From: an uncultured Alphaproteobacteria bacterium
GTDB taxonomy: Bacteria; Pseudomonadota; Alphaproteobacteria; UBA8366; JADFVY01
DNA length: 64,000 nt
Reading direction: 5' to 3'
Assembly (NCBI GenBank): GCA_947259105.1
Contig: CAMYKU010000003.1
Coordinates: forward strand, 1 to 64,000
Notes under the pieces: generated by a model
Databases searched by the model: none
Told to the model about the DNA's origin: nothing
What the model saw: the letters and a program-made list of their open reading frames with translations, nothing else
Position numbers and translations under genes: made by a program
Shown: positions 1 to 64,000 of the stretch, piece by piece
Layout: the number at the start of each line of letters is the position of its first letter
Numbering within the stretch: the first letter of the stretch is position 1

Positions 1-366
1 ATCTTCATCGTGCCGCCGTCGATCACGTTTCTGAGTTATCTCGAGATCACCGGCGGCCAGCTCGATTTCTTCTCGCGCAGCCTGTTCTACGTGACCATGT
101 TCCTGACCGCGGTCCTGCTTTACATCGCCCGGGATTTCCTGAAATGGCCGTTCTCCGCCGCATGGTGGGCCTTCACCTTTCCATTGGTCGCCATGGCGTC
201 GGCTTCCGTCACCTATTATGCCGCGGCGCCCGGCATCGTTGCCCGCATACTCGCGCTTGCCGCCATCGCGCTGACCACCTTCATCGTCGCCCTTGTGGCA
301 TACCGGACCCTCCGCGGCCTGCTGTCCGGCGCCGGATTCGGCGGTCCCGCCGCGCCGAAGGGGTGA
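1..366 (+). CDS. TDT/SLAC1-family transporter, C-terminal fragment
   Basis: The reading frame is open from the first base, so the gene is cut by the window edge; the GTG at 10 is internal. The fragment has at least three hydrophobic segments. It carries the 'PPSITFLSYL' stretch seen near the C-terminal helices of the tellurite-resistance/dicarboxylate transporter (TehA/SLAC1) family, in which ten helices form an anion channel or C4-dicarboxylate exporter. The tail is short and Gly/Pro-rich. It is followed by a palindromic repeat element, with the BKACE gene converging on it. The family is inferred from this one motif and the helix pattern, and the substrate cannot be assigned. Confidence 0.6.
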   Translation: MFIVPPSITFLSYLEITGGQLDFFSRSLFYVTMFLTAVLLYIARDFLKWPFSAAWWAFTFPLVAMASASVTYYAAAPGIVARILALAAIALTTFIVALVAYRTLRGLLSGAGFGGPAAPKG

Positions 367-382
367 GAGACGGGGGAAACTG

Positions 383-546
383 CGGCGCCGGCTGCCGCCG
401 GCAGGTAAATACGCGCCACCCCCTCCCCAACCCTCCCCCATCAAGGGGGAGGGGGTATTCTCCGCGCAATTTAAGCCCTCCCCCTTGATGGGGGAGGGTT
501 GGGTGGGGGTGACCAAAATGCGTCTTGCCGGCGACAGCCGGCGCCG
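383..546. repeat. Palindromic intergenic repeat element, copy 1
   Basis: This is an element of about 164 bp bounded by near-perfect 21-bp inverted repeats starting CGGCGCCGGCTG, with one mismatch between the arms. Inside lies a second inverted repeat rich in CCCTCCCC/GGGGAGGG around a short AT-richer centre. A related copy lies at 5161-5354, also between genes. It sits between the convergent ends of the TDT transporter fragment and the BKACE gene and can fold into a long hairpin. It encodes nothing visible. It resembles a MITE/REP-type element, and it may also act as a bidirectional terminator. Confidence 0.7.
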
Positions 547-583
547 AAGAAACCGGAGCCACGAGATTCACAGGCTCCCAGAG

Positions 584-1516
584 TCAAAACGCGACCTGGT
601 CGCCGCCCTTGAGGCTCAGGATCTCGCGCGCCTCGTCGGGCGTCGCGACCCCGAGGCCCAGCCCCTCGATGATGCTGCGGGCCATCTTCACCTGCTCGGC
701 GTTCGACTTCGCAAGCTTGCCGCGGCCGGCCCACAGGCTGTCCTCCAGCCCGACGCGGATATTGCCGCCCATGGCCGCCGCCTGCGCCGCGATGCGCAGC
801 TGGCTGGCCCCGGCGCCCAGCACCGACCAGCGGTAGTCGGACCCGAACAGCCTGTCCGCCGTCCGCTTCATGTGGATCACGTCTTCCGGGTGCGTGCCGA
901 TACCGCCCAGGATGCCGAACACCGACTGCACGAAGAACGGCGGCTTGACCAGCCCGCGGCCGGCGAAATGCGCCAGGTTGTAGAGATGCGCGATGTCGTA
1001 GCACTCGAACTCGAAGCGGGTGCCGTTCTCGTAGCAGGTCTCCAGGATGTACTCGATGTCCTTGAAGCTGTTGCGGAACACGAGATCCCGCGTCGCTTCC
1101 AGGTGTTCGCGCTCCCACTGGTGCTTGAACTCCTTGTACTTGTCGAGCAGCGGGTAGAGCCCGAAATTGATCGACCCCATGTTGAGCGAGGCGACCTCGG
1201 GCTTGAACTGGGCGGCCGGCAGGACGCGCTCCTCGACCCGCATGTACGGGCTGCCGCCGGTGGTGATGTTGATGGCGGCGCTGGTGCCCTGCTTGATGCG
1301 CGGCAGGAACCGGCCGAACGCCTCCGGTGTCTGGTCGGGTTTCCCCGAATCCGGGTCGCGGGCATGGAGATGCAGGATGGCGGCGCCCGCCTCGGCGGCG
1401 GCGATCGCCTCGGCGGCGATCTCGTCGGGCGTCACCGGCAGGTGTGGCGACATCGTCGGGGTGTGGATCGAGCCGGTGATGGCGCAGGTGATGACGACCT
1501 TTCCCTGGGCGGACAT
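584..1516 (-). CDS. BKACE-family beta-keto acid cleavage enzyme (DUF849)
   Basis: The 310-residue protein has the length and hallmarks of the beta-keto acid cleavage enzymes. These Zn-dependent TIM barrels condense a beta-keto acid with acetyl-CoA, giving acetoacetate and a new acyl-CoA; 3-keto-5-aminohexanoate cleavage enzyme (Kce) is the founder. An early 'CAITGS' strand, the metal-binding 'HLHARDP' motif near residue 50 and a late 'VGLEDSLW' stretch are all visible. It is the last gene of the minus-strand block, 52 nt after the M24 gene stop. It would suit a final carbon-carbon cleavage step. BKACE substrates vary widely and cannot be read from sequence alone. Confidence 0.85.
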   Translation of the reverse strand: MSAQGKVVITCAITGSIHTPTMSPHLPVTPDEIAAEAIAAAEAGAAILHLHARDPDSGKPDQTPEAFGRFLPRIKQGTSAAINITTGGSPYMRVEERVLPAAQFKPEVASLNMGSINFGLYPLLDKYKEFKHQWEREHLEATRDLVFRNSFKDIEYILETCYENGTRFEFECYDIAHLYNLAHFAGRGLVKPPFFVQSVFGILGGIGTHPEDVIHMKRTADRLFGSDYRWSVLGAGASQLRIAAQAAAMGGNIRVGLEDSLWAGRGKLAKSNAEQVKMARSIIEGLGLGVATPDEAREILSLKGGDQVAF

Positions 1517-1568
1517 GCTCGGTGCCTCCTTCGCCTTATGGTTCGCGCGGCCTCCCGGCCGACCTGCG

Positions 1569-2876
1569 TCAATACGGGTTGGCGATCGGCAGCTCCTGGG
1601 CCGGGAACAGCGTGATCACCCGGCAGCCGTCATTGGTGACCACGACCTCCTCCTCGATGCGCGCCGCCGACATGCCGTCCGTGGCCGGGCAGTAGGTCTC
1701 CAGCGCGAACACCATGCCTTCCTTGATCTCCATCGGATCGTCGAACGAGACCAGGCGGGAGATGATCGGCCGTTCGTGCAGCGCGACCCCCAGGCCATGG
1801 CCGAACTGCAGGGCGAAGGCCTCCATCTCGTCGGTGAACCCGAACTCCTCCGCCTTCGGCCAGACGGCGGCGACCTGGTCGGTGCCGACCCCGGGCCGGA
1901 TCAGCGCGATCGACGCATCGATCCATTCGCGCGCCTGCTTGTAGGCGTCGTTCTGGGCCGGCGTCGCCTTGCCGATGTTGAAGGTGCGGTAATAGCAGGT
2001 CCGGTAGCCCATATAGGCCTGGATGATGTCGAAGAAGGCCTGGTCGCCGGGGCGCAGCACGCGGTCGGTGAAGTTGTGCGGATGCGGGCTGCAGCGCTCG
2101 CCCGACACCGCGTTGATCGCCTCGACGTCGTCGGAGCCCAGCTCGTAGAGCATCTTGTTGGCCTTGGCCACGAGGTCGGATTCGCGCACGCCGGGCTTCA
2201 TCTCCTCGAACATCATGTGGTAGGTGCCGTCGACCATCGACGCCGCCACGTTCAGCAGCATGATCTCGTCCATGCTCTTGATCTCGCGGGCGTCCAGCAT
2301 GACCTGCTGGCCGTCGCGGACCTCGAGATTCTGCTTCTGCAGCTCGAACATCATCGGCGGCTCGACGATGTCGATGCCGAGCGGCTGGTCGGCGACCCCG
2401 GCCTCGACCAGCATCGCCTTGATCTCCTTGGCCGCCTTCTCCATCAGGCCGGCGTCCGGCGGCACCGTGCCGCGCAGGCCCAGCATGCCGGCATGGCAGC
2501 AGCTCTGCGGCAGCCATGGCGCATGCAGGCGGTGGTGCGCCGCGGCCGAGCCGAAATCCCAGACATGCGGGTCCATGTCGCCGGCCAGCAGGCAGTAGCG
2601 GGCGATCTTGTCGCGCGACCACTCGCCGATGGTGGTGCTGGAGATGTACCGGATGTTGTTGTTGTCGAAGCACAGCAGCGCGCCGAGATCGGAATTCTGC
2701 ATTGCCTGGCGGGTGCGGGCCAGACGGTAGTTGTGCAGGCGGCGGAAATTCACCCGCTCCTCGAAGTCGACCGCCGAGTTGCCCGGCGAGGGGATGGCGC
2801 GGCTCCAGTTGTAGCCGGGGTTGATGTCCTCCGGCTTGATGATCGTCGGTTCGCTCAGTCTCGCCTTGTCGTTCAT
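1569..2876 (-). CDS. M24-family (pita-bread fold) aminopeptidase/creatinase-like hydrolase
   Basis: The protein is 435 residues from the ATG at 2876, which has GGGAGG about 8 nt upstream; the longer ORF in the track is not needed. It has an N-terminal creatinase-type domain and a C-terminal M24 domain with 'GHGLGVALHE', 'ALETY' and 'RIEEEVVV'. The usual Asp pair of M24 metallopeptidases is incomplete: the first Asp is in 'AFFDIIQAY', but the second ligand position in 'GYRTCYYRTF' holds Cys. Creatinase and ectoine hydrolase are family members that work without the canonical metal site. A role hydrolysing an amide or C-N bond in this cluster's substrate is likely; the exact reaction is unknown. 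Confidence 0.75.
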   Translation of the reverse strand: MNDKARLSEPTIIKPEDINPGYNWSRAIPSPGNSAVDFEERVNFRRLHNYRLARTRQAMQNSDLGALLCFDNNNIRYISSTTIGEWSRDKIARYCLLAGDMDPHVWDFGSAAAHHRLHAPWLPQSCCHAGMLGLRGTVPPDAGLMEKAAKEIKAMLVEAGVADQPLGIDIVEPPMMFELQKQNLEVRDGQQVMLDAREIKSMDEIMLLNVAASMVDGTYHMMFEEMKPGVRESDLVAKANKMLYELGSDDVEAINAVSGERCSPHPHNFTDRVLRPGDQAFFDIIQAYMGYRTCYYRTFNIGKATPAQNDAYKQAREWIDASIALIRPGVGTDQVAAVWPKAEEFGFTDEMEAFALQFGHGLGVALHERPIISRLVSFDDPMEIKEGMVFALETYCPATDGMSAARIEEEVVVTNDGCRVITLFPAQELPIANPY

Positions 2877-2950
2877 GACTCCGTCCTCCCGGTTTCGTCC
2901 ATTATACCCGTGTTCGCGGCGCCGCGAAGGCCCGTCGAAATTCCGTGCGC

Positions 2951-4033
2951 TCAGGCGCCCCCGCCGGCCAGTTTCTCTTCCATCCAGTCGGCGACCAGCG
3001 GGCGGTACTTGTAGGCGATGTTGTTGCAGACGTGGTTGCCGTCCGGATACTCGACCCATTCGGCAAGCGGCCCCGCCATCTCGGCGACCTTGCGCGCGTC
3101 GGCGACCGGAAAGATGCGGTCGCGCCCGCCGTGGACGACGAGGACCGGGCAGTCCGGCAGGGTTACGCCGCGCAGCGAGAAGGCGCGCGCCCGCGCCGCG
3201 GTGTCATCCATCGTCTCGCCGCCGAGCGCGAAGCCCATATTGGCGCGATAGACCTCGGGCAGGTCGTCCCAGATGGCGCCGAGATCGAAGAAGCCGTTCA
3301 TGCTGGCGACCGCGGCGATCTCCGGCACCGCGGCGGCGGCCTGCAGCGCGAGGTGGCCGCCGAACGCCATGCCCATGACGCCAATGCGGCAATCGAGCCC
3401 GTGCGTTTTGCGCAGCGCGTCCAGAACCGCGGCCAGCACCGACCCCCATTCGGCGCGCAGGTGGTGGTCCTTGCGTCCCTCGCCCTGGCCCGGCCCGTCG
3501 AAGCTGAAGGTGGCGAGGCCACGGGCAAGGAAATGCGCCTCCATGCTGCCGAATTCCTCTTTCGTCGAATCGGAGCCCGGCACCAGGATGACAAGCGGCG
3601 CCGCGGCATCTGCCGGGCGGCGCAGGTAGCCCTTCAGGAGGCCGCCCTCGAACGGCGCCGAAACCGCCTCCGCCGGCGGCTGCAGCAGCGGGGCGGCGCG
3701 GGCGTAGGCGGCCACCTTGCGGTCCGCCGCCGCCCATTTCTGTGTCAGGTCGTCGAAGAACATGAACTGGCCGAAATGGTAGAACAGCGCCGCCCGCCGG
3801 TAGGCCTCGCCGGCCGTCACCAGGCGCCCCGCGCCCTCCGCCGCCTCGCCCATCGCGAGGTGCCGGGCGCCCTCTGCGGACCAGGTCCTGCACCAGTTCG
3901 GCCATTCGCCGGTCTCCTCGATGAGGCGCACGATGTCGCCATGCGTGAGGCCCGCCACCATCATGCGCGGCAGCCAGTGCCCGACGACCTGCTGCAACCT
4001 CGTGGACTGCGGTTCGGCATTCATCTCGGTCAT
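2951..4033 (-). CDS. Alpha/beta hydrolase paralog with nucleophile Ser replaced by Ala
   Basis: The 360-residue protein has an alpha-helical N-terminal cap (about residues 1-115) and a C-terminal alpha/beta-hydrolase core. This layout is that of the FrsA/2,6-dihydroxypseudooxynicotine hydrolase group. It overlaps its 360-residue twin by 4 nt (ATGA). The oxyanion region ('FDGPGQGEG'), the acid Asp in 'HGGRDRIFP' and the His in 'DGNHVCNN' are retained. The nucleophile elbow reads 'GMAFGG' where the twin has 'GVSLGG', so Ser is Ala near residue 223. It may be a pseudoenzyme or regulatory partner, or it may use a non-serine mechanism. Confidence 0.8.
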   Translation of the reverse strand: MTEMNAEPQSTRLQQVVGHWLPRMMVAGLTHGDIVRLIEETGEWPNWCRTWSAEGARHLAMGEAAEGAGRLVTAGEAYRRAALFYHFGQFMFFDDLTQKWAAADRKVAAYARAAPLLQPPAEAVSAPFEGGLLKGYLRRPADAAAPLVILVPGSDSTKEEFGSMEAHFLARGLATFSFDGPGQGEGRKDHHLRAEWGSVLAAVLDALRKTHGLDCRIGVMGMAFGGHLALQAAAAVPEIAAVASMNGFFDLGAIWDDLPEVYRANMGFALGGETMDDTAARARAFSLRGVTLPDCPVLVVHGGRDRIFPVADARKVAEMAGPLAEWVEYPDGNHVCNNIAYKYRPLVADWMEEKLAGGGA

Positions 4034-5112
4034 CCTCCGTCAGCGGGGACCGCCCGCAGCTGTTCGGCCATCCAGTCCGCCGTCAGCGCATCGTAGCAGT
4101 GCCGCCGATTATTGGCGTTGTGGCCGCCCCGCTCGACGACGAGGAAGCGCGTCGGCCCGCGCGCCTCCTCGGCGATGCGCGCCGTCGATTCGGGCGGAAC
4201 GATGGTATCGTCGTCGCCGGTCACCAGGAACAGCGGGCAGGTGATCCTGGACGCCACCCCCTCGAGGGACAGCTGTCTGGACGCCTCCTCGGCCTCCGCC
4301 ATGGTCGCGCTGCCGGAACGCTGCCGGAACGCGGCCATGGTCATCGGCGTGGACTTCGCCCAGCCGTCGTGCCTGTTGTATGGCCCCGAAAGCCCGATGC
4401 AGGCCTTGATGCGTTTCTCGAAGGCGGCGGCGCGCGGCGCGTAATAGCCGCCGAGACTGACCCCCCAGATGCCGATCCGCGCGTGATCGAGGTCGGGACG
4501 GGTCTCGATGAAGTCCACGACCGCGGTGACCGCCACCTCGTAATCGCCGCGGATGACGAAATCGTACTCGCCCTCGCCCTGGCCCGGGCCGTCGAAGGCC
4601 AGCGTCGCGATGCCGCGGCGCAGGAAGCCGGCCTCGTTGGTGCCCATTTCCTCCTTCGCCGAGTCGAGGCCGGCGCACATGATCATCACCGGCGGCCGCT
4701 TGACGCCGCGCGGCTTCCGCAAGACCCCATACAGCGCCTTGCCCTCGTATGGGATTTCCACCCGCTCGCCGGGCGGGTCGAGGTAGGGCAGCGCCAGCGT
4801 ATGGCACGCCACCGCCTTCCCGTGCGCTTCCTTGAGCTGAACCATGTCGTCGACGAAGAGAAACTTGGCGAAGTGATAGAGAACGGCCGCCCGCTGCAGA
4901 TGCTCGCCCGCACTTATGCCATGACCGTCCGCCAGCGCCTGCCGCCCGGCTTCTTCGTGCTCCGCGGCGCGCGCCGACCATGCCCGGCACCAGTCGTCCC
5001 AGCGCTCGAGCCCGCCGGTCACCTCCTGGAAGTCCGAGAGGGGCACGCCGTTGACGACAAAACGGCCGGCCCATTTGGCGATCGCGATGTCGATCAGTCG
5101 GTCTCTGGCCAT
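4030..5112 (-). CDS. Alpha/beta hydrolase, 2,6-dihydroxypseudooxynicotine hydrolase/FrsA-like
   Basis: The 360-residue protein has an N-terminal helical domain and a C-terminal hydrolase core. A full triad is visible: Ser in 'GVSLGG' (about residue 219), Asp in 'TGDDDTIVP' (about 302) and His in 'ERGGHNANN' (about 331). The 'FDGPGQGEG' loop is also typical. Characterised relatives cleave C-C or ester bonds of nitrogen-containing aromatic breakdown products. It opens the four-gene minus-strand run hydrolase, hydrolase-like, M24, BKACE and is translationally coupled to the next gene. A repeat element separates it from the GST upstream. Substrate unknown. Confidence 0.8.
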   Translation of the reverse strand: MARDRLIDIAIAKWAGRFVVNGVPLSDFQEVTGGLERWDDWCRAWSARAAEHEEAGRQALADGHGISAGEHLQRAAVLYHFAKFLFVDDMVQLKEAHGKAVACHTLALPYLDPPGERVEIPYEGKALYGVLRKPRGVKRPPVMIMCAGLDSAKEEMGTNEAGFLRRGIATLAFDGPGQGEGEYDFVIRGDYEVAVTAVVDFIETRPDLDHARIGIWGVSLGGYYAPRAAAFEKRIKACIGLSGPYNRHDGWAKSTPMTMAAFRQRSGSATMAEAEEASRQLSLEGVASRITCPLFLVTGDDDTIVPPESTARIAEEARGPTRFLVVERGGHNANNRRHCYDALTADWMAEQLRAVPADGG

Positions 5113-5160
5113 CTCCGGTCTCCCTGTTCCTCACTGTCTTTAGATAATTCGGCCTGCCGC

Positions 5161-5354
5161 TTGTTTTGCGCCGCCTGCGGCGGCAGGGCATATCGCGTCC
5201 ACCCCCTCCCCAACCCCTCCCCCGCCAGCGGGAGAGGGGCTTTGATTTTCCCGGCCGGAGTACGACATTCAGCCCCTCTCCCGCCTGGGCGGGGGAGGGG
5301 TTGGGGAGGGGGTGGGAAAACCAACGACTCGCCGGCAAGGCCGGCGCCGAACAA
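5161..5354. repeat. Palindromic intergenic repeat element, copy 2
   Basis: This second, diverged copy of the element at 383-546 fills most of the 289-bp gap between the GST and hydrolase genes. Its outer ends are imperfect inverted repeats (left GCGCCGCCTGCGGCGGCA, right the GCCGGCAAGGCCGGCGCC type). The inner arms are again CCCCCTCCCCAACCCC and its complement. Copies of this pair at two places in one 5-kb stretch suggest a dispersed genomic repeat. The hairpin could attenuate transcription between liv/GST and the hydrolase genes. Confidence 0.7.
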
Positions 5355-5401
5355 GCAGTTGCCGAAGTTTCGACGACTTCTCAATTGCAGGATCCCGTAT
5401 T

Positions 5402-6175
5402 TCACGTGACACCCGGCGGCTCCGCTTTCGGCTTGCCGCCGATGCCTTCGTATTGTTCGGACAGCCGCGATCCGAAATAGAAGGCGGCGGCGCAGGACGG
5501 CCGCGCCCGCATCCGCGCATACCAGTCGACGACGGCGGGGCGGTCCGCCCACAGGCGGCCGAGTCCCAGATCGTCGGCGCGGTCGATCAGCGGCAGCATG
5601 CAGAAATCGGCCAGCGTGATCCGGCCGCCGGCCAGCCATTCCTGATCGCGCAGCGACGCCTCCATGCGGGACGCGGTGAGGGAAACCCGTTCCTCGGCCT
5701 CGTCCAGCGTCTCCCGGCTGAAGCCGGTGCGGGCGAACTTGCGGAAGAAATGCTTGCGCAGCGGCTTGGCGGCCGCGATGCGCTCGAACTCCGCCGCGTC
5801 CATTTCCCTGAAGTGTTTGGCGAACGCCTGGTTGTAGGACGGGTAGCGCACCGCCGGGGTCGGCACCTCGTCGATGAAACGCTGCCAGATCCGCATGCGC
5901 GCGCGCCCGGCCGGATCGGCCGGCGTCAGCCCGGTCTCCGGAAACACCTCGTCGAGATACTCGACGATCACGGACGATTCGATGATCACCTCGCCGTCGT
6001 GGATCAGCGCCGGCACCACGCCGTTCGGGTTGATCTTCAGGTAGTCCTCCTTCAGCTGGTCGCCGGCGAACAGCCTGAGCCGGTGGTCGGCGAAGTCCAG
6101 GCCCTTCTCGTGCAGCACCAGCCGGACTTTCTGGCTGCAGGTCGACTGCGCCGCGTTGTACAGCTCAAGGGTCAT
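5402..6175 (-). CDS. Glutathione S-transferase family protein
   Basis: The protein is 257 residues from the ATG at 6175; the track's longer frame starts earlier without need. A thioredoxin-like N-terminal domain (about 1-80) carries 'STCSQKVRLVL' and the conserved 'NPNGVVPALIHDG' and 'ESSVIVEYL' motifs that bind glutathione. An all-helical C-terminal domain follows with 'RITLADFCMLP'. Members of this broad class conjugate, isomerise or reductively cleave electrophilic or ether substrates. It lies 28 nt downstream of the hydroxyisobutyrate-dehydrogenase-like gene on the same strand, so it probably belongs to the same catabolic transcript. Reaction not predictable. Confidence 0.85.
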   Translation of the reverse strand: MTLELYNAAQSTCSQKVRLVLHEKGLDFADHRLRLFAGDQLKEDYLKINPNGVVPALIHDGEVIIESSVIVEYLDEVFPETGLTPADPAGRARMRIWQRFIDEVPTPAVRYPSYNQAFAKHFREMDAAEFERIAAAKPLRKHFFRKFARTGFSRETLDEAEERVSLTASRMEASLRDQEWLAGGRITLADFCMLPLIDRADDLGLGRLWADRPAVVDWYARMRARPSCAAAFYFGSRLSEQYEGIGGKPKAEPPGVT

Positions 6176-6203
6176 GCCGCCCTCCTCCGCGGGCCCTGTC
6201 CCG

Positions 6204-7145
6204 CTAATCCTCAAGTCCGGTCGGAACCTCGACATCCTCCGGCTTCAGCTCGAGGTTCGAGGCCTTGGCCTGCAGCTCCAGGAGCGTCGCGAAGTCGATG
6301 TCGGTATAGCCGTTGCCGATCAGCGCCTGGATGATCTCGCGGGTCGTCGAGGCGACCTGCATCGGCACCTCGAACTTGCGCGCCGCGGACAACCCGAGAT
6401 CCATGTCCTTGCGCAGCAGCTGCGGCGTGAACGTCGTGGTGTAGTCGAGCTTGACCAGGGCCGGCGCCTTGTACTGCGTGAACATCGAGCCCATGACGCT
6501 CTTGTTGATGAACTCCAGCATCGCATGGCGCGGCACGCCGGCCTTCTCCGCCAGCACGGTGATCTCGACCAGCGACTGGATGACGACGCCAAGGAAGACG
6601 TTGTGGCAGATCTTGCAGAAGCGGGCCAGCTCGCCCTCGCCGACATAGCTGACGCCGCGGCCGAGGCATTCCAGATACCCCACCACCTCGTCATAGGTCT
6701 CCTTCGGTCCCGAGGCGACGATGCTCAGCTTGCCGGCCTTTACCACCTTGCCGTTGCCGCTGACCGGTGCGGCGAGGAAGGCGGCGCCGACCTTGCCGAC
6801 GTCGGCGCGCGCCTGGGCCGAGGCGTCTTCCGAGACGCTGGTGCAGTCGATGAAGATCTTCGGCGGCCCACCGCTTCCCGAAAGCACCCCGTTCGGCCCG
6901 GAGATTACCTCCAGCAGGTCGTCCGACGTCGCCACCATGGTCATGATGATATCGCGGCCCGCGAGGTCCGCGGGCGTATCGACGATGGACGCTCCGGCGG
7001 CGGTCAGGGGTTCGGCCTTGCTGCGTGTGCGGTTGTACACCGCGATGTCGCAGCCGGCCTTGGCCAGGCGTTCGGCCATCGGATAGCCCATCCGGCCGGC
7101 GCCGATCCAGCCGATGCTGTGTCCTTTAGGGTCGAAGTCTGTCAT
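6204..7145 (-). CDS. 3-hydroxyisobutyrate dehydrogenase-family NAD(P)-dependent oxidoreductase
   Basis: The protein is 313 residues from the ATG at 7145. An N-terminal Rossmann fold with 'IGWIGAGRMGYPMA', the substrate-binding 'APVSGNGKVVKAGKLS' loop and the catalytic Lys in 'RFCKICHNVFLG' identify a beta-hydroxyacid dehydrogenase. The family oxidises 3-hydroxyisobutyrate, tartronate semialdehyde, 6-phosphogluconate and similar hydroxy acids. It follows livM by 44 nt and precedes the GST gene, so it should act on a product of the imported compound. It is distinct from the second family member at 34510-35400. Confidence 0.85.
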   Translation of the reverse strand: MTDFDPKGHSIGWIGAGRMGYPMAERLAKAGCDIAVYNRTRSKAEPLTAAGASIVDTPADLAGRDIIMTMVATSDDLLEVISGPNGVLSGSGGPPKIFIDCTSVSEDASAQARADVGKVGAAFLAAPVSGNGKVVKAGKLSIVASGPKETYDEVVGYLECLGRGVSYVGEGELARFCKICHNVFLGVVIQSLVEITVLAEKAGVPRHAMLEFINKSVMGSMFTQYKAPALVKLDYTTTFTPQLLRKDMDLGLSAARKFEVPMQVASTTREIIQALIGNGYTDIDFATLLELQAKASNLELKPEDVEVPTGLED

Positions 7146-7189
7146 CGATTTCCATCCTGCGTTTCTGGAAGAATCCTTGAATGAAGCCG

Positions 7190-8227
7190 TCAGTCCCAAT
7201 CGAGAATTCGCGGCAGCCTGCCCCTTCTGCGCAGCGTGCCGACGATCCCGTTCGGGAAGAACATCAGGGCCAGGATCATGATGATGCCGGTCCCGAGAAT
7301 GTTGATCTGGCTGGCGCCGAACTGGCTGACGAAAAACTCGTTGAAGGCGATCAGCAGCACCGTGCCGACGACCGGGCCGGCCACCGTGCCCTTGCCGCCG
7401 AGGATGCACATCAGCACCATGTTGGCGGCGACCAGGATGATCAGGAAGATGTTGGGGCGGATGTAGGTCATGTACTCGCCCCAGATCGCCCCCGCCGTGC
7501 CGACGAAGAACGCGCTGATCGCGAACGCCAGGATCTTGTAGAAGCGCGTGTCGATGCCGGCGCTTTCGGCCTTGATCTCGTCCTGCGAGATCGCCCGCAG
7601 GCCGAGCCCGAATTTCGAATGCCGTATGGCGTACGATGCGACCAGGCTGGCCACCGCGATGACCAGCATCGCATAGTAGTAGGGGATCTTGACGTACTGC
7701 ACCGGCAGCTCCATCCGCGGCAGGCTGATCCCGTTGGAGCCGCCGACGAAATCCCAGTTGTCGAACAGGATCCGCGCCACCATCAGCAGTGCGATCGACG
7801 AGATGATGAAGGCCGGCCCCCGGACCCGCAGGGTAATGAATCCGACGCAGAAGCCGACGGCCATCGCGACCACGCCGGCCAGCGGCGCGGTCAGGAACGA
7901 CGAGATGCCGTAGCTGGCCAGCAGCATGCCGGAGACATAGCCGCCGATGCAGAAGAACACGTTGTGCCCGATCGAGATATAGCCCGCAAAGCCGCCGAGG
8001 ATGTTCCAGCCCGAGGTCATCGCGACGTACATGAACGCGTACAGCATCAGGTGCAGGGGATAGTTCCAGTTCCCTCCGGTCAGTTGCACCAGCGGAAACA
8101 GCGCGAGGGCGGCCAGTATGACCAGCAGTGCCGGCCATGAGCCGCCACGGCGGCGGGTGCCGGCAAGAGCCGCGTTGTACGCATCGCGCTCGGCGAGGAC
8201 GGTGTCGATGTTTTGCCGGTCGGTCAT
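7190..8227 (-). CDS. livM: Branched-chain amino acid-type ABC transporter permease LivM
   Basis: This 345-residue inner-membrane protein has a hydrophilic N-terminus of about 28 residues followed by multiple helices. LivM hallmarks are 'GGFAGYISIGHNVFF', 'LRVRGPAFIISSIAL', the EAA-like 'GLGLRAISQDEIKAESAGI' loop and 'LGGKGTVAGPVVG'. It forms the heteromeric pore with LivH. Only 7 nt separate the LivH stop from this start. The neighbouring enzymes suggest the substrate need not be an amino acid, since Liv systems also import aromatic acids, amides and urea. Confidence 0.9.
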   Translation of the reverse strand: MTDRQNIDTVLAERDAYNAALAGTRRRGGSWPALLVILAALALFPLVQLTGGNWNYPLHLMLYAFMYVAMTSGWNILGGFAGYISIGHNVFFCIGGYVSGMLLASYGISSFLTAPLAGVVAMAVGFCVGFITLRVRGPAFIISSIALLMVARILFDNWDFVGGSNGISLPRMELPVQYVKIPYYYAMLVIAVASLVASYAIRHSKFGLGLRAISQDEIKAESAGIDTRFYKILAFAISAFFVGTAGAIWGEYMTYIRPNIFLIILVAANMVLMCILGGKGTVAGPVVGTVLLIAFNEFFVSQFGASQINILGTGIIMILALMFFPNGIVGTLRRRGRLPRILDWD

Positions 8228-8234
8228 CCCGGGC

Positions 8235-9107
8235 CTACTCCATCTTCTCGCCGAACAGGCCCTGCGGGCGCACCAGCAGAATCAGGAACAGCGCCAGGTA
8301 GAAGGTCATCATCGACCAGGTCGAGCCGAAATAGGAGCCAACGAACGCGGACACGATCGCCAGCAGGAACGCGCCGACCACGGCGCCCATCAGGCGTCCC
8401 ATGCCGCCGAGCACGATCAGCGACATCAGGAGCGCGATCCATTCCCAGTGGCGCGCCGGGAAGAAGCTGAAGATGAAGCTGATCAGCGCGCCCGAGGCGC
8501 CGGCGAGGCCGATGCCGATGCCGAAGGTTATGGTCGAGACCAGGCCGACATTGACGCCCAGCAGCTGGGCCGCCTCGCGGTTCTGGGTGGTCGCCCGGAT
8601 CGCGTATCCGAAGCGCGTGAACTTGAGGAAGGCGACCAGCGCGCCGATCAGGGCGATGCTGATCAGCCCGGCGTAGAACTGGCCCTTCGGCAGGAAGAGG
8701 TCTCCCAGCATGACGGCTTCCACCGCATAGGACGGCGAGGTGATGCGCTGGATATTGCCGAACAGGACGCCGAGCAGGCCATCGAACGACAGCGCCACCG
8801 CGAAGGTGAGGAGCACGGTCATCTCCGAGTATTTCGCGCTGCTCGCCTCGCGCTCGAAGATCAGCTTGTAGACGACGATGCCAAGGCAGAACAACGCGAT
8901 CATGGCGATCGGCATCGAGAGGATCGGATCGAGCCCGACCAGCGTGAACAGCCAGTAGCTGATGTAGGCGCCGATAATGATGAAGACCGGGTGGGCGAGG
9001 TTGATGATCTTCATGACGCCGAAGATCAGCGTCAACCCCGATGCCATGAGGGCGTAGACGCCGCCGAGCACGGCCCCGATCAGCAGGATCTGCAGGATAT
9101 CAGTCAT
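8235..9107 (-). CDS. livH: Branched-chain amino acid-type ABC transporter permease LivH
   Basis: The protein is 290 residues from the ATG at 9107, which shares one base with the livF stop (TGATG); the longer track start would run into livF. LivH motifs are 'GAVLGGVYALMASGLTLIFG' near the start, 'INLAHPVFIIIGAYISY', the 'FGYAIRATTQNREAAQLLGVN' cytoplasmic loop and 'VLGGMGRLMGAVVGAFLL'. It is one half of the membrane pore of the Liv transporter. It is translationally coupled to livF upstream and livM downstream. Confidence 0.9.
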   Translation of the reverse strand: MTDILQILLIGAVLGGVYALMASGLTLIFGVMKIINLAHPVFIIIGAYISYWLFTLVGLDPILSMPIAMIALFCLGIVVYKLIFEREASSAKYSEMTVLLTFAVALSFDGLLGVLFGNIQRITSPSYAVEAVMLGDLFLPKGQFYAGLISIALIGALVAFLKFTRFGYAIRATTQNREAAQLLGVNVGLVSTITFGIGIGLAGASGALISFIFSFFPARHWEWIALLMSLIVLGGMGRLMGAVVGAFLLAIVSAFVGSYFGSTWSMMTFYLALFLILLVRPQGLFGEKME

Positions 9108-9847
9108 CACGCCGCGCCCGCGCGTTTGCCGAGGTAGAGCTCGCGAATGCGCGGATCCTCGAGAATGCCATCCGCCGGCCCCTCGAACATCGTCCTGCCG
9201 AGGTCGAGAACGCATCCGAGGTCCGCGTTGGACAGGCCGACCACGGCGTTCTGTTCGACGATGATGACCGTGATCCCCTTGTCCTTGAGCAGCCGGATGA
9301 TGTCGAAGACCTGGCTGACGATCCGCGGCGCCAGGCCGAGTGACGGCTCGTCCAGCATGACGATGCGCGGGCGCAGGACCAGGGTCCGGCCCATCGTCAG
9401 CATCTGCTGTTCGCCGCCGGACAGGGATTTGGCGCGCTGGCCGCCGCGTTCGCGCAACACCGGGAACGCCTCCAGCACCTCGTCGAGACGGCGATCCAGA
9501 TCGGCCCTGTCGGTGATGATGTAACCGCCCATCCGCAGGTTTTCGCGCACGCTCATGTCCGGGAACAGGGCGCGCTCCTGGGGCACGAAGCAGATGCCGC
9601 GCCGCAGGATCTCGTCCGGCCGCAGCCCGGCGATCGATTCGCCGTCGAACACCACCTCGCCGGCGCGGGCCGGCAGCAGCCCGGAGACCACCTTCAGCAA
9701 CGTCGACTTGCCGGCGCCGTTCGGTCCGATGATGCAGTGGGTGCGTCCTTCCTCGACGGTGATCCCGGCGCCGTTCAGGATCGCCGGCCCGCGGCCGTAA
9801 CCGGCGACCACGTCGCGCACTTCCAGGAGAGCAGTGGATTCAGGCAT
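9107..9847 (-). CDS. livF: ABC transporter ATP-binding protein LivF
   Basis: The protein is 246 residues from the ATG at 9847, overlapping the livG stop by 8 nt. Walker A 'GPNGAGKSTLL', signature 'LSGGEQQML' and Walker B 'RIVMLDEPSLGLAP' are intact, as is the H-loop equivalent. Gln in 'IIVEQNA' occupies the switch position, as is normal for LivF. The order livK-G-F-H-M is a standard arrangement. It powers uptake with LivG on the cytoplasmic face. Confidence 0.92.
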   Translation of the reverse strand: MPESTALLEVRDVVAGYGRGPAILNGAGITVEEGRTHCIIGPNGAGKSTLLKVVSGLLPARAGEVVFDGESIAGLRPDEILRRGICFVPQERALFPDMSVRENLRMGGYIITDRADLDRRLDEVLEAFPVLRERGGQRAKSLSGGEQQMLTMGRTLVLRPRIVMLDEPSLGLAPRIVSQVFDIIRLLKDKGITVIIVEQNAVVGLSNADLGCVLDLGRTMFEGPADGILEDPRIRELYLGKRAGAA

Positions 9848-10580
9848 CTGCGCTCTGCGCCCCCAGATAGGCGTCGAGCACCCGCCGGTCGGCCTGGATG
9901 GCATCCGGCTCGCCCTCGGCGATCACCGAGCCGTACGCCATCACCACCACCTTGTGGCTGATGCTCATCACCAGCTCTATGTTGTGTTCGACGATGAGCA
10001 CCGTGAGGCCGCCGCGGTTGAGCTCCTGGATATGGCCGACGATGGCCTCCAGGAGGGTCGGGTTGACGCCGCCGGCGGGCTCGTCCAGCAGGATGATCTT
10101 CGGCTCCGACATCAGCAAGGCGGCGAAATCCATCAGCTTCTTCTGGCCGAAGGAAAGGTTGCGCGCTTCCTCGTGGGCGAGGCGCGTAATGCCGACGAAA
10201 TCGAGGAGCTCCATCGCCCGCGCCTCCTCGGCGCTGCCGATGGCCTTGCGGAACAGGCCGCCTATGCCTGTGACCCGGGACTGCACGATCAGGTTTTCCA
10301 GCACCGTCAGATCCTCGAGAGTGCGGGTGATCTGGAAGGTGCGGCTCATTCCGCGCCTTGTGATCTGGTGCGGGCGCAGGGAATCGATCCGCTTTCCCTC
10401 GAGCCAGACCTCGCCCGAATCCGAGGCCAGCGTGCCGCTGATCAGGTTGAAGACGGTCGTTTTGCCGGCGCCGTTCGGGCCGATCAACGCCGTGATCGAA
10501 CCCTCGTCCACCGCGAACGAGCAGTCGTTCACCGCGTGGATGCCGCCAAAGGATTTGCTCAGACGGCGAACCTCGAACAT
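9840..10580 (-). CDS. livG: ABC transporter ATP-binding protein LivG
   Basis: The protein is 246 residues from the ATG at 10580, preceded by a GAGGG-like site; the track's 10604 start would be a TTG. Walker A 'GPNGAGKTTVFN', signature 'LSFGQKKLMD', Walker B 'KIILLDEPAGGVNP' and switch His in 'IVEHNIELVM' are present. LivG is typified by the 'RGMSRTFQITRTLEDLTVLENL' region. It is separated from livK by about 100 nt containing a hairpin, which could lower expression of the membrane components relative to the binding protein. Confidence 0.92.
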   Translation of the reverse strand: MFEVRRLSKSFGGIHAVNDCSFAVDEGSITALIGPNGAGKTTVFNLISGTLASDSGEVWLEGKRIDSLRPHQITRRGMSRTFQITRTLEDLTVLENLIVQSRVTGIGGLFRKAIGSAEEARAMELLDFVGITRLAHEEARNLSFGQKKLMDFAALLMSEPKIILLDEPAGGVNPTLLEAIVGHIQELNRGGLTVLIVEHNIELVMSISHKVVVMAYGSVIAEGEPDAIQADRRVLDAYLGAQSADA

Positions 10581-10641
10581 GCCCTCAACCCTATGGACCC
10601 GCAAGGAATACGAACGGCCGGACAGGCCACCGGACCCGGCG

Positions 10642-10667
10642 CGCCGCGATCCGACCGGACCGCGGCG
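10642..10667 (-). promoter_or_regulatory. Hairpin between livK and livG
   Basis: Complementary arms CGCCGCG and CGCGGCG flank a 12-nt loop in the roughly 100-nt gap after livK. No U-run follows, so it is not a classical terminator. Hairpins placed after a binding-protein gene commonly stabilise its mRNA or attenuate the downstream genes; that role is inferred here. Confidence 0.4.
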
Positions 10668-10681
10668 TCCGGATTACCGGC

Positions 10682-11968
10682 TCACCACTGAGGCTTCGGA
10701 TAGAGGATCGGCGACGTGCCCTCGAACTCATCCGTCGGATAGATGAATCTGAGCTCCCCGCCCTGCCACTGGGTCATCAGATGCGACTTGTCGACCGGCA
10801 GGCCAACGTCGTCCCAGTGGAACGGGCCGAGGATGGTTCTGACCGGATCGGCCGCAGTCCGCGCGTGCATCCAGTCGGCGATCTTCTTGTTGTCGGTCGA
10901 GCCGGCGCCCCTTATCGCCTGTTCCATGCCCTGGCACAGGGCAAACGGGATCGCGCCGTCCTCGTCCGGCTCGGCGCCGTACCTGGCCTTGAAGGCGGCG
11001 ATGAAGTCCTTGTTCCCGAAGGGCTTGCCCGAGAGGACGCCCTTCCAGCCCGCGGCCGGGTGCCAACTCGAATGCACCATGATGCCCTCGGACGCCTTGC
11101 CGACGCTGTCGAGGTACTCGTTCTGGGTGCCCTGGCTCATATAAATCGCCTTGGGCTGGTATTTGAGCGTCTGCAGGGCGCGGGTCAGCTGCACCGCCTC
11201 TTCCGCCGAGGCGGTCAGCGCCACCAGGAATTCGGCGTTGCTGCGCTTGATCGAATTGGCCAGCGTCACCCAGTCCGAGAAGCCCTCTTCCGGCCATTTC
11301 TCGTTGAGCACCACCTTCATGCCGAGATTGGCGAGGTTTCCGGGCGCCAGGTTGGCGACGACCTTGCCGCTGCCCGGGAGCTTGACCTCGCTGCCGAGCA
11401 GGCCGGCCGCGATGCCATTGGCGAAGAAGTCGTCGGCCCGCACGATCGCGACCGTCTTCGGCATCTTGGATGTGTCCACGAGGTCCGTGAGCGTGCGCTG
11501 CACCGTCTTGCCGATGTACTCGGCCGCGTTCTGCTGGAAGTAGAACAGGTTCTTGTGGCCGATGCTGTAGATCCTGAGCGCGCCGCCCGAGGGGATCGGG
11601 TTCACCATGCCGTAGCGTTCGGTGATCGCGCTGACCGGGAAGGTCAGCTTGCTCGAGAAGGTGCCGAAGATCACGTCGACCTTGTCGACGTTGATCATGC
11701 GCTCGTACTGGCTGATCGCGGTTTCGGTGTCGGAGCGGTTGTCGCTGACGATCAGGTCGATTTTGCGCCCGAGAATGCCGCCATTGTCGTTGATCATGCC
11801 GACGCAAAGCTCGTAACCGACCTTGTGCTTGTCGCCGGTCACCGAGAACCCGCCGGTCAGCGGCAGCGAGGCGCCGACCTTGATCGGCTCCGCCGCGAAG
11901 GCCGCGCCCGAGATCGCCGAGACAACGAGCGTCGCGGCCGCAAGAAACGGTATGAGTCTGTGTTTCAT
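10682..11968 (-). CDS. livK: Liv-type ABC transporter periplasmic substrate-binding protein
   Basis: The protein is 428 residues from the ATG at 11968, which has GGGAGGA about 5 nt upstream. A Sec signal peptide ends at about residue 27 ('SGAAFAAEP'). The mature part starts with 'IKVGASLPLTGGFSVTGDKHKVGYEL', the usual entry of a type I periplasmic (LivJ/LivK, Peripla_BP_6) fold. At over 400 residues it is longer than leucine-binding proteins (about 345), like binding proteins for aromatic or amide compounds. It is the first gene of the block and is divergent from a LacI-type regulator across a 316-bp control region. Confidence 0.88.
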   Translation of the reverse strand: MKHRLIPFLAAATLVVSAISGAAFAAEPIKVGASLPLTGGFSVTGDKHKVGYELCVGMINDNGGILGRKIDLIVSDNRSDTETAISQYERMINVDKVDVIFGTFSSKLTFPVSAITERYGMVNPIPSGGALRIYSIGHKNLFYFQQNAAEYIGKTVQRTLTDLVDTSKMPKTVAIVRADDFFANGIAAGLLGSEVKLPGSGKVVANLAPGNLANLGMKVVLNEKWPEEGFSDWVTLANSIKRSNAEFLVALTASAEEAVQLTRALQTLKYQPKAIYMSQGTQNEYLDSVGKASEGIMVHSSWHPAAGWKGVLSGKPFGNKDFIAAFKARYGAEPDEDGAIPFALCQGMEQAIRGAGSTDNKKIADWMHARTAADPVRTILGPFHWDDVGLPVDKSHLMTQWQGGELRFIYPTDEFEGTSPILYPKPQW

Positions 11969-12284
11969 CCTGTCCTCCCAGTACAACATGCAATGACACG
12001 GGTGGTCCCGTATTTTCTTGGAACTTTCTGGTGTCGAAAACGCCCGCCGGAACCGACCGAAAGCCTTCCCAAAACCGGCTAAAAGCCTTTCCGCGATCAG
12101 CCAAAGGCCATCTCACAACCGGCTAAAAGCCTTTTCGCAATCGTTTGCACGTGCTAGGCTGAAAATACTGCCGCCGCGCGCGCCAAGTCAAGCGCTTTGT
12201 CCCGTTCTCCGGGTTTCCATTACTGCGGACGGGTGGGCCGAAAACCGGCCGGGGGTGCTGTCCTGCCGGCAGCCATCCGGTTCA
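11969..12284. promoter_or_regulatory. Divergent control region between livK and LacI-type regulator
   Basis: The 316-bp gap holds no gene I can support. Its centre (about 12054-12150) contains four imperfect tandem units of 22 bp, described separately, followed by TTGCACGTGC with the palindrome GCACGTGC near 12146. The livK-proximal end is a conventional ribosome-binding site. Regulation of the whole catabolic block by the adjacent LacI-family protein is likely from position. Confidence 0.5.
12054..12142. repeat. Four tandem 22-bp repeats, probable operator array
   Basis: The core AAAGCC or AAAGGCC recurs at about 12060, 12082, 12103 and 12126, a 22-bp period or two DNA helical turns. Units 2 and 4 are nearly identical (CCGGCTAAAAGCCTTT), and each holds the inverted repeat GGCT-AAA-AGCC. 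Same-face spacing suits cooperative binding of a regulator. The LacI-type gene at 12285 is the obvious partner, but its binding here is inferred. Confidence 0.6.
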
Positions 12285-13352
12285 ATGTCGAGTGCCGCGT
12301 TTATGGTCGATAGATCCCAACGAGCAACCGCCCGCAAGGCAACGACGCTCAAGCAACTGGCGGCACATGTCGGTGTCCATGTCTCGACGGTGTCGCGCGC
12401 GCTCAACCCGGAGACTAGGAACCTGATCGGGCCGGAGGTCGCAAAAAGGGTTCTCGCCGCCGCCAACGAACTGGGCTACGTGCCGAATTCGATGGCCGCC
12501 GCATTGCGCACGGGCCAGTCGCGGACCGTCGGTATCCTGATTCCGGATCTGATGAATCCCGTTTTTCCGCCCTTTATCCGCGGTATCCAGGATACGCTCG
12601 ACGGCGCCGGCTACACCGCAATCATTGCCAATTCCGACGGCGACAAGGATTACGAACGTGTCATCGTGCAGAAGATGCAGGCGCGGTTCGTGGCCGGCCT
12701 GATCATGGCGACCGCCCTTTACCGGGACGATCCCGCGGTCGGGGAATGCATCGAAAAGGGCATCCCCGTCGTGCTCATCAACCGGGGCGTCGACAACCGG
12801 GAGATCAGCGCCGTGGTCAGTGACGACGGGGCCGGGATCGCCGCCGCCGTCGAACATCTGGTGCGGCTCGGGCACCGGCGGATCGCCCATGCGGCGGGCC
12901 CGCCGGAGACATACACCGGCATGATGCGGCGCCGGGCGTTCCTGAACGCGATGCAGGCCAGCGGCCTGCCGGCGGACGAGGACCTGATCGTCTTCGCATC
13001 CGGCTATACGGTTCCGGCCGGGCGGGAGGCTCTCGCCGCGCTGCTGGAGCGCGGCAAGCCCTTCTCGGCGCTGATCGCCGCCAACGATCAGCTCGCCCTG
13101 GGCGCCCTGGACGGCCTGGCCGAGGCGGGGTTGCGGGTGCCGCGCGACGTCTCGCTGGTCGGCTTCAACGACATGCCGCTGGTCGACCGCATCGATCCGC
13201 CGCTGACCACACTGCGCATACAGCATTATGAAATGGGTGCGGAGGCGGCGCGCATCCTGCTCGACGAACTGGCGGACCCGCAGCGCGACCGCCGCACCGT
13301 GATGCTGGAGCCGCAACTGATCGTGCGCGGCTCGACGGCCCCGGCCACCTGA
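12285..13352 (+). CDS. LacI-family transcriptional regulator of the liv/catabolic block
   Basis: The protein is 355 residues from the ATG at 12285; an alternative ATG lies 18 nt later. The N-terminal LacI helix-turn-helix reads 'TLKQLAAHVGVHVSTVSRAL' (about residues 20-40), followed by the hinge 'GYVPNSMAAALRTGQ' and a periplasmic-binding-protein-like effector domain ('VGILIPDLMNPVFPPFIRGI', 'LIAANDQLALGALDGL', 'SLVGFNDMPLVDRIDPPLTT'). It is transcribed divergently from livK, so it probably represses or activates that operon in response to the imported compound or an intermediate. Confidence 0.88.
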   Translation: MSSAAFMVDRSQRATARKATTLKQLAAHVGVHVSTVSRALNPETRNLIGPEVAKRVLAAANELGYVPNSMAAALRTGQSRTVGILIPDLMNPVFPPFIRGIQDTLDGAGYTAIIANSDGDKDYERVIVQKMQARFVAGLIMATALYRDDPAVGECIEKGIPVVLINRGVDNREISAVVSDDGAGIAAAVEHLVRLGHRRIAHAAGPPETYTGMMRRRAFLNAMQASGLPADEDLIVFASGYTVPAGREALAALLERGKPFSALIAANDQLALGALDGLAEAGLRVPRDVSLVGFNDMPLVDRIDPPLTTLRIQHYEMGAEAARILLDELADPQRDRRTVMLEPQLIVRGSTAPAT

Positions 13353-13567
13353 CCGAATCCGGTCGCCGGGAACGGCCGGCCGCGACGGGTGGGCGGCCGA
13401 CGGCCGGTCCCGCCTTTCAGGACACGTTTGCCGCGCCAACGGGCAACAGCCCTGCGCGAGCGGCGTGTATCGCCCGCCGCCGCCGTAAAGAATTTCTTAA
13501 TACTAAGGAATAATTTACGAGCCCCTACGTTTTACAGTTACGTGTTTGGGCAAAATCGGCGGACCCG

Positions 13568-13759
13568 ATGAAGTATCTCACGATGTTCTTCGCTTCGTTA
13601 CGGATGGTGAAAGCGCCAGACAGCGGCCATTTCGCGCATGATTTGGAGCGCTGGACGACACGGATCGACGAGCTTTGTCCCGAAGACACGGCCGGCCGGT
13701 TCACGGCCGAGGACTCGTACGAAGAGACCCGCACCGTCACGGTGCCGAAGGCCGCCTGA
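13568..13759 (+). CDS. Possible small hypothetical protein (63 aa)
   Basis: This ORF begins MKYLTMFFASLRMVK and ends in a charged, Glu/Thr-rich tail with no recognised domain. It lies just after an AT-rich stretch that could supply a promoter and is followed by a strong hairpin at 13826, which is consistent with a small monocistronic gene. There is no clear Shine-Dalgarno site before the ATG. Nothing else supports it, so it may be a chance ORF. Confidence 0.3.
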   Translation: MKYLTMFFASLRMVKAPDSGHFAHDLERWTTRIDELCPEDTAGRFTAEDSYEETRTVTVPKAA

Positions 13760-13825
13760 AGCAGGCCACGGCTCGTGGTGGATGCAGGCGCGACGAACCC
13801 GGAAATGGGCGCCCGTCGCGCCACG

Positions 13826-13852
13826 CCAGGCGCCCGGGTAGGGGGCGCCTGG
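13826..13852 (+). terminator. Strong stem-loop, probable terminator
   Basis: A perfect 9-bp stem, CCAGGCGCC and GGCGCCTGG, closes a 9-nt loop, followed by CACCCTTTTCC. The stem and short T-run fit a rho-independent terminator for the LacI gene or the small ORF upstream. Its symmetry would also allow action on the opposite strand. Confidence 0.6.
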
Positions 13853-14048
13853 CACCCTTTTCCGGCCAATTCACAGCGCCCCCGGACCGTTGCGTGGCGA
13901 TCACCACACTAGCTTCCTCCGATCACAAACGCGGTGTTCGCAAGTCGCCGGCCGTCGTCTCGAATTGACAATCCTGCCGCCGCGGCGGGATAATTCCTGC
14001 GCACCGCGGCGGACCGGACGCCTTTGGCCGCGGCGCAAGGAGGAATGG

Positions 14049-14705
14049 ATGTATCTCGGCCTCGACGACGTACGGCCCGCGGTGGTCGCCATCGACCTGC
14101 ATCGCGGGCACATGGATATGGACGTGGCGACCCTGCCGGCGCCGCCCGAGGTGGCGGCGCGGGTGGTCGCCGCGAACCTCGCCTTCAACAATCGTTGCCG
14201 TCCGCTCGGCATCCCGATAATCCATGTCGTCTCGCAGTATCGCGATTCGGCCGAGACCGCGGGCAATCCGTACTGGAAGACCAAGGTGGATCGCGCCGGC
14301 GACACGCGGGCGAACCAGTTCCGCCACAACCTCGCCGGCAGCCCCGGCACCGAGATCATGCCCGGGCTGTTCGCCGAGGGCGACCTGGTGATCGACACCA
14401 AGAAGCGCAAGGACTGCTTTTATGCGACCGACCTTGATTTCATGCTGCGGGCGCGCGGCGTCAACGTGCTGCTGCTGACCGGGGTGAACACCAACAGCTG
14501 CGTGCTGTGCACGGCGGCGTCGGCGAACACGCTGGACTACCTGCCGATCGTCGTGGAGGACTGCGTCGGCTCGATGGACGGCGAGGACCGGCATGAGGCG
14601 GCGCTCGTGTGCATCCGCACCGCGCTCGGCTTCGCGATGCCCCAGGACGCGGTCTTCGCGGCGCTGGCCGCCAATGGCGTTGGCGCCGGGGCGGCGGCGG
14701 AATAG
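14049..14705 (+). CDS. Isochorismatase-like cysteine hydrolase
   Basis: The protein is 218 residues from the ATG at 14049, with AAGGAGGA just upstream. The isochorismatase-like triad is visible: Asp in 'VVAIDLHRGH' (D16), Lys in 'VIDTKKRKDCF' (about 119) and Cys in 'GVNTNSCVLCTA' (C151). The family hydrolyses N-carbamoyl compounds, nicotinamide, ureidoacrylate, biuret and related amides through the Cys. It stands alone, with the sugar dehydrogenase gene starting 92 nt downstream on the same strand. The substrate is unassigned. N-carbamoylsarcosine- or biuret-type amidohydrolase activity is plausible but not shown. Confidence 0.82.
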   Translation: MYLGLDDVRPAVVAIDLHRGHMDMDVATLPAPPEVAARVVAANLAFNNRCRPLGIPIIHVVSQYRDSAETAGNPYWKTKVDRAGDTRANQFRHNLAGSPGTEIMPGLFAEGDLVIDTKKRKDCFYATDLDFMLRARGVNVLLLTGVNTNSCVLCTAASANTLDYLPIVVEDCVGSMDGEDRHEAALVCIRTALGFAMPQDAVFAALAANGVGAGAAAE

Positions 14706-14797
14706 GGGCCCCGAAAACCGCAGAAAACGCCGGTGCATGGGGTTGTTTCGCCCGGTTCGGGTGGCGGCCCTCGTGTTGGCGTGGGAGGCACACAGAG

Positions 14798-15937
14798 ATG
14801 ATCCCCAGAGAAGCATTGCACCGGGCGACGGCAGCCCTCGTCATCGCATCCCTGCCGTTCGCGACAGCCTGCGTCGCCGCCGAGACCTACCCTTCGGAGC
14901 ATTACAATTTGCGTCTCGTGACCGTCGCCGGCGGGCTCGAACATCCATGGTCGCTCGCCTGGCTGCCGGACGGCCGCATGCTCGTCACCGAGCGCGAGGG
15001 GCGCCTGCGCATCGTCACCGCCGACGGCGAAGTCTCGGCGCCGGTCGAAGGGTTGCCCGAGATCGCCGTGACCGGCCAGGGCGGTCTGCTCGACATTCTC
15101 GTCGCGCCGGACTTCGCAACCAGCCGGACGATTTATTTCTCCTTCTCCGAACCGGGCGAGGGCGGCCAGGGCACCGCCGTTGCGGCCGCCGAGCTTGACG
15201 GCGCGCGGCTCGCCAACCTCAGGATCCTGTTCCGCCAGCTCCCGAAGAGCGGCGGCGGCCGGCATTTCGGCTCGCGGCTGGTGCTGGCGCGCGACGGGAC
15301 GCTGTTCGTCACCGTCGGCGAGCGCGGCGAGGCCGAGCGCGCTCAGGACACCACGGTCAACCGCGGCCAGGTGGTGCGCATCCACACCGACGGAAGCATC
15401 CCCCGCGACAACCCGTTCGTCGGCCGCGCCGGCTACCGGCCCGAGATCTGGTCGTACGGTCACCGCAACCCGCAAGGCGCGGCGCTCCATCCGGAGACCG
15501 GCGAGCTCTGGATCAACGAGCACGGCGCCCGCGGCGGCGACGAGGTCAACATCCCGCGGGGCGGGCGCAACTACGGCTGGCCGGTCATCGCCTACGGTCG
15601 CCATTACTGGGGCGGAGAAATCGGCGAGGGCACGCACAAGGGGGGGATGGAGCAGCCGGTGCACTACTGGGACCCGTCGATCGCCCCGTCCGGCATGGCG
15701 TTCTATACCGGCGACAAATTTCCGGCATGGCGGGGCAATCTGCTGGTCGGCGCGCTCAAGTACCAGCTCGTCGCGCGGCTCGTGCTCGACGGCGAGACCG
15801 TCGTCGCCGAGGAGCGCATCCTCGAGGAGCTGGGCGAACGCATCCGCGACATCCGCCAGGGACCAGATGGATATGTCTACCTGCTGACCGACGATAGCGG
15901 CGGCCGTATCCTGCGCCTCGAGCCCGCGGGCGGTTGA
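14798..15937 (+). CDS. PQQ-dependent soluble aldose sugar dehydrogenase (YliI/Asd type)
   Basis: The protein is 379 residues from the ATG at 14798 with GGGAGG about 8 nt upstream; the larger track ORF starts inside the previous gene. A Sec signal peptide (about 1-28, 'ATACVAAETYPSE') sends it to the periplasm. The six-bladed glucose/sorbosone dehydrogenase beta-propeller is clear from 'GGLEHPWSLAWLPDGRMLVTER', 'GRHFGSRLVLARDGTLFVTVGERG', 'YGHRNPQGAALHPETGELW' and 'HGARGGDEVN'. It would oxidise aldoses with PQQ and pass electrons to the respiratory chain. No PQQ biosynthesis gene is in the window. Confidence 0.88.
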   Translation: MIPREALHRATAALVIASLPFATACVAAETYPSEHYNLRLVTVAGGLEHPWSLAWLPDGRMLVTEREGRLRIVTADGEVSAPVEGLPEIAVTGQGGLLDILVAPDFATSRTIYFSFSEPGEGGQGTAVAAAELDGARLANLRILFRQLPKSGGGRHFGSRLVLARDGTLFVTVGERGEAERAQDTTVNRGQVVRIHTDGSIPRDNPFVGRAGYRPEIWSYGHRNPQGAALHPETGELWINEHGARGGDEVNIPRGGRNYGWPVIAYGRHYWGGEIGEGTHKGGMEQPVHYWDPSIAPSGMAFYTGDKFPAWRGNLLVGALKYQLVARLVLDGETVVAEERILEELGERIRDIRQGPDGYVYLLTDDSGGRILRLEPAGG

Positions 15938-16185
15938 ATGGCCGGCGCCGAATCCATTTGGATAGCGCTCCAGGCAGGGTATCTGCCGAGGGGCCCGGGA
16001 CCGGGTGCACACCGTGACGGCTGTTGGTTGAAGTCGCCGCCACGGCGTGCGGTCCCGTGGGCAATTGGGAAGAAGGACCGTCGATGACGCCGAAGAGGAC
16101 CCTGCCAGGCACCGCATCGGCCTCATCCATGGCGGCCAGACTGGCAGATTGCCGGCCGAAACGCATTGACATGCGTCAACGGGAT
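15938..16185. other. Convergent intergenic gap
   Basis: About 250 bp lie between the sugar dehydrogenase stop and the cysteine-rich gene on the other strand. I see no convincing ORF, terminator hairpin or RNA gene. Confidence 0.4.
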
Positions 16186-16413
16186 CTACGATTTGCGCTC
16201 GGATCGTTGCCGCACGGGACCCTCTGTGACTTCGGCAATGTCGGATCGCCCGGTCAGGCAGACCGGGCACACGCAGCCGCTGGCGCCGGTGCGGATGATC
16301 ATCGCCTCGTAATCGAAGTCGCGGTCGACCTTCAGGCACCAGCAATCGGCCGATCCGTCGCAGTTGAAGCCGCGCCCGCAATTGGGGCAACGGGTGCGCT
16401 GCGGCGTCGTCAT
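16186..16413 (-). CDS. Small cysteine-rich CWC-family protein
   Basis: The 75-residue protein has 'CPNCGRGFNCDGSADCWC' at residues 9-26 and a further 'GCVCPVCLTG' near residue 47. The CxxC...C...CWC spacing matches the Cys_rich_CWC family, small proteins presumed to bind a metal (zinc ribbon-like) with no known function. It starts 10 nt after the stop of the 175-residue protein upstream on the same strand and is probably co-transcribed with it. Confidence 0.7.
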   Translation of the reverse strand: MTTPQRTRCPNCGRGFNCDGSADCWCLKVDRDFDYEAMIIRTGASGCVCPVCLTGRSDIAEVTEGPVRQRSERKS

Positions 16414-16423
16414 GGCCGGCCGG

Positions 16424-16951
16424 TCACGCGCCGGCAGTGCCGTCGAACCGCCCCATCACCACCTCGGTGAACAGCGCGTTGACCAGCACGGCCCGCAGTG
16501 CCGCCTCCTCGGACACCTTCTCCGGGTCAAGCGATCCGTCCTCGCGCATCCGCACCGCCGTCTCGCGCGCCGCCAGAACCACCGGGTCCAGATGGCTGGC
16601 CGCCGAACCCGCTATGAACCGGACCAGCTTGTCGGCGGCCTTCATGGCGTCCAGATATTCGAGATCGCCCTCGTTCTGCAGGACGCCGACCCGGTCTTTC
16701 ATGTGATCGACGCCGGCGCCCGATGCGTCGCCAAGCGCGTGCAACACCGCATCGGCGGCGGCGATCGGTTCCAGATCGTCGCCGTGCCGTCCCTGTGTCA
16801 GTTGCAGGGCCGCGCAGAGCAGGAATCCGAGCACATAGGCGTCATCCCAGAACCCGCTCGCCGGCGGAATCGCCTTCATCCGGTCGTCGACGAAGACTGC
16901 GATCACCTCGTCCGCGGTTTCCCGCGCCTGCGCTTCGATCGATTCGCTCAT
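16424..16951 (-). CDS. Hypothetical acidic helical protein
   Basis: The protein is 175 residues from the ATG at 16951 (MSESIEAQ), the better of two in-frame ATGs because the upstream extension is low-complexity. It is mostly alpha-helical and acidic, with no signal peptide or membrane segment. No family is recognised. Features are 'SGFWDDAYVLGFLLCAALQL' in the first third and regular charged helices afterwards. It is probably cytosolic and pairs with the CWC protein gene downstream. Confidence 0.6.
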   Translation of the reverse strand: MSESIEAQARETADEVIAVFVDDRMKAIPPASGFWDDAYVLGFLLCAALQLTQGRHGDDLEPIAAADAVLHALGDASGAGVDHMKDRVGVLQNEGDLEYLDAMKAADKLVRFIAGSAASHLDPVVLAARETAVRMREDGSLDPEKVSEEAALRAVLVNALFTEVVMGRFDGTAGA

Positions 16952-17059
16952 CGCGGCCTCGCTTTCGTTCGCGACCTGATTACCATCGGCGGGCGGCGAT
17001 TGCACGCCCGACCGGCGCCCGCCGCGGGACCGGTTTGCGATCCCGCGAGGACACGGGTG

Positions 17060-17797
17060 CTAACTGGACACCGTCCCGAACACGCGCTGCAGCAGTTGCG
17101 TCGTGCGCTTGGCCGGATCGTGCCGGATCGCCGCCTCCTCCTTGCCGACATAGTGGAACAGCCCGTCCAGGCTCTTGCCGACCGTATAGCGCGTCAGGTC
17201 GGCCTTGACATCGGGCACGAAGGGCACGGCCTTGTAATTCGCCATCATCCGGTCGTAGGAGCGGATCGCCCCGACCTCATTCATCGAATCCAGAACGATC
17301 GGCGTGAAGCGTTGGGTCAGCGGGGTCGTCATCTTTCCGCGGAAATACCGTGTCGCGGCGTCGTCCGGGCCCTGCCAGATCGTGCGCACGTCCTGCAGGG
17401 TCATCTCGGTGATCGCCTGCCAGAACACCGCCTTGGCTTCCGGCGCCGCGCGCTCGGCGGCCCGGTTCAGCTTCAACTCCAGATCCGCGGTCAGCTTGTT
17501 CAGGCCGATCCTGGTCAGCACGTCATGGACCTTGTCCAGGTCGCCGGGCAGTGGAATACGGATCGCGGGATCCGCATAGTAGCCGTCCAGCGTTCCGACC
17601 TGGGCGACGACACGCTCTGTCCCGATCTTCAGGGCCTCCTTAAGCCCGGCGCCGATCTCGCCGTCAGTGAGCGGACTGCCCAGCCCGGCGCTGTCCAGCA
17701 CCGATTGCAGGTTCAGCGTCCCGCCACCCAGCGTCGTCTGGCAGCCCGCCAGTGCGGCGCCCGACAGCATCATGATAAAGCTCCGTCGACCGATCAT
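17060..17797 (-). CDS. DUF4197-family lipoprotein
   Basis: The protein is 245 residues from the ATG at 17797 (MIGRRSF). A signal peptide with lipobox 'ALAGC' places a lipidated Cys near residue 18. The mature part matches the DUF4197 pattern: 'LTDGEIGAGLKEALKIGTERVV', the central 'DLELKLNRAAERAAPEAKAVFWQAI', and 'YFRGKMTTPLTQRFTPIVLDSM' with a Lys-Leu-Leu-rich C-terminus. DUF4197 proteins are periplasmic or membrane-anchored and uncharacterised. It stands alone, followed on the same strand by the acidic protein gene. Confidence 0.8.
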   Translation of the reverse strand: MIGRRSFIMMLSGAALAGCQTTLGGGTLNLQSVLDSAGLGSPLTDGEIGAGLKEALKIGTERVVAQVGTLDGYYADPAIRIPLPGDLDKVHDVLTRIGLNKLTADLELKLNRAAERAAPEAKAVFWQAITEMTLQDVRTIWQGPDDAATRYFRGKMTTPLTQRFTPIVLDSMNEVGAIRSYDRMMANYKAVPFVPDVKADLTRYTVGKSLDGLFHYVGKEEAAIRHDPAKRTTQLLQRVFGTVSS

Positions 17798-17921
17798 CGT
17801 CGTCTCCCGCTGCTCGAACCTGCCGAATGATAACGGCAAACCCTTGCCTGCAGGTAAAGAGCCGGACAGCGGGATCAGGCGCAACGGCCGGCGTCCGGGC
17901 GGCGACAGCGAACACGTAGGT

Positions 17922-18344
17922 TCAGTATGGTCGCGGCTGGTCGAGGCAATCGTTGCCTTCGACGGTGTGGCCCACGATATAGCCGTCCCTGTCGATTTCG
18001 AAATTCGTCACGCATGCGTACCGGAGTGTCGTAACGGGTGTTTGGCGGGTGATCGGAACGACCACCTTCTCGCCGTCGACAACCCGCGTCTCGGTGACCG
18101 TGTAGAGCTCGCCGCCCTGTCTTTCCGTACGGCTCCGGCGCCATGTCAGAATGCGGTTTCCATTCCTCATGTCGTAGACGGCGTCCGGCGCACCCCATTT
18201 GAGAGCCAACTTACGGTCCGTCATGCCGATCCAGTCGTCCAGCCCGGCCGCCGGCTCGTCGCCGCCGTCGTCCGGCCCGCCGCATCCGGCAGCCGCCAGC
18301 ACGAGGAGAAATCCCGACAGAATGGCGACCGTACGAAAAGTCAT
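17922..18344 (-). CDS. Small putative lipoprotein
   Basis: The protein is 140 residues from the ATG at 18344 (MTFRTVAIL). A signal peptide ends in lipobox 'AAAGC' at about residue 20, then comes an Asp/Gly/Glu-rich linker ('GGPDDGGDEPAAG'). The remaining 90 residues have alternating strands ('KLALKWGAPDAVYDMRNGNRILTWRR') reminiscent of the BamE/SmpA-like fold that senses or tethers outer-membrane components. Sequence similarity is too weak to name a family. It is divergent from the LOG-family gene. Confidence 0.6.
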   Translation of the reverse strand: MTFRTVAILSGFLLVLAAAGCGGPDDGGDEPAAGLDDWIGMTDRKLALKWGAPDAVYDMRNGNRILTWRRSRTERQGGELYTVTETRVVDGEKVVVPITRQTPVTTLRYACVTNFEIDRDGYIVGHTVEGNDCLDQPRPY

Positions 18345-18469
18345 CGCGTCCTCAAAATCACAACCGCCAGCAACATCGCACGAATTGCCTTGCACGTCAC
18401 GCCACTAGGACTCCCTTCATAATTGCGTGTTACACAGGATCGCGAGGACCACGAAATGGAGAATTCAGG

Positions 18470-19273
18470 ATGAAGGAGCGCGACCGCCCCGGCGCCTTTC
18501 CGTCGGCCCGGCAGGACGAGCAGGCCGCCCGGCACATCAGGGAGACGCCGCAGACGCGGTCGCCCAGCTACCGGCTGGCTTTCGCCGATCCGGAATTCCT
18601 TCTGCGCGAGGATCTGCGGCCGGTGCGCCTGCAGCTGGAGCTCCTGAAGCCGGAACTCGCGCTGCAGGAAGCGGACATCGTCTCGACGATCGTGGTCTTC
18701 GGCAGCGCCCGCACGCCGCCGCGCGAGCACCCGTCGGCCGACGAACGCATGCGCGACTACGAGGAGGCGCGGCGGTTCGCCCGGCTGATAAGCGAACGCG
18801 AGATCAACAACGGGTTGCGCAGCGTCATCGTCACCGGTGGCGGGCCGGGCATCATGGAGGCCGCCAATCGCGGGGCGCGCGAGGCCGGCGCCCGCACCAT
18901 CGGGCTGAATATTGTGCTGCCGCATGAGCAGGCGCCGAATCCCTACATCACGCCGGAACTCAGTTTCCAGTTCCATTATTTCGCGATCCGCAAGATGCAT
19001 TTCCTGATGCGCGCGCGGGCGCTGGTGTGTTTTCCCGGCGGCTTCGGGACGCTGGACGAGTTGTTCGAGACGCTGACCCTGATCCAGACCGGCAAGATCG
19101 AGCCGATCCCCGTGCTGCTGTTCCGCGAGGCCTGGTGGCGGCGCATCGTGAATTTCGACGCGATGGCCGAGGCCGGCATGATCGCGCCCAAGGATCTCGA
19201 GATCTTCCAGTTCGTCGAAAGCGCAGACGACGCCTGCGACCTGGTCGACGCGTTCTACGACGCGGAGAAGTGA
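18470..19273 (+). CDS. LOG-family Rossmann-fold protein (TIGR00730 type)
   Basis: The 267-residue protein has the LOG-family signatures 'GGGPGIMEAANRGA' and 'PGGFGTLDELFETLTLIQTGKI'. The PGGxGTxxE motif forms the active site of cytokinin riboside 5'-monophosphate phosphoribohydrolases and of bacterial nucleotide-5'-monophosphate N-glycosidases. An N-terminal extension of about 70 charged residues puts it in the longer subgroup. The ATG at 18470 is preceded by a weak site (TCAGGATG). The last 19 bp overlap the convergent DUF934 gene. Confidence 0.85.
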   Translation: MKERDRPGAFPSARQDEQAARHIRETPQTRSPSYRLAFADPEFLLREDLRPVRLQLELLKPELALQEADIVSTIVVFGSARTPPREHPSADERMRDYEEARRFARLISEREINNGLRSVIVTGGGPGIMEAANRGAREAGARTIGLNIVLPHEQAPNPYITPELSFQFHYFAIRKMHFLMRARALVCFPGGFGTLDELFETLTLIQTGKIEPIPVLLFREAWWRRIVNFDAMAEAGMIAPKDLEIFQFVESADDACDLVDAFYDAEK

Positions 19274-19812
19274 GCGCCGGCGCCGCCGGTCCGGATCGCG
19301 TGGGCGGCCGTCCGTCCGTCCGCCGCCGGCTGAAAGACCACCGAAATTTCGCTGAACGCTTCGCGTGCGCTCTCGGCACTCTGGTGAGCCTGCAGATCGA
19401 AGGAATCGAACCCGCAGCGGGCCATGGCGAACAACTGGTCGCGCAGGACCTGGCCGGTGGCGCGAATCTCGCCCCGGTAGCCGTGCCGCTCGCGGAGCAG
19501 TCGCGCGGTGGTGAAGTGGCGGCCATCGTTGAGATTCGGGAAGTCGAGTGCGATCAGGTCGAGCCGCTCGAGATCGCCGGCCAGGCCCTCCAGCGTCTCG
19601 TGGCTGGCGAGCCGCACGCCGACCGCGACATTGCGGCGGACAAGGTCGTTGCGCCCCGACCGCCAGCGCGCCAGCGAAACCATGGTAGGCGCATATTCCG
19701 GCAAGGGTTCGCCATCGTCGATGCGGGTCCAGACATCGATATCGGTCGCCGGTTGTCCTTCGATGAGCCGAATGATCTGCATGGTTCGCTCTCCGCTTGT
19801 TGCGCCGGTCAT
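19255..19812 (-). CDS. DUF934 sulfite-reductase-associated protein
   Basis: The protein is 185 residues from the ATG at 19812, which overlaps the cysI stop as ATGA; a second in-frame ATG at 19782 is possible. It has 'RNDLVRRNVAVGVRLASHETLEGLAGDLERLDLIALDFPNLNDGRHFTTARLLR', the DUF934 core that often follows sulfite reductase and APS/PAPS reductase genes. DUF934 is thought to assist sulfite reduction, but its biochemistry is unknown. The gene order DUF2849-cysI-DUF934 is a known alphaproteobacterial sulfate-assimilation block. Confidence 0.85.
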   Translation of the reverse strand: MTGATSGERTMQIIRLIEGQPATDIDVWTRIDDGEPLPEYAPTMVSLARWRSGRNDLVRRNVAVGVRLASHETLEGLAGDLERLDLIALDFPNLNDGRHFTTARLLRERHGYRGEIRATGQVLRDQLFAMARCGFDSFDLQAHQSAESAREAFSEISVVFQPAADGRTAAHAIRTGGAGAHFSAS

Positions 19813-21464
19813 GGCTGTTTGTAGAGGGCGCGCCGGAAGGGGTCCTGTCCGACCCGCCGCACCGTGTCGAGGAAGCGTTCGCTGTCTTCGCGCTGGCCGA
19901 GATAGGTGATCAGGATCGTCTCGACCGCGTCGACGACGTCCTCCGCGCCGAACCCCGGTCCGATGATTCGTCCGACCGCGGCGTCTTCGGCCGAGGATCC
20001 GCCGAGCGTGACCTGGTACGATTCGGCACCGCCTTTCTCAAGCCCGAGAATGCCGATATGGCCGACATGGTGGTGGCTGCACGAGTTGACGCAGCCGGAG
20101 ATGTTGATCGACAGCTGGTCGAGGTCGTACTGCTCGTCGAGGGCGGCCAGCCGTTCGCTGAGTCGCTGCGCGACCGGGATCGAGCGCGCGGTCGCAAGGC
20201 CGCAGTAGTCCATCCCGGGGCACGCGATGATGTCGGTGGCGCGCGACAGGTTCGGTGTCGCCAGGTCGAGCGCATCCAGCGCCCGCCACAAATCGTGCAG
20301 CCGGTCCTGCGGTACATGGGCGAGCACCAGATTCTGCCGGTGCGTCACGCGGATCTCGCCGAGGCTGTAGGCATCGGCCAGTGACGCGACGGCGTCCATC
20401 TGCGCGGCGGTCAGATCGCCGGGGACGCCGCCGATGGGCTTGAGCGATATCGTTACCGCCGCATAGCCGGGCTGCTTGTGCGGGAAGAGATTGGCTTTCG
20501 CCCAGCGCGCGAAGGCACTGTCTTCAAGACGCTTCGCCTCGAATTCGCGGCTACGGCCCGGCATGTCGGCGTATGGCGGCGCCCGGAAATGCGACTGCAT
20601 GCGGGCGATTCCGGCCGTCTCCAGCCGCAGCCCGGGCCCGCTGGTCAGGGTCCATTCGGCCTCGACGAGGTCCCGGAACCTCTCTATGCCGAGCGTCGAA
20701 ACGAGGATCTTGATTCGCGACTTGTAGAGGTTGTCGCGCCGTCCCTCGACGTTGTAGACCCGCAGGACCGCCTCGAGATAGCCGAGCAGATGCTCCTTGG
20801 GGAGGAACCCGCGCAGCAGCTGGGCGATCATCGGCGTGCGGCCGAGTCCGCCGCCGACCCAGATTTCGAACCCGATCGCACCGTCGATGCCGCGAACGAG
20901 CCTGACGCCGATGTCGTGGACACGCATCGCCGAGCGGTCGCTCGCCGACCCCGTCACCGCCACCTTGAACTTGCGCGGCAGAAACGAGAATTCGGGGTGG
21001 TTCGTGGACCACTGGCGAATGATCTCCGCCCATGGCCGCGGGTCCTCGATCTCGTCGGCGGCAACCCCGGCGAACTGGTCTGTGGTGATATTGCGGATGC
21101 AGTTGCCGCTGGTCTGGACCGCATGCATCTCGACCGCGGCCAGGTCGTTCAGAATGTCCGGGGCGTCCTTCAGGCTGATCCAGTTGAACTGGATATTCTG
21201 CCGTGTCGTGAAGTGGCCGTAGCCGCGGTCGTAGCGCCGCGCGATCCGGGCGAGGGCGCGAAGCTGGTCCGCGCTCACCAGCCCGTAGGGAATGGCGACC
21301 CGCAGCATGTACGCATGAAGCTGCAGATAAAGCCCGTTGCGCAGGCGCAGCGGCTTGAATTCATCCTCGGACAGCTCGTTGGCCAGCCGCCGCCGTACCT
21401 GCTCGCGGAACTGGGCCGTACGCTGTGCAACGAAGGTCCGGTCCAGCGTGTCATACGCGTACAT
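19809..21464 (-). CDS. cysI: Assimilatory nitrite/sulfite reductase hemoprotein
   Basis: The 551-residue protein has two ferredoxin-like half-domains and siroheme/4Fe-4S domains. The cluster ligands are visible as 'CPGMDYCGLA' and 'SGCVNSCSHHHVG' (Cx5C...Cx3C), and 'GHFTTRQNIQFNWI' and 'TSGNCIRNITTD' are typical siroheme-binding stretches. It reduces sulfite to sulfide in six electrons. It starts 13 nt after DUF2849 ends and is coupled to DUF934. No cysG, cysH or cysDN is in the window, so the earlier steps of sulfate assimilation must be encoded elsewhere. Confidence 0.9.
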   Translation of the reverse strand: MYAYDTLDRTFVAQRTAQFREQVRRRLANELSEDEFKPLRLRNGLYLQLHAYMLRVAIPYGLVSADQLRALARIARRYDRGYGHFTTRQNIQFNWISLKDAPDILNDLAAVEMHAVQTSGNCIRNITTDQFAGVAADEIEDPRPWAEIIRQWSTNHPEFSFLPRKFKVAVTGSASDRSAMRVHDIGVRLVRGIDGAIGFEIWVGGGLGRTPMIAQLLRGFLPKEHLLGYLEAVLRVYNVEGRRDNLYKSRIKILVSTLGIERFRDLVEAEWTLTSGPGLRLETAGIARMQSHFRAPPYADMPGRSREFEAKRLEDSAFARWAKANLFPHKQPGYAAVTISLKPIGGVPGDLTAAQMDAVASLADAYSLGEIRVTHRQNLVLAHVPQDRLHDLWRALDALDLATPNLSRATDIIACPGMDYCGLATARSIPVAQRLSERLAALDEQYDLDQLSINISGCVNSCSHHHVGHIGILGLEKGGAESYQVTLGGSSAEDAAVGRIIGPGFGAEDVVDAVETILITYLGQREDSERFLDTVRRVGQDPFRRALYKQP

Positions 21465-21476
21465 GATGCATCTCCA

Positions 21477-21764
21477 TCAGTGCAGCGCCACCGTCGGCCC
21501 GCCGGCGCGGATTCGCTCGCGCAGGTGGGTCGGCAGAAATCTTCGGGAAGCCGTATTTTGCTCGACCTCGACCTCGACCTCGTAAGGACCGATGACGACT
21601 CCCGCCGCCTCGTCAGTGCGGGCGCCTGACAGCAACCGGGCGACCGTCTTGTCGTCGTCGCTCGCCGCCGCACGGTCGATCTCCTCGCGCCAGCGTCCGG
21701 CAGCGTCGCGCCAGACGACGACGCCGTCGATCAGCCGGTTGGCGGTGATTACGCGTCTTGGCAC
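21477..21764 (-). CDS. DUF2849 protein, first gene of the sulfite-reductase operon
   Basis: The 95-residue protein starts 'MPRRVITANRLIDGVVVWRDAAGRW' and has a later 'GPYEVEVEVE' strand, the DUF2849 pattern found almost only beside alphaproteobacterial sulfite reductases. Function unknown; it is probably a small partner of the siroheme reductase. It heads a three-gene operon whose promoter region carries a perfect inverted repeat. Confidence 0.85.
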   Translation of the reverse strand: MPRRVITANRLIDGVVVWRDAAGRWREEIDRAAASDDDKTVARLLSGARTDEAAGVVIGPYEVEVEVEQNTASRRFLPTHLRERIRAGGPTVALH

Positions 21765-21799
21765 GGTAACCCTCTCTCAGGCCGTTCCGGCCGTGCAAA

Positions 21800-21820
21800 T
21801 ATACGATGAATTATCGTATA
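21800..21820. promoter_or_regulatory. Perfect inverted repeat TATACGAT-N5-ATCGTATA
   Basis: Two 8-bp arms match exactly around GAATT, 36 bp upstream of the DUF2849 start. A 21-bp symmetrical site in the promoter of a sulfite-reductase operon is most simply the operator of a dimeric regulator. I do not recognise the regulator; none is encoded nearby. The flanking DNA toward 21870 is strongly AT-rich for this genome. Confidence 0.6.
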
Positions 21821-21935
21821 ACAGATCTTATCTCATTTGTATATTGTTAATTAATATTAAAAACAAAATTTAACTGTAAAATAGGTCCACCGAGCGACCG
21901 GGACAGAACGACGGCTCCGTATCGAACCGCCTGGA

Positions 21936-24602
21936 TCAGACCGTGACGGCGCTCTCCGGTGCCGATGGCGGGAAGACGTATCGTCGATAGACCCAGGCAA
22001 TACCCAGAATGAATAACATCAGCCCGAATAGTGAAGCGACCAACCAAAGGCCGCGCATCTCGGAAATATCGAAGACGGTCTTGCCCACTGCCAGGATGAC
22101 AACGACGAGCGAAGCATAACGCACCCGCGTGCTCTGCCGCCATACGCCGGCCGCCAGCAGGAGAACGGCATAAAGCAGCCAGAAGACGGAATATGCCCAC
22201 CATTCCGCATCGGTGGTCCAGCCGGCGTCGAGGTAACTGCCGTGGAACGCGTGGCGAACCTCCATGTTGATCCAGACGAATGCCAGGACCAGCCCGCTGA
22301 TCCCGGCGATCGCCGGCGCCGACGGATGCCCCTGCCGTTCGGATTCGATCCGGATAGCGAGGGCGAATACCGCCGGTACGGCGTAGGCCAGAAGCAATAC
22401 ATTCGCGAACCACCAGGACCCCACGGGATCGCCGGTAAGTAACGGATTCAGGCCCAGGAGGTGACCCATCGCGAGGTGGCCGGCGGCAAGCAGTGCAAGG
22501 ATCTGCCAGCCCCAGACCGCCACCACGCGGGGCTTCTCGGCGCGGCACTGCCACAGCAGCGCGACCGAGATGGTCAGCCAGGCAATGGTCCGGAGACTCG
22601 CTTCGAGCAGGCTGTCGCCGGGCAGGAACCGCCCGCCCTCGATGATATCGGCGATCTCCAGGGTGCAGAACAGCGTCAGGAACGCAAGCGCGCCGGCCTC
22701 CAGCGCCAGCACCAGCCGATCGTCCGCCGACCGCCGGAACAACCTGGACGCCGCATAGAACGCTATGGTCGGGATGCCGTAACCGTAGAGCATCCAGTTG
22801 AGACCCGGTGTCGACCCCAGCCCGTAGTCGAACACCTCGTAATTGAACACGAGCCGGATCAGGATGCTGCTGGCAAGCAGCAGCGCTACGATGCGAAGCG
22901 CCTGGACCTTTGTCTTCTCGTATATCCAGCCCAGCGCAGGAAGTTGCAGCGCAAGGGCTACCGTGAGCCACGCATTCTCCAGCGCCATAGTCATTGCCAG
23001 GGTGACCGATGCGACGACGCCGACCGCATAGGCCGCCACGGCGCCCTCCATGCCGGCGACGCCGCGCTGTCTCGAGACCCACATCGTCGCACCAAGGTTC
23101 AACGCCGCCAGGGCCAAGCCCATGCCGGCCCATGCAAGGTCCACCTCGAATCCCCGGATCCGGGCAAAAACGACAGCCAGAGCCACGAGGGGCACGCCGG
23201 CTGAGACAGCAGCCCAAAGCCCAGGCCGCGCCGCGCCCCGCAGCATCCCGAAACCCGCCACGCCAAACAACGCCGCATAGCCCGAGGCGGCCATCACGAA
23301 GGGCACGAGACCCGGCGGCAGGGTCGCGAGGATGTCGATCTCCCCCGGCCAGTACGGCAGATCCCAGGTCACCAAGACGACGGCGACGATGGTCGCCGCG
23401 CCGACGGCCAGCAGATCGAAGGTCACATCGCGCCGTCCGGCGATCATCAGGAACGTACCCAGCAGGCCAGCCGAGACCACCGACCCCGTCTGGAAATCAT
23501 CGACCCAGACCAGCAGCAGGGATAGCAGCAGCGTGGCCGCCGATGCGCTCCACGCCAGGATCGCCGGTCGTGGCAGCCCGTCGAACAGATTGGACAAGGT
23601 GATCGGGGCCTTATGCGGCGCAAGTCCGGCCGGGACGTATATGAATAACGCCGCAACCGCCGTGAGATAGGCACCGACGGCCGGCGCGCCCAGGTCGAGT
23701 GCCGGCTGCTCCACCATCCAGATGACGGGCCAGATCGCGGCGCCCGCGAGGGTGCACCAGGCGAGCCAGCCCCAGCCCTTGTAACGCAGGACCCCCAACG
23801 CCGCCGCGCTGACCGCCAGCAGGTAGGGAAACAGCTTGTAAGCCGACGGATTGCCCGTATGGACGAGAAACGGCACCAGGAACCCGCCCAGTATGCCCAG
23901 CGCCGCGACAAGCGGGCCGTAAAGGATCGACAGGGCGATTGCCAGACCCCAGACAATGAACATCAGCCCGAATGCCACTTCCGGTATCAACAGGTGGAAG
24001 AGGGCGTAGGCCGCGTAGATACTGAAATACAGGCAAGACACGCCGACCGCGACCAGCGCTGCCGGGATGAGCGACGGTTTGATGACGGCCGCCGCGCGCT
24101 CCCACGGGTGCCGGCGCAGGACCTCGCCGGCCGTAATGAATATGAGCCCGAGACCCGCGCCGATGATGCACTGGCCGGCCGGACCGAGCCAACCCATTTC
24201 GACCGAATAATCGTAGAGATAGGCGATACCCAGGAAGCCGGCGATCGCGGCTAGTGGAACCAGCCAGCGCGATACAAACCGTTCCTCCAGCCCTTCCTTC
24301 TTCGCGACCGCCGCTGCGGCGGCCGGCGGTGGCGCCGGTTGGGGCGGTTCCGCGACGGTCCGCTGCGGCGGCGCGGCGCGTTCGGGCACGGGCGGAGGTG
24401 CGGCTGGCGTTGCCGGCCGGCTCTCCGGCGGCGGCGCGGCGGCGCCCGAAACCCGGCCCTGCAAGTCGCGCAGCAGCCGGTTGGCGTGCGCAAGGTCGGA
24501 TCGAAGGTCGCTGATCTTGACCAGCGCGACGATCGCCATAATCGGCGACGCGATGAGCAGGCCGCCGAATCCCAGCAGCATCAGGATGAACACGAATTCC
24601 AT
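21936..24602 (-). CDS. DUF2339 polytopic membrane protein
   Basis: The protein is 888 residues from the ATG at 24602; the track start is 24 codons earlier. One N-terminal helix is followed by a Pro/Ala-rich region (about 60-125, many PPP and AAA runs). About 25 transmembrane helices follow, the first after 'EERFVSRWLVPLAAIAGFLGIAYLYDYSVEMGWLGP', the DUF2339 signature. Family members are large inner-membrane proteins of unknown function, sometimes linked to cell-envelope or stress phenotypes. It is monocistronic and divergent from the doeA-like gene. Confidence 0.85.
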   Translation of the reverse strand: MEFVFILMLLGFGGLLIASPIMAIVALVKISDLRSDLAHANRLLRDLQGRVSGAAAPPPESRPATPAAPPPVPERAAPPQRTVAEPPQPAPPPAAAAAVAKKEGLEERFVSRWLVPLAAIAGFLGIAYLYDYSVEMGWLGPAGQCIIGAGLGLIFITAGEVLRRHPWERAAAVIKPSLIPAALVAVGVSCLYFSIYAAYALFHLLIPEVAFGLMFIVWGLAIALSILYGPLVAALGILGGFLVPFLVHTGNPSAYKLFPYLLAVSAAALGVLRYKGWGWLAWCTLAGAAIWPVIWMVEQPALDLGAPAVGAYLTAVAALFIYVPAGLAPHKAPITLSNLFDGLPRPAILAWSASAATLLLSLLLVWVDDFQTGSVVSAGLLGTFLMIAGRRDVTFDLLAVGAATIVAVVLVTWDLPYWPGEIDILATLPPGLVPFVMAASGYAALFGVAGFGMLRGAARPGLWAAVSAGVPLVALAVVFARIRGFEVDLAWAGMGLALAALNLGATMWVSRQRGVAGMEGAVAAYAVGVVASVTLAMTMALENAWLTVALALQLPALGWIYEKTKVQALRIVALLLASSILIRLVFNYEVFDYGLGSTPGLNWMLYGYGIPTIAFYAASRLFRRSADDRLVLALEAGALAFLTLFCTLEIADIIEGGRFLPGDSLLEASLRTIAWLTISVALLWQCRAEKPRVVAVWGWQILALLAAGHLAMGHLLGLNPLLTGDPVGSWWFANVLLLAYAVPAVFALAIRIESERQGHPSAPAIAGISGLVLAFVWINMEVRHAFHGSYLDAGWTTDAEWWAYSVFWLLYAVLLLAAGVWRQSTRVRYASLVVVILAVGKTVFDISEMRGLWLVASLFGLMLFILGIAWVYRRYVFPPSAPESAVTV

Positions 24603-24723
24603 GGTCCGTAACCTTTTCCGCGCCTGTGCAAGGCGAACGACCGGACAAGTTATGCAGACAAATATGAAATGCAAAGTTAACCGGGTTTCCGATGCCTGGA
24701 GAGGGGGTCGGCCGGAGCCGGCA

Positions 24724-24738
24724 GGTCACGCCGTGACC
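24724..24738. promoter_or_regulatory. Palindrome GGTCACG-C-CGTGACC upstream of the doeA-like gene
   Basis: This perfect 7-bp inverted repeat with one central base lies 93 bp before the doeA-like ATG, in the divergent gap with the DUF2339 gene. Position and symmetry suggest a transcription-factor site; no regulator gene is adjacent. Confidence 0.4.
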
Positions 24739-24830
24739 CGCCTGTACCGGTTGGCCTGCGTCTTCGCAATCTGGTAAGAGATTGACGTTAGGATCGGCGC
24801 CGGCTTTGGGCGGAAACGGCAGAGGACGGG

Positions 24831-26003
24831 ATGCTGGCCTTCGAGAAGGAAGAATATCTCGAGCGTATCGAGAACACGAAACTGCGGATGATGCAGTTCG
24901 GGCTCGACGTGCTGCTCGTCGCCGATCCCGCAAACATGAATTACCTGACCGGCTATGACGGCTGGTCCTTCTATACGCCCCAGGTGGTGGTAGTCGCGCT
25001 GGCGCAGGACGAGCCGATCTGCGTGGTGCGGGGCATCGACTTGAACGGCGCGAAGGTCACGACCTTCCTCGACGAGAGCAGCCTGATCGGATACCCGGAC
25101 GAGTACGTCCAGAACAAACGCATGCACCCGATGGATTTCGTCGCCGAGGTGCTGGAGGCGCGCGGCCTCGCGCGCGGGGCCATCGGGGTAGAGATGGATG
25201 CCTACTATTTCACCGCCGCCTGCGCCGAGGCGCTGCATCAGAGCCTGCCCAACGCGACCTTCAAGAACGCCTACACGCTGGTGAACTGGATACGGATGAT
25301 CAAGTCGCCGCAGGAGCTTGCATACATGCGGCAGGCGGCGCGAATCCTCGAGAAAGTGATGGCGGTGGCGATCGACGCGGTTACGCCGGGCACGCGCCAG
25401 TGCGACGCCGCGGCCGAGATCCTCGCCGCACAGGCCCGCGGAACGGCAGAGTTCGGGGGCGAATACACGGCCATCGTGCCGATGCTGCCGACCGGGATCG
25501 GGACCTCGACCCCGCACCTGACGTGGTCGGACAAACCCTTCGTCTCAGGCGAGGCGACGATCCTGGAGCTCGCCGGCTGCCGCATGCGGTATCACTGCCC
25601 GCAGGCGCGCACGGTCTTTCTCGGCACACCGCCAAAGAACCTGACCGATACCGCAAAGGTCGTCCTGGAGGGGCTGAACGCCGTCGTCGGGTCGGCGCGG
25701 CCCGGCCTGACCTGCGAGGAGGTCGAGGGCGTGTGGCGCGGCGTCATCGCCAAAGCCGGCATCGTCAAAGAGTCACGGATTGGCTATTCCTGCGGCCTGA
25801 ATTACCCGCCGGACTGGGGTGAGCACACGATCAGCCTGCGGCCCGGCGACAAGACCGTGCTGCAGCCCGACATGACGATCCACGTCATCCCCGGCATCTG
25901 GCAGGACGACTGGGGCATCGAGATCAGCGAGTGCATTCACCTTACCGAAAAGGGCGCCGAGCCGCTTGCCAGAACGCCGCGGGAACTGATCGTCAAGGCA
26001 TGA
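24831..26003 (+). CDS. doeA: Ectoine hydrolase-like M24 protein (DoeA/EutD type)
   Basis: The 390-residue protein begins 'MLAFEKEEYLERIENTK' and has 'DPANMNYLTGYDGWSFY', 'GVEMDAYYFTAA', 'LVNWIRMIKSPQE' and 'SYPPDWGE'-like 'NYPPDWGEHTISLRPGD'. This pattern is characteristic of ectoine hydrolase, which opens ectoine to N-acetyl-diaminobutyrate. As in that subfamily, the canonical M24 Asp ligands are not conserved ('ILELAGCRMRYHC'). The other ectoine genes (doeB, C, D, ectABC, transporter) are not in the window, so a related cyclic amidine or amide substrate is possible. Confidence 0.7.
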   Translation: MLAFEKEEYLERIENTKLRMMQFGLDVLLVADPANMNYLTGYDGWSFYTPQVVVVALAQDEPICVVRGIDLNGAKVTTFLDESSLIGYPDEYVQNKRMHPMDFVAEVLEARGLARGAIGVEMDAYYFTAACAEALHQSLPNATFKNAYTLVNWIRMIKSPQELAYMRQAARILEKVMAVAIDAVTPGTRQCDAAAEILAAQARGTAEFGGEYTAIVPMLPTGIGTSTPHLTWSDKPFVSGEATILELAGCRMRYHCPQARTVFLGTPPKNLTDTAKVVLEGLNAVVGSARPGLTCEEVEGVWRGVIAKAGIVKESRIGYSCGLNYPPDWGEHTISLRPGDKTVLQPDMTIHVIPGIWQDDWGIEISECIHLTEKGAEPLARTPRELIVKA

Positions 26004-26075
26004 TGCGGGAACGCGCAGCTGCGATCCGCGGTTCCGGTCCCGCGACAATGCCCCGAATTCAGAATGTAAGTCTGG

Positions 26076-26558
26076 TTACCGCGCGCCGCCCCGGTCCGAA
26101 ATCGGCTTTGCATAGGCCAGTTCCACGTCCCACGGGAAGAGGATCCAGGTGTCCTGGCTGACCTCGGTGATGAACGTGTCGACCAGGGGGCGTCCGGCGG
26201 GCTTCGCATAGATCGTGGCGAAATGCGCCTTGGGCAGCATGTCCCGCACGATCTTCGCGGTGGTCCCGGTGTCGACCAGATCGTCGACGATCAGCCAGCC
26301 TTCGCCGTCGCTGTCCAGACCCTTCAAAACCGTTGTCGCGCCCTGGTCCTTGTGGTCGTATGATGCGATGCAGACCGTATCCACCAGGCGGACGTCGAGT
26401 TCCCTGGCGACGATGGCTGCCGGGACGAGGCCGCCGCGGGTGATCGCGACGATTCCCTTGAACGGCCCCTGCTCGTGCAGACGCCAGGCCAGCGCCCGCG
26501 CATACCGGTGCAGTTCGTCCCACGAGACGGGAAATTCCATTTGTGCCGCATCGCTCAT
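26076..26558 (-). CDS. gpt: Xanthine(-guanine) phosphoribosyltransferase
   Basis: The 160-residue protein matches the compact Gpt family. '[15 protein letters not shown]' opens the fold, '[22 protein letters not shown]' is the pyrophosphate loop, and '[23 protein letters not shown]' is the PRPP-binding motif. '[10 protein letters not shown]' is a typical C-terminal end. It salvages xanthine and guanine to XMP/GMP at the inner face of the membrane. It is monocistronic and divergent from the protease gene. Confidence 0.92.
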
Positions 26559-26733
26559 GGTCGGGTATCCTGTTTGCCGCGCGTTGTGTGCGTTCTAGCG
26601 GATACACCCTGCTGCGGCAACGGCGATGCGTGGCATCTGCGGCGTATTGGCGTTTTCTTAACGATTTCATGCACGTAATAGGTTCTGCAAGAGCTTAACG
26701 GATGGCGAGTCCGTGCCGTTTGAGGACACTGTT

Positions 26734-29031
26734 ATGACCAGACAAGGAATTCCGCAACGTCTGAAGATCGCCGCTTCAGCCAGCGCCTTGCTGGCGCTTG
26801 CAGGCTGCCTGAGCAGCAGCAACGACCCCCCGCCCCCTTTCGGGAACAACCTGCCCACTCCGGATCCGCTGGCAGGCGCCCAGCCTGCGACGAATTTCGA
26901 GACGGTGGAATTCTTCGCCAACTATGGCCTTGACCAGATCGGCGCGCAGGATGTTTACGCCAAAGGCGCTTATGGCGGCGGCGTTGTCGTCGCCGTGATC
27001 GATACCGGCATCGAAGCGACCCATAGCGACCTTGACGCCAATATTTCAGGAGACAGCATCGATATTGCCGGTGGCGGGACAAGCATCGGGAGCGGCGGGA
27101 CGATTGCCGATGACGACGGGCATGGCACGCATGTCGCGGGCACCATCGCGGCGGAGAAGAACGGCGTTGGAATGCACGGCGTCGCCTTCGACGCTACGAT
27201 TCTCGCGATCCGGGCCGACACGCCCAGCGCTCCCGGGAGTTTCACGGTCGCCGACGTCATCGCGGGGCTGGATTATGCAGCGGGGAAGGCCCACGTGATC
27301 AATTTGAGCCTCGGCGGACCGTCGCCGCTCGGCCCCGCCTTTGAACGGTCTTTGCGCAGCGCGATGAGCGCCGGCGCAATCGTTGTTGCCGCCACCGGCA
27401 ATGACGGCGTCACCCAACCGGGCTATCCGGCGATATATGCCGGTAACCCGCGCGTCAACGGCAGCGGCCAGTTGATTGCCGTGGGCGCGGTCGACAATAC
27501 CGGCACTATTGCCACCTTTTCGAACCAATGCGGCGTGGCCATGAATTTTTGCCTCGTTGCCCCTGGCGTTGATATCCTCTCAACCGTTCCCGGCAACGGT
27601 CTGGCGGTCTATTCCGGCACCTCGATGGCGACGCCCCATGTTTCCGGTGCGGCGGCGCTTCTGATCCAGGCCTGGCCGATGACGGCCCCGGGGGACATCG
27701 TGCAGATCTTGCTGACGACGGCGACCGATCTGGGGGCGCCGGGCGTCGATACAATCTACGGCCACGGGCTTCTGAACCTTGGCGCGGCGATCGCGCCGCT
27801 GGGGGTCCTGGCGATCCCGCTGACCGATTCGGCGACGGGCGAGACCGTAATGCTGGCAGGCACGGTGCTGTCGCTGGGCCCGGCGTTCGGTGACGCGCTG
27901 GGTGGTTCGAGGCTTCTCGGAGAGGCGTTCGCGCTGGATGACTACGACCGCAACTATGCGGCCGGGCTCGACGGGCATGTCATCCGCGCGGAACGGAGCT
28001 TTGGCCTTCAGGCCTTGATGAGCGGCGGCGGCATCGAGTCGATCGAGTCCGCCCTGCCGAACGGCGCGACGGTGTCCATGGGCGTGACCGACCGGGACAC
28101 GACTGACTCCGCCGCGCGCTGGACCGGCATGGCGGCCGACGTCGCGCCGGAGCGGCAACTGCGCGGTATGAACCTCTCGGTGGCGGGGAGCGATGGTACC
28201 GCCTACCGTTTCGGATACGGCATAACGCCGGAACAGCACCTTCCCGGTACGGCGGCCGCCGCCGCCGCAAGCCTGTTCTGGATGCCGGGCGACCTGCTCG
28301 GCCCGCAGCATGCGCTGGTCGGTGCGGGCGCGGCGTTCTCGGCCAGCCGGGAGGTCGGCGGGGGCAATGTGATTACCCTGGGCCTGGTCGAAGAAGGCGG
28401 TGCGCAGGACGGTGCGGCTGGCGACGCGCGGATCGGAGAGATCGTATTTGCCCACCGGTTCGCGGGCGGCGCCGTCCTGACGGCGGGATTCTCCAGCGTG
28501 GACGAGCAGAGCGGCTTCCTGGGCAGCGAGGCCGGCGGCGGCCTCGCTGTCGAAGGGGCCGATAGCCGGTTCTACGTGTTGGGCGGCCGCGTTCCCCTCG
28601 GCGCCGGCGTGGAACTTCTGGGCAGCTACACGCTGGGCCAGACCGACATGACGGCGGATGGAACCAGCCTCCTGAGCGACTGGAGCGGTGCCCGTGCAGA
28701 CGCGTTCGGGGTTGGCATCGTCAAGCGCGACATTTTCGGCACCAACGGCCGGATCGGGTTCCTGGCAGGGCAGCCGCTTCGCGTGAACGCGGCTTCGGCC
28801 AGGCTGACCGTGCCGGTCGACTACCAGATCGACAAGACGGTGGTGCAGGGGTCGGAGCGCGTCTCGCTGGTCCCGACCGGCCGCGAGATCGACCTGCAAC
28901 TGGCCTATGACACGTCTGTCGGTGCACGAGGCAGTGTCTCCGGCTGGCTGATGATGCAGGTGGAGCCGGGCCACGACGCGGATGCGGCGCCGGCATATGG
29001 CGTCGGGCTGCGTTTCAAGACCGCGTTCTGA
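26734..29031 (+). CDS. Subtilisin-family autotransporter serine protease with lipobox
   Basis: The protein is 765 residues from the ATG at 26734. Its signal peptide has lipobox 'ALAGC' (Cys25) and a Pro-rich linker. A peptidase S8 domain (about 75-370) has the triad Asp90 ('AVIDTG'), His130 ('GHGTHVAG') and Ser297 ('SGTSMATPHVSG'). The second half is rich in Gly and alternating strands and ends 'YGVGLRFKTAF', with a C-terminal Phe as in outer-membrane beta-barrels, so it is a type V autotransporter. The passenger should be surface-exposed or released. No partner gene is nearby. Confidence 0.88.
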   Translation: MTRQGIPQRLKIAASASALLALAGCLSSSNDPPPPFGNNLPTPDPLAGAQPATNFETVEFFANYGLDQIGAQDVYAKGAYGGGVVVAVIDTGIEATHSDLDANISGDSIDIAGGGTSIGSGGTIADDDGHGTHVAGTIAAEKNGVGMHGVAFDATILAIRADTPSAPGSFTVADVIAGLDYAAGKAHVINLSLGGPSPLGPAFERSLRSAMSAGAIVVAATGNDGVTQPGYPAIYAGNPRVNGSGQLIAVGAVDNTGTIATFSNQCGVAMNFCLVAPGVDILSTVPGNGLAVYSGTSMATPHVSGAAALLIQAWPMTAPGDIVQILLTTATDLGAPGVDTIYGHGLLNLGAAIAPLGVLAIPLTDSATGETVMLAGTVLSLGPAFGDALGGSRLLGEAFALDDYDRNYAAGLDGHVIRAERSFGLQALMSGGGIESIESALPNGATVSMGVTDRDTTDSAARWTGMAADVAPERQLRGMNLSVAGSDGTAYRFGYGITPEQHLPGTAAAAAASLFWMPGDLLGPQHALVGAGAAFSASREVGGGNVITLGLVEEGGAQDGAAGDARIGEIVFAHRFAGGAVLTAGFSSVDEQSGFLGSEAGGGLAVEGADSRFYVLGGRVPLGAGVELLGSYTLGQTDMTADGTSLLSDWSGARADAFGVGIVKRDIFGTNGRIGFLAGQPLRVNAASARLTVPVDYQIDKTVVQGSERVSLVPTGREIDLQLAYDTSVGARGSVSGWLMMQVEPGHDADAAPAYGVGLRFKTAF

Positions 29032-29276
29032 GGACACCGATCGTCCGCCGGGCCGGCGCTGCACGAAGCGGCGAACGGCCCGGGTTGCATGCCGACGGCG
29101 CGGATCGATCAACGGGATGTGATGGTTCGCCGAAGCGCGCAGCTTGACTTCCAAATTCGATTATTACAATCTTCTAATGAAATAGCGCGCCAAGATACCG
29201 GGCATTCCGGCGGCGCCCCGGGTTCCGACCGCATGCGTGGTGCGCGGGGGACCAACTGGAAGAAGGAAACGCGACG
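29032..29276. other. Intergenic leader before the DsrE-like/TusA pair
   Basis: About 245 bp between the protease and the DsrE-like gene. It contains an AT-rich patch (about 29150-29185, TCGATTATTACAATCTTC) likely to hold the promoter, and GAAGGAAACG before the ATG at 29277 as ribosome-binding site. No terminator hairpin is obvious. Confidence 0.4.
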
Positions 29277-29771
29277 ATGTCGGAACAAAACAACGCCAAG
29301 AGCATGTCGATCATCGTGACCAAGGGTTCGCTCGACTGGGCCTACCCGCCGTTCATTCTCGGTACGACGGCTGCCGCAATGGGCATGGACGTGACGATGT
29401 TCTTCACATTTTACGGTCTCGCCCTGTTGAAGAAGAAGCTCGACCTGCAGATCACGCCGCTGGGCAATGCCGCCATGGAAATGCCGATGATGGGCGGCCA
29501 TATGACGATGCCGAACGTGATGGCCATGGTGCCCGGCGTCGACCGGGCCGCGACCGTCATGATGAAGAACCTTATCAAGAAGAAGGGCGTGGCGTCGATC
29601 GAAGACCTGCGCGAGGCCGCCGTGGAGTCGGACATCCGCATGATTGCCTGCCAGATGACGCTGGACCTGTTCGAGTACAGGCGCGAGGACCTGATCGAGG
29701 GTCACGAACTGGGCGGTGCCGCGACCTACATCGAAGGGGCGACCAAATCCGATATCAACCTGTTCATCTGA
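29277..29771 (+). CDS. DsrE/DsrF/DrsH-like (DsrE2-type) sulfur-carrier family protein
   Basis: The 164-residue protein has 'SIIVTKGSLDWAYPPFILGTTAAAMGMDVTMFFTFYGLALLKK', the DsrE2/peroxiredoxin-family entry, and a Met-rich segment (about residues 62-85). A conserved Cys occurs in 'IRMIACQMTLDLF', where DsrE-type proteins bind persulfide. The tusA gene follows 55 nt later, a common pairing in sulfur trafficking and oxidation. It probably accepts or passes sulfane sulfur in the cytosol or at the membrane. Confidence 0.85.
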   Translation: MSEQNNAKSMSIIVTKGSLDWAYPPFILGTTAAAMGMDVTMFFTFYGLALLKKKLDLQITPLGNAAMEMPMMGGHMTMPNVMAMVPGVDRAATVMMKNLIKKKGVASIEDLREAAVESDIRMIACQMTLDLFEYRREDLIEGHELGGAATYIEGATKSDINLFI

Positions 29772-29826
29772 GGCGGCAAGGGGCAGCCTCTCGAGACGCG
29801 ACGCAATCAGGAAGGAGAGATTTGAA

Positions 29827-30054
29827 ATGGCCGATCAGGTGCTCGACGCGAAGGGGCTGAACTGTCCCTTGCCAATCCTCAAGGCGAAGAAGGCATTGAA
29901 GGACGTGCCCGCCGGAGGCACGCTGGAGATCCAATCGACGGATCCGGGTTCAGTCGCGGATTTTGAGGCATTTTGCCGCACGACCGGGAACGAACTTCTG
30001 GAGTCGAAGACCGAAGACGGCGTTTACGTCTTCCTCGTAAAACACACGGCCTGA
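29827..30054 (+). CDS. tusA: TusA-family sulfurtransferase
   Basis: The protein is 75 residues from the ATG at 29827, preceded by GGAAGGAGAG. The defining 'LDAKGLNCPLPILKAKKAL' motif with the CPxP cysteine is at residues 7-25, and 'TDPGSVADFEAFCRTTGN' follows. TusA carries persulfide for thiouridine, molybdopterin or sulfur-oxidation pathways. Paired with a DsrE-like gene, a general sulfur-relay role is more likely than tRNA modification alone. A hairpin terminator follows at 30096. Confidence 0.92.
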   Translation: MADQVLDAKGLNCPLPILKAKKALKDVPAGGTLEIQSTDPGSVADFEAFCRTTGNELLESKTEDGVYVFLVKHTA

Positions 30055-30095
30055 CTGGCTTACGGACACGGCTGCAGACCTGACAGGATGCCGGT

Positions 30096-30130
30096 CGGCC
30101 CGGGGCGTTTTCGCTCCGGGCCGATTTCGT
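30096..30130 (+). terminator. Rho-independent terminator after tusA
   Basis: Stem arms CGGCCCGG and CCGGGCCG enclose a loop containing GCGTTTTCGCT, followed by ATTTCGTTGT. It ends the DsrE-like/tusA transcript. Confidence 0.65.
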
Positions 30131-30613
30131 TGTGCGCGGAGCATTTCAGGTATTTTAAAAGAAAACCATAATATAAATGTGGTTTATGGCCGCCACGCCT
30201 GCCCGACAAAGAGAAAGAAATTCGTCTAGGAAATAATAGACATGAAGAAGCAGAATTCAGAATTTGTAAATTTCTACGAAGATCAATTCGGCCTTAATAC
30301 GAATTCTGTATTTAAGAATATAAATGTGTGTATTGCGACAATGATGATGGAATTATATTTAGGGGCGTGCATTTGGTTTCGCACGTAACTAGCTGGAGTT
30401 TACCGATAAACCACAGAATATCTTTTGCACAATACATTAGATGATGTTAATTTAGAGTTCGATAACAAAGTGCATTCGCATTCGATGGTGGACGCAAACC
30501 AGGACAGGGGGGTGCGTCTGGTGCTTCCGTCGGTAAGCCAGGGCAGAGGGCCGTGGGCGGGAACTCCGGGGCAATTCAACTTGGCAACCCGCTCTTCATT
30601 CTCAGGAGGGAAC
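30131..30613. other. AT-rich intergenic island before the FadL-type porin
   Basis: Nearly 500 bp, the first 300 of which are markedly AT-rich compared with the rest of the window. It contains a 48-codon ORF (30242-30388). Further runs such as AATATAAATGTG and ATACATTAGATGATGTTAATTTAG could supply promoters for the porin gene. The track's 30425 start for the porin is only the open frame in this leader; the coding start is at 30614. No tRNA or mobile-element feature seen. Confidence 0.5.
30242..30388 (+). CDS. Possible small AT-rich ORF (48 aa)
   Basis: The ORF runs ATG to TAA without interruption: MKKQNSEFVNFYEDQFGLN, then a C-terminal hydrophobic stretch with three Met and two Cys residues ('NVCIATMMMELYLGACIWF'). 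AGGAAA lies about 12 nt before the ATG, a little far for a ribosome-binding site. It is too short for the ORF track. Long ORFs arise less by chance in AT-rich DNA, which favours it slightly, but no family is recognised. Confidence 0.3.
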   Translation: MKKQNSEFVNFYEDQFGLNTNSVFKNINVCIATMMMELYLGACIWFRT

Positions 30614-31840
30614 ATGAAAAAGGCACTGTACAGCTGCGCGGCGGGAGTGACTGCCGCCGCGGTTCTCGCTTCCGCGCCGGCGCAGGCGACGGAGGGGTAT
30701 TTTTCGCATGGTCTCGGCGCCGTGAACAAGTCGTTGGCCGGGGCCGGCGTGGCGACCGGCTTCGACCCCATGTCGCAGGCGACCAACCCCGCGGCGCTGA
30801 CCCAGGTCGACCCGCAGTTCACGATTGATTTCTCGCTGTTCAGCCCGGTCCGTGAGGCGGACGTGGCAGGCAACAACGTCTTCCCTGGCATCCACGAGAG
30901 CGACAACGAGTACTTCCTGATCCCGTCGATGGCCGGTGCATACGAGATCGATGCGGTATCGTCCTGGGGCTGGGCGATCTACGGCAATGGCGGCATGAAC
31001 ACCACCTATCCGCCCATCGGCCCGTTCGGCAGTACCGCCAAGACCGGTGTCGATCTGTCCCAGCTGTTCTTCCAGGGCACCTACGCGCGCGACGTCGGCG
31101 GCGGGGTCTCGATCGGTATCGGGCCGATCCTTGCGGCACAGCGATTCAAGGCTTACGGCATCAGCGCATTCGGCCCGTTTTCCTCGGATGATACCAAGCT
31201 GAGCAATAACGGCTATGACTGGGCCTACGGACTCGGCGGCCGGTTCGGCCTGCAGTGGGAGATCGTGCCCGCCCTCCGCTTCGGCGCCTCCTACCAAATG
31301 CGCACCTATATGACCGAGTTCGACAAGTACAAGGGGCTGTTCGCCGAACAGGGCGATTTCGACATCCCGCCGGCGCTGCAGGCCGGGTTCGCCTGGGAGG
31401 CGACGCCTGGCGTCGTCCTGCTCGCCGACTGGAAGCGCATCTGGTACAGCGACGTGGAGTCGGTCGGCAATCCTTTTGCATCGCCGGGGCAGCTCGGCGA
31501 CGACGGCGGGCCGGGATTCGGCTGGGAGGATATCGACGCCTTCAAGTTCGGCGTGCAGTGGCAGACGACCCCGACGATCGCGTTGCGCGCCGGGTTCGCC
31601 ATCAACGACAATCCGATTACGTCGTCCGAGGTTCTGTTCAACGTGCTTGCGCCGGGCGTGCAGGAACAGCACTACGCCGCCGGCCTCACCTGGCAGCACA
31701 CCCCCACCAGCGCGTTCAATTTCGGCGCCATGTATTCGCCGAGCACCAGCGTCACCGGGCCAAATCCCTTTGGTGGCGGCGACATAAAGATCGAAATGTA
31801 TCAGTGGGAGCTCACGGCCGGCTGGACGTGGACCTTCTGA
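30614..31840 (+). CDS. FadL/OMPP1/TodX-family outer-membrane transporter
   Basis: The protein is 408 residues from the ATG at 30614, with AGGAGGG directly upstream. A Sec signal peptide ends at 'APAQATEGYF'. The mature N-terminus 'GYFSHGLGAVNKSLAGAGVATGFDPMSQATNPAAL' is the FadL-family hatch motif (the NPA sequence), and the C-terminus 'WELTAGWTWTF' ends in an aromatic, as beta-barrels do. It lets hydrophobic compounds (fatty acids, aromatics) cross the outer membrane. Monocistronic with its own terminator. Confidence 0.9.
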   Translation: MKKALYSCAAGVTAAAVLASAPAQATEGYFSHGLGAVNKSLAGAGVATGFDPMSQATNPAALTQVDPQFTIDFSLFSPVREADVAGNNVFPGIHESDNEYFLIPSMAGAYEIDAVSSWGWAIYGNGGMNTTYPPIGPFGSTAKTGVDLSQLFFQGTYARDVGGGVSIGIGPILAAQRFKAYGISAFGPFSSDDTKLSNNGYDWAYGLGGRFGLQWEIVPALRFGASYQMRTYMTEFDKYKGLFAEQGDFDIPPALQAGFAWEATPGVVLLADWKRIWYSDVESVGNPFASPGQLGDDGGPGFGWEDIDAFKFGVQWQTTPTIALRAGFAINDNPITSSEVLFNVLAPGVQEQHYAAGLTWQHTPTSAFNFGAMYSPSTSVTGPNPFGGGDIKIEMYQWELTAGWTWTF

Positions 31841-31863
31841 CGGGAATATCTGTGATCCCGCGG

Positions 31864-31897
31864 AAAGGGCCGGGTGGCAACACCCGGCCCTTTTCCT
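31864..31897 (+). terminator. Rho-independent terminator after the FadL-type gene
   Basis: Near-perfect stem AAAGGGCCGGGTG / CACCCGGCCCTTT with a GCAA tetraloop, followed by TCCTTTG. It is one of the clearest terminators in the window. Confidence 0.9.
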
Positions 31898-32066
31898 TTG
31901 TCTGCGCTGCAGGCGCCGTCAAGGGCGCGAGCCCGTGACATTTGAAACAATGTCGGCACGGGATCGCAAAAAAAGATTCGCAGGCCAGGGATTGATTCGG
32001 GGTGGCTGCGGCGTTTCCTCTTCAACAACGAATAATAAATTGTGTTTGTCACGTCGGGAGGAGACG

Positions 32067-32441
32067 GTGCGAAAGATCAAGATCACGATCGGACCGGTCG
32101 AGTTGCACGCGAAGCTGCTCGATACGCCCGCCGGGAACGCGATATTCGGTTCGCTGCCGTTCCTGTCGATGGCGCGGGTCGCGGACAGCGCGGTGACGTT
32201 TTCCGCGCCCGGCCTTGTGCCGGCGCATTCGGGGCCGCCGGCCATGGGCCGGCCCGGGGATTTCGTCCTCTGCGGCCGGAGCGGGACCTGCGGCATCGAT
32301 TTCGGGAACCTGCCGTTTACTCGCATCAGGCGCCGCGGGCCGCGCCGCTCGGGCGACGTCTGGGCACGTGCGATGGGCGACATTGCGGCGCTGAAACATG
32401 TCATCGACGGCGACCGTGTGGCGGTGCAGGGCGTCGACTGA
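32067..32441 (+). CDS. Cyclophilin-like fold protein
   Basis: The protein is 124 residues from the GTG at 32067, chosen because GGGAGGAG lies 5-10 nt upstream and the homologous core starts there ('VRKIKITIGPVELHAKLLDTPAGNAIFGSLPF'). The pattern fits the small TM1367-like cyclophilin-like domain proteins, whose function is unknown. 'GDFVLCGRSGTCGIDFGNLPFTRI' is less typical of the core. The C-terminus carries an Arg-rich stretch. It has no close operon partner. Confidence 0.6.
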   Translation: MRKIKITIGPVELHAKLLDTPAGNAIFGSLPFLSMARVADSAVTFSAPGLVPAHSGPPAMGRPGDFVLCGRSGTCGIDFGNLPFTRIRRRGPRRSGDVWARAMGDIAALKHVIDGDRVAVQGVD

Positions 32442-32771
32442 GCCGACCCGACAGAGTCCCGCCGCCAGAGTGTTATCCCGTTAAGTTCGCGCCGCACCGC
32501 CGGCCCGCCTGTTTCCCTCCGCTTTTGCCTGCAGCAGTTTGAGTGCAACCATGGCCGGCCCCGGGATTTGGTTCGCCCGCGGCCCCGCATTGCCCCGATC
32601 TGGGAGAGCCATTGCGGGTACGAGGGAATTATCACCGACCAAAGCAGATAGTGCGATACCCTGAATCACTCTGCCTGTGAAGCGTCGCCGACACCGAAAA
32701 TCCGTTGGCGGGATCGGCGCCCGTGTTGTATATTAGAGATATCTAATTATTTCCATATCAGGAGGACACCG
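32442..32771. promoter_or_regulatory. Leader and probable promoter of the OsmC gene
   Basis: The 330-bp gap holds no supported gene. The last 50 bp are AT-rich (GTTGTATATTAGAGATATCT) and contain the partial palindrome TTAGAGATATCTAA at 32733-32746, just before a CAGGAGG ribosome-binding site. This is the likely promoter/operator of the OsmC-type gene. The regulator is unknown. Confidence 0.45.
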
Positions 32772-33197
32772 ATGGCAACGATGGCACGCGTGAAATGGAT
32801 CGAAGGGTCCCGTTTCGTTGGCGAGTCGCAAAGCGGCCATGCCGTTGTCATGCAGGGCCTTCCCGGAGAGGGGGAACCGTCCGTGGGCATCCGCCCGATG
32901 GAGATGCTGCTGCTCGGCATGGGCGGCTGCACGTCGATCGATGTCGTGATGATCCTGCAGAAGGCGCGCGAAAAGGTGACCGACGTCGTCGTCGAGATCG
33001 AGGGCGAGCGCGCCGACAACGTGCCGAAGGTCTACGAGCGCATTCACGCGCACTACGTCGTTACCGGGCACGGCCTCAAGTCATCGGCGGTCGAACGCGC
33101 GATCAAGCTGTCGGCGGAAAAATACTGTTCGGCGACGATCATGCTGGCCGCGACCGCCACCGTCACGCACGATTTCGAGATCGTCGAGGCGGAGTAA
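32772..33197 (+). CDS. OsmC/Ohr-family redox protein (YhfA-like)
   Basis: The 141-residue protein has the two reactive-site cysteines of the OsmC family: 'LLGMGGCTSIDVVMIL' (about residue 57) and 'SAEKYCSATIMLA' (about residue 119). The 'GIRPMEMLL' strand and Glu/Arg pattern agree with the YhfA-like branch. Members reduce organic hydroperoxides or act in thiol homeostasis. It is monocistronic, with a strong ribosome-binding site (CAGGAGG). Confidence 0.9.
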   Translation: MATMARVKWIEGSRFVGESQSGHAVVMQGLPGEGEPSVGIRPMEMLLLGMGGCTSIDVVMILQKAREKVTDVVVEIEGERADNVPKVYERIHAHYVVTGHGLKSSAVERAIKLSAEKYCSATIMLAATATVTHDFEIVEAE

Positions 33198-33202
33198 GGC
33201 CG

Positions 33203-33823
33203 TCATTCGCCGGGCAGATAACGGAAATGCCCGCTGATCGGATAGTCGAACAGCATGTCCTCCAGTTGCGGGCCGCGGCCTATGTTATGGGCGATCAGCG
33301 GCCGCCTGCCGTCCCATGAGCGCCGGTCGGTGACGACGCCGATATGCGGCAGGTTGCCGGGCAGGCGCCAGGTGACGAGGTGTCCCGGCGCATAATCGTC
33401 CGGGTCCCGGGTGACCGGAAACGACTGGCCGTGCCGCGTGAAGAAGGTTTCCAGGTTCGGTACCCGCCGGTGGTCGATATTGCGGTCCGGCCGCTCGAGG
33501 CCCCAGATCTTCGGGTATGCGGCGAAACCCCGCGTCATATCCTCATGGACCTCCTTTTGAAGGTCGATGCCGAGTCCCGACCGGTAGGCGCGGATCACCA
33601 CATCTGTGCACACGCCGATATCGTCGGGCACGTCGCCGCCGGGATAGGCCAGCGTCCGATAGGAGCCATCATAGGTGACCCGGTGCCCGGCGCGTTCGAT
33701 CGCGGCCTCGACCAGCCTTTGGGCAGCCGGCAGCGATTGCTGCTGGGTCCATGCGGCGCGTGGCGCAAACGTGAGGCACGCCAGCAGCAGCACGGCTCCG
33801 CCCACCCGAATTCCCGCAGCCAT
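33203..33823 (-). CDS. DUF1287 periplasmic protein (YijF type)
   Basis: The protein is 206 residues from the ATG at 33823, selected because GGAGGAACC precedes it; an ATG 12 nt upstream has no such site. A signal peptide ends near 'APRAAWTQQQS'. DUF1287 features are 'YDGSYRTLAYPGGDVPDDIGVCTDVVIRAYRS', 'HVG'-like 'PHIGVVTD' and 'IAHNIGRGPQLED', giving a Cys/His/Asn-type arrangement reminiscent of NlpC/P60 cysteine hydrolases of the cell wall. Activity has not been established for the family. Confidence 0.85.
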   Translation of the reverse strand: MAAGIRVGGAVLLLACLTFAPRAAWTQQQSLPAAQRLVEAAIERAGHRVTYDGSYRTLAYPGGDVPDDIGVCTDVVIRAYRSGLGIDLQKEVHEDMTRGFAAYPKIWGLERPDRNIDHRRVPNLETFFTRHGQSFPVTRDPDDYAPGHLVTWRLPGNLPHIGVVTDRRSWDGRRPLIAHNIGRGPQLEDMLFDYPISGHFRYLPGE

Positions 33824-33924
33824 CGGTTCCTCCATAATAAACGGCGACGGCCGACCCGCCCCGATGCGCGGATACTGGACCATAATATTCTGACGAAAAA
33901 GGGGCGGAACCGCGATCGGCTGCT

Positions 33925-34395
33925 TTAAACGGGTACGAGGCCGCGCTTTTCCAGATATCGCTGGTGATGTTCCCCGGCGCGCCAGAATTCGCCGGCCGGG
34001 ACGATGTCGGTGACGATCGGCGCCTGATGACGGCCCGAATCCTCGAGTGCCCGTTTCGAATTTCGGGCGGCGCGATCCTGCGCCTCATCGTGCACGAAAA
34101 TGACCGAACGGAAGGCACTGCCGATATCGGGCCCCTGGCGGTCGCGCTGCGTCGGATCGTGGATATTCCAGAATGCGCTCAGCAGCTCGCCATAGGTCAG
34201 GTCGTCAGCGTCGTATTCGACGCGCACCACTTCCGCGTGTCCGGTCGCCCCGGAGCCGACCTGCCGAAACGTCGGGTTCGCCACGTGGCCGCCCATGAAT
34301 CCGACTTCCGTGGCGACGACCCCCGGAATGAGCCGAATCGCAGCTTCGACGCCCCAAAACCGTCCGGCAGCGAAGGTCGCGGTGGCCATGTTCAT
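33925..34395 (-). CDS. MsrA-like protein lacking the catalytic cysteine
   Basis: The protein is 156 residues from the ATG at 34395 (AGGAGA 6 nt upstream). The whole methionine sulfoxide reductase A fold is recognisable: 'FWGVEAAIRLIPGVVATEVGFMGGHVANPTFRQV', 'GATGHAEVVRVEYD' and 'HHQRYLEKRG'. However, the invariant GCFWG active site reads 'AGRFWGVE', with Arg for Cys at residue 12, and the usual 'VCxGxTGHAE' has Gly for Cys. Classical reductase activity is therefore not expected. It may be a decayed paralog or a repurposed binding protein; the reading frame is otherwise intact. Confidence 0.8.
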   Translation of the reverse strand: MNMATATFAAGRFWGVEAAIRLIPGVVATEVGFMGGHVANPTFRQVGSGATGHAEVVRVEYDADDLTYGELLSAFWNIHDPTQRDRQGPDIGSAFRSVIFVHDEAQDRAARNSKRALEDSGRHQAPIVTDIVPAGEFWRAGEHHQRYLEKRGLVPV

Positions 34396-34509
34396 GTTCT
34401 CCTGTGCCTCATCAAGGGATGGTATCACGATATTCCGGTTCGGCAACGGTTGAACGTCGGGGTGCGGATTCGCGTTGGAGGATTTCGTCCCTGTGATCGC
34501 CCGTCGCGT

Positions 34510-35400
34510 TCATTCCCGCTCGCAATTCGCGGCGCGCTCCATGGCGGCGCAGACAGCCGACTGGTCTTCATCGCCGTGGCCCTGGGCAACCGCCGCGTAG
34601 TAAGTCTGCAGGGCCGCGTGATAGATCGGTGTCGGGACGAGATGGCGTGCGGCGTGCTCGGCGATCAGCCGCGAGTCCTTGAGTGGGATGGAAAAATTCA
34701 TGCCTTCCCTGCTGTAGTCGTTCTCCGCCATCAGGGCGCCGCGCACCTCGAACATGGCGGAAGACGAACCGCTGCCGCTGATCACCTCATGGATCATCTT
34801 CGGGTCGAGTCCCGATTTCATGCCGAGCACCATGACCTCCGCCGCGATGCTGTTGTGGACCAGGTTCAGGATGTTGCCGCAGAGCTTCATCTTCATGCCG
34901 CAACCGAATTCCCCGACATGGTAGCTGCGCCTCGTAAACAGGCCGACGATCGCCTCGACCCGCTCCCACGCCGCCTTGTCGCCGCTGCCGAACGCGGTGA
35001 GCTTGCGCTCCAGCGCCATGATGCGGTTGCCGCTGACCGGACAGTCCAGCAGGATCTTGCCCGCTTCAGCCAGCGCGTCGCGCGCCTTTTCCTTGTCCGC
35101 GATCGAGAAGGTGGACAGCTCGACGACGACCTGGTCCGGCTGTCCGCCATGCGCCAGCCCGTCCGGCCCCGACACGACATCGTGCAGGGCCTCGGCGGTC
35201 GGCAGGCAGAGGAAGACCACATCGGCCCGGTCCGCGGTTTCGCGTGGCGTTGCGGCGGACTCGCCCCCCGCATCCTGCAATTCGGCGGTCTTGCCTGTGT
35301 CAATGTCGCAACCGACGACCCGGCAGCCGCCCGCGACGAGATGGCCCGCGATAGCCGAGCCCAGTACGCCAAGCCCGATGAATCCGACTGTTTCGCTCAT
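34510..35400 (-). CDS. Beta-hydroxyacid dehydrogenase, 3-hydroxyisobutyrate dehydrogenase family
   Basis: The protein is 296 residues from the ATG at 35400. NAD(P)-binding 'VGFIGLGVLGSAIAGHL', substrate loop 'DCPVSGNRIMALERKLTAF' and catalytic Lys in 'FGCGMKMKLCGNILNLVHN' are present. It differs from the family member in the liv block, and no transporter or regulator is adjacent, so its substrate is open (hydroxyisobutyrate, tartronate semialdehyde and similar acids). It is monocistronic and divergent from the glycine-zipper lipoprotein gene. Confidence 0.85.
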   Translation of the reverse strand: MSETVGFIGLGVLGSAIAGHLVAGGCRVVGCDIDTGKTAELQDAGGESAATPRETADRADVVFLCLPTAEALHDVVSGPDGLAHGGQPDQVVVELSTFSIADKEKARDALAEAGKILLDCPVSGNRIMALERKLTAFGSGDKAAWERVEAIVGLFTRRSYHVGEFGCGMKMKLCGNILNLVHNSIAAEVMVLGMKSGLDPKMIHEVISGSGSSSAMFEVRGALMAENDYSREGMNFSIPLKDSRLIAEHAARHLVPTPIYHAALQTYYAAVAQGHGDEDQSAVCAAMERAANCERE

Positions 35401-35580
35401 CTGCGTGTTCTCCGTTCGTCGCCGAGTGTAGCGGTTGTTTCCGCCGCGGCAAGCGATCTGCCCGTGTGCGGGCATGGCCCTCGGTTTTTCTGGTTAGGAC
35501 ACCGATTGATGGAAATTTAACATACCGGCTGGTAAAGGTATGTGTGGCGCTTGCGTCGGCCGGAATAACGGAGTTGGAAC

Positions 35581-36141
35581 GTGCGAAACCGAATCGTTGC
35601 TGCAGGTCGTACCGGTATTGTCGTCCTTGGCGTGGCGGCGCTTGCCGCCTGCAGCAGCCCCAAGGTCAGCGACTCTCTGTATCGCGACAGCGAGGTCGGC
35701 ACGTCGAAGCGGATCGTCCGGTGCCGCGTGCTGGAGGTCCGCGAAGTCGCGATCCGCGGCGACGACGCACCCGAAAAGGGCGAGGCGATCGGCGCCATCG
35801 TCGGCGGCCTCGTCGGCGCCATACTGGGCAGCCAGATCGGCCAGGGCGCAGGCCAGGAAATTGCCGTCCAGACCGCCGTGACGGTCGGCGCGGTGGCCGG
35901 CGGCGGCGCCGGGCGCCAGGCCGCCGACAAATTGAGCGAACGGCCCGGTATCGAATACTCGATCATCCTCGACGACGGTGAGGAACTGACGCTGGTCCAG
36001 GACCTTCTAGAGAGCGACCGCGTCGTCCAGCCCGACGAAACCTGCCGCCTGCAAATCGAGAGCAACGGCATGAACCGCGTGCTGCCCGCCGAACACCTGC
36101 CCGACCAGATCAACGCGCCGAAGACGACGACGGTTCAGTAA
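35581..36141 (+). CDS. Glycine-zipper outer-membrane lipoprotein (17-kDa antigen/SlyB-like)
   Basis: The 186-residue protein starts at the GTG at 35581, with GGAA in the leader. Signal peptide and lipobox 'ALAAC' (about residue 24) precede 'GEAIGAIVGGLVGAILGSQIGQGAGQEIA', a double glycine zipper typical of the rickettsial 17-kDa surface antigen family. The C-terminal third is strand-forming ('YSIILDDGEELTLVQDL'). Such lipoproteins span or anchor to the outer membrane and support envelope integrity. Confidence 0.85.
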   Translation: MRNRIVAAGRTGIVVLGVAALAACSSPKVSDSLYRDSEVGTSKRIVRCRVLEVREVAIRGDDAPEKGEAIGAIVGGLVGAILGSQIGQGAGQEIAVQTAVTVGAVAGGGAGRQAADKLSERPGIEYSIILDDGEELTLVQDLLESDRVVQPDETCRLQIESNGMNRVLPAEHLPDQINAPKTTTVQ

Positions 36142-36252
36142 ATGCGTCTCCACCGCCGCCGGTGACCCCGGGTTCCAGCCGCCGCTTTGCGACCTATATC
36201 TGTATCCCGGACGGATATGGCGACCATACCAACGACAGCGAAAGGCGGCATC

Positions 36253-36900
36253 ATGGCGGACAGTGCGAGCGACAACAACCCGACGGTCGAATGCGCGGAA
36301 AACGGACCCTACATCGTGAAGAGCTGTGACCGGCTGACCGACGCCGCCGGCGGTGCCATCGCAACCAAGAGCCTGATGGCGCTGTGCCGCTGCGGCGCCT
36401 CGGCGAACAAGCCGTTCTGTGATGGAACGCACGCCAAGATCGGATTTTCCGGCGAACGCCTTTCCGACGCCTCGAACGACCGGCGCGACCCATACGTGGG
36501 CAAGGCGCTCACCATCCACGACAACCGGGCGGCCTGCGCCCATGCTGGGGTGTGTACCGACACGCTGGCCAGCGTCTGGCGCATGGGAGAGGAGCCCTGG
36601 ATCGACCCCGACGGCGCGGCGGCCGAGGCGATCATAGAGGTGATCCGCGCCTGCCCGTCGGGCGCGCTCAGCTATTCGATCGATGGCGAGGCGGCAGCGG
36701 CGCCGCAGGAGAGCCCCGCAATCAGGGTCTCGAAGGACGGCCCCTATCACGTGACCGGCGGCGTAGGCTTGGCCGACGCGCCCTGGGCCGAGGGAGTCTC
36801 GCGCGATCACTATGCGCTGTGCCGCTGCGGCGCGTCGAAGAACAAGCCGTTCTGCGACGGCTCGCACTGGGATATCGGATTCAAGGACGGGGGCGGGTAA
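36253..36900 (+). CDS. Iron-sulfur protein with two CDGSH domains and a divergent 4Fe-4S (Fer4_19) domain
   Basis: The protein is 215 residues from the ATG at 36253 (AAGGCGG upstream). Two CDGSH zinc-finger motifs, 'CRCGASANKPFCDGTH' and 'CRCGASKNKPFCDGSH', each have the Cys3-His1 pattern for a 2Fe-2S cluster. Between them lies 'CAHAGVCTDTLASVW...ACPSGALSYSI', a divergent ferredoxin-like (Fer4_19) domain. This CDGSH-Fer4_19-CDGSH layout is known in bacteria and is presumably a cytosolic electron-transfer or redox-sensing protein. Monocistronic. Confidence 0.9.
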   Translation: MADSASDNNPTVECAENGPYIVKSCDRLTDAAGGAIATKSLMALCRCGASANKPFCDGTHAKIGFSGERLSDASNDRRDPYVGKALTIHDNRAACAHAGVCTDTLASVWRMGEEPWIDPDGAAAEAIIEVIRACPSGALSYSIDGEAAAAPQESPAIRVSKDGPYHVTGGVGLADAPWAEGVSRDHYALCRCGASKNKPFCDGSHWDIGFKDGGG

Positions 36901-36957
36901 TCGGCCCCGTTACTGTCCGGGGAGGACCAATCCGCCCGCTGGCCGGCACGACCCGCT

Positions 36958-37635
36958 CTATATCCGCTGGTCTTCCGGCGCACGGTAGAGGGCGAATACG
37001 CGGAAGGGTGCATGCTCCGGAACCCGCCGGTCGGTGACCCCGCAGTATTCCCGGGCATCGGCCGCCGACGGGAACAACCCGAACTCATTGACCCGGTCTT
37101 TCCAGCCCCGGCTCAACTGCCGCATCTCGCTGGAAGCACTGCCGCAATTGCTGAGACCGCTGATCCAGCCGAAATCGCATACGTCATGGCCAAGAAAAAC
37201 CCAGTCGCCGGGGCGGCTCTGGATGGGAACCTCCGTGTCGAAACCGGGCCATGGCGCGATATCGGATTCAGGCGTTGTGTCACCGACCATCTCCACTGCA
37301 ACCGGCACGCCGCATGCGCCAGCCGAAGCATGTTCACGGAAAACCGCCAGCATCTCGTCCCGTTCCGGCCACAGATCCATAAACGCGTCGTAACGCTTGT
37401 TAACGGGTTCTGCGACAATGGTTGGGGGACGATCGGGCCACCAATCTTCAACCCCCGGCACCTTTACTTCATCCGGACTTTCAAAAATCGACGGCCACAC
37501 CATCGTGTCGAAAGACAATGGCCATTCGGTTTCCGGGCGCAGCAAATAATGTTCGCGGCGGTCGCTTGTCCAATACCCCGGAAGGTATGCATCGGCGCAA
37601 AGCCGAATATCGTAACCTAGCGGGAGCGCTGGCAA
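36958..37635 (-). CDS. Hypothetical protein coupled to the AceE-like gene (TTG start)
   Basis: The frame is open across the AceE-like gene's shadow, but coding potential ends at the TTG at 37635, five nt after the AceE-like stop, with GGAG about 9 nt before it. That gives 225 residues starting 'LPALPLGYDIRLCADAYLPGYW'. It is rich in Trp and Asp/Glu, with 'VFLGHDVCDFGWISGLSNCG' in the middle and no signal peptide or membrane helix. No family recognised. A later ATG start (within 'DTMVWPSIF') cannot be excluded. Confidence 0.55.
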   Translation of the reverse strand: MPALPLGYDIRLCADAYLPGYWTSDRREHYLLRPETEWPLSFDTMVWPSIFESPDEVKVPGVEDWWPDRPPTIVAEPVNKRYDAFMDLWPERDEMLAVFREHASAGACGVPVAVEMVGDTTPESDIAPWPGFDTEVPIQSRPGDWVFLGHDVCDFGWISGLSNCGSASSEMRQLSRGWKDRVNEFGLFPSAADAREYCGVTDRRVPEHAPFRVFALYRAPEDQRI

Positions 37636-37640
37636 GAAAC

Positions 37641-40049
37641 CTACTCCGCGGCTTTGGGCCATGCGCGGCCGCCCTTGCGCCCGAGCAGCGCCGCGGCGCA
37701 GGCGTCGAGGATGGCGTCGGCGTCGATGCGGTAGGTATGGAACAGATCGGGCAGGCTGCCCGACTGGCCGAAATGCTCCACGCCCAGCGGTTTGATGCGG
37801 TGCCCCAGAACGCTGCCGATCCATGATAGCGCTTCCGGGTGGCCGTCGGTCACGGTCACGATGCCGGCGTCCGGGGCAAGCGGCTCCAGCAACCGTTCGA
37901 CATGGCTGCGGACGCCCGGGCCCTCGCCATGCTGGCGGGCGCGTTCCGCCGCATGCCATCCGGCCCCAAGGCGGTCGGCCGAGGTCACCGCCAGCAGCCC
38001 GGCGCCCGGCGCCTCCGCGGCAAGCTGCTCCCAGGCCGCCAGCGCCTCGGGCGCGACGGCGCCGGTATAGGCGATGGCGATCTCGGCGCCGGGATCCGGT
38101 TCGCGGATCCAGTAGCCGCCGGCGACGACGCCGCGTTGCGCCGCGGCGTCGAGTTGCCGTTGCGGCTGTTCGAGCGGCCGAGTCGAGAGTCGCAAATAGA
38201 CCGCGCCGCCCTCGACGTCGCGCAGCCACTCGATCTCGGACTGGCCGGCGCCGTCCCGCTGCACGTAGTCGAACGCCCATTTCATGAGGATCGCCAGCTC
38301 GTCGGCATAAGACGGCTCGAAGGCCGCCAGCCCGTCCTGCGCGATCCCGATCAGTGGCGTTCCGACTGACTGGTGCGCCCCCCCTTCCGGCGCCAGCGCG
38401 ATGCCGGACGGCGTGCCGGCGACGATGAAGCGCGCATCCATGTAGCAGGCGTAGTTCAGCGCATCGAGCCCGCGCGCGACGAACGGGTCGTACAGCGTGC
38501 CCACCGGAATCAACCGCGCGCCGAACAGCCGGTCGGCGATCCCCGCTGCGGCCAGCAACAGGAACAGATTGTTCTCGGCGATGCCCAGCTCGATATGCTG
38601 GCCGGCGGGCCCCTGGTCCCATTTGAGCGGCGAGGCGATCGACTGCTCGCGGAAGGCGTCGGGGCGGTCCTCGCGGTGGAACACGCCGCGCTGGTTGATC
38701 CAGCCCGCAAGGTTGGTCGAGATCGCGACGTCGGGCGAGGTGGTGACGATACGCCGCGCAAGATCGCCCTGCGTTTTGCCGAGTTCGTTCAGGATGTTGC
38801 CGAAGGCGTCCTGGGTCGACAGGGTCCTGGCCCTGGGTGGCGCGATTGCCGAAACGTCGGCCATGGCGGGCGGCGCCGGTTCCGGCCGCTGCGCGAACGG
38901 CACCCGCTTGAGGAAGGCGCGGGTCTTCTCATCGGCGATCTCCATGCCGGCGAACGGCTCCCACTCCTGGCCATGCGGGACGTTGTGCAGCGCCCGGAAG
39001 GCGTCCATCTGGTCCGGCGTCATCAGCCCCGCGTGGTTGTCCTTGTGGCCCGCAAGCGGCAGCGCGTGACCCTTGATGGTGTATGCGATGAAGCAGTGCG
39101 GCCGGTCGTCCGCGACGCCGTGGAAGGCCTCAAGCACGCTCTCCATGTCGTGCCCGCCCAGATTGGTCATCAGGCGGTGCAGCGACGTATCGTCATGTCC
39201 GTCGAGCATTTCCTTCAGCCCGGAGGTGTCGGCAAGGTCGCGCTTCAGCCGCTCGCGCCAGGCGCCGCCGCCCTTGAAGGTCAGTGCCGAATAATGCTGG
39301 TTGGGACAATCGTCGATCCACTGTCGAAGGGCTTCGCCCGCGGGTCCTTCAAACGCCGCCTCCAGGCGCTTGCCGTATTTCAGGTTCACCACCGTCCAGC
39401 CGACCGAGCCGAAGAAGTCGCGGATCCTGCCGAACAGGTGATCGTTCACCACGCCGTCGAGCGAATGGCGGTTGTAGTCGATCACCCACCACAGGTTCCG
39501 CACGTCATGCTTCCAGCCCTCCAGCAGCGCCTCGAACACATTGCCTTCGTCCAGCTCCGCATCGCCCATCACCGCCACCATGCGGCCGGGCGCGCCGGTA
39601 TCGCCGGTCAGCCTGTGCAGGCGGACGTAATCCTGGACCAGCGAGGCGAACAGCGTGACCCCGACGCCGAGCCCGACCGAGCCCGTGGAAAAATCCACGT
39701 CGTCCGAATCCTTGGTGCGCGACGGGTAGGACTGGGCGCCGCCCAGCGCCCGGAAGGTCTCCAGATTTTCGCGGCTCTGCCGGCCTAGCAGGTACTGGAT
39801 CGCATGGAATACGGGGGAGGCATGTGGCTTCACCGCCACCCGGTCCCGCGGCCGCAGCACGTCGAGGTAGAGCGCCGTCAGAAGCGTCGTTGCCGAGGCG
39901 CAGGACGACTGGTGGCCGCCGACCTTCAGACCGTCGGAACTGGGGCGGATATGGTTGGCGTTGTGGATGGTCCAGCACGCGAGCCAGAGAATGCGCTTCT
40001 CGAGCGCCTCGAGAATCGCCACATTGCTCTTGCCGGGCATGTTCGTCAT
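37641..40049 (-). CDS. AceE-like transketolase/pyruvate dehydrogenase E1-type enzyme
   Basis: The 802-residue protein resembles the homodimeric E1 family. 'ANHIRPSSDGLKVGGHQSSCASATTLLTALYLDVLRPRDRVAVKPHASPVFHAIQYLLG' is the N-terminal core, and the thiamine-diphosphate motif is 'MGDAELDEGNVFEALLEGWKHDVRNLWWVIDYN'. 'IELGIAENNLFLLLAAAGI' carries the catalytic Glu of the second domain. E. coli AceE is about 890 residues. No E2/E3 (lipoyl) gene is nearby. It may be a non-complexed ketolase or decarboxylase; the substrate is uncertain. Confidence 0.75.
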   Translation of the reverse strand: MTNMPGKSNVAILEALEKRILWLACWTIHNANHIRPSSDGLKVGGHQSSCASATTLLTALYLDVLRPRDRVAVKPHASPVFHAIQYLLGRQSRENLETFRALGGAQSYPSRTKDSDDVDFSTGSVGLGVGVTLFASLVQDYVRLHRLTGDTGAPGRMVAVMGDAELDEGNVFEALLEGWKHDVRNLWWVIDYNRHSLDGVVNDHLFGRIRDFFGSVGWTVVNLKYGKRLEAAFEGPAGEALRQWIDDCPNQHYSALTFKGGGAWRERLKRDLADTSGLKEMLDGHDDTSLHRLMTNLGGHDMESVLEAFHGVADDRPHCFIAYTIKGHALPLAGHKDNHAGLMTPDQMDAFRALHNVPHGQEWEPFAGMEIADEKTRAFLKRVPFAQRPEPAPPAMADVSAIAPPRARTLSTQDAFGNILNELGKTQGDLARRIVTTSPDVAISTNLAGWINQRGVFHREDRPDAFREQSIASPLKWDQGPAGQHIELGIAENNLFLLLAAAGIADRLFGARLIPVGTLYDPFVARGLDALNYACYMDARFIVAGTPSGIALAPEGGAHQSVGTPLIGIAQDGLAAFEPSYADELAILMKWAFDYVQRDGAGQSEIEWLRDVEGGAVYLRLSTRPLEQPQRQLDAAAQRGVVAGGYWIREPDPGAEIAIAYTGAVAPEALAAWEQLAAEAPGAGLLAVTSADRLGAGWHAAERARQHGEGPGVRSHVERLLEPLAPDAGIVTVTDGHPEALSWIGSVLGHRIKPLGVEHFGQSGSLPDLFHTYRIDADAILDACAAALLGRKGGRAWPKAAE

Positions 40050-40150
40050 GCAGCCGATAATGCCGATTCAGGCGCGCTAGTAAAGAGAGCCTGACGACAA
40101 TCGCCCGTTCGGTATGATTCATAGCAGACGCTGCGGCGGCATCCGCATGC

Positions 40151-40954
40151 CTAGAACGTGAATCGGACCCCCAGCGACCAGTCGTCGAACTTGATCTCCC
40201 GTAGCTCATCGGTCTCGAAAAGGTCCGAATAGCGATCCGCGGCCAACCTGAAATAACGGGTTTCCAGGGTCACCATCGCTCCCGGCGACAGTCGGTAACC
40301 GATCCCCGCGATCGCCTGCCACGACAGCGCGTAAATATCGTCGTCGAAGAATTGCGGAAAGGGTTCGCCATGTTGCGCGCGGTTCCCGTCCAGGGTATAG
40401 CCCTTGGCGATGATTTGCGATATGCCGGCGCCGACGCCGATATAGGGGGTGAATCGCGTCTGCGTGTGGAAATCCACCAGCACGTTGAACATCGCGCTTC
40501 CGACTTCCAACGACCCGACGACCGGAACAGTCTCAAACCCGAGCGTAACGGAGTCCGGCCTGTCACTGAGCGCATCCCATGGCGAGTTGATCTCACCATC
40601 TTCATGTCTACGGTAGATTCCTTCCACCTCGAATCGCAGGTCGGCCACGCTGTCGGGATAGGCCATGGTGTACCCGATCGATGCGCCGACGACGTAACCG
40701 TAATTCATCTCGAGCGAACGACGTTCGAGGTGATCATTGAGCCCGAGGAACAGAACGTTGGGGGGAGTTGCGTTGTCGTATGTCGGGTCGAATCCTCCCC
40801 ACGACCAGATCGCAAGGTTGCGCACCTGCGAGAGGCCACCGCGCACGCCCCAGTATAGCCCGCTATCGGATTCGTAGATTTCCTTTGCCTGCGCCACAGG
40901 CGTGCCGAGGGAAAACAAGACGAGTCCCAAAAGAAATGCGCGCAAACTCTTCAT
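40151..40954 (-). CDS. OmpA-like beta-barrel outer-membrane protein
   Basis: The 267-residue protein has a signal peptide ending 'PVAQAKEIY' and a barrel of about eight strands: 'SGLYWGVRGGLSQVRN', 'GYVVGASIGYTM', 'RFTPYIGVGAGISQII', 'IAGIGYRLSPGAMVTLETRYF' and the terminal 'DWSLGVRFTF' ending in Phe. The pattern is that of small OmpA/OmpW-type porin-like proteins (PF13505 type). Function unknown; it is likely a surface or adhesion protein. Monocistronic. Confidence 0.8.
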   Translation of the reverse strand: MKSLRAFLLGLVLFSLGTPVAQAKEIYESDSGLYWGVRGGLSQVRNLAIWSWGGFDPTYDNATPPNVLFLGLNDHLERRSLEMNYGYVVGASIGYTMAYPDSVADLRFEVEGIYRRHEDGEINSPWDALSDRPDSVTLGFETVPVVGSLEVGSAMFNVLVDFHTQTRFTPYIGVGAGISQIIAKGYTLDGNRAQHGEPFPQFFDDDIYALSWQAIAGIGYRLSPGAMVTLETRYFRLAADRYSDLFETDELREIKFDDWSLGVRFTF

Positions 40955-41337
40955 TGAATGGTTCCTGCTGTTTCCAGCGGTGTAGCCGACCCGATGTTGC
41001 GTATCTAACAGCCCTAAGGTTGACGAATTGTAAATTCGGCGAAATTACCGGGTTCTTTTGCCGAGAATCAGAGGCAAATCACGGGGTGCCTGAAGGCACC
41101 CTGGCATTTGATCCCTTGACCACGATGCGCGAGGGCTGATCTTTTCCACCCCCGGGAGGTGTACCGGGCGGATTCGTCTGGGCGGCGCTCGTCAACCCGA
41201 AACTCTGCTTTACTGCGACCGCAACCGGGCATGATCGACCCCGCCCGCAGTTTAACGTTGCATTAACGCGACATGTCGATAGTGCCTTACGCGGCGCATG
41301 CAACGAGCGTTACGATGCAAATGAGAAGGGTCTTGCC
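40955..41337. other. Intergenic region with a GGGTGCC hairpin
   Basis: Of this 383-bp divergent gap, about 41083-41101 forms GGGTGCC-TGAA-GGCACCC, a tight stem with a tetraloop. No ORF or RNA gene is recognised. The sequence near 41250 (TTTAACGTTGCATTAACG) is the AT-richer part upstream of the membrane-protein gene and may hold its promoter. Confidence 0.45.
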
Positions 41338-41862
41338 ATGCGGTTCATGTTCGGCGCGCCGATTGCGTTCCTGGCCCCTGCGGTGGGCTATATGCTCAAC
41401 TGGATCACGGCCTGGGTCGTCAAGGGCGTCCCCAACATCGCGACCACGTACTGGCCGGCGAACATCTTCTGCGCCAGCAACGGCAAGATCACGCTGTATT
41501 GCGGCCGCTCGCCGGGCGACCTGGAATATTTCATGCTGATCTTCTTCTTCGTCGCCTGCATCATCGGCTGGGAATCGATCCGGATCCTCATGCCCAATGC
41601 GCATGGCCCCGGGGAAATCGAGGCGCGCAAGTCGCTCGGCACGACGATCAGGCGGATTATTGCCTGGAGCATCGTCGTCCTGCCCAGCCTCATCCTGGCG
41701 CCGCATATCTACCTGACCCTCGAGGCCATGCCGGCGGCGTTCAGCTATTACGGTTGGGGCACGGAAACCCTTGTCGATTTCCTGCGCAGCTGGATCGCCG
41801 GCGCCAGCTTCATGCTGCTCTACGCCGTCGCACGCCGCGGCGGCAGCACCGGGTTCGCCTGA
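41338..41862 (+). CDS. Hypothetical inner-membrane protein
   Basis: The 174-residue protein has four likely transmembrane helices (about 5-26, 66-80, 107-126 and 153-167). 'TYWPANIFCASNGKITLYCGRSPGDLEYF' forms an external loop with two cysteines that could make a disulfide. No family recognised. It precedes the fusion gene by 130 nt on the same strand and may be unrelated to it. Confidence 0.6.
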   Translation: MRFMFGAPIAFLAPAVGYMLNWITAWVVKGVPNIATTYWPANIFCASNGKITLYCGRSPGDLEYFMLIFFFVACIIGWESIRILMPNAHGPGEIEARKSLGTTIRRIIAWSIVVLPSLILAPHIYLTLEAMPAAFSYYGWGTETLVDFLRSWIAGASFMLLYAVARRGGSTGFA

Positions 41863-41992
41863 ACGGGCCCCGCGCCGTGAGTCGCGCCGCGGGTTGCGCC
41901 CGGGCGCCGGCCTGACCTGACATCTTGCCCCGAACCGCCGCCCGTGGCAGGTTCCTGCTCCTGTCCGTCTATCTTCTGGAAGGAAATTATCG

Positions 41993-43816
41993 ATGCGGCT
42001 CCTGGCCTTCGACAACGATGGTGTTCCGACAATCGCCGTGCGGCGCGGCGATGAGGTCGTCGACCTGTCCGTCGCCGCGCCGGACCTGCCGCGCGACATC
42101 CCCGGGCTGCTGGGCCTGGGCGAGGGGGTCATGGAGCAGGTCGCTGCTATCGTCCTCGACCCTCCGGCGGACTCGGTGCGCCCGGGCGAGGGGATTCGTT
42201 ACGTACCGGCGGTCTGGAATGCGCCCAAATACCTCTGCTGCGGGCTGAACTACGCCGAACACGCCAAGGAGGGCGGGCGCGAGCCGCCGGAACATCCCTC
42301 GCTGTTCGTCCGCTATGCACAGTCGCTGGTCGGCCACGACGAGCCACTGGTCAAGCCGTGGATTTCGGACAAGTTCGACTACGAGGGCGAACTCGCCGCG
42401 GTGATCGGCAAGCCGGGGCGGCATGTCGCGCTGGAGGACGCGCTGTCCCACGTCGCCTTCTACTCGGTGTTGATGGACGGATCGGTGCGCGACTTCCAGC
42501 GCCTCGGCACGCAATGGACGCTGGGCAAGAACTTCGACCGTTCGGGCTCGTTCGGACCCGATCTTGTGACACCCAACGAGCTGCCGGCGGGCGCCTCGGG
42601 CCTGCGCCTGGTGACCCGCGTCAACGGTACGGTCGTGCAGAACGACACCACCGACACGATGCTGTTTCCGGTCGCGGACCTGATCCACCGCTGGTCGAAG
42701 GCGATGACGCTGCAGCCCGGCGACGTGATCGCCACCGGCACGCCGTCGGGCGTCGGCTATGCCCGCACGCCGCCCTTGTTCCTGAAGGCCGGCGATGTCT
42801 GCGAGGTCGAGGTCGAGGGCGTCTGCCGGCTCAGCAACCCGGTGATCGACGAGGATGCGGGATCCGCCGCCCGAAAGCCCGCCGCCGTGCCGGAATCGGC
42901 GCCTGCACCGGCCGTGATCCGTTCGCAGCCCGTCGCTGCGCCCGGCGCCACGTCCGAAGCGCCGAAGGCGGCCGTGACGCCGTCCGGCGATTCCCGCATC
43001 GAATCCCATTACACGCAGCCGGCGCTGAGCACATCGATCCTGGCGGCGTTGCGCGAGGACGGCAAGGATCCGGACAACCTCAAGCCCCACGACGTCATGG
43101 GGCTGGGCGAGATGCATGTGCGCGCGCATGAGGCGACGCGCGAACTCGCCATGCAGCTCGGCCTCAATCACGAGAAGAAGGTGCTCGATGTCGGCTGCGG
43201 CGTCGGCAGCCCGTCGCGTTTCATGGCCCTGCAGTATGGCTGCCGGATCACCGGCGTCGACATCACCGATGCCTTCATCGAGGCCGCCGGCATGCTGGCG
43301 GAACGGGTGAAGCTGGGCGACTACCTGGCCTACAGGAAGGCCGACGCGCTCGACCTGCCGTTCGGGGACGCCAGCTTCGATGTGGTGGTCAGCCAGCACG
43401 TGCAGATGAACATCGAGGACAAGGCGCGCTTCTATGCCGAGATCTTCCGGGTGCTGAAACCCGGCGGCCGCCTCGGGATCTACGACGTGGTCGCGGGCGA
43501 GGGTGGCGAGCCCTTCTATCCCGTGCCCTGGGCCGCCGATGCGACGATCAGCTTCCTTGTGAAGCCGCACGCGCTGCGCGCCGATATCGAGGGCGCCGGT
43601 TTCGAGATCGCGTCGTGGCAGGACACCACGGCCGCCGGGTTGATCTGGTTCGAGGAACAGCGCCGTCGTGAGGCGGAGCCGGGCCACGAGGCCTCGCTGC
43701 TCGGCCCGGAACTGTTCCTCGGCTCCGACTGGTACGAAATCATCGCCAATCTCTACCGCAGCCTCGCCGGCGATTGCGTCGCAGTCATCGAAGCGGTGTG
43801 CGGGAAGCCGGCGTGA
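41993..43816 (+). CDS. Fumarylacetoacetate-hydrolase-family domain fused to a SAM-dependent methyltransferase
   Basis: The 607-residue protein has two complete domains. Residues 1-285 form an FAH-family unit: 'CCGLNYAEHAKEGG', metal-binding 'YEGELAAVIG' with Glu131/Glu133, 'VLMDGSVRDFQRLGTQWTLGKNFD' and 'GDVIATGTPSGVG', as in hydrolases or isomerases of 2-keto acids. A linker of about 45 residues (286-332, Ala/Pro-rich) follows. Residues 333-607 form a class I methyltransferase with 'KVLDVGCGVGSPSRF', 'RITGVDITDAF' and 'FDVVVSQHVQMNI'. The reading frame is uninterrupted, so the fusion appears real. The pathway is unknown; an enol/keto product might be methylated. Confidence 0.88.
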   Translation: MRLLAFDNDGVPTIAVRRGDEVVDLSVAAPDLPRDIPGLLGLGEGVMEQVAAIVLDPPADSVRPGEGIRYVPAVWNAPKYLCCGLNYAEHAKEGGREPPEHPSLFVRYAQSLVGHDEPLVKPWISDKFDYEGELAAVIGKPGRHVALEDALSHVAFYSVLMDGSVRDFQRLGTQWTLGKNFDRSGSFGPDLVTPNELPAGASGLRLVTRVNGTVVQNDTTDTMLFPVADLIHRWSKAMTLQPGDVIATGTPSGVGYARTPPLFLKAGDVCEVEVEGVCRLSNPVIDEDAGSAARKPAAVPESAPAPAVIRSQPVAAPGATSEAPKAAVTPSGDSRIESHYTQPALSTSILAALREDGKDPDNLKPHDVMGLGEMHVRAHEATRELAMQLGLNHEKKVLDVGCGVGSPSRFMALQYGCRITGVDITDAFIEAAGMLAERVKLGDYLAYRKADALDLPFGDASFDVVVSQHVQMNIEDKARFYAEIFRVLKPGGRLGIYDVVAGEGGEPFYPVPWAADATISFLVKPHALRADIEGAGFEIASWQDTTAAGLIWFEEQRRREAEPGHEASLLGPELFLGSDWYEIIANLYRSLAGDCVAVIEAVCGKPA

Positions 43817-43858
43817 GCAGGTGCAGGCCGGAGCCGATTCCACGTAAGGGACAATGCG

Positions 43859-44638
43859 CTAGACGGCGCCGTCCTCAAACAACCGGGAAAGCCGGTCGGC
43901 GGCCTTCCGCAAGGCTGGGAGTTGTGCCTTTGCGGCCTCCAGCGTCAATCTCTGGGTCGGGCCGTGCATCGCAAGAGTGGCGGTTAGTCGCCCCTTGCCG
44001 TCGCGCACCGGCACGGCGACGGCGACCATGCCTTCGAGGAATTCTTCATTGTCGTCGCCGAACCCGTTATCGCGGGTTCGCTCGAGCATCGTCTCGAGCG
44101 CTGCGGGATCGCTGACCGTATTGGGGGTGTGGGGCTCCAGTACCAGATTGGCGATGACCTGCCTGCGCCGGGCCGGCGGAAGGCTGCTCAGGAACATCTT
44201 TCCGCTGGCCGTACAATGCAGGGGTACGCGGGTGCCGACCGGAAGCTGGAGCCGCAGCGGCCAACGCGCTTCCACCCGGTCGATATAACGCATGGCGTTA
44301 CCGTCCGGGACATTGATGTTGCAGGTCTCACCAACGGTTTCCGCCAGTTCTTCCAGAATCGCATGCAGCGCCGCACGCTCCCCGCCGGCGCCGGCGATTA
44401 CGTCGAGCGCCATGCCGCGCAGCTTCGGTCCGGCGGTAAGGCCTTTGCCGTCGATGCTGCGCTGCAGGTAGCCTTCGTTCTCCAGCATCGTGCAGAGCCG
44501 GTGGATGGTCGGCTTTGGCAGGCCCAAATCGGCGTTCAGTCCGGTCGGCGTGAGCGGCCGGCCGGCCTCCGCGACCTTTCCCAGGATGGCCAGGCTGCGC
44601 CGTATGGACGAGCCCTTGCTTCGGCGCATCGTGGTCAT
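43859..44638 (-). CDS. IclR-family transcriptional regulator
   Basis: The protein is 259 residues from the ATG at 44638. The N-terminal winged helix-turn-helix 'SIRRSLAILGKVAEAGRPLTPTGLNADLGLPKPTIHRLCTML' is followed by the IclR effector domain ('GETCNINVPDGNAMRYIDRVEARWPL', 'PLHCTASGKMFLSSL', 'GFGDDNEEFLEGMVAVAVPVRD'). It lies immediately downstream of the dctM gene (16 nt) and is probably the last gene of the TRAP operon and its regulator. Confidence 0.9.
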   Translation of the reverse strand: MTTMRRSKGSSIRRSLAILGKVAEAGRPLTPTGLNADLGLPKPTIHRLCTMLENEGYLQRSIDGKGLTAGPKLRGMALDVIAGAGGERAALHAILEELAETVGETCNINVPDGNAMRYIDRVEARWPLRLQLPVGTRVPLHCTASGKMFLSSLPPARRRQVIANLVLEPHTPNTVSDPAALETMLERTRDNGFGDDNEEFLEGMVAVAVPVRDGKGRLTATLAMHGPTQRLTLEAAKAQLPALRKAADRLSRLFEDGAV

Positions 44639-44654
44639 GCCGTTGTATTCCCCT

Positions 44655-46019
44655 CTATTGCACCTGGAAGACCCCGGCGCCGGCATGCACCAGCAGCATC
44701 GTCGACAAAGGCGGCCACAGTGCAATGATGAGCCAGGCCCCGATCAGGGCGAAAAGATATGGCATGGTGTAGCGCAACAGCCGCAGGTACGGAATGCCGG
44801 TGATGCCGCTCGCGACATAAAGGTTCAGCCCGTAGGGCGGGGTAATAAAGCCGATCGCGTCTCCGACCAGGAAGACCACGGCGAAATGGATCGGGTCGAC
44901 ACCGATATTGGCGGCGATCGGCGCCAGGATCGGGGCCAGGATGATCGTATTCGGCAGGCTTTCCAGGATCGTGCCGGCGATCAGCACCAGCGCCATGCAG
45001 GCGAACAGTATGGCGTAGTAGCCGCCAAGCGCGCCCAGCATGTCCGTCACGAAGACCTTGGCGCCGAGCAGTGAGAGGATCTGCTGCATAACCACCGAAA
45101 CGGCGATAAGCGGCGCCAGCAATCCGGTGATCTGGCCCGACCGCAGCACGATGCGTGGAAGCTGGAAGGGCGAGAATCCAGGGATAACGATGGTCTCTGC
45201 AACAAAGGATCCGCCGCCGCTCCCGCCGAGCATATTGTGGATCGGCCGCATGACGATGCCGACGATCAGGCAGAATCCCGCGGTCACGCCGGCCGCCTCG
45301 GTCGGCGAGAACTTGCCGGCGTAGATGCCCCAGATCACCAGCCCGATGGCGAAGAAGCCGAGCCAGGCGCCGAGCGCCGCGCGCATGATCCTGACCGGGT
45401 CGATCCGGATCAGGTGGCCCCAGCCGTTGCGGTTGGCGACGTACCAGCAGGTCACCTGCATCGCGATCACCATCAGCAGCCCGGGCAGCAGGCCGCCGAT
45501 GAACAGATCGCTGATCGACAGGTTCATCAGGAATCCGTACACGATGAAGATGATGCTCGGCGGGATGATGATGCCGACGGTACCGCCGGCGGCGACCGTG
45601 GCGGCGGCGAAGTGCTTGTCGTAGCCGCCCTTGGTCATCTCGGGATACATGATCGAGCCGATGGTCGCCGTCGTCGCCGAGTTGGAGCCGGAGATCGCCG
45701 CGAACAGCCCACACGCCCCGAGCGAGGCCATGGCGAGGCCGCCGCGCATCCATCCTAGGATCGAGTACGCGAAATCGGACAGCCGCCTGGCGATCCCCGC
45801 GGCGTTGATCAAATCGCCGGTCAGGATAAACAGAGGCAGCGCCAGCAGGCCGTAGAAGTTAAGCCCCTCGTACAGGGTCACCCCGACATTGGCGAGGGTG
45901 AAGTCGATCACCAGGCTGACGCCGATCACCCAGAAGCCGATGACCAGGAAGATCGGCACGCCGAGAATGAACAGGACGGTGACGCCGATGCTGATGAGTG
46001 CGATAAGCAGGCCATCCAT
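44655..46019 (-). CDS. dctM: TRAP transporter large permease, DctM-type
   Basis: The 454-residue membrane protein has the DctM-family features 'ALPLFILTGDLINAAGIARRL', 'FAAISGSNSATTATIGSIMYPEM', 'VGIIIPPSIIFIVYG' and 'GFITPPYGLNLYVASGI'. It couples Na+ or H+ gradients to import of the binding-protein ligand. The gap to dctQ is 11 nt. It belongs to the dctP-Q-M-iclR operon. Confidence 0.92.
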   Translation of the reverse strand: MDGLLIALISIGVTVLFILGVPIFLVIGFWVIGVSLVIDFTLANVGVTLYEGLNFYGLLALPLFILTGDLINAAGIARRLSDFAYSILGWMRGGLAMASLGACGLFAAISGSNSATTATIGSIMYPEMTKGGYDKHFAAATVAAGGTVGIIIPPSIIFIVYGFLMNLSISDLFIGGLLPGLLMVIAMQVTCWYVANRNGWGHLIRIDPVRIMRAALGAWLGFFAIGLVIWGIYAGKFSPTEAAGVTAGFCLIVGIVMRPIHNMLGGSGGGSFVAETIVIPGFSPFQLPRIVLRSGQITGLLAPLIAVSVVMQQILSLLGAKVFVTDMLGALGGYYAILFACMALVLIAGTILESLPNTIILAPILAPIAANIGVDPIHFAVVFLVGDAIGFITPPYGLNLYVASGITGIPYLRLLRYTMPYLFALIGAWLIIALWPPLSTMLLVHAGAGVFQVQ

Positions 46020-46030
46020 GATCCAGCCCC

Positions 46031-46555
46031 CTAATCGCCGAGCATAGAGGTCTGAATGGTGAAGGATTCACCGCGGCGGTAGGTTCGCCAATCCTCCGAC
46101 AAATTCTGCAATGCCCGAACAACGAGCAGAATCCAGGCGACCGGCGTGGCGAGGTAGAACCACCACTGCATCACGTCGTCGGTGCCCTGCACGATCGAGA
46201 AGTTGTCGTATGAGAGCCGGACCTGCTCGATGGAAAAGACCACCACAATCGCCGCGAACACGATCCACAGCACGGCGTCGAGGCACAGACAGGCGAACTG
46301 CGCGTTGTAGGGCAGGCGGACGCGCAGTTCGTCGAACCGCAGGTGGGTCCGGATCTTCACATTGTAGGCGGCGCCCATCCAGGTTACCCAGAGGAACAGG
46401 TAAATCGGAATCGTCGTGCTCCAGGCGGCCTGCTGGTTGAACAGGAAACGGCGGATTACCTCGACGAAGATGATCCCCGCCATGGTCGTGTAGCAGATCA
46501 GGATAACGATCTTCTCGATGTTGCCATCGATCCATTTGAGAAGCGAAAGCGCCAT
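46031..46555 (-). CDS. dctQ: TRAP transporter small permease, DctQ-type
   Basis: The 174-residue protein has four helices in the DctQ arrangement with the conserved 'EVIRRFLFNQQAAWSTTIPIYLFLWVTWMGAAYNVKIRTHLRFDEL' region. It links the periplasmic binding protein to DctM. The gene starts after a 122-nt gap from dctP that contains a strong hairpin. Confidence 0.9.
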   Translation of the reverse strand: MALSLLKWIDGNIEKIVILICYTTMAGIIFVEVIRRFLFNQQAAWSTTIPIYLFLWVTWMGAAYNVKIRTHLRFDELRVRLPYNAQFACLCLDAVLWIVFAAIVVVFSIEQVRLSYDNFSIVQGTDDVMQWWFYLATPVAWILLVVRALQNLSEDWRTYRRGESFTIQTSMLGD

Positions 46556-46636
46556 ATCATCTTCCCCCCTGTTCTTGCCGGACTTGGGTCACGCGCCCTG
46601 CCGGCACGCGCCATCCATTGTGCAAAACGGAATAGT

Positions 46637-46665
46637 CGGGGGCGCGGACGATGCCCGCACCCCCG
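46637..46665 (-). terminator. Hairpin between dctP and dctQ of the IclR-linked TRAP operon
   Basis: GC-rich arms (GGGGGCGCGG against the opposite CCGCACCCCC type) form a stem soon after the dctP stop. No U-run follows, so it probably attenuates or protects rather than fully terminates, letting dctP be expressed above the permeases. Confidence 0.5.
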
Positions 46666-46677
46666 GTCCGGAGGAAA

Positions 46678-47910
46678 TCAGGCGCCCTTCCACCAGCGGC
46701 GCGGTTCGACATTCTCAGCCAGCGTATCCTTCGGAATCTCGCGGGCGATGTCGAATATCTCCTTGTAGGTGTCGATGCCGCCGGCCCAACCGTTAAGCCG
46801 CTCGCGCCACTGTTCCCATTCCGCCGGATGGAACTCGGGCGAGCACATCTCCTCGGCTTTCCTGATCTCGGCGTCGGACAGTTCGGCGACGCGGACATCG
46901 TTCTGGGCGAAGATGGTATTCGGCTTTTGCGGGTTCGAGGCGCCGACGGTGTTGACCAGCGCGGCCTCGTTGGCCGCCTGCACGTGGACCTGGGAGAGAT
47001 AGGCGGATTCCATCACCGCGTCCTGCAGCTGTCCGCCCAGCTTGTCGAACACGCTGGCGTTCATCGCCGTGTGTTCGGTGCCGCAGAAGAACTTGAGGTC
47101 CACGCATTGCGAGACCACCGGCGACATGTTGGCGTAGGCCACCGCGGACATCCAGGTTTCGGCGCCGTCGATCAGGCCCTGTTTCAGGCCGTCCAGAGTC
47201 TCTTCCCAGGCGATCGGCACGGGGTTCAGCTTCATCAGGTTCATGGCGATGCGGCCGAGCTGCGTGCCGGTCACGCGGTTCTTGGTGCCGGCCAGCTGAT
47301 CGACGCTGGTGACCGTGGGCTTGTCCTTCCATTTCAGGCCAAGCTGGATGCCGCGCAGTTCCGCATGGGTGAACAGGAACTGTATGCCATGCCGCTTGCG
47401 CATCGGCTCACGCAGGATCTGCTCGCTCTTCGGGTGGTACATGAAATAGTACTGCGCCGCCCTGCCGGGGAACATGTAGGCATAGTCCAGCACGTTCAGA
47501 TAGGGCGCGCCGCCGGCCGAATTCTGGGTCGAAGCGGCGTAGATATCCACGATACCCTGCTGCGTCTTCTTCACGCAGTTGAGCTGGCCGCAGATCTGGT
47601 TGTTGCCGATGAATTCGATCCGGATCGCGCCGTCGGTACGTTCCTCCAGGTCGTTCACGAACTGCAGGCAACCGGCACGCTCGATCAGCAGATTGCGCTC
47701 GTTGAAGCCCGCCGCGCCGAACTTCAGGGTGAATTTCGGCTCCTTCGAAAGGCGTTTCGTATAGGTGGAATTTGCCGCCTCCGCGAGGCGGGGCAACGTA
47801 ACGGCGCCGGCCAGGCCGCCTGCCGCCAACAGTGTCGAACTCCAGCCATAGGTGGCCGCGAGCCGGAACAGGTCGCGGCGTGAGACCGCGCTGAGTGTTT
47901 CCTTGAGCAT
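46678..47910 (-). CDS. dctP: TRAP transporter periplasmic binding protein, DctP-type
   Basis: The protein is 410 residues from the ATG at 47910 (MLKETLSAV). A twin-arginine-like N-terminus 'SRRDLFRLAATYGW' precedes the mature domain, which carries the DctP core: 'NAS'/'FGAAGF' strand, 'LNVLDYAYMFPGRAAQYYF' and 'TGTQLGRIAMNLMKLNPVPIAWEETLDGLKQGLIDGAETWMSAV'. Family ligands are organic acids bound by an Arg. At 410 residues it is longer than typical DctP (about 330). It is divergent from the GMC dehydrogenase gene. Confidence 0.88.
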   Translation of the reverse strand: MLKETLSAVSRRDLFRLAATYGWSSTLLAAGGLAGAVTLPRLAEAANSTYTKRLSKEPKFTLKFGAAGFNERNLLIERAGCLQFVNDLEERTDGAIRIEFIGNNQICGQLNCVKKTQQGIVDIYAASTQNSAGGAPYLNVLDYAYMFPGRAAQYYFMYHPKSEQILREPMRKRHGIQFLFTHAELRGIQLGLKWKDKPTVTSVDQLAGTKNRVTGTQLGRIAMNLMKLNPVPIAWEETLDGLKQGLIDGAETWMSAVAYANMSPVVSQCVDLKFFCGTEHTAMNASVFDKLGGQLQDAVMESAYLSQVHVQAANEAALVNTVGASNPQKPNTIFAQNDVRVAELSDAEIRKAEEMCSPEFHPAEWEQWRERLNGWAGGIDTYKEIFDIAREIPKDTLAENVEPRRWWKGA

Positions 47911-48143
47911 GATGTCCTCTCCCTTGGACGTTAGCCTCAACCGATTGCGGGGGACCGCTATACCGGCCCTTGTTTTTTGGATTACGATAGTCTCGATAAA
48001 TGAGATGATCAGTATCATTATTGCATCAAGTTTTTGTCTGTGCAAGTATCAATGGTTTCGGGGGCAAAACGTGAAATTTAATTACCCGGATTCCCGAAGA
48101 TTCGAGACAGCAGGGAGGATGCCCGCGACGGGCAAGGCAATCG
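47911..48143. promoter_or_regulatory. Divergent promoter region dctP / GMC dehydrogenase
   Basis: The 233-bp gap is the most AT-rich stretch in this neighbourhood (about 47970-48060). It contains imperfect symmetrical sequence ATGATCAGTATCATT near 48005-48020, compatible with an IclR-type operator. No gene is present. Likely controlled by the IclR protein encoded at the end of the TRAP operon. Confidence 0.45.
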
Positions 48144-49751
48144 GTGAATTCCGCTGAAACCTTCGATTACATCATCGTCGGCGCGGGCTCGGCCGGGTGC
48201 GTTCTGGCGAACCGGCTGTCGGCCGATCCGAAAACCCGTGTCCTGCTCCTGGAGGCCGGCGGGCGGGACTGGAACCCCTGGATCCATGTGCCGGTCGGTT
48301 ATTTCAAGACCATGCACAACCCGGCGACCGACTGGTGCTATCTGACCGAGCCCGATCCGGGCCTGAACGGGCGCAGCCTGCAATGGCCCCGCGGCAAGGT
48401 TCTGGGCGGCTCCAGCTCGATCAACGGGCTGCTCTACATCCGCGGCCAGCCGCAGGACTACGACCGCTGGCGCCAACTCGGCAATGCCGGCTGGTCCTAC
48501 GAGGACGTGCTGCCCTATTTCCGTAAATCCGAGGACTATCAGCACGGCGAGAGCGAATTTCACGGCGTCGGGGGGCCGATCGCCGTTTCCGGGGTGCGCA
48601 TCCACCGCAAACTGTGCGACGTGTTCATCGAGGCGGCGGAGGAAGTCGGCATCCCGCGCAACGACGATTTCAGCGGCGCCGCCCAGGAGGGGGCCGGATA
48701 CTTCCATCAGACCTGCCGCAACGGCCGCCGCTGCAGCACCGCGGTCGGCTATCTCAATCCCGTCAAGGGCCGCAGCAACCTGACGATCCTGACCCACGCG
48801 CTGGTGCAGCGGGTCCTGTTCGACGGGCGCCGCGCCAGCGGCATTGCCTGGACGATCGATGGGAAGCGCCACGACGCGCACTGCCGCGGCGAAATCATCC
48901 TGTCCGCCGGCGCGATCGGCTCGCCGCAGATCCTGATGCTGTCGGGCGTCGGACCGGCCGGACATCTGAAGGACACCGGAATCGAGCCGCTCCACGACCT
49001 GCCCGGCGTCGGCCGGAACCTCCAGGATCACCTGCAGATCCGCTCGGTCTTCAAGACGAAGGAACCGATCACGCTGAACGACGAGGTCAACAACCCGGTC
49101 CGCAAGATGCTGATGGGGATCGAGTACCTGCTGTTCCGGACCGGGCCGCTGACCATCGCGGCAAGCCAGGTCTGCGTGTTCACGAAAACCTCGCCGGACC
49201 TGGAGACGCCGGACATCCAGTTCCACATCCAGCCGCTCAGCGCCGACAAGCCGGGCGACGGACCGCACCGGTTCTCCGCCTTCACCGCCTCGGTCTGCCA
49301 ATTGCGTCCGGAAAGCCGTGGCCGGATCGAGCTCAAATCCGGCGACCCCGCCGCCCACCCGGCGATCCACCCGAATTATCTTTCCACCCCCTATGACCGG
49401 CAGATCGCCGTCGAGGCCATCAAGGTGACGCGGAAGATCGCCGGCACCAGGGCACTCGGCTCGCTGATCTCGGGCGAGCACGAGCCCGGCGCGGATGTGC
49501 GGACGGACGAGGACCTGCTCGAATACGCCCGCAACCGCAGCCAGACGATCTACCATCCGGTCGGCACCTGCAAGATGGGGTCCGACGCCATGGCGGTGGT
49601 CGATGACCGGCTTCGACTGCACGGGATCGGCGGGCTGCGCGTCGTCGACGCCTCGATCATGCCCAACCTCGTTTCCGGCAATACCAACGCGCCGGCCATC
49701 ATGATCGGCGAAAAGGCGTCCGATATGATCCTGGAAGATGCGAAATCCTGA
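48144..49751 (+). CDS. GMC-family FAD-dependent alcohol/choline dehydrogenase
   Basis: The 535-residue protein starts at the GTG at 48144. The FAD-binding 'DYIIVGAGSAGCVLANRLSADP' opens the protein, GMC signature 1 is 'RGKVLGGSSSINGLLYIRGQ', GMC signature 2 'ILSAGAIGSPQILMLSGVGP' follows, and the catalytic His/Asn region is 'TIYHPVGTCKMG'. It oxidises a primary alcohol to the aldehyde or acid, passing electrons to a quinone or oxygen. It is followed 87 nt later by the hydroxyacid-oxoacid transhydrogenase gene, so both probably act on what the TRAP system imports. Confidence 0.9.
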   Translation: MNSAETFDYIIVGAGSAGCVLANRLSADPKTRVLLLEAGGRDWNPWIHVPVGYFKTMHNPATDWCYLTEPDPGLNGRSLQWPRGKVLGGSSSINGLLYIRGQPQDYDRWRQLGNAGWSYEDVLPYFRKSEDYQHGESEFHGVGGPIAVSGVRIHRKLCDVFIEAAEEVGIPRNDDFSGAAQEGAGYFHQTCRNGRRCSTAVGYLNPVKGRSNLTILTHALVQRVLFDGRRASGIAWTIDGKRHDAHCRGEIILSAGAIGSPQILMLSGVGPAGHLKDTGIEPLHDLPGVGRNLQDHLQIRSVFKTKEPITLNDEVNNPVRKMLMGIEYLLFRTGPLTIAASQVCVFTKTSPDLETPDIQFHIQPLSADKPGDGPHRFSAFTASVCQLRPESRGRIELKSGDPAAHPAIHPNYLSTPYDRQIAVEAIKVTRKIAGTRALGSLISGEHEPGADVRTDEDLLEYARNRSQTIYHPVGTCKMGSDAMAVVDDRLRLHGIGGLRVVDASIMPNLVSGNTNAPAIMIGEKASDMILEDAKS

Positions 49752-49838
49752 TTCTTCCTGTTGCCAGCCCACAGGAAGGCGCGTTTATTGTCCGCGGTAC
49801 CGTGCCGGCCGCGCCGTCCCCCAGCAACGGAGAAACCC

Positions 49839-51149
49839 ATGGGCTGCTGTCATCACTATTTCGCCGCGACCGAGGGCGGGGAGGACGTCTTCTCGGTCGA
49901 CGTCTCGTCGATCGCCTATGGGCCCGGCGCGCTGCGCGAGGCGGGCGAGCAGGCGAAGGCGCTGGGCATCGGGCGCATCGCGCTGTTCACCGACAAGCGG
50001 CTGGCGGCGCTGGAGCATGTGGCGATCGTCCGCAAATCGCTGCAGGACGCCGGCATCGATATCGCCTTCTTTGACGAGGCCAGGGTCGAGCCGACCGACC
50101 AGTCCTTCCAGGCCGCCACCCGCTTCGCCGAGAAGGCGAAGGTCGACGGCTTCATCTCGGTCGGCGGCGGCTCGGTGATCGACACCGCCAAGGCGGCCAG
50201 CCTGTACGCGACGTACCCGGCCGATTTTCTCGCCTACGTCAACGCGCCGGTCGGCGAGGGCCGGCCGGTGCCGGGCAAGCTCAAACCCCACATCGCCTGT
50301 CCGACGACCTCGGGCACCGGTTCGGAATGCACCGGCATCGCGGTATTCGATTTGCTTTCGATGAAGGCCAAGACCGGCATTGCGTCGCGCCACCTGCGCC
50401 CGACCCTGGCGCTGATCGACCCGCTGACGACACATACGCTGCCGGCGAACGTGGTCGCCTGCAGCGCCTTCGACGTGCTTAGCCACGCCCTGGAATCGTA
50501 CACGTCCATGCCGTTTACGCACCGTACGCGTTCGCGTACGCCGGCCGAGCGGCCGATGAGCCAGGGCGCCAATCCATGGTCCGACCTCGGCTGCCGCGAG
50601 GCGCTGCGGCTGGCCGGCAGGTACATGGTCCGCGCGGTGGCCGACGCCGCCGACCACGAGGCGCGCGAGCAGCTGATGTGGGCCTCGACCCTGGCCGGCA
50701 TCGCCTTCGGCAATTCCGGCGTCCACGTGCCGCACGGCATGGCCTATGCGGTGGCCGGTCTGGTCAGGGATTACCGCCCCGAGGGCTACCCGGACGACGA
50801 GCCGATCATCCCGCACGGCATGAGCGTCATCGTCAACGCGCCGTCGGTGTTCCGGCACACCGCGGCGGCCTGCCCCGAGCGGCACCTGGAAGGCGCCGAG
50901 TGCCTGGGCGCGGACGTGCGCGGCGCGGGCGAGGGGGACGCCGGCGAGGTCGTCGGCGCGCGCATCGTCGAGCTGATGAAACCGACCGGCATCCCCAACG
51001 GCATCGCCGGCGTCGGCTACGGCGAAGCCGACATCGAGGCGCTGATCCAGGGCACCCTGCCGCAGCAGCGCCTCTTGAAGAACGCCCCGATGGAGATCGG
51101 CGCCGAACATCTGCACACCATGTTCGAAGGGGCGCTGAGCTACTGGTAG
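49839..51149 (+). CDS. Hydroxyacid-oxoacid transhydrogenase / iron-containing alcohol dehydrogenase (ADHFE1-like)
   Basis: The protein is 436 residues from the ATG at 49839; the track ORF begins earlier in non-homologous sequence. It resembles human ADHFE1: '[19 protein letters not shown]', '[16 protein letters not shown]', '[30 protein letters not shown]', '[16 protein letters not shown]', '[20 protein letters not shown]' and the C-terminal '[16 protein letters not shown]'. The enzyme transfers hydride between gamma-hydroxybutyrate-type hydroxyacids and 2-oxoglutarate using a bound NAD. The metal ligands (Asp/His/His) are intact. Confidence 0.88.
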
Positions 51150-51164
51150 GCGCGCGGTGCCGGC

Positions 51165-51614
51165 ATGGCGGATTTCGAGTACGAACCGGGAGAGACCGAG
51201 ACGCTCCGGCATGCGCCGGTATGGGTCGACCTATGCGTCGTCGCGGCGATCCTGCTGATCGAGTTCGCGGTCGTCGCCACGGCCTCGGGCGAGATGACGG
51301 CGGAGCCGATGCGCTACGAGCAGACGACGCTCGCCGTTGTCATCGTCACCGCCCTGTTCGCCGGGGCCTGCCTGCAGTTCGTGATCCTGGTCATGCCGCC
51401 GCTGGTCGAGGTCACCGACCGCCGGATCGTGCTGCGCCGGCGGCTCGGCTGGGACGACCCCGAGACGTTGCGGCTCGACGAAGTCGAGGACATCCGCCAG
51501 CAGGGCTGGCGGCTGGTCGTCAGCGGCGGCGGAACGACCCTCGGGTTCTTCTGCCCGCCGGCCTTCGCGCGGCGCATCCGTGCCGCCATCGACCGGGCGA
51601 AGATGGCAGCGTGA
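51165..51614 (+). CDS. Small membrane protein with bacterial PH-like domain (array member a)
   Basis: First of the paralog array, 149 residues, starting 15 nt after the transhydrogenase gene. It has the array signature 'YEPGETETLRHAP', two transmembrane helices (about 21-39 and 55-77) and then 'VEVTDRRIVLRRRLGWDDPETLRLDEVEDIR', the bPH (DUF304/YdbS-like) TDRR motif. It ends 'PPAFARRIRAAIDRAKMAA', a tail shared with members f and g. The soluble PH-like part should face the cytoplasm. Function unknown. Confidence 0.7.
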   Translation: MADFEYEPGETETLRHAPVWVDLCVVAAILLIEFAVVATASGEMTAEPMRYEQTTLAVVIVTALFAGACLQFVILVMPPLVEVTDRRIVLRRRLGWDDPETLRLDEVEDIRQQGWRLVVSGGGTTLGFFCPPAFARRIRAAIDRAKMAA

Positions 51615-51950
51615 CGGGCGTACACCGCGTCCCGATAGACAGCGCGATAGCTGGTTTTGCAGACACCGTTAACTATTCCCGTTAATCCCGCGCAAACCTC
51701 GATCTGTCATGCTGCCCCCGGCTGTAACCGAAGGGGGACGGGCCATGCCGGGCATTGGCGATATTCTGGAGCCGGGGGAGCGGGTCGTGTTGCGCGTACC
51801 CGTCTTGCCCCTCTGGCAGCCCGCCTTGATGACGTTCACTGGCTTGATCCTCGCATTGCCGGCTGCTTCACGTCTGGCGGCCGATTCCGGGGATTTTGGT
51901 TTCGACATTGCTCACGCCGCTGCAGGCGGCTTCATGCTGGTCGCCATTCC
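51537..51950. repeat. Direct repeat X1 (about 410 bp) inside the bPH array
   Basis: It covers the 3' end of member a, the promoter gap and the first two-thirds of member b. A second copy lies at about 53581-53993, at an offset of 2,046 bp, covering the decayed a-like remnant, the promoter gap and the first part of member f. The copies diverge by scattered single changes. The repeat boundaries define a removable 2-kb segment holding members b, c and d. Confidence 0.7.
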
Positions 51951-52242
51951 GTTTTCGATAGTCCCGGTCTTTTTCCTGGCCGCCCTTGCCGCGAAGACCC
52001 TCTTCGGGCTGGAATGGCTGCGGCGACATCTGTCCGTCGTGCTGGACCGGGACCGTTGGTCGGGCCGCACCACCGCGCTGCGGAGCAGCGGCCGGCTGGC
52101 CCGGTTGCTCCCCTGTTACTTCAAAACCTGCGCGCGCTGGCTAAGCGTTGCGCCCCTGTTGGAGCCCCAACCCGACCTCCGCGCCGGCGCAACGCCAGAG
52201 ATGGCTGTCCGATCCCTGAAACTGGCGGAGGGCGCGGAATGA
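51745..52242 (+). CDS. Array member b: chimeric paralog with diverged C-terminus
   Basis: The protein is 165 residues from the ATG at 51745 (GGGGGACGGGCC upstream). Residues 1-67 are nearly identical in DNA and protein to member f ('MPGIGDILEPGERVVLRVP'). Identity stops abruptly after the second helix. The remaining 90 residues have no TDRR motif and read 'LRRHLSVVLDRDRWSGRTTALRSSG' and an Arg/Leu-rich tail unlike the other members. It overlaps member c by 4 nt. This is most simply a recombinant of an f-type 5' end with foreign 3' sequence. Confidence 0.6.
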   Translation: MPGIGDILEPGERVVLRVPVLPLWQPALMTFTGLILALPAASRLAADSGDFGFDIAHAAAGGFMLVAIPFSIVPVFFLAALAAKTLFGLEWLRRHLSVVLDRDRWSGRTTALRSSGRLARLLPCYFKTCARWLSVAPLLEPQPDLRAGATPEMAVRSLKLAEGAE

Positions 52243-53210
52243 GCAAGCTCGACAAACTGATCCCGCCCAGCGAGACCGTGCTGTGGCGCTGGCCCGCGCC
52301 GCGGAAGGTTTCGGACACGCTCGGCTGGCTCGCCTTCTATGCGGTTGGCGCCGTCGCGGGCTGGGTGGTCTGGGTGGATTTTTTCGCCGACGATCTCTGG
52401 TCCGGCGCGGCCTTGTCCCTGGCCACGCCCGCGGCAATCGGCGCGGCCGGCAAGGCGTTCGGCGTTTTGCTCTGGGAGCCGCACGCCATCGCCGTGACCG
52501 GCCAGCGCATCGCCATAGTGGCCGGGCGCGTCCTGCGCCGCACGGAGACGGTGTACCGCGACGCCATCCACACGGCCTCCCTTTACGAGGACAACACGCT
52601 GGTCCTGCATAGCCGGTATGCGGAAGTGCTGCGCCTGGCCGACCTGGATAAGGAAAAGGCGATCGAATTTATCGACTTTCTGGACGTGCCGACCGCCGTG
52701 TGGCGCAAGCGCAAGCCGGGCGAGCCGGTCCGCGCGATCCGCCGGAAGACGCTGGCGGCCACGCTGCTTCTCATGGCGGGCCTTGCGGGCGGGGCCGTCG
52801 CCCTGGCCGGCCCCTGGAATATCGCGGTTACGGCTGTGTCGGGCTTCCAGTACCTGTCCGGCCTGGCCACACGCCCCGGCGCCGTTGCGCTGACGCTTGC
52901 CGGCAGCGGGGCCGCGCTGTTCGCGCTGTGGGTGGCGCAGATGATGCTGCACGACCTTGCGGCCGTGGTGGTCGCGCGCTACAGGGCCTCGCCGGAGGTG
53001 CTGCGCGAGCTAATCTGCAGCGCCGGCGACCCGCTCTGGCTCGGCTGGCCCCGCGACCCGAAGAAGGCCGCAATAGTCTCGGACACCGTCGAATTTCTCA
53101 ACGATTGGGCGAAAATCCTCGGCGCCCGTCCCGTCGAGCCGATCCCGCTCGAGCCCGAATACCGGGAGTCCAGAACCGAAGCCGCGAAGAACGCGGAGGT
53201 CGCGGAATGA
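52239..53210 (+). CDS. Array member c: membrane protein with a PH-like segment
   Basis: The protein is 323 residues from the ATG at 52239 (ATGA overlap with b). Helices at about 28-45 and 59-76 are followed by 'GQRIAIVAGRVLRRTETVYRDAIHTASLYEDNTLVLHS', a PH-like strand run resembling the TDRR segment of other members. A second helix pair (about 173-195 and 215-240) precedes a cytosolic tail. It is larger than the other members and lies in the cassette between the repeats X1 and X2. No known function. Confidence 0.6.
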   Translation: MSKLDKLIPPSETVLWRWPAPRKVSDTLGWLAFYAVGAVAGWVVWVDFFADDLWSGAALSLATPAAIGAAGKAFGVLLWEPHAIAVTGQRIAIVAGRVLRRTETVYRDAIHTASLYEDNTLVLHSRYAEVLRLADLDKEKAIEFIDFLDVPTAVWRKRKPGEPVRAIRRKTLAATLLLMAGLAGGAVALAGPWNIAVTAVSGFQYLSGLATRPGAVALTLAGSGAALFALWVAQMMLHDLAAVVVARYRASPEVLRELICSAGDPLWLGWPRDPKKAAIVSDTVEFLNDWAKILGARPVEPIPLEPEYRESRTEAAKNAEVAE

Positions 53211-53497
53211 GCAAGAGCATTGCCAATGTTGCCGTAGCCGTTCTGGCGCTGGCCGGTTGCGGGACGCTGGCCAATACCTTCGAAGAGGAGCCGGGGAACA
53301 GGATCTATGTCGGATTGCGGGCTGATCTTGGCGCCATCGGCCATGGCGGCCTCCTCGACCTGCCGTTCTACTTCGTGCTCGATACGATCCTGCTGCCCTA
53401 CACGATCCCGAAGACCATCGCGAACCGCTCGGCGGTTGAAAGTGTTGGGAAGCCGGAAGACATGAAGCCCGCGGACGGTATCGGGGAGCAGGAATAG
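53207..53497 (+). CDS. YceK/YidQ-family lipoprotein
   Basis: The protein is 96 residues from the ATG at 53207, overlapping member c by 4 nt. Lipobox 'ALAGC' at residue 18, then 'NRIYVGLRADLGAI', 'GLLDLPFYFVLDTILLPYTIP', the YceK/YidQ (DUF1375) pattern of small outer-membrane lipoproteins of unknown function. It is the only non-paralog in the array and lies in the cassette bounded by the direct repeats. Confidence 0.75.
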   Translation: MSKSIANVAVAVLALAGCGTLANTFEEEPGNRIYVGLRADLGAIGHGGLLDLPFYFVLDTILLPYTIPKTIANRSAVESVGKPEDMKPADGIGEQE

Positions 53498-53503
53498 ACA
53501 CCC

Positions 53504-53659
53504 GTGCCGTGGCTTGGCGGGCATCTTGAAGCCGGGGCGCGGGTTCGGTGGCGCTATACCCGGATGAACCGCTGGCTGGTGCCCCTGGGGTTTTCCTGCC
53601 CGCCGGCCTTCGCGCCGCGCATCCGCGCCGCCATCGACCGGGCGAAAGCGATGCTGTAA
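53504..53659 (+). pseudogene. Internally deleted remnant of an array paralog
   Basis: The 51-codon open frame (GTG start) joins an N-terminal 'WLGGHLEAGARVRWR', resembling the 'WFGPKLEPGERVVLR' start of members h and k, directly to 'LGFSCPPAFAPRIRAAIDRAKAML', resembling the tail of member a. The two helices and the TDRR segment are missing. The in-frame join and matching ends show deletion of the middle of an ancestral member. It overlaps the left end of repeat X2. Confidence 0.6.
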
Positions 53660-53993
53660 CAGCAACGAATCCCGAAGTCTGAGGCCGCCCGATAGCGGGC
53701 GTTCGCAGCCCCCGTTGACCATCCCCGTTAATCCCGCGCAAACCTTGACCTGCGATGCTGTTCCCGGCTGCAACCGACGGGGGGAGGGCCATGCCGGGCA
53801 TTGGCGATATTCTGGAGCCGGGGGAGCGGGTCGTGTTGCGCGTACCCGTCTTGCCCCTCTGGCAGCCCGCGTTGATGACAATCACCGGGTTGATCCTCGC
53901 ACTGCCCGCTGCTTCACGTCTGGCAGCCGGTTCGGGGGATTTCGTTGTCGACATTGCTCTCGCCGCTGCAGGCGTTTTCATGCTTGTTGTCGC
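53581..53993. repeat. Direct repeat X2 (about 410 bp) inside the bPH array
   Basis: Second copy of repeat X1 (51537-51950). It has the same order, a-type tail then promoter gap (CCCGTTAATCCCGCGCAAACC) then the first 65 codons of member f. The copies flank members b-d. Recombination between them would excise 2.05 kb and restore an adjacent a-f pair. Confidence 0.7.
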
Positions 53994-54237
53994 GGTACCC
54001 ATTTACCGCACATCCAGAATCTGCATGTTGCTGGTGACCGACCGGCGCCTGCTGCAGCGCCAGGGCAACGAGAAATATGAAGAGATATCCTTGGCGGCGG
54101 TCGACGCGGTCAAACCCTACCGGCTCGGCGACGGGCTGTTTGTGGCCGCCCAGGACCAGAAGATCGTCGTCCCTTGCAAGGAAAAGACCGCCGCCCGCAT
54201 CCGCGAGGCCATCGCCCGCGCCAAGGGAGCAGCGTGA
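53791..54237 (+). CDS. Array member f: small bPH-domain membrane protein
   Basis: The protein is 148 residues from the ATG at 53791, preceded by GGGGGGAGGGCC. N-terminal 'DILEPGERVVLRVP', helices at about 24-44 and 53-72, 'LLVTDRRLLQRQGNEKYEEISLAAVDAV' and the C-terminal 'KTAARIREAIARAKGAA'. It is the full-length counterpart of the truncated chimera b. Its stop overlaps the start of member g (TGATG). One of the most typical array members. Confidence 0.7.
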   Translation: MPGIGDILEPGERVVLRVPVLPLWQPALMTITGLILALPAASRLAAGSGDFVVDIALAAAGVFMLVVAVPIYRTSRICMLLVTDRRLLQRQGNEKYEEISLAAVDAVKPYRLGDGLFVAAQDQKIVVPCKEKTAARIREAIARAKGAA

Positions 54238-55157
54238 TGGCGCGGCTGACGGACATGCTGGAGCCGGGGGAAACGGTGCGGTACCGCGCCGCCATGCCGC
54301 GGGAGGCGGTGTGGATAGTGGTCCTATGGGCTATTTTGGTGGGCGGCATGGCCGCGGATAAGATGTACCGGTATCCGCTCGAAGAACCGGGCGATATCCT
54401 TTTTGTTCTGGGCGTCTTTTTTCTGCCGGCGTTTATCGTCCCGGCTGCCATCGGTCTTGCGATCATGTGGCCTCGCTTTCCGGCATGGGCGATCACCGAC
54501 CGGCGGATCATCGCCCTCGGCGGGCTGTTGCGAAACCGGCGGCAGGATATCGCGCTGGCCGAGATCGAGGAGGCGCGGTTCGCGGACCAGCAACTGATCC
54601 TCGAAGGTGGCGGCCGAACCCTGAAAATAAGGGCGGTGAGAATTCCGGCGCACGTTCTGACCCGATCGCTTGGACGGTGGTTCCCGGACACGGGTAGACC
54701 GAAACTGCGGCTCGGCCGCATCCTGGAGCCGGGAGAGGCGGTTCTGCTGCGTGACCCCGCGCTCCGGTGGGCCCTTCTGCCGGCGGCTATGGTCGCGTTC
54801 GGGGGCTATATGCTGGTGGGTGGACTCTGGTTACTCGCTACCGGGGGCGAGGTTGATTTTTTTGACATCTCCGTCGGTATGGATTTCATCCTGATCGCCG
54901 GATGGGGGATCGTCGACGTGCGCGCGCATACCTTCTGGGGGTTCATGGTGACCGACCGGCGCCTGTTGCGAGGGCTGGCGCACGATCCGGCGCTCTACGA
55001 GGAATTCCCGCTGGCGGCTGTAGAGGCGGTCCCGCCCGCCACGTTCGGCGACCGCCTGTTCGTGACGCTGCGCGGCCAGCAGGTGCAGCTTCCGGCGAAA
55101 GGCAAGGCCGCCGCCCACATCCGCGAGGCGATCGAGGCGGCAAAGGGGGCGGCGTGA
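54237..55157 (+). CDS. Array member g: double-unit bPH-domain membrane protein
   Basis: The protein is 306 residues from the ATG at 54237. Two consecutive array units are fused: 'DMLEPGETVRYRA', helix pair, 'AITDRRIIALGGLLRNRRQDIALAEIEEARF', then 'RILEPGEAVLLRD', a second helix pair, 'FMVTDRRLLRGLAHDPALYEEFPLAAVEAV' and 'AHIREAIEAAKGAA'. It has four helices and two PH-like domains on the same side of the membrane. The stop overlaps member h by one nt. Confidence 0.7.
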   Translation: MARLTDMLEPGETVRYRAAMPREAVWIVVLWAILVGGMAADKMYRYPLEEPGDILFVLGVFFLPAFIVPAAIGLAIMWPRFPAWAITDRRIIALGGLLRNRRQDIALAEIEEARFADQQLILEGGGRTLKIRAVRIPAHVLTRSLGRWFPDTGRPKLRLGRILEPGEAVLLRDPALRWALLPAAMVAFGGYMLVGGLWLLATGGEVDFFDISVGMDFILIAGWGIVDVRAHTFWGFMVTDRRLLRGLAHDPALYEEFPLAAVEAVPPATFGDRLFVTLRGQQVQLPAKGKAAAHIREAIEAAKGAA

Positions 55158-55615
55158 TGGCTTGGTTTGGGCCGAAACTGGAGCCAGGCGAGCGGGTGGT
55201 GCTGCGGCACTGGCCGGAGCGTTTCGTATACGGTCTTGGCGCCCTGATCGCCGCGATGGATGTCGGCTCGCTCTTCGCCGTTGACCGGTACGTGGCGCGC
55301 AGCGGCGCGCCGGGCGGGCAGGAGCTGATGCTCTTCGCAATTGGAGCCGTGGTCCTGAGCCTTGCGCTGCTACCGCTTATGGTCTGGTTCCTCCGACTCG
55401 CCGTGGTCACGGACCGGCGGCTCCTGGTGCGCAACGAGATGTCCTGGTCCAATTCGAGACAGATCCGTCTCCACGAGATCGAGGACGCCTATCAGGAAGA
55501 CGGACGGTTCCATATCCGCGGCGCCGGCCGGACCCTGGAATTCCCCTGTCTGCCGGGTTTGGCCCGCCCGCTCCTGAAGGCACTAAGCCGCGAGCCGGAA
55601 GTGGGGCTGCCATGA
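55157..55615 (+). CDS. Array member h: bPH-domain membrane protein
   Basis: The protein is 152 residues from the ATG at 55157. 'MAWFGPKLEPGERVVLRHWP', helices (about 27-45 and 60-80), then 'VVTDRRLLVRNEMSWSNSRQIRLHEIEDAYQEDGRFHIRGAGRTLEFP'. It uses a different tail from f and g. Its start overlaps the member g stop (TGATG) and its stop overlaps member i (ATGA). Confidence 0.7.
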   Translation: MAWFGPKLEPGERVVLRHWPERFVYGLGALIAAMDVGSLFAVDRYVARSGAPGGQELMLFAIGAVVLSLALLPLMVWFLRLAVVTDRRLLVRNEMSWSNSRQIRLHEIEDAYQEDGRFHIRGAGRTLEFPCLPGLARPLLKALSREPEVGLP

Positions 55616-56541
55616 ACGGTCGGTTCAGGCGCGTGCTGGAGCCGGGGGAGCGGATTCTGGTGCGCTCGACGGACGGCAAGACGACCTGGTATCTGGCCGG
55701 GGCGTTCCTGCTGATCCTCGCCGCGGGGTGGCTCCGCGGCGTCTGGGGGGTCGATTTCCTCGGGTTCGAGTTCTGGTATGCAACCCTGTTCCCGCTGACC
55801 TTCGCACCGCCGATCGTCGGCCTGGCCTGGTTGTGGACCCGGTGGAAATGGGTGGTCACCGACCGCAGGGTGCTGAAGGGTTACGGTCTGTTCTCGTCCG
55901 AGATCGCCGAAATGCGGCACGAGACTGTCGAGGACGTCCGGCTGGACGACAGGACGTTGACTGTCCATGGCCGCGACTATCGGTGGGACTTCCCGATTTC
56001 CCGCAACTTCTGCCGCGCGGAGGTCCTGTACGACCTGTTCGGCGACCGCTTCGGCGATGCTGGCCTGCCCGCGAAACCGCTCGTCGAGATGCTCGAGCCC
56101 GGCGAGACCGTCCTGCATCGCGCCTCCCCCCTCGTCACCGATCTCCTGCCATGGGCGGTCCTGCTGATTGGGCCGATCCTGTTGTTCGCCGTGACCGTAT
56201 TGACCGTATGGCCGGAGACGCTGGGGAGTTGGTATTCCATCCCGGCTGTTGCATTGGGCCCGTACGCGTTGCTGCTGGCGGATGTGGTCGCCGCCTGGCG
56301 CCGGCGCGGCTGGCAGACGGTGCTGACCGACCGGCGGTTGTTGCGGCGGCGCCCCGAGGCGCCGTCGCGTTGCGATCCCGTTCCCATCGACGCGGTCACC
56401 GAGGCCTACTGGGATTCCAAGGGATGGGAACTGGTCCTCGTCAGCCCCGCTCGCCGCGACACTGTTTTTTGCCTGCCCTGGAGCGCCCGCCGCATCCTCG
56501 ATGCCCTCGAACGCAACGACCGCGGCGAGGCGTTGGCGTGA
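55612..56541 (+). CDS. Array member i: double-unit bPH-domain membrane protein
   Basis: The protein is 309 residues from the ATG at 55612. Like g it holds two units: 'RVLEPGERILVRS' ... 'WVVTDRRVLKGYGLFSSEIAEMRHETVEDVRL', then 'EMLEPGETVLHRA' ... 'TVLTDRRLLRRRPEAPSRCDPVPIDAVTEAY'. Each unit has two helices. The overlap with h (ATGA) and with j (TGATG) gives continuous translation. Function unknown. Confidence 0.7.
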   Translation: MNGRFRRVLEPGERILVRSTDGKTTWYLAGAFLLILAAGWLRGVWGVDFLGFEFWYATLFPLTFAPPIVGLAWLWTRWKWVVTDRRVLKGYGLFSSEIAEMRHETVEDVRLDDRTLTVHGRDYRWDFPISRNFCRAEVLYDLFGDRFGDAGLPAKPLVEMLEPGETVLHRASPLVTDLLPWAVLLIGPILLFAVTVLTVWPETLGSWYSIPAVALGPYALLLADVVAAWRRRGWQTVLTDRRLLRRRPEAPSRCDPVPIDAVTEAYWDSKGWELVLVSPARRDTVFCLPWSARRILDALERNDRGEALA

Positions 56542-57023
56542 TGGCACGGCTTGACACCATGTTGGAGCCAGGCGAGCGGGTGGTGCTGCGTTCGCCGCTG
56601 CGGGCGCGCATGGACTGGCGGGGGAATGCCCGTTTGCTGGCCGTCCCAGTCGTCGTCTTTGCGGCGACCTACGCGACCGGCGTCGGCGATATGAAAAGTT
56701 GGGACTACTGGGGTTATATGGGCATGCTGGCGGCGGTCCCCATTCTGATCACTGTCCTGGGGGCGATTGCAGTCTTTGTCAGGAACCGTTACTGGCGCGT
56801 TGTCGTGACTGACCGGCGGGTCCTGGCCATGACGAATCGCCTCGGGCGAAAGCACATCGAAATGGATCGGAAGGCAATCCACACCGTAACGCGCGACACC
56901 GTCAGTCAGAGCCTCGTGTTCCAATTCGCCGGCCGGCAGGTGGCAGTGCCGTTTCCGCATCACGGGGAGGAAAACGAGGTCCTCGCCGCACTGGGCCGCG
57001 AACCGGCGGAGGCGCTGGCGTGA
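56541..57023 (+). CDS. Array member j: bPH-domain membrane protein
   Basis: The protein is 160 residues from the ATG at 56541. 'TMLEPGERVVLRS', helices (about 30-46 and 63-83), 'RVVVTDRRVLAMTNRLGRKHIEMDRKAIHTVTRDTVSQSLVFQFAGRQVAVPFP', then a short charged tail. The stop overlaps the next gene start by 4 nt (GTGA). Confidence 0.7.
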   Translation: MARLDTMLEPGERVVLRSPLRARMDWRGNARLLAVPVVVFAATYATGVGDMKSWDYWGYMGMLAAVPILITVLGAIAVFVRNRYWRVVVTDRRVLAMTNRLGRKHIEMDRKAIHTVTRDTVSQSLVFQFAGRQVAVPFPHHGEENEVLAALGREPAEALA

Positions 57024-57469
57024 GCTGGTTCGGGCCGAAGCTGGAACCGGGGGAGCGGGTGGTCATCCGGCGTCCGGACCGCAGGGATGGCACGTTCTGG
57101 CAGGGTCTGATGGCGGTACTGCTTGTAGTCGAACTGGTTGTGTTCGTCGCGATGCACGAGGCCTTTGGGATCGGCCGGCGGGGAACAGGCGTCTTGCTGT
57201 TCGCCGTTTTTGCCCTAGTGGCGTTTGCGGCGACGCGCTGGCGGCTTATCGTTACGGACAGGCGGCTACTACACCGCCGCGGGCTGTTCCTGTCCCGAAT
57301 AGAGGAAATCCGATTGGACGAGATCGAGGACGTGCGCAGCGAGATGGGGGCGTTCGCCGAGCGCATCGTGATCCGCGCCAGATGCCGCGAGACGGTCGTC
57401 GCGATGGTCGGCGTCGACCCGGCACCCGTCGTCGCGGCGATTCGAGGTGCAGCGGAGGCTACGTCATGA
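57020..57469 (+). CDS. Array member k: bPH-domain membrane protein (last)
   Basis: The protein is 149 residues from the GTG at 57020, which overlaps the member j stop (GTGA). 'SWFGPKLEPGERVVIRRPDR', two helices (about 28-45 and 56-72) and 'LIVTDRRLLHRRGLFLSRIEEIRLDEIEDVRSEM'. It is the last array gene, ending convergently 46 nt from the LacI-family gene. It pairs by N-terminal sequence with h and with the remnant at 53504. Confidence 0.7.
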   Translation: MSWFGPKLEPGERVVIRRPDRRDGTFWQGLMAVLLVVELVVFVAMHEAFGIGRRGTGVLLFAVFALVAFAATRWRLIVTDRRLLHRRGLFLSRIEEIRLDEIEDVRSEMGAFAERIVIRARCRETVVAMVGVDPAPVVAAIRGAAEATS

Positions 57470-57514
57470 ACCAGTCGTCAAGGTACATGCCGAAAACCAT
57501 TGAAGGTGTTGCTG

Positions 57515-58576
57515 TCAACCCCGCGGCGGCGCTGTCGAGCCGCGCACGACGAGGCGCACCTCGACCCTTGTGCGGTGCCGGGCCGGCTTTCCCTCGATGC
57601 GGTTGACGAGGTAGTCGGCGGCGAGCGCGCCCATCTCGCCCGACGGCACGTGCATGGTGGTGAGGCCCGGCGGGATGTGGCTCGACAGCTCGGTGTCGTC
57701 GAAGCCGACGACCGACAGGTCGCCCGGCACGTCGAGGCCCATCGCTGCGGCCTCGAAGATTGCGCCGAAGGCGAGCAGGTCGTTGCCGCAGATCACCGCC
57801 GTGGGGCGCTCCTCCGGCGGTCCCGCCATCACCGCGCGCAGGCCGTCGCGACCCTCGCGCACGCCATAGGGCTCTTCGATCAGGCGGCCGTCGTCCAGCC
57901 GCAGGCCGCGCCGCGCCAACGCCTCGCGCACGCCGACGGCGCGCGCCGCCGCCCGGTCGTTGCCCTCGGCGATGCCGGCGATCATGGCGAACCGCGCGTG
58001 GCCCAGATCCAGCAGGTAGTCGGTCAGCCGCACCGCCGCCTCGACATTGTCGAAGCCGATGCAGGGATGCGCCGCGTCGCCCTCGTCGACCCAGGTGTTG
58101 ACATGCGGCACGCCGCGGGTCTCCAGCAGCACATAGAGCGACGGGTGGTGTTCCGTGCCCATCAGCATCAGCCCCTCGATGCCGCGCTCCAGCAGGTTCG
58201 TCGCCTGGCGCAGCTCCTTGTCCACCCGGTAGTCGGAGCCGGCGACCACCAGCGCGTAGCCGCGCTCGTTGAGCCGCGATTCGAGCCTCTGCACGCCGGT
58301 GGCGAAGATCGGGTTGTCGAGGGTCGGCACCACCGCGCCGATGGTGCGCGAGCGGCGCGACGCCAGGGCCCTTGCCGCCGCGTCCGGGACATAGCCCAGC
58401 TTGACGGCTGCGGCCCGGACCCTCTCGCGCATGTCGGCGCCGACCTTGTCGGGCGTATTCAGGGCCCGGCTCGCGGTCGCCGGCGACACGCCGGCCAGCG
58501 CCGCCACGTCGGACAGCTTGACCGATTGCGCCGATTCTTGAAATCGCTTTCTCTTCGTTCCCCGCTCCATGGTCAT
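57515..58576 (-). CDS. LacI-family transcriptional regulator (TRAP/HpsN-like operon)
   Basis: The protein is 353 residues from the ATG at 58576. The helix-turn-helix 'VKLSDVAALAGVSPATASRAL' (about 19-40), hinge 'GYVPDAAARALASRRS' and sugar-binding-like effector domain ('GAVVPTLDNPIFATGVQRLESRL', 'VICGNDLLAFGAIFEAAAMGL', 'SVVGFDDTELSSHIPPGLTT') are complete. It is divergent from the TRAP operon and probably binds the perfect palindrome at 58726 to control both genes. Confidence 0.9.
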   Translation of the reverse strand: MTMERGTKRKRFQESAQSVKLSDVAALAGVSPATASRALNTPDKVGADMRERVRAAAVKLGYVPDAAARALASRRSRTIGAVVPTLDNPIFATGVQRLESRLNERGYALVVAGSDYRVDKELRQATNLLERGIEGLMLMGTEHHPSLYVLLETRGVPHVNTWVDEGDAAHPCIGFDNVEAAVRLTDYLLDLGHARFAMIAGIAEGNDRAAARAVGVREALARRGLRLDDGRLIEEPYGVREGRDGLRAVMAGPPEERPTAVICGNDLLAFGAIFEAAAMGLDVPGDLSVVGFDDTELSSHIPPGLTTMHVPSGEMGALAADYLVNRIEGKPARHRTRVEVRLVVRGSTAPPRG

Positions 58577-58683
58577 AGCTTGCGCTGAAGCGCCGACGGG
58601 GGCAAGAAAATAAATATCATCAGAATATCAATTCTTTAGATGTAACATTCCTGATCCGTTCCCTCGCCACGTCGAATTTTAGG

Positions 58684-58739
58684 TTGACAGGGAACCACTG
58701 TATTCCGTTAACTTCACATAATAATTGAAAGCGCTTTCA
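58684..58739 (+). promoter_or_regulatory. TRAP-operon promoter with LacI-type operator TGAAAGCGCTTTCA
   Basis: The 226-bp gap contains TTGACA (58684-58689) as a -35 candidate and, 36 bp downstream, the perfect 14-bp palindrome TGAAAGCGCTTTCA (58726-58739) with a central CG, as LacI/CcpA-family operators have. The -10 match (GTTAAC near 58707) is weak. Binding at this site would block transcription of the TRAP operon until an effector releases the LacI-type protein. Confidence 0.65.
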
Positions 58740-58802
58740 TTCATGCATTCCGATGAGCATGAGAGTGCGCCGCCCTTACGGGCATGAACCGGGAGGCCAC
58801 GC

Positions 58803-59075
58803 ATGACGCGGCCTGGACAGGACGAAACGGGCCATAGCAGACCTGCCGGGCGGCGGGGCGGCTGGTATCTGTCCGGCTTTATCGGCCTGTTCGGCCTGTT
58901 CACCCTCAATGTTCTTCTCGGCAAGGCCCGCATCCAGTTCGGCTGGGATGTGCCGTTCCTGCTGGGCGACGTTCCCGAATTCCTGCTGCTCCTCGTCGCG
59001 GCCGTCTTCCTGATGCTGGCGGCGCTGGGGCGTGAACAGAACCGGGACCGGGACCGGCCCGGCGACAACACCTGA
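58803..59075 (+). CDS. Small membrane protein leading the TRAP operon
   Basis: The 90-residue protein has two likely helices (about 21-40 and 56-75) joined by 'GKARIQFGWDVPFLLGDVPEF', with charged ends. No family recognised. It lies between the operator and dctP, 33 nt before the dctP start, so it may be a TRAP accessory subunit. Alternatively it is an unrelated leader gene. Confidence 0.55.
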   Translation: MTRPGQDETGHSRPAGRRGGWYLSGFIGLFGLFTLNVLLGKARIQFGWDVPFLLGDVPEFLLLLVAAVFLMLAALGREQNRDRDRPGDNT

Positions 59076-59108
59076 CGACCAATGAAAGCCACCAGGGAGA
59101 GACCTATC

Positions 59109-60278
59109 ATGACCGACCGAAAAGACGACGACACCCGGCTGATCCGGCCAATGCAGCAAGAGGACCGGCGCGGCTTCATGCGCACGGTCGCAAAGTTCGG
59201 CTTCACCACGGCGGTGGTCGCGGCCGGCGCCGGAACGCTGGGCAAGCCCGCCGCGGCGCAGACCAGGGCCGAGGAGCAGGAGCGCCAGAAAACCGCAACG
59301 CACACGATGACGATCGGCACCGCGTACAAGATCGGCACGACGCGATCCTATCCGATCATGCAGCTGAACCTGAAGGAGAACATCCAGAATCTCACCAACG
59401 GCCAGGTCTATGTGAAGCTGGCCCCGGGCGGCTCGCTGGGCGTCGGCACCAAGCTGGTCGAGAAGGTCCAGGCCAACACCATCCAGGCGGCGCAGCATTC
59501 GCTCTCGAACTTCGCGCCCTTCGCGCCCGCGGTCGACCTGATCAACCTGCCCTACTGGTGCGGCGAGAACCAGCGCTTCGTGAACCTGGTGACATCCGGG
59601 GTGTGGGAGCAGGAGGTCAACAGCCGGGTCAAGGCCAAGGGCTTCAAGCCGCTGTTCTATTTCTGCATCGACCCGCGCACCGCGGCCAAGCGGCGCGGCC
59701 TCAGCGACGAGCCGTTCCGCACGCCGGCCGATCTGCAGGGCATCAAGTTCCGCGTGCCGGGCTCGAAGATCCTGCAGCAGTTCTACCGCCTGCTCGGCGC
59801 CAACCCGACGCCGGTGGCCTGGGGCGAAACCCCCTCGGCGATCAAGCAGGGCGTGGCGGACGCACTGGATCCGGCGGTCGAGGCGCTCTACGCGTTCGGT
59901 TTCAAGGATATCCTGTCGTGGGTCACCTTCAACCGCTCGGTGCCCGACAGCCAGGTCTATTCCTGTAATCTGGAATGGTTCAACGGCCTGCCCAAGGACG
60001 TGCGGGAGGGCATCGACTTCGCCAGCGAAGTCACCTTCCAGCAGAACCTGGCGCAGGTTCCCGCATCCCGCGCTTTCGCGATGGCCGAAATGGCCGCGGC
60101 CGGCGTCAAGTTCCATTCGCTGACCAAGGACGAGTACGCCGCCTGGGTCGAGACCGCGGGCCAGCAGCGCAAGGAATGGGACGATTGGAAAAAGGAACTC
60201 GGCGGCTCGATCGCGACCTTCGACAAGCTGTACGAGGCCGCCAACACGCAGAGCAAGTATATCGTCCACGACGTGTGA
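59109..60278 (+). CDS. dctP: TRAP transporter periplasmic binding protein, DctP-type
   Basis: The protein is 389 residues from the ATG at 59109 (GGGAGAG upstream). A twin-arginine-like export signal 'EDRRGFMRTVAKFGFTT' and the DctP core 'QLNLKENIQNLTNGQVYVKLAPGGSLGVGTKLVEKVQ' and 'GIKFRVPGSKILQQFYRLLGANPTPVAWGETPSAIKQGVADALDPAVEAL' identify the binding protein. The ligand is an organic acid, possibly a sulfonate given the HpsN-like gene downstream. Confidence 0.88.
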   Translation: MTDRKDDDTRLIRPMQQEDRRGFMRTVAKFGFTTAVVAAGAGTLGKPAAAQTRAEEQERQKTATHTMTIGTAYKIGTTRSYPIMQLNLKENIQNLTNGQVYVKLAPGGSLGVGTKLVEKVQANTIQAAQHSLSNFAPFAPAVDLINLPYWCGENQRFVNLVTSGVWEQEVNSRVKAKGFKPLFYFCIDPRTAAKRRGLSDEPFRTPADLQGIKFRVPGSKILQQFYRLLGANPTPVAWGETPSAIKQGVADALDPAVEALYAFGFKDILSWVTFNRSVPDSQVYSCNLEWFNGLPKDVREGIDFASEVTFQQNLAQVPASRAFAMAEMAAAGVKFHSLTKDEYAAWVETAGQQRKEWDDWKKELGGSIATFDKLYEAANTQSKYIVHDV

Positions 60279-60289
60279 TGTTGACGTTT

Positions 60290-60317
60290 CGGGGGCGGCG
60301 CAAGCGCGTCGCCCCCG
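60290..60317 (+). terminator. Hairpin between dctP and dctQ of the LacI-linked TRAP operon
   Basis: Perfect arms CGGGGGCG and CGCCCCCG around a 12-nt loop, 12 nt after the dctP stop, with TCTTC following. It probably attenuates or stabilises, as in the other TRAP operon of this window. Confidence 0.55.
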
Positions 60318-60363
60318 TCTTCTGCAAAATGACCGGAAGATGGACCGGAAGGTGGATGGCGTA

Positions 60364-60879
60364 ATGCTCGATCTGTTGCGAAAGCTCGACCGGAACGGGG
60401 AGCGGGTGCTCCTGCTGGTCCTGTATGCCTTTATCGTCCTGGCCATTTTCATCGAGGTGGTGCGGCGGTTCGTGCTGCTCTATTCCTCGGTCTGGGGCGA
60501 GGAGACGGCGCGCTACGCGTTCATCTATCTGGTGTGGATCGGCGCCGCGGTGGCGGTCAGGGAGCGCGCCCATATCCGCATCGACGTGCTGTTGCATTAC
60601 CTGCCGCCGCGCGGCGTCGCGATCTTCTACCTGATCGGCGACGTGCTGACCGCGGTGCTCGCCTGTTTCGCCATCTACTGGTCGATGGATCCGGTGCTGG
60701 TGTCCTGGAAGTTCGGCAACGTGACCGACGGGCTGCGCATCGTGCGCGTCTGGTTCCTCGCCGCCGTGCCGCTCGGCTTTACCCTGGTGATGATCCGCCT
60801 CGTGCAGTCGATCGTCCGCGACATTGCGGATCTGCGGGCCGGCCGGCCGCCCTATACGGGCGAGAAGCTGTTCGATTAG
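60364..60879 (+). CDS. dctQ: TRAP transporter small permease, DctQ-type
   Basis: The protein is 171 residues from the ATG at 60364, with GGAAGGTGGA about 6 nt upstream; the ATG at 60340 lacks such a site. Four helices and the DctQ-conserved 'EVVRRFVLLYSSVWGEETARYAFIYLVWIGAAVAVRERAHIRIDVLL' region. It forms the membrane unit with DctM, whose gene begins 13 nt later. Confidence 0.9.
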   Translation: MLDLLRKLDRNGERVLLLVLYAFIVLAIFIEVVRRFVLLYSSVWGEETARYAFIYLVWIGAAVAVRERAHIRIDVLLHYLPPRGVAIFYLIGDVLTAVLACFAIYWSMDPVLVSWKFGNVTDGLRIVRVWFLAAVPLGFTLVMIRLVQSIVRDIADLRAGRPPYTGEKLFD

Positions 60880-60892
60880 GAGCGCCGGGGCC

Positions 60893-62218
60893 ATGCACAA
60901 CCTTTACGGAATCCCCGAAGCCTCCACCGAGCTGGGCTGGGCGATCGGCCTGCCGCTGCTGCTCATGGTGCTGCTGTTCGCCATGGCGGTGCCGGTCTGG
61001 GTTTCTCTTGGCATCTGCGCGATCGTCCTGCTGGTCTCGACCGAGGTGCTGCCGCTGACCCTGTTCGGCGAGGCGCTGTTCTCGGGCATCGACGCCTTCG
61101 CCCTGATCGCCATCCCGCTGTTCATCCTGACCGGCGACGTGCTGGTGCGCTCCGGCCTGTCCAACAAGCTGCTGGACGTGGCGGAAGCGACGATGGGGAG
61201 TCTCCGCACCGGGCTCGGCACCTCCACCGTGCTCGGCTGCGGCTTCTTCGCCTGTATCTCGGGCTCAGACGCGGCGGGCGCCGCCGCCGTGGGACGCATC
61301 ACCGTCAAGCGCCTGACCGACAGCGGCTACCCGCTGCCTTATGCCTGCGCACTGGTCGCCTCGGGCGCCTGCACCGGCATTCTGATCCCGCCCTCGATTG
61401 CCTATATCATCATCGGCCTGGTGCTCGGCATTTCCGCCTCGACCCTGTTCCTGGCCGCGGCGGTGCCCGGGGTCATGATCATGGTTTCGATCATGATCAC
61501 CAATGTCATCATCAACCGGCGCAGGGGATACGAGCACAGCCGCGCCAGCTTCTCGTTCGCCCGCTGGGGCAGGGCGATGTGGGACGGCAAGTTCGCCCTG
61601 ATGATTCCGTTCATCATCCTCGGCGGCATCTATTCCGGCATCTTCACGCCCACCGAAGCGGCCGCCGTCGCCGTCGTCACCACGATCGCCATCGGCATGC
61701 TGCAGGGCACCCTGACACTGGCCGACTTCCCGAAGATGCTGGAAAGTTCGGCCAAGGTGAACGGTGTGATCGTGCCGATCATCGCCTTCGCGCTGCCGCT
61801 CGCGCAGGTGCTGGCCGCGCTTGAGGTGCCGCAGACCTTCGTCCAGGGTATCACCACGCTGACCGACAATCCGATCCTTGTCACCCTGATGATGCTGGGC
61901 ATCTTCATTGCGGCCGGGTGCGTCATGGAGACCACGCCGAACATCGTGATCCTGTCGCCGATCATGCTGCCGCTGGCGCAGGAGATCGGCATGAACGATA
62001 TTCAGTTCTGCATCTTCATGGTGACCTCGCTTGGCGTCGGCTTCATCACGCCGCCGCTGGGCCTCAACCTGTTCGTGCTGTCAGGGCTGACCAAGCAGTC
62101 GGTGCTCGGCATCGCGCGGCGCGCCGTGCCCTATGTGCTCTCCATGCTCATGGTGGTGCTGCTGCTCGCCTTCATTCCCGAAATCTCTTTATGGGCAATT
62201 CCGGAACACCTCCGTTAA
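60893..62218 (+). CDS. dctM: TRAP transporter large permease, DctM-type
   Basis: The protein is 441 residues from the ATG at 60893. DctM-family features: 'IPLFILTGDVLVRSGLSNKLLDVAEATMGSLRTGLG', 'FFACISGSDAAGAAAVGRI', 'TGILIPPSIAYIIIGLVLG', 'CVMETTPNIVILSPIMLPLAQEIGMNDIQF' and 'GFITPPLGLNLFVLSGL'. The HpsN-like gene follows 24 nt later. Confidence 0.92.
   Translation: MHNLYGIPEASTELGWAIGLPLLLMVLLFAMAVPVWVSLGICAIVLLVSTEVLPLTLFGEALFSGIDAFALIAIPLFILTGDVLVRSGLSNKLLDVAEATMGSLRTGLGTSTVLGCGFFACISGSDAAGAAAVGRITVKRLTDSGYPLPYACALVASGACTGILIPPSIAYIIIGLVLGISASTLFLAAAVPGVMIMVSIMITNVIINRRRGYEHSRASFSFARWGRAMWDGKFALMIPFIILGGIYSGIFTPTEAAAVAVVTTIAIGMLQGTLTLADFPKMLESSAKVNGVIVPIIAFALPLAQVLAALEVPQTFVQGITTLTDNPILVTLMMLGIFIAAGCVMETTPNIVILSPIMLPLAQEIGMNDIQFCIFMVTSLGVGFITPPLGLNLFVLSGLTKQSVLGIARRAVPYVLSMLMVVLLLAFIPEISLWAIPEHLR

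Positions 62219-64000
<1,782 letters not shown>

Follow-up and report, generated by a model that had tools for sequence, protein, structure and literature searches.

A conserved serine-to-alanine clade within the DHPONH/AntI-type C-C hydrolase family

The gene at positions 2951 to 4033 (minus strand) of a 64,000-nucleotide stretch of DNA from an uncultured alphaproteobacterium (contig CAMYKU010000003.1, positions 1 to 64,000; here called the window) belongs, judging from comparison with its homologues, to a distinct Ser-to-Ala clade within the 2,6-dihydroxypseudooxynicotine hydrolase (DHPONH)/AntI-type C-C hydrolase family. The pattern of conservation within this clade indicates that the Ala form is old and is maintained by selection. 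We consider it somewhat probable that the encoded protein is an active, Ser-independent enzyme that relies on a His-Asp dyad; C-C cleavage, although we hold it to be the likeliest chemistry, is a more tentative proposal.

The gene encodes a DHPONH-like alpha/beta hydrolase of 360 aa, identified from its open reading frame, its match to the DHPONH structure (PDB 2JBW), and an AlphaFold2 model. A first-pass annotation of the window had described an intact frame with a Ser-to-Ala replacement in the nucleophile elbow and with the Asp and His of the triad retained, and each of these points held on inspection. The frame is uninterrupted on the minus strand from 4033 to 2951; the elbow reads GMAFGG (G221-M222-A223-F224-G225-G226), with Ala223 encoded by GCG at 3365 to 3367 (read 3367-3365 on the coding strand); and Asp305 (3119 to 3121, minus strand) and His334 (3032 to 3034, minus strand) were located as the acid and base, respectively, of the retained dyad. 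In the oxyanion-hole loop, the protein has PGSDS in place of xGLDS, with Ser154 encoded by TCC at 3572 to 3574 (minus strand). The adjacent gene (4030 to 5112, minus strand) encodes a paralogue, also of 360 aa, that retains the elbow Ser (GVSLGG; Ser219, codon AGT at 4458-4456), and the two genes share the four bases ATGA at 4030-4033.

DHPONH is the best PDB match of both window proteins (E values of 2.8e-45 for the Ala protein and 5.9e-48 for the Ser paralogue), and the next sequence matches of the Ala protein are AntI, an Ayg1-type protein, and AbyA5, with esterases also among the matches. Modelled with AlphaFold2 (pLDDT 89.5, pTM 0.90), the Ala protein is likewise closest to 2JBW (TM 0.90, 30% identity), and it combines an N-terminal helical domain with an alpha/beta hydrolase core, giving full-length similarity to DHPONH/AntI-type C-C hydrolases. 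With DHPONH, an enzyme of nicotine catabolism in Arthrobacter, the Ala protein shares the whole-length fold, the helical domain, and the Asp and His residues, and the catabolic role of DHPONH resembles the catabolic setting described below; the two differ in that the Ala protein has Ala for the elbow Ser and Ser154 for an oxyanion-loop Leu, and in their gene clusters. The fold and a GxDS hinge loop are also common to the PlAntI/Ayg1-type polyketide-trimming lyases (6HXA, 8QD1, and 8QD7), a family of retro-Claisen C-C cleavage enzymes to which the Ala protein may be likened, although these use a Ser nucleophile and belong to a biosynthetic context. PlAntI and Ayg1 work through this Ser together with the oxyanion/hinge loop (GLDS in PlAntI), and in relatives the NH of the Leu at the site equivalent to Ser154 forms the oxyanion hole (PMC11165489).

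We scanned GTDB species genomes with six peptide patterns and recovered 15 close relatives of the Ala protein, every one of which has GMAFGG. Because one of the six patterns included the elbow, we also searched further genomes with the whole protein, and the outcome was unchanged: relatives with at least 53% identity have Ala, and those with at most 44% have Ser. The resulting 21 distinct Ala homologues derive from Rhizobiaceae, Phyllobacteriaceae, Paracoccus, Dongia, and MAGs and have a mean pairwise identity of 68% (minimum, 51%). All 21 carry GMAFGG, and thus lack the GxSxG signature of the Ser nucleophile in DHPONH/AntI-type enzymes, and all 21 keep Asp305 and His334, the catalytic Asp and His of that family. 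The first-pass annotation had proposed that selection preserves the Ala form, and conservation in orthologues was the evidence it called for; Ala occupies the site in 21 of 21 and Ser in none, the elbow codon varies synonymously (GCC in 17, GCG in 3, and GCA in 1), and dN/dS is 0.085 to 0.18 across eight pairs, which points to purifying selection. In a phylogeny that also included 49 Ser-elbow rows, the Ala proteins form a single clade (SH-aLRT 100), with the same support after the elbow and oxyanion columns were masked, and on this tree Ser-to-Ala is one change of state. Our literature search found no description of this clade or of its gene cluster.

Since Ala is kept in 21 distinct homologues, sequencing error or chance can be ruled out as the origin of Ala223. 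The same homologues refute the idea that an ordinary esterase has lately been inactivated by mutation in the window genome, a reading to which we assign negligible probability and against which the intact frame also speaks. The observation in its favor is a damaged copy in a MAG of the same genus (locus L025, 8001-8687, from CP070634.1; genome G001), where the Ala orthologue contains a TAG and lacks about 120 internal codons, with the frame preserved across the deletion. Even this copy retains GMAFGG, however, and we drew no evidence from it, since N runs interrupt the record and the neighboring M24 gene runs into one of them; decay, assembly error, and masking are indistinguishable in this copy.

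Invariance of Asp305 and His334 is by itself modest evidence of function, because about 29% of alignment columns show no variation within the Ala clade. More informative are exactly six residues that are invariant in the clade and absent from all 49 Ser-elbow rows: S154, M222, A223, N246, N265, and L270. The first three lie in the oxyanion loop and the elbow, and S154 stands where the Ser-elbow rows have Leu (or Ala, Met, or Gly), so that GLDS becomes GSDS. This set of clade-fixed residues suggests that the active site has been remodelled rather than allowed to decay. A contrasting case is a distant homologue (L106; G698:C1:137411-138361) that has Gly at the elbow (GDGLG), has lost the catalytic His as well, and is probably a separate, noncatalytic protein. 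The idea that only Ala-elbow proteins have Ser154 is weakened by another distant homologue, L104, which has an elbow Ser and also has Ser at position 154 (GSDG), so that the link between Ser154 and the Ala elbow is strong and not absolute. The invariance of Ser154 in the clade and its absence from the 49 Ser-elbow homologues raise the question of whether Ser154, or another conserved side chain, has taken over the covalent role of the elbow Ser. We regard such a relocated nucleophile as highly improbable: in the alpha/beta hydrolase fold the oxyanion hole lies across from the His, which would leave Ser154 badly placed for activation, and L104 combines Ser at this position with an elbow Ser. Given its location in the oxyanion loop, Ser154 would more likely serve as a contact to the substrate or the oxyanion than as a nucleophile.

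The nearby Ser paralogue had led the first-pass annotation to suggest a nonhydrolytic role for the Ala protein, such as that of a heteromer partner, and a noncatalytic binding or regulatory function, with or without the Ser twin, draws on the lost nucleophile, the ATGA overlap with a paralogue that is apparently active, and a second case of colocation on a MAG contig (L013), though there the two genes are about 1.6 kb apart. Across other genomes the two genes often occur separately. The loci in Shinella, Ensifer, Rhizobium, Aminobacter, Paracoccus, and Dongia have the Ala gene without a Ser neighbor, and in seven sampled Ala-bearing genomes (G380, G714, G807, G944, G1004, G1029, and G1068) no second family member was detected at an E value of 1e-30 among the top candidates scored; a twin would be expected among these candidates, as the Ser twin in the window scores 2.4e-65. 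One of these genomes (G1068, locus L079) has the Ala gene together with M24, HIBADH-like, and glutathione S-transferase genes and no Ser gene. Conversely, Ser-clade genes occur with M24 and HIBADH-like genes and no Ala gene at two loci (L004 in G002 and L087 in G1090), and the family of the Ser-twin clade (f106) is also found without Ala. An obligate heteromer is ruled out by this separate occurrence, and a partner role is not supported in general. Asp, His, and the clade-specific residues are moreover fixed in the Ala clade, whereas the degenerate-looking L106 lost its His, and we therefore hold a noncatalytic role to be improbable. Nor are the two window genes the products of recent tandem duplication: because the proteins are only 37% identical and each groups with its own orthologues in a clade that is conserved apart from the other, the genes are best described, on phylogenetic grounds, as tandem paralogues. 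Their equal length, which the first-pass annotation had pointed out, is real in the window and appears coincidental, since orthologues of both vary in length.

The surrounding genes in the window, all on the minus strand, begin upstream with those of a branched-chain-type (Liv) ABC transporter: two ATP-binding proteins and a periplasmic binding protein (9107 to 11989; PF00005, PF12399, and PF13458), and two permeases (7190 to 9215; PF02653). These are followed by a 3-hydroxyisobutyrate dehydrogenase-like (HIBADH) NAD(P) enzyme of 313 aa (6204 to 7145; PF03446 and PF14833) and a zeta/MaiA-like glutathione S-transferase (GST) that scores below the MaiA cutoff (5402 to 6175), then the Ser and Ala genes, an M24-family (DddP-like) metallopeptidase-fold protein of 435 aa (1569 to 2876; PF00557, E = 8.9e-36), and a BKACE predicted to be a 3,5-dioxohexanoate:acetyl-CoA cleavage enzyme (584 to 1516; NF053538, 547.8 bits against a cutoff of 430). 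The mechanically called M24 open reading frame is longer (496 aa) and begins within the Ala gene, in a different reading frame (2951-3059); alignment of orthologues places its likely start at 2876. GC-rich long inverted repeats of similar sequence lie at 420-509 and 5199-5315 (34-nt arms, 94% complementary, and 52-nt arms, 79% complementary), flank the block from the Ser gene to BKACE, and look like an interspersed palindromic element.

Rhizobial loci have a conserved order, in which the Ala gene follows genes for an intradiol dioxygenase, an SDR, BKACE, a quinone-oxidoreductase-like protein, a cupin, and often a gamma-carbonic-anhydrase-like protein, commonly with a GST and a Liv transporter upstream and with acyl-CoA dehydrogenase, ETF, AraC, and molybdenum hydroxylase genes downstream. 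The cupin-like and gamma-carbonic-anhydrase-like genes sit immediately ahead of the Ala gene in many of these loci; at locus L012 they encode a 110-aa protein (7049-7381) and a protein at 7403-7945, respectively. On plasmid pShin-01 of Shinella sp. HZN7 (3796-21866; L046), a catabolic-type cluster that includes the Ala hydrolase also contains a Liv transporter, GST, intradiol dioxygenase, SDR, BKACE, cupin, gamma-carbonic-anhydrase-like protein, acyl-CoA dehydrogenase, ETF, and molybdenum hydroxylase. The Ala homologue of this strain has the accession WP_064332761.1. From gene content we infer that these loci are consistent with the breakdown of aromatics or diketones, where the Ala enzyme may remove or split an acyl side chain. 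DHPONH acts on an acyl side chain before ring cleavage (PMC3891541).

The clade-wide Ala, the retained Asp and His, the co-fixed residues, the purifying selection, the catabolic-type clusters, and the occurrence of the gene apart from the Ser twin are best accommodated by a changed mechanism, the other branch of the first-pass proposal. In such an enzyme, most likely a catabolic one, a covalent acyl-enzyme would not be needed; His334, held by Asp305, may act as a general base on the substrate or on a water, with an acidic enol or phenol or a 1,3-dicarbonyl as the type of substrate. The charged carbonyl would be held by the remodelled oxyanion loop, including Ser154, and by backbone amides of the elbow, and cleavage of the C-C bond may proceed in a retro-Claisen-like manner, assisted by water or a proton. 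We favor general-base catalysis by His334-Asp305 because Ser-less precedents exist within the alpha/beta hydrolase fold. In the HOD and AqdC dioxygenases the general base is a His-Asp dyad, and the elbow residue of native AqdC is Ala (PMC10548524); a review records that some C-C lyases dispense with Ser and that carboxy lyases use a D/E-H dyad (PMC11878206), which resembles the Ser-less dyad of the Ala protein, although those lyases belong to a different superfamily cluster. Counting against this explanation, the Ser245Ala variant of PlAntI yields no product, so the Ser matters in that enzyme, in which the Asp is dispensable (PMC11165489).

The main rival to such a C-C cleaving enzyme is a cofactor-free oxygenase, in which the His-Asp dyad would deprotonate an enolic or phenolic substrate and O2, bound in the oxyanion hole by the Ala elbow, would cleave the ring or chain, as in AqdC and HOD. 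These 2,4-dioxygenases, for which the elbow Ser is dispensable, have the alpha/beta hydrolase fold and the His-Asp dyad in common with the Ala protein, AqdC matches it in residue pattern at the elbow, and in HOD simulations Ala prolongs the residence of O2 at that site (PMC10548524); the loci, in addition, are clusters of an aerobic, aromatic type that include an intradiol dioxygenase. Sequence and fold, however, group the Ala protein with C-C hydrolases and place AqdC and HOD in a different subfamily, and no HOD or AqdC structure appears among the PDB sequence matches of the Ala protein. The polar Ser in the oxyanion loop of the clade may also favor water over O2, and we rate an oxygenase as unlikely. 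Returning to the His-Asp enzyme that we prefer, one possibility, which we offer tentatively, is that the clade represents a nucleophile-free branch of the C-C hydrolases in which the active site (S154, M222, A223, N246, N265, and L270) was refashioned for base catalysis by His and Asp, perhaps with a dependence on O2, and would record a natural, independent transition between covalent hydrolysis and noncovalent lyase or oxygenase chemistry, the latter being the derived state.

To our knowledge, working nucleophile-less enzymes of the alpha/beta hydrolase fold are confined to a few subfamilies, such as AqdC-type dioxygenases and some C-C lyases. The Ser-to-Ala clade described here is conserved inside the otherwise Ser-dependent DHPONH/AntI family, the residues co-fixed in it can be named, and the Ala gene and its adjoining Ser-elbow paralogue provide a clean pair in which to test a change from covalent hydrolysis to base-only catalysis. 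At the same time, the clade points to a catabolic-type cluster that is present in rhizobia and in other Alphaproteobacteria from soil.
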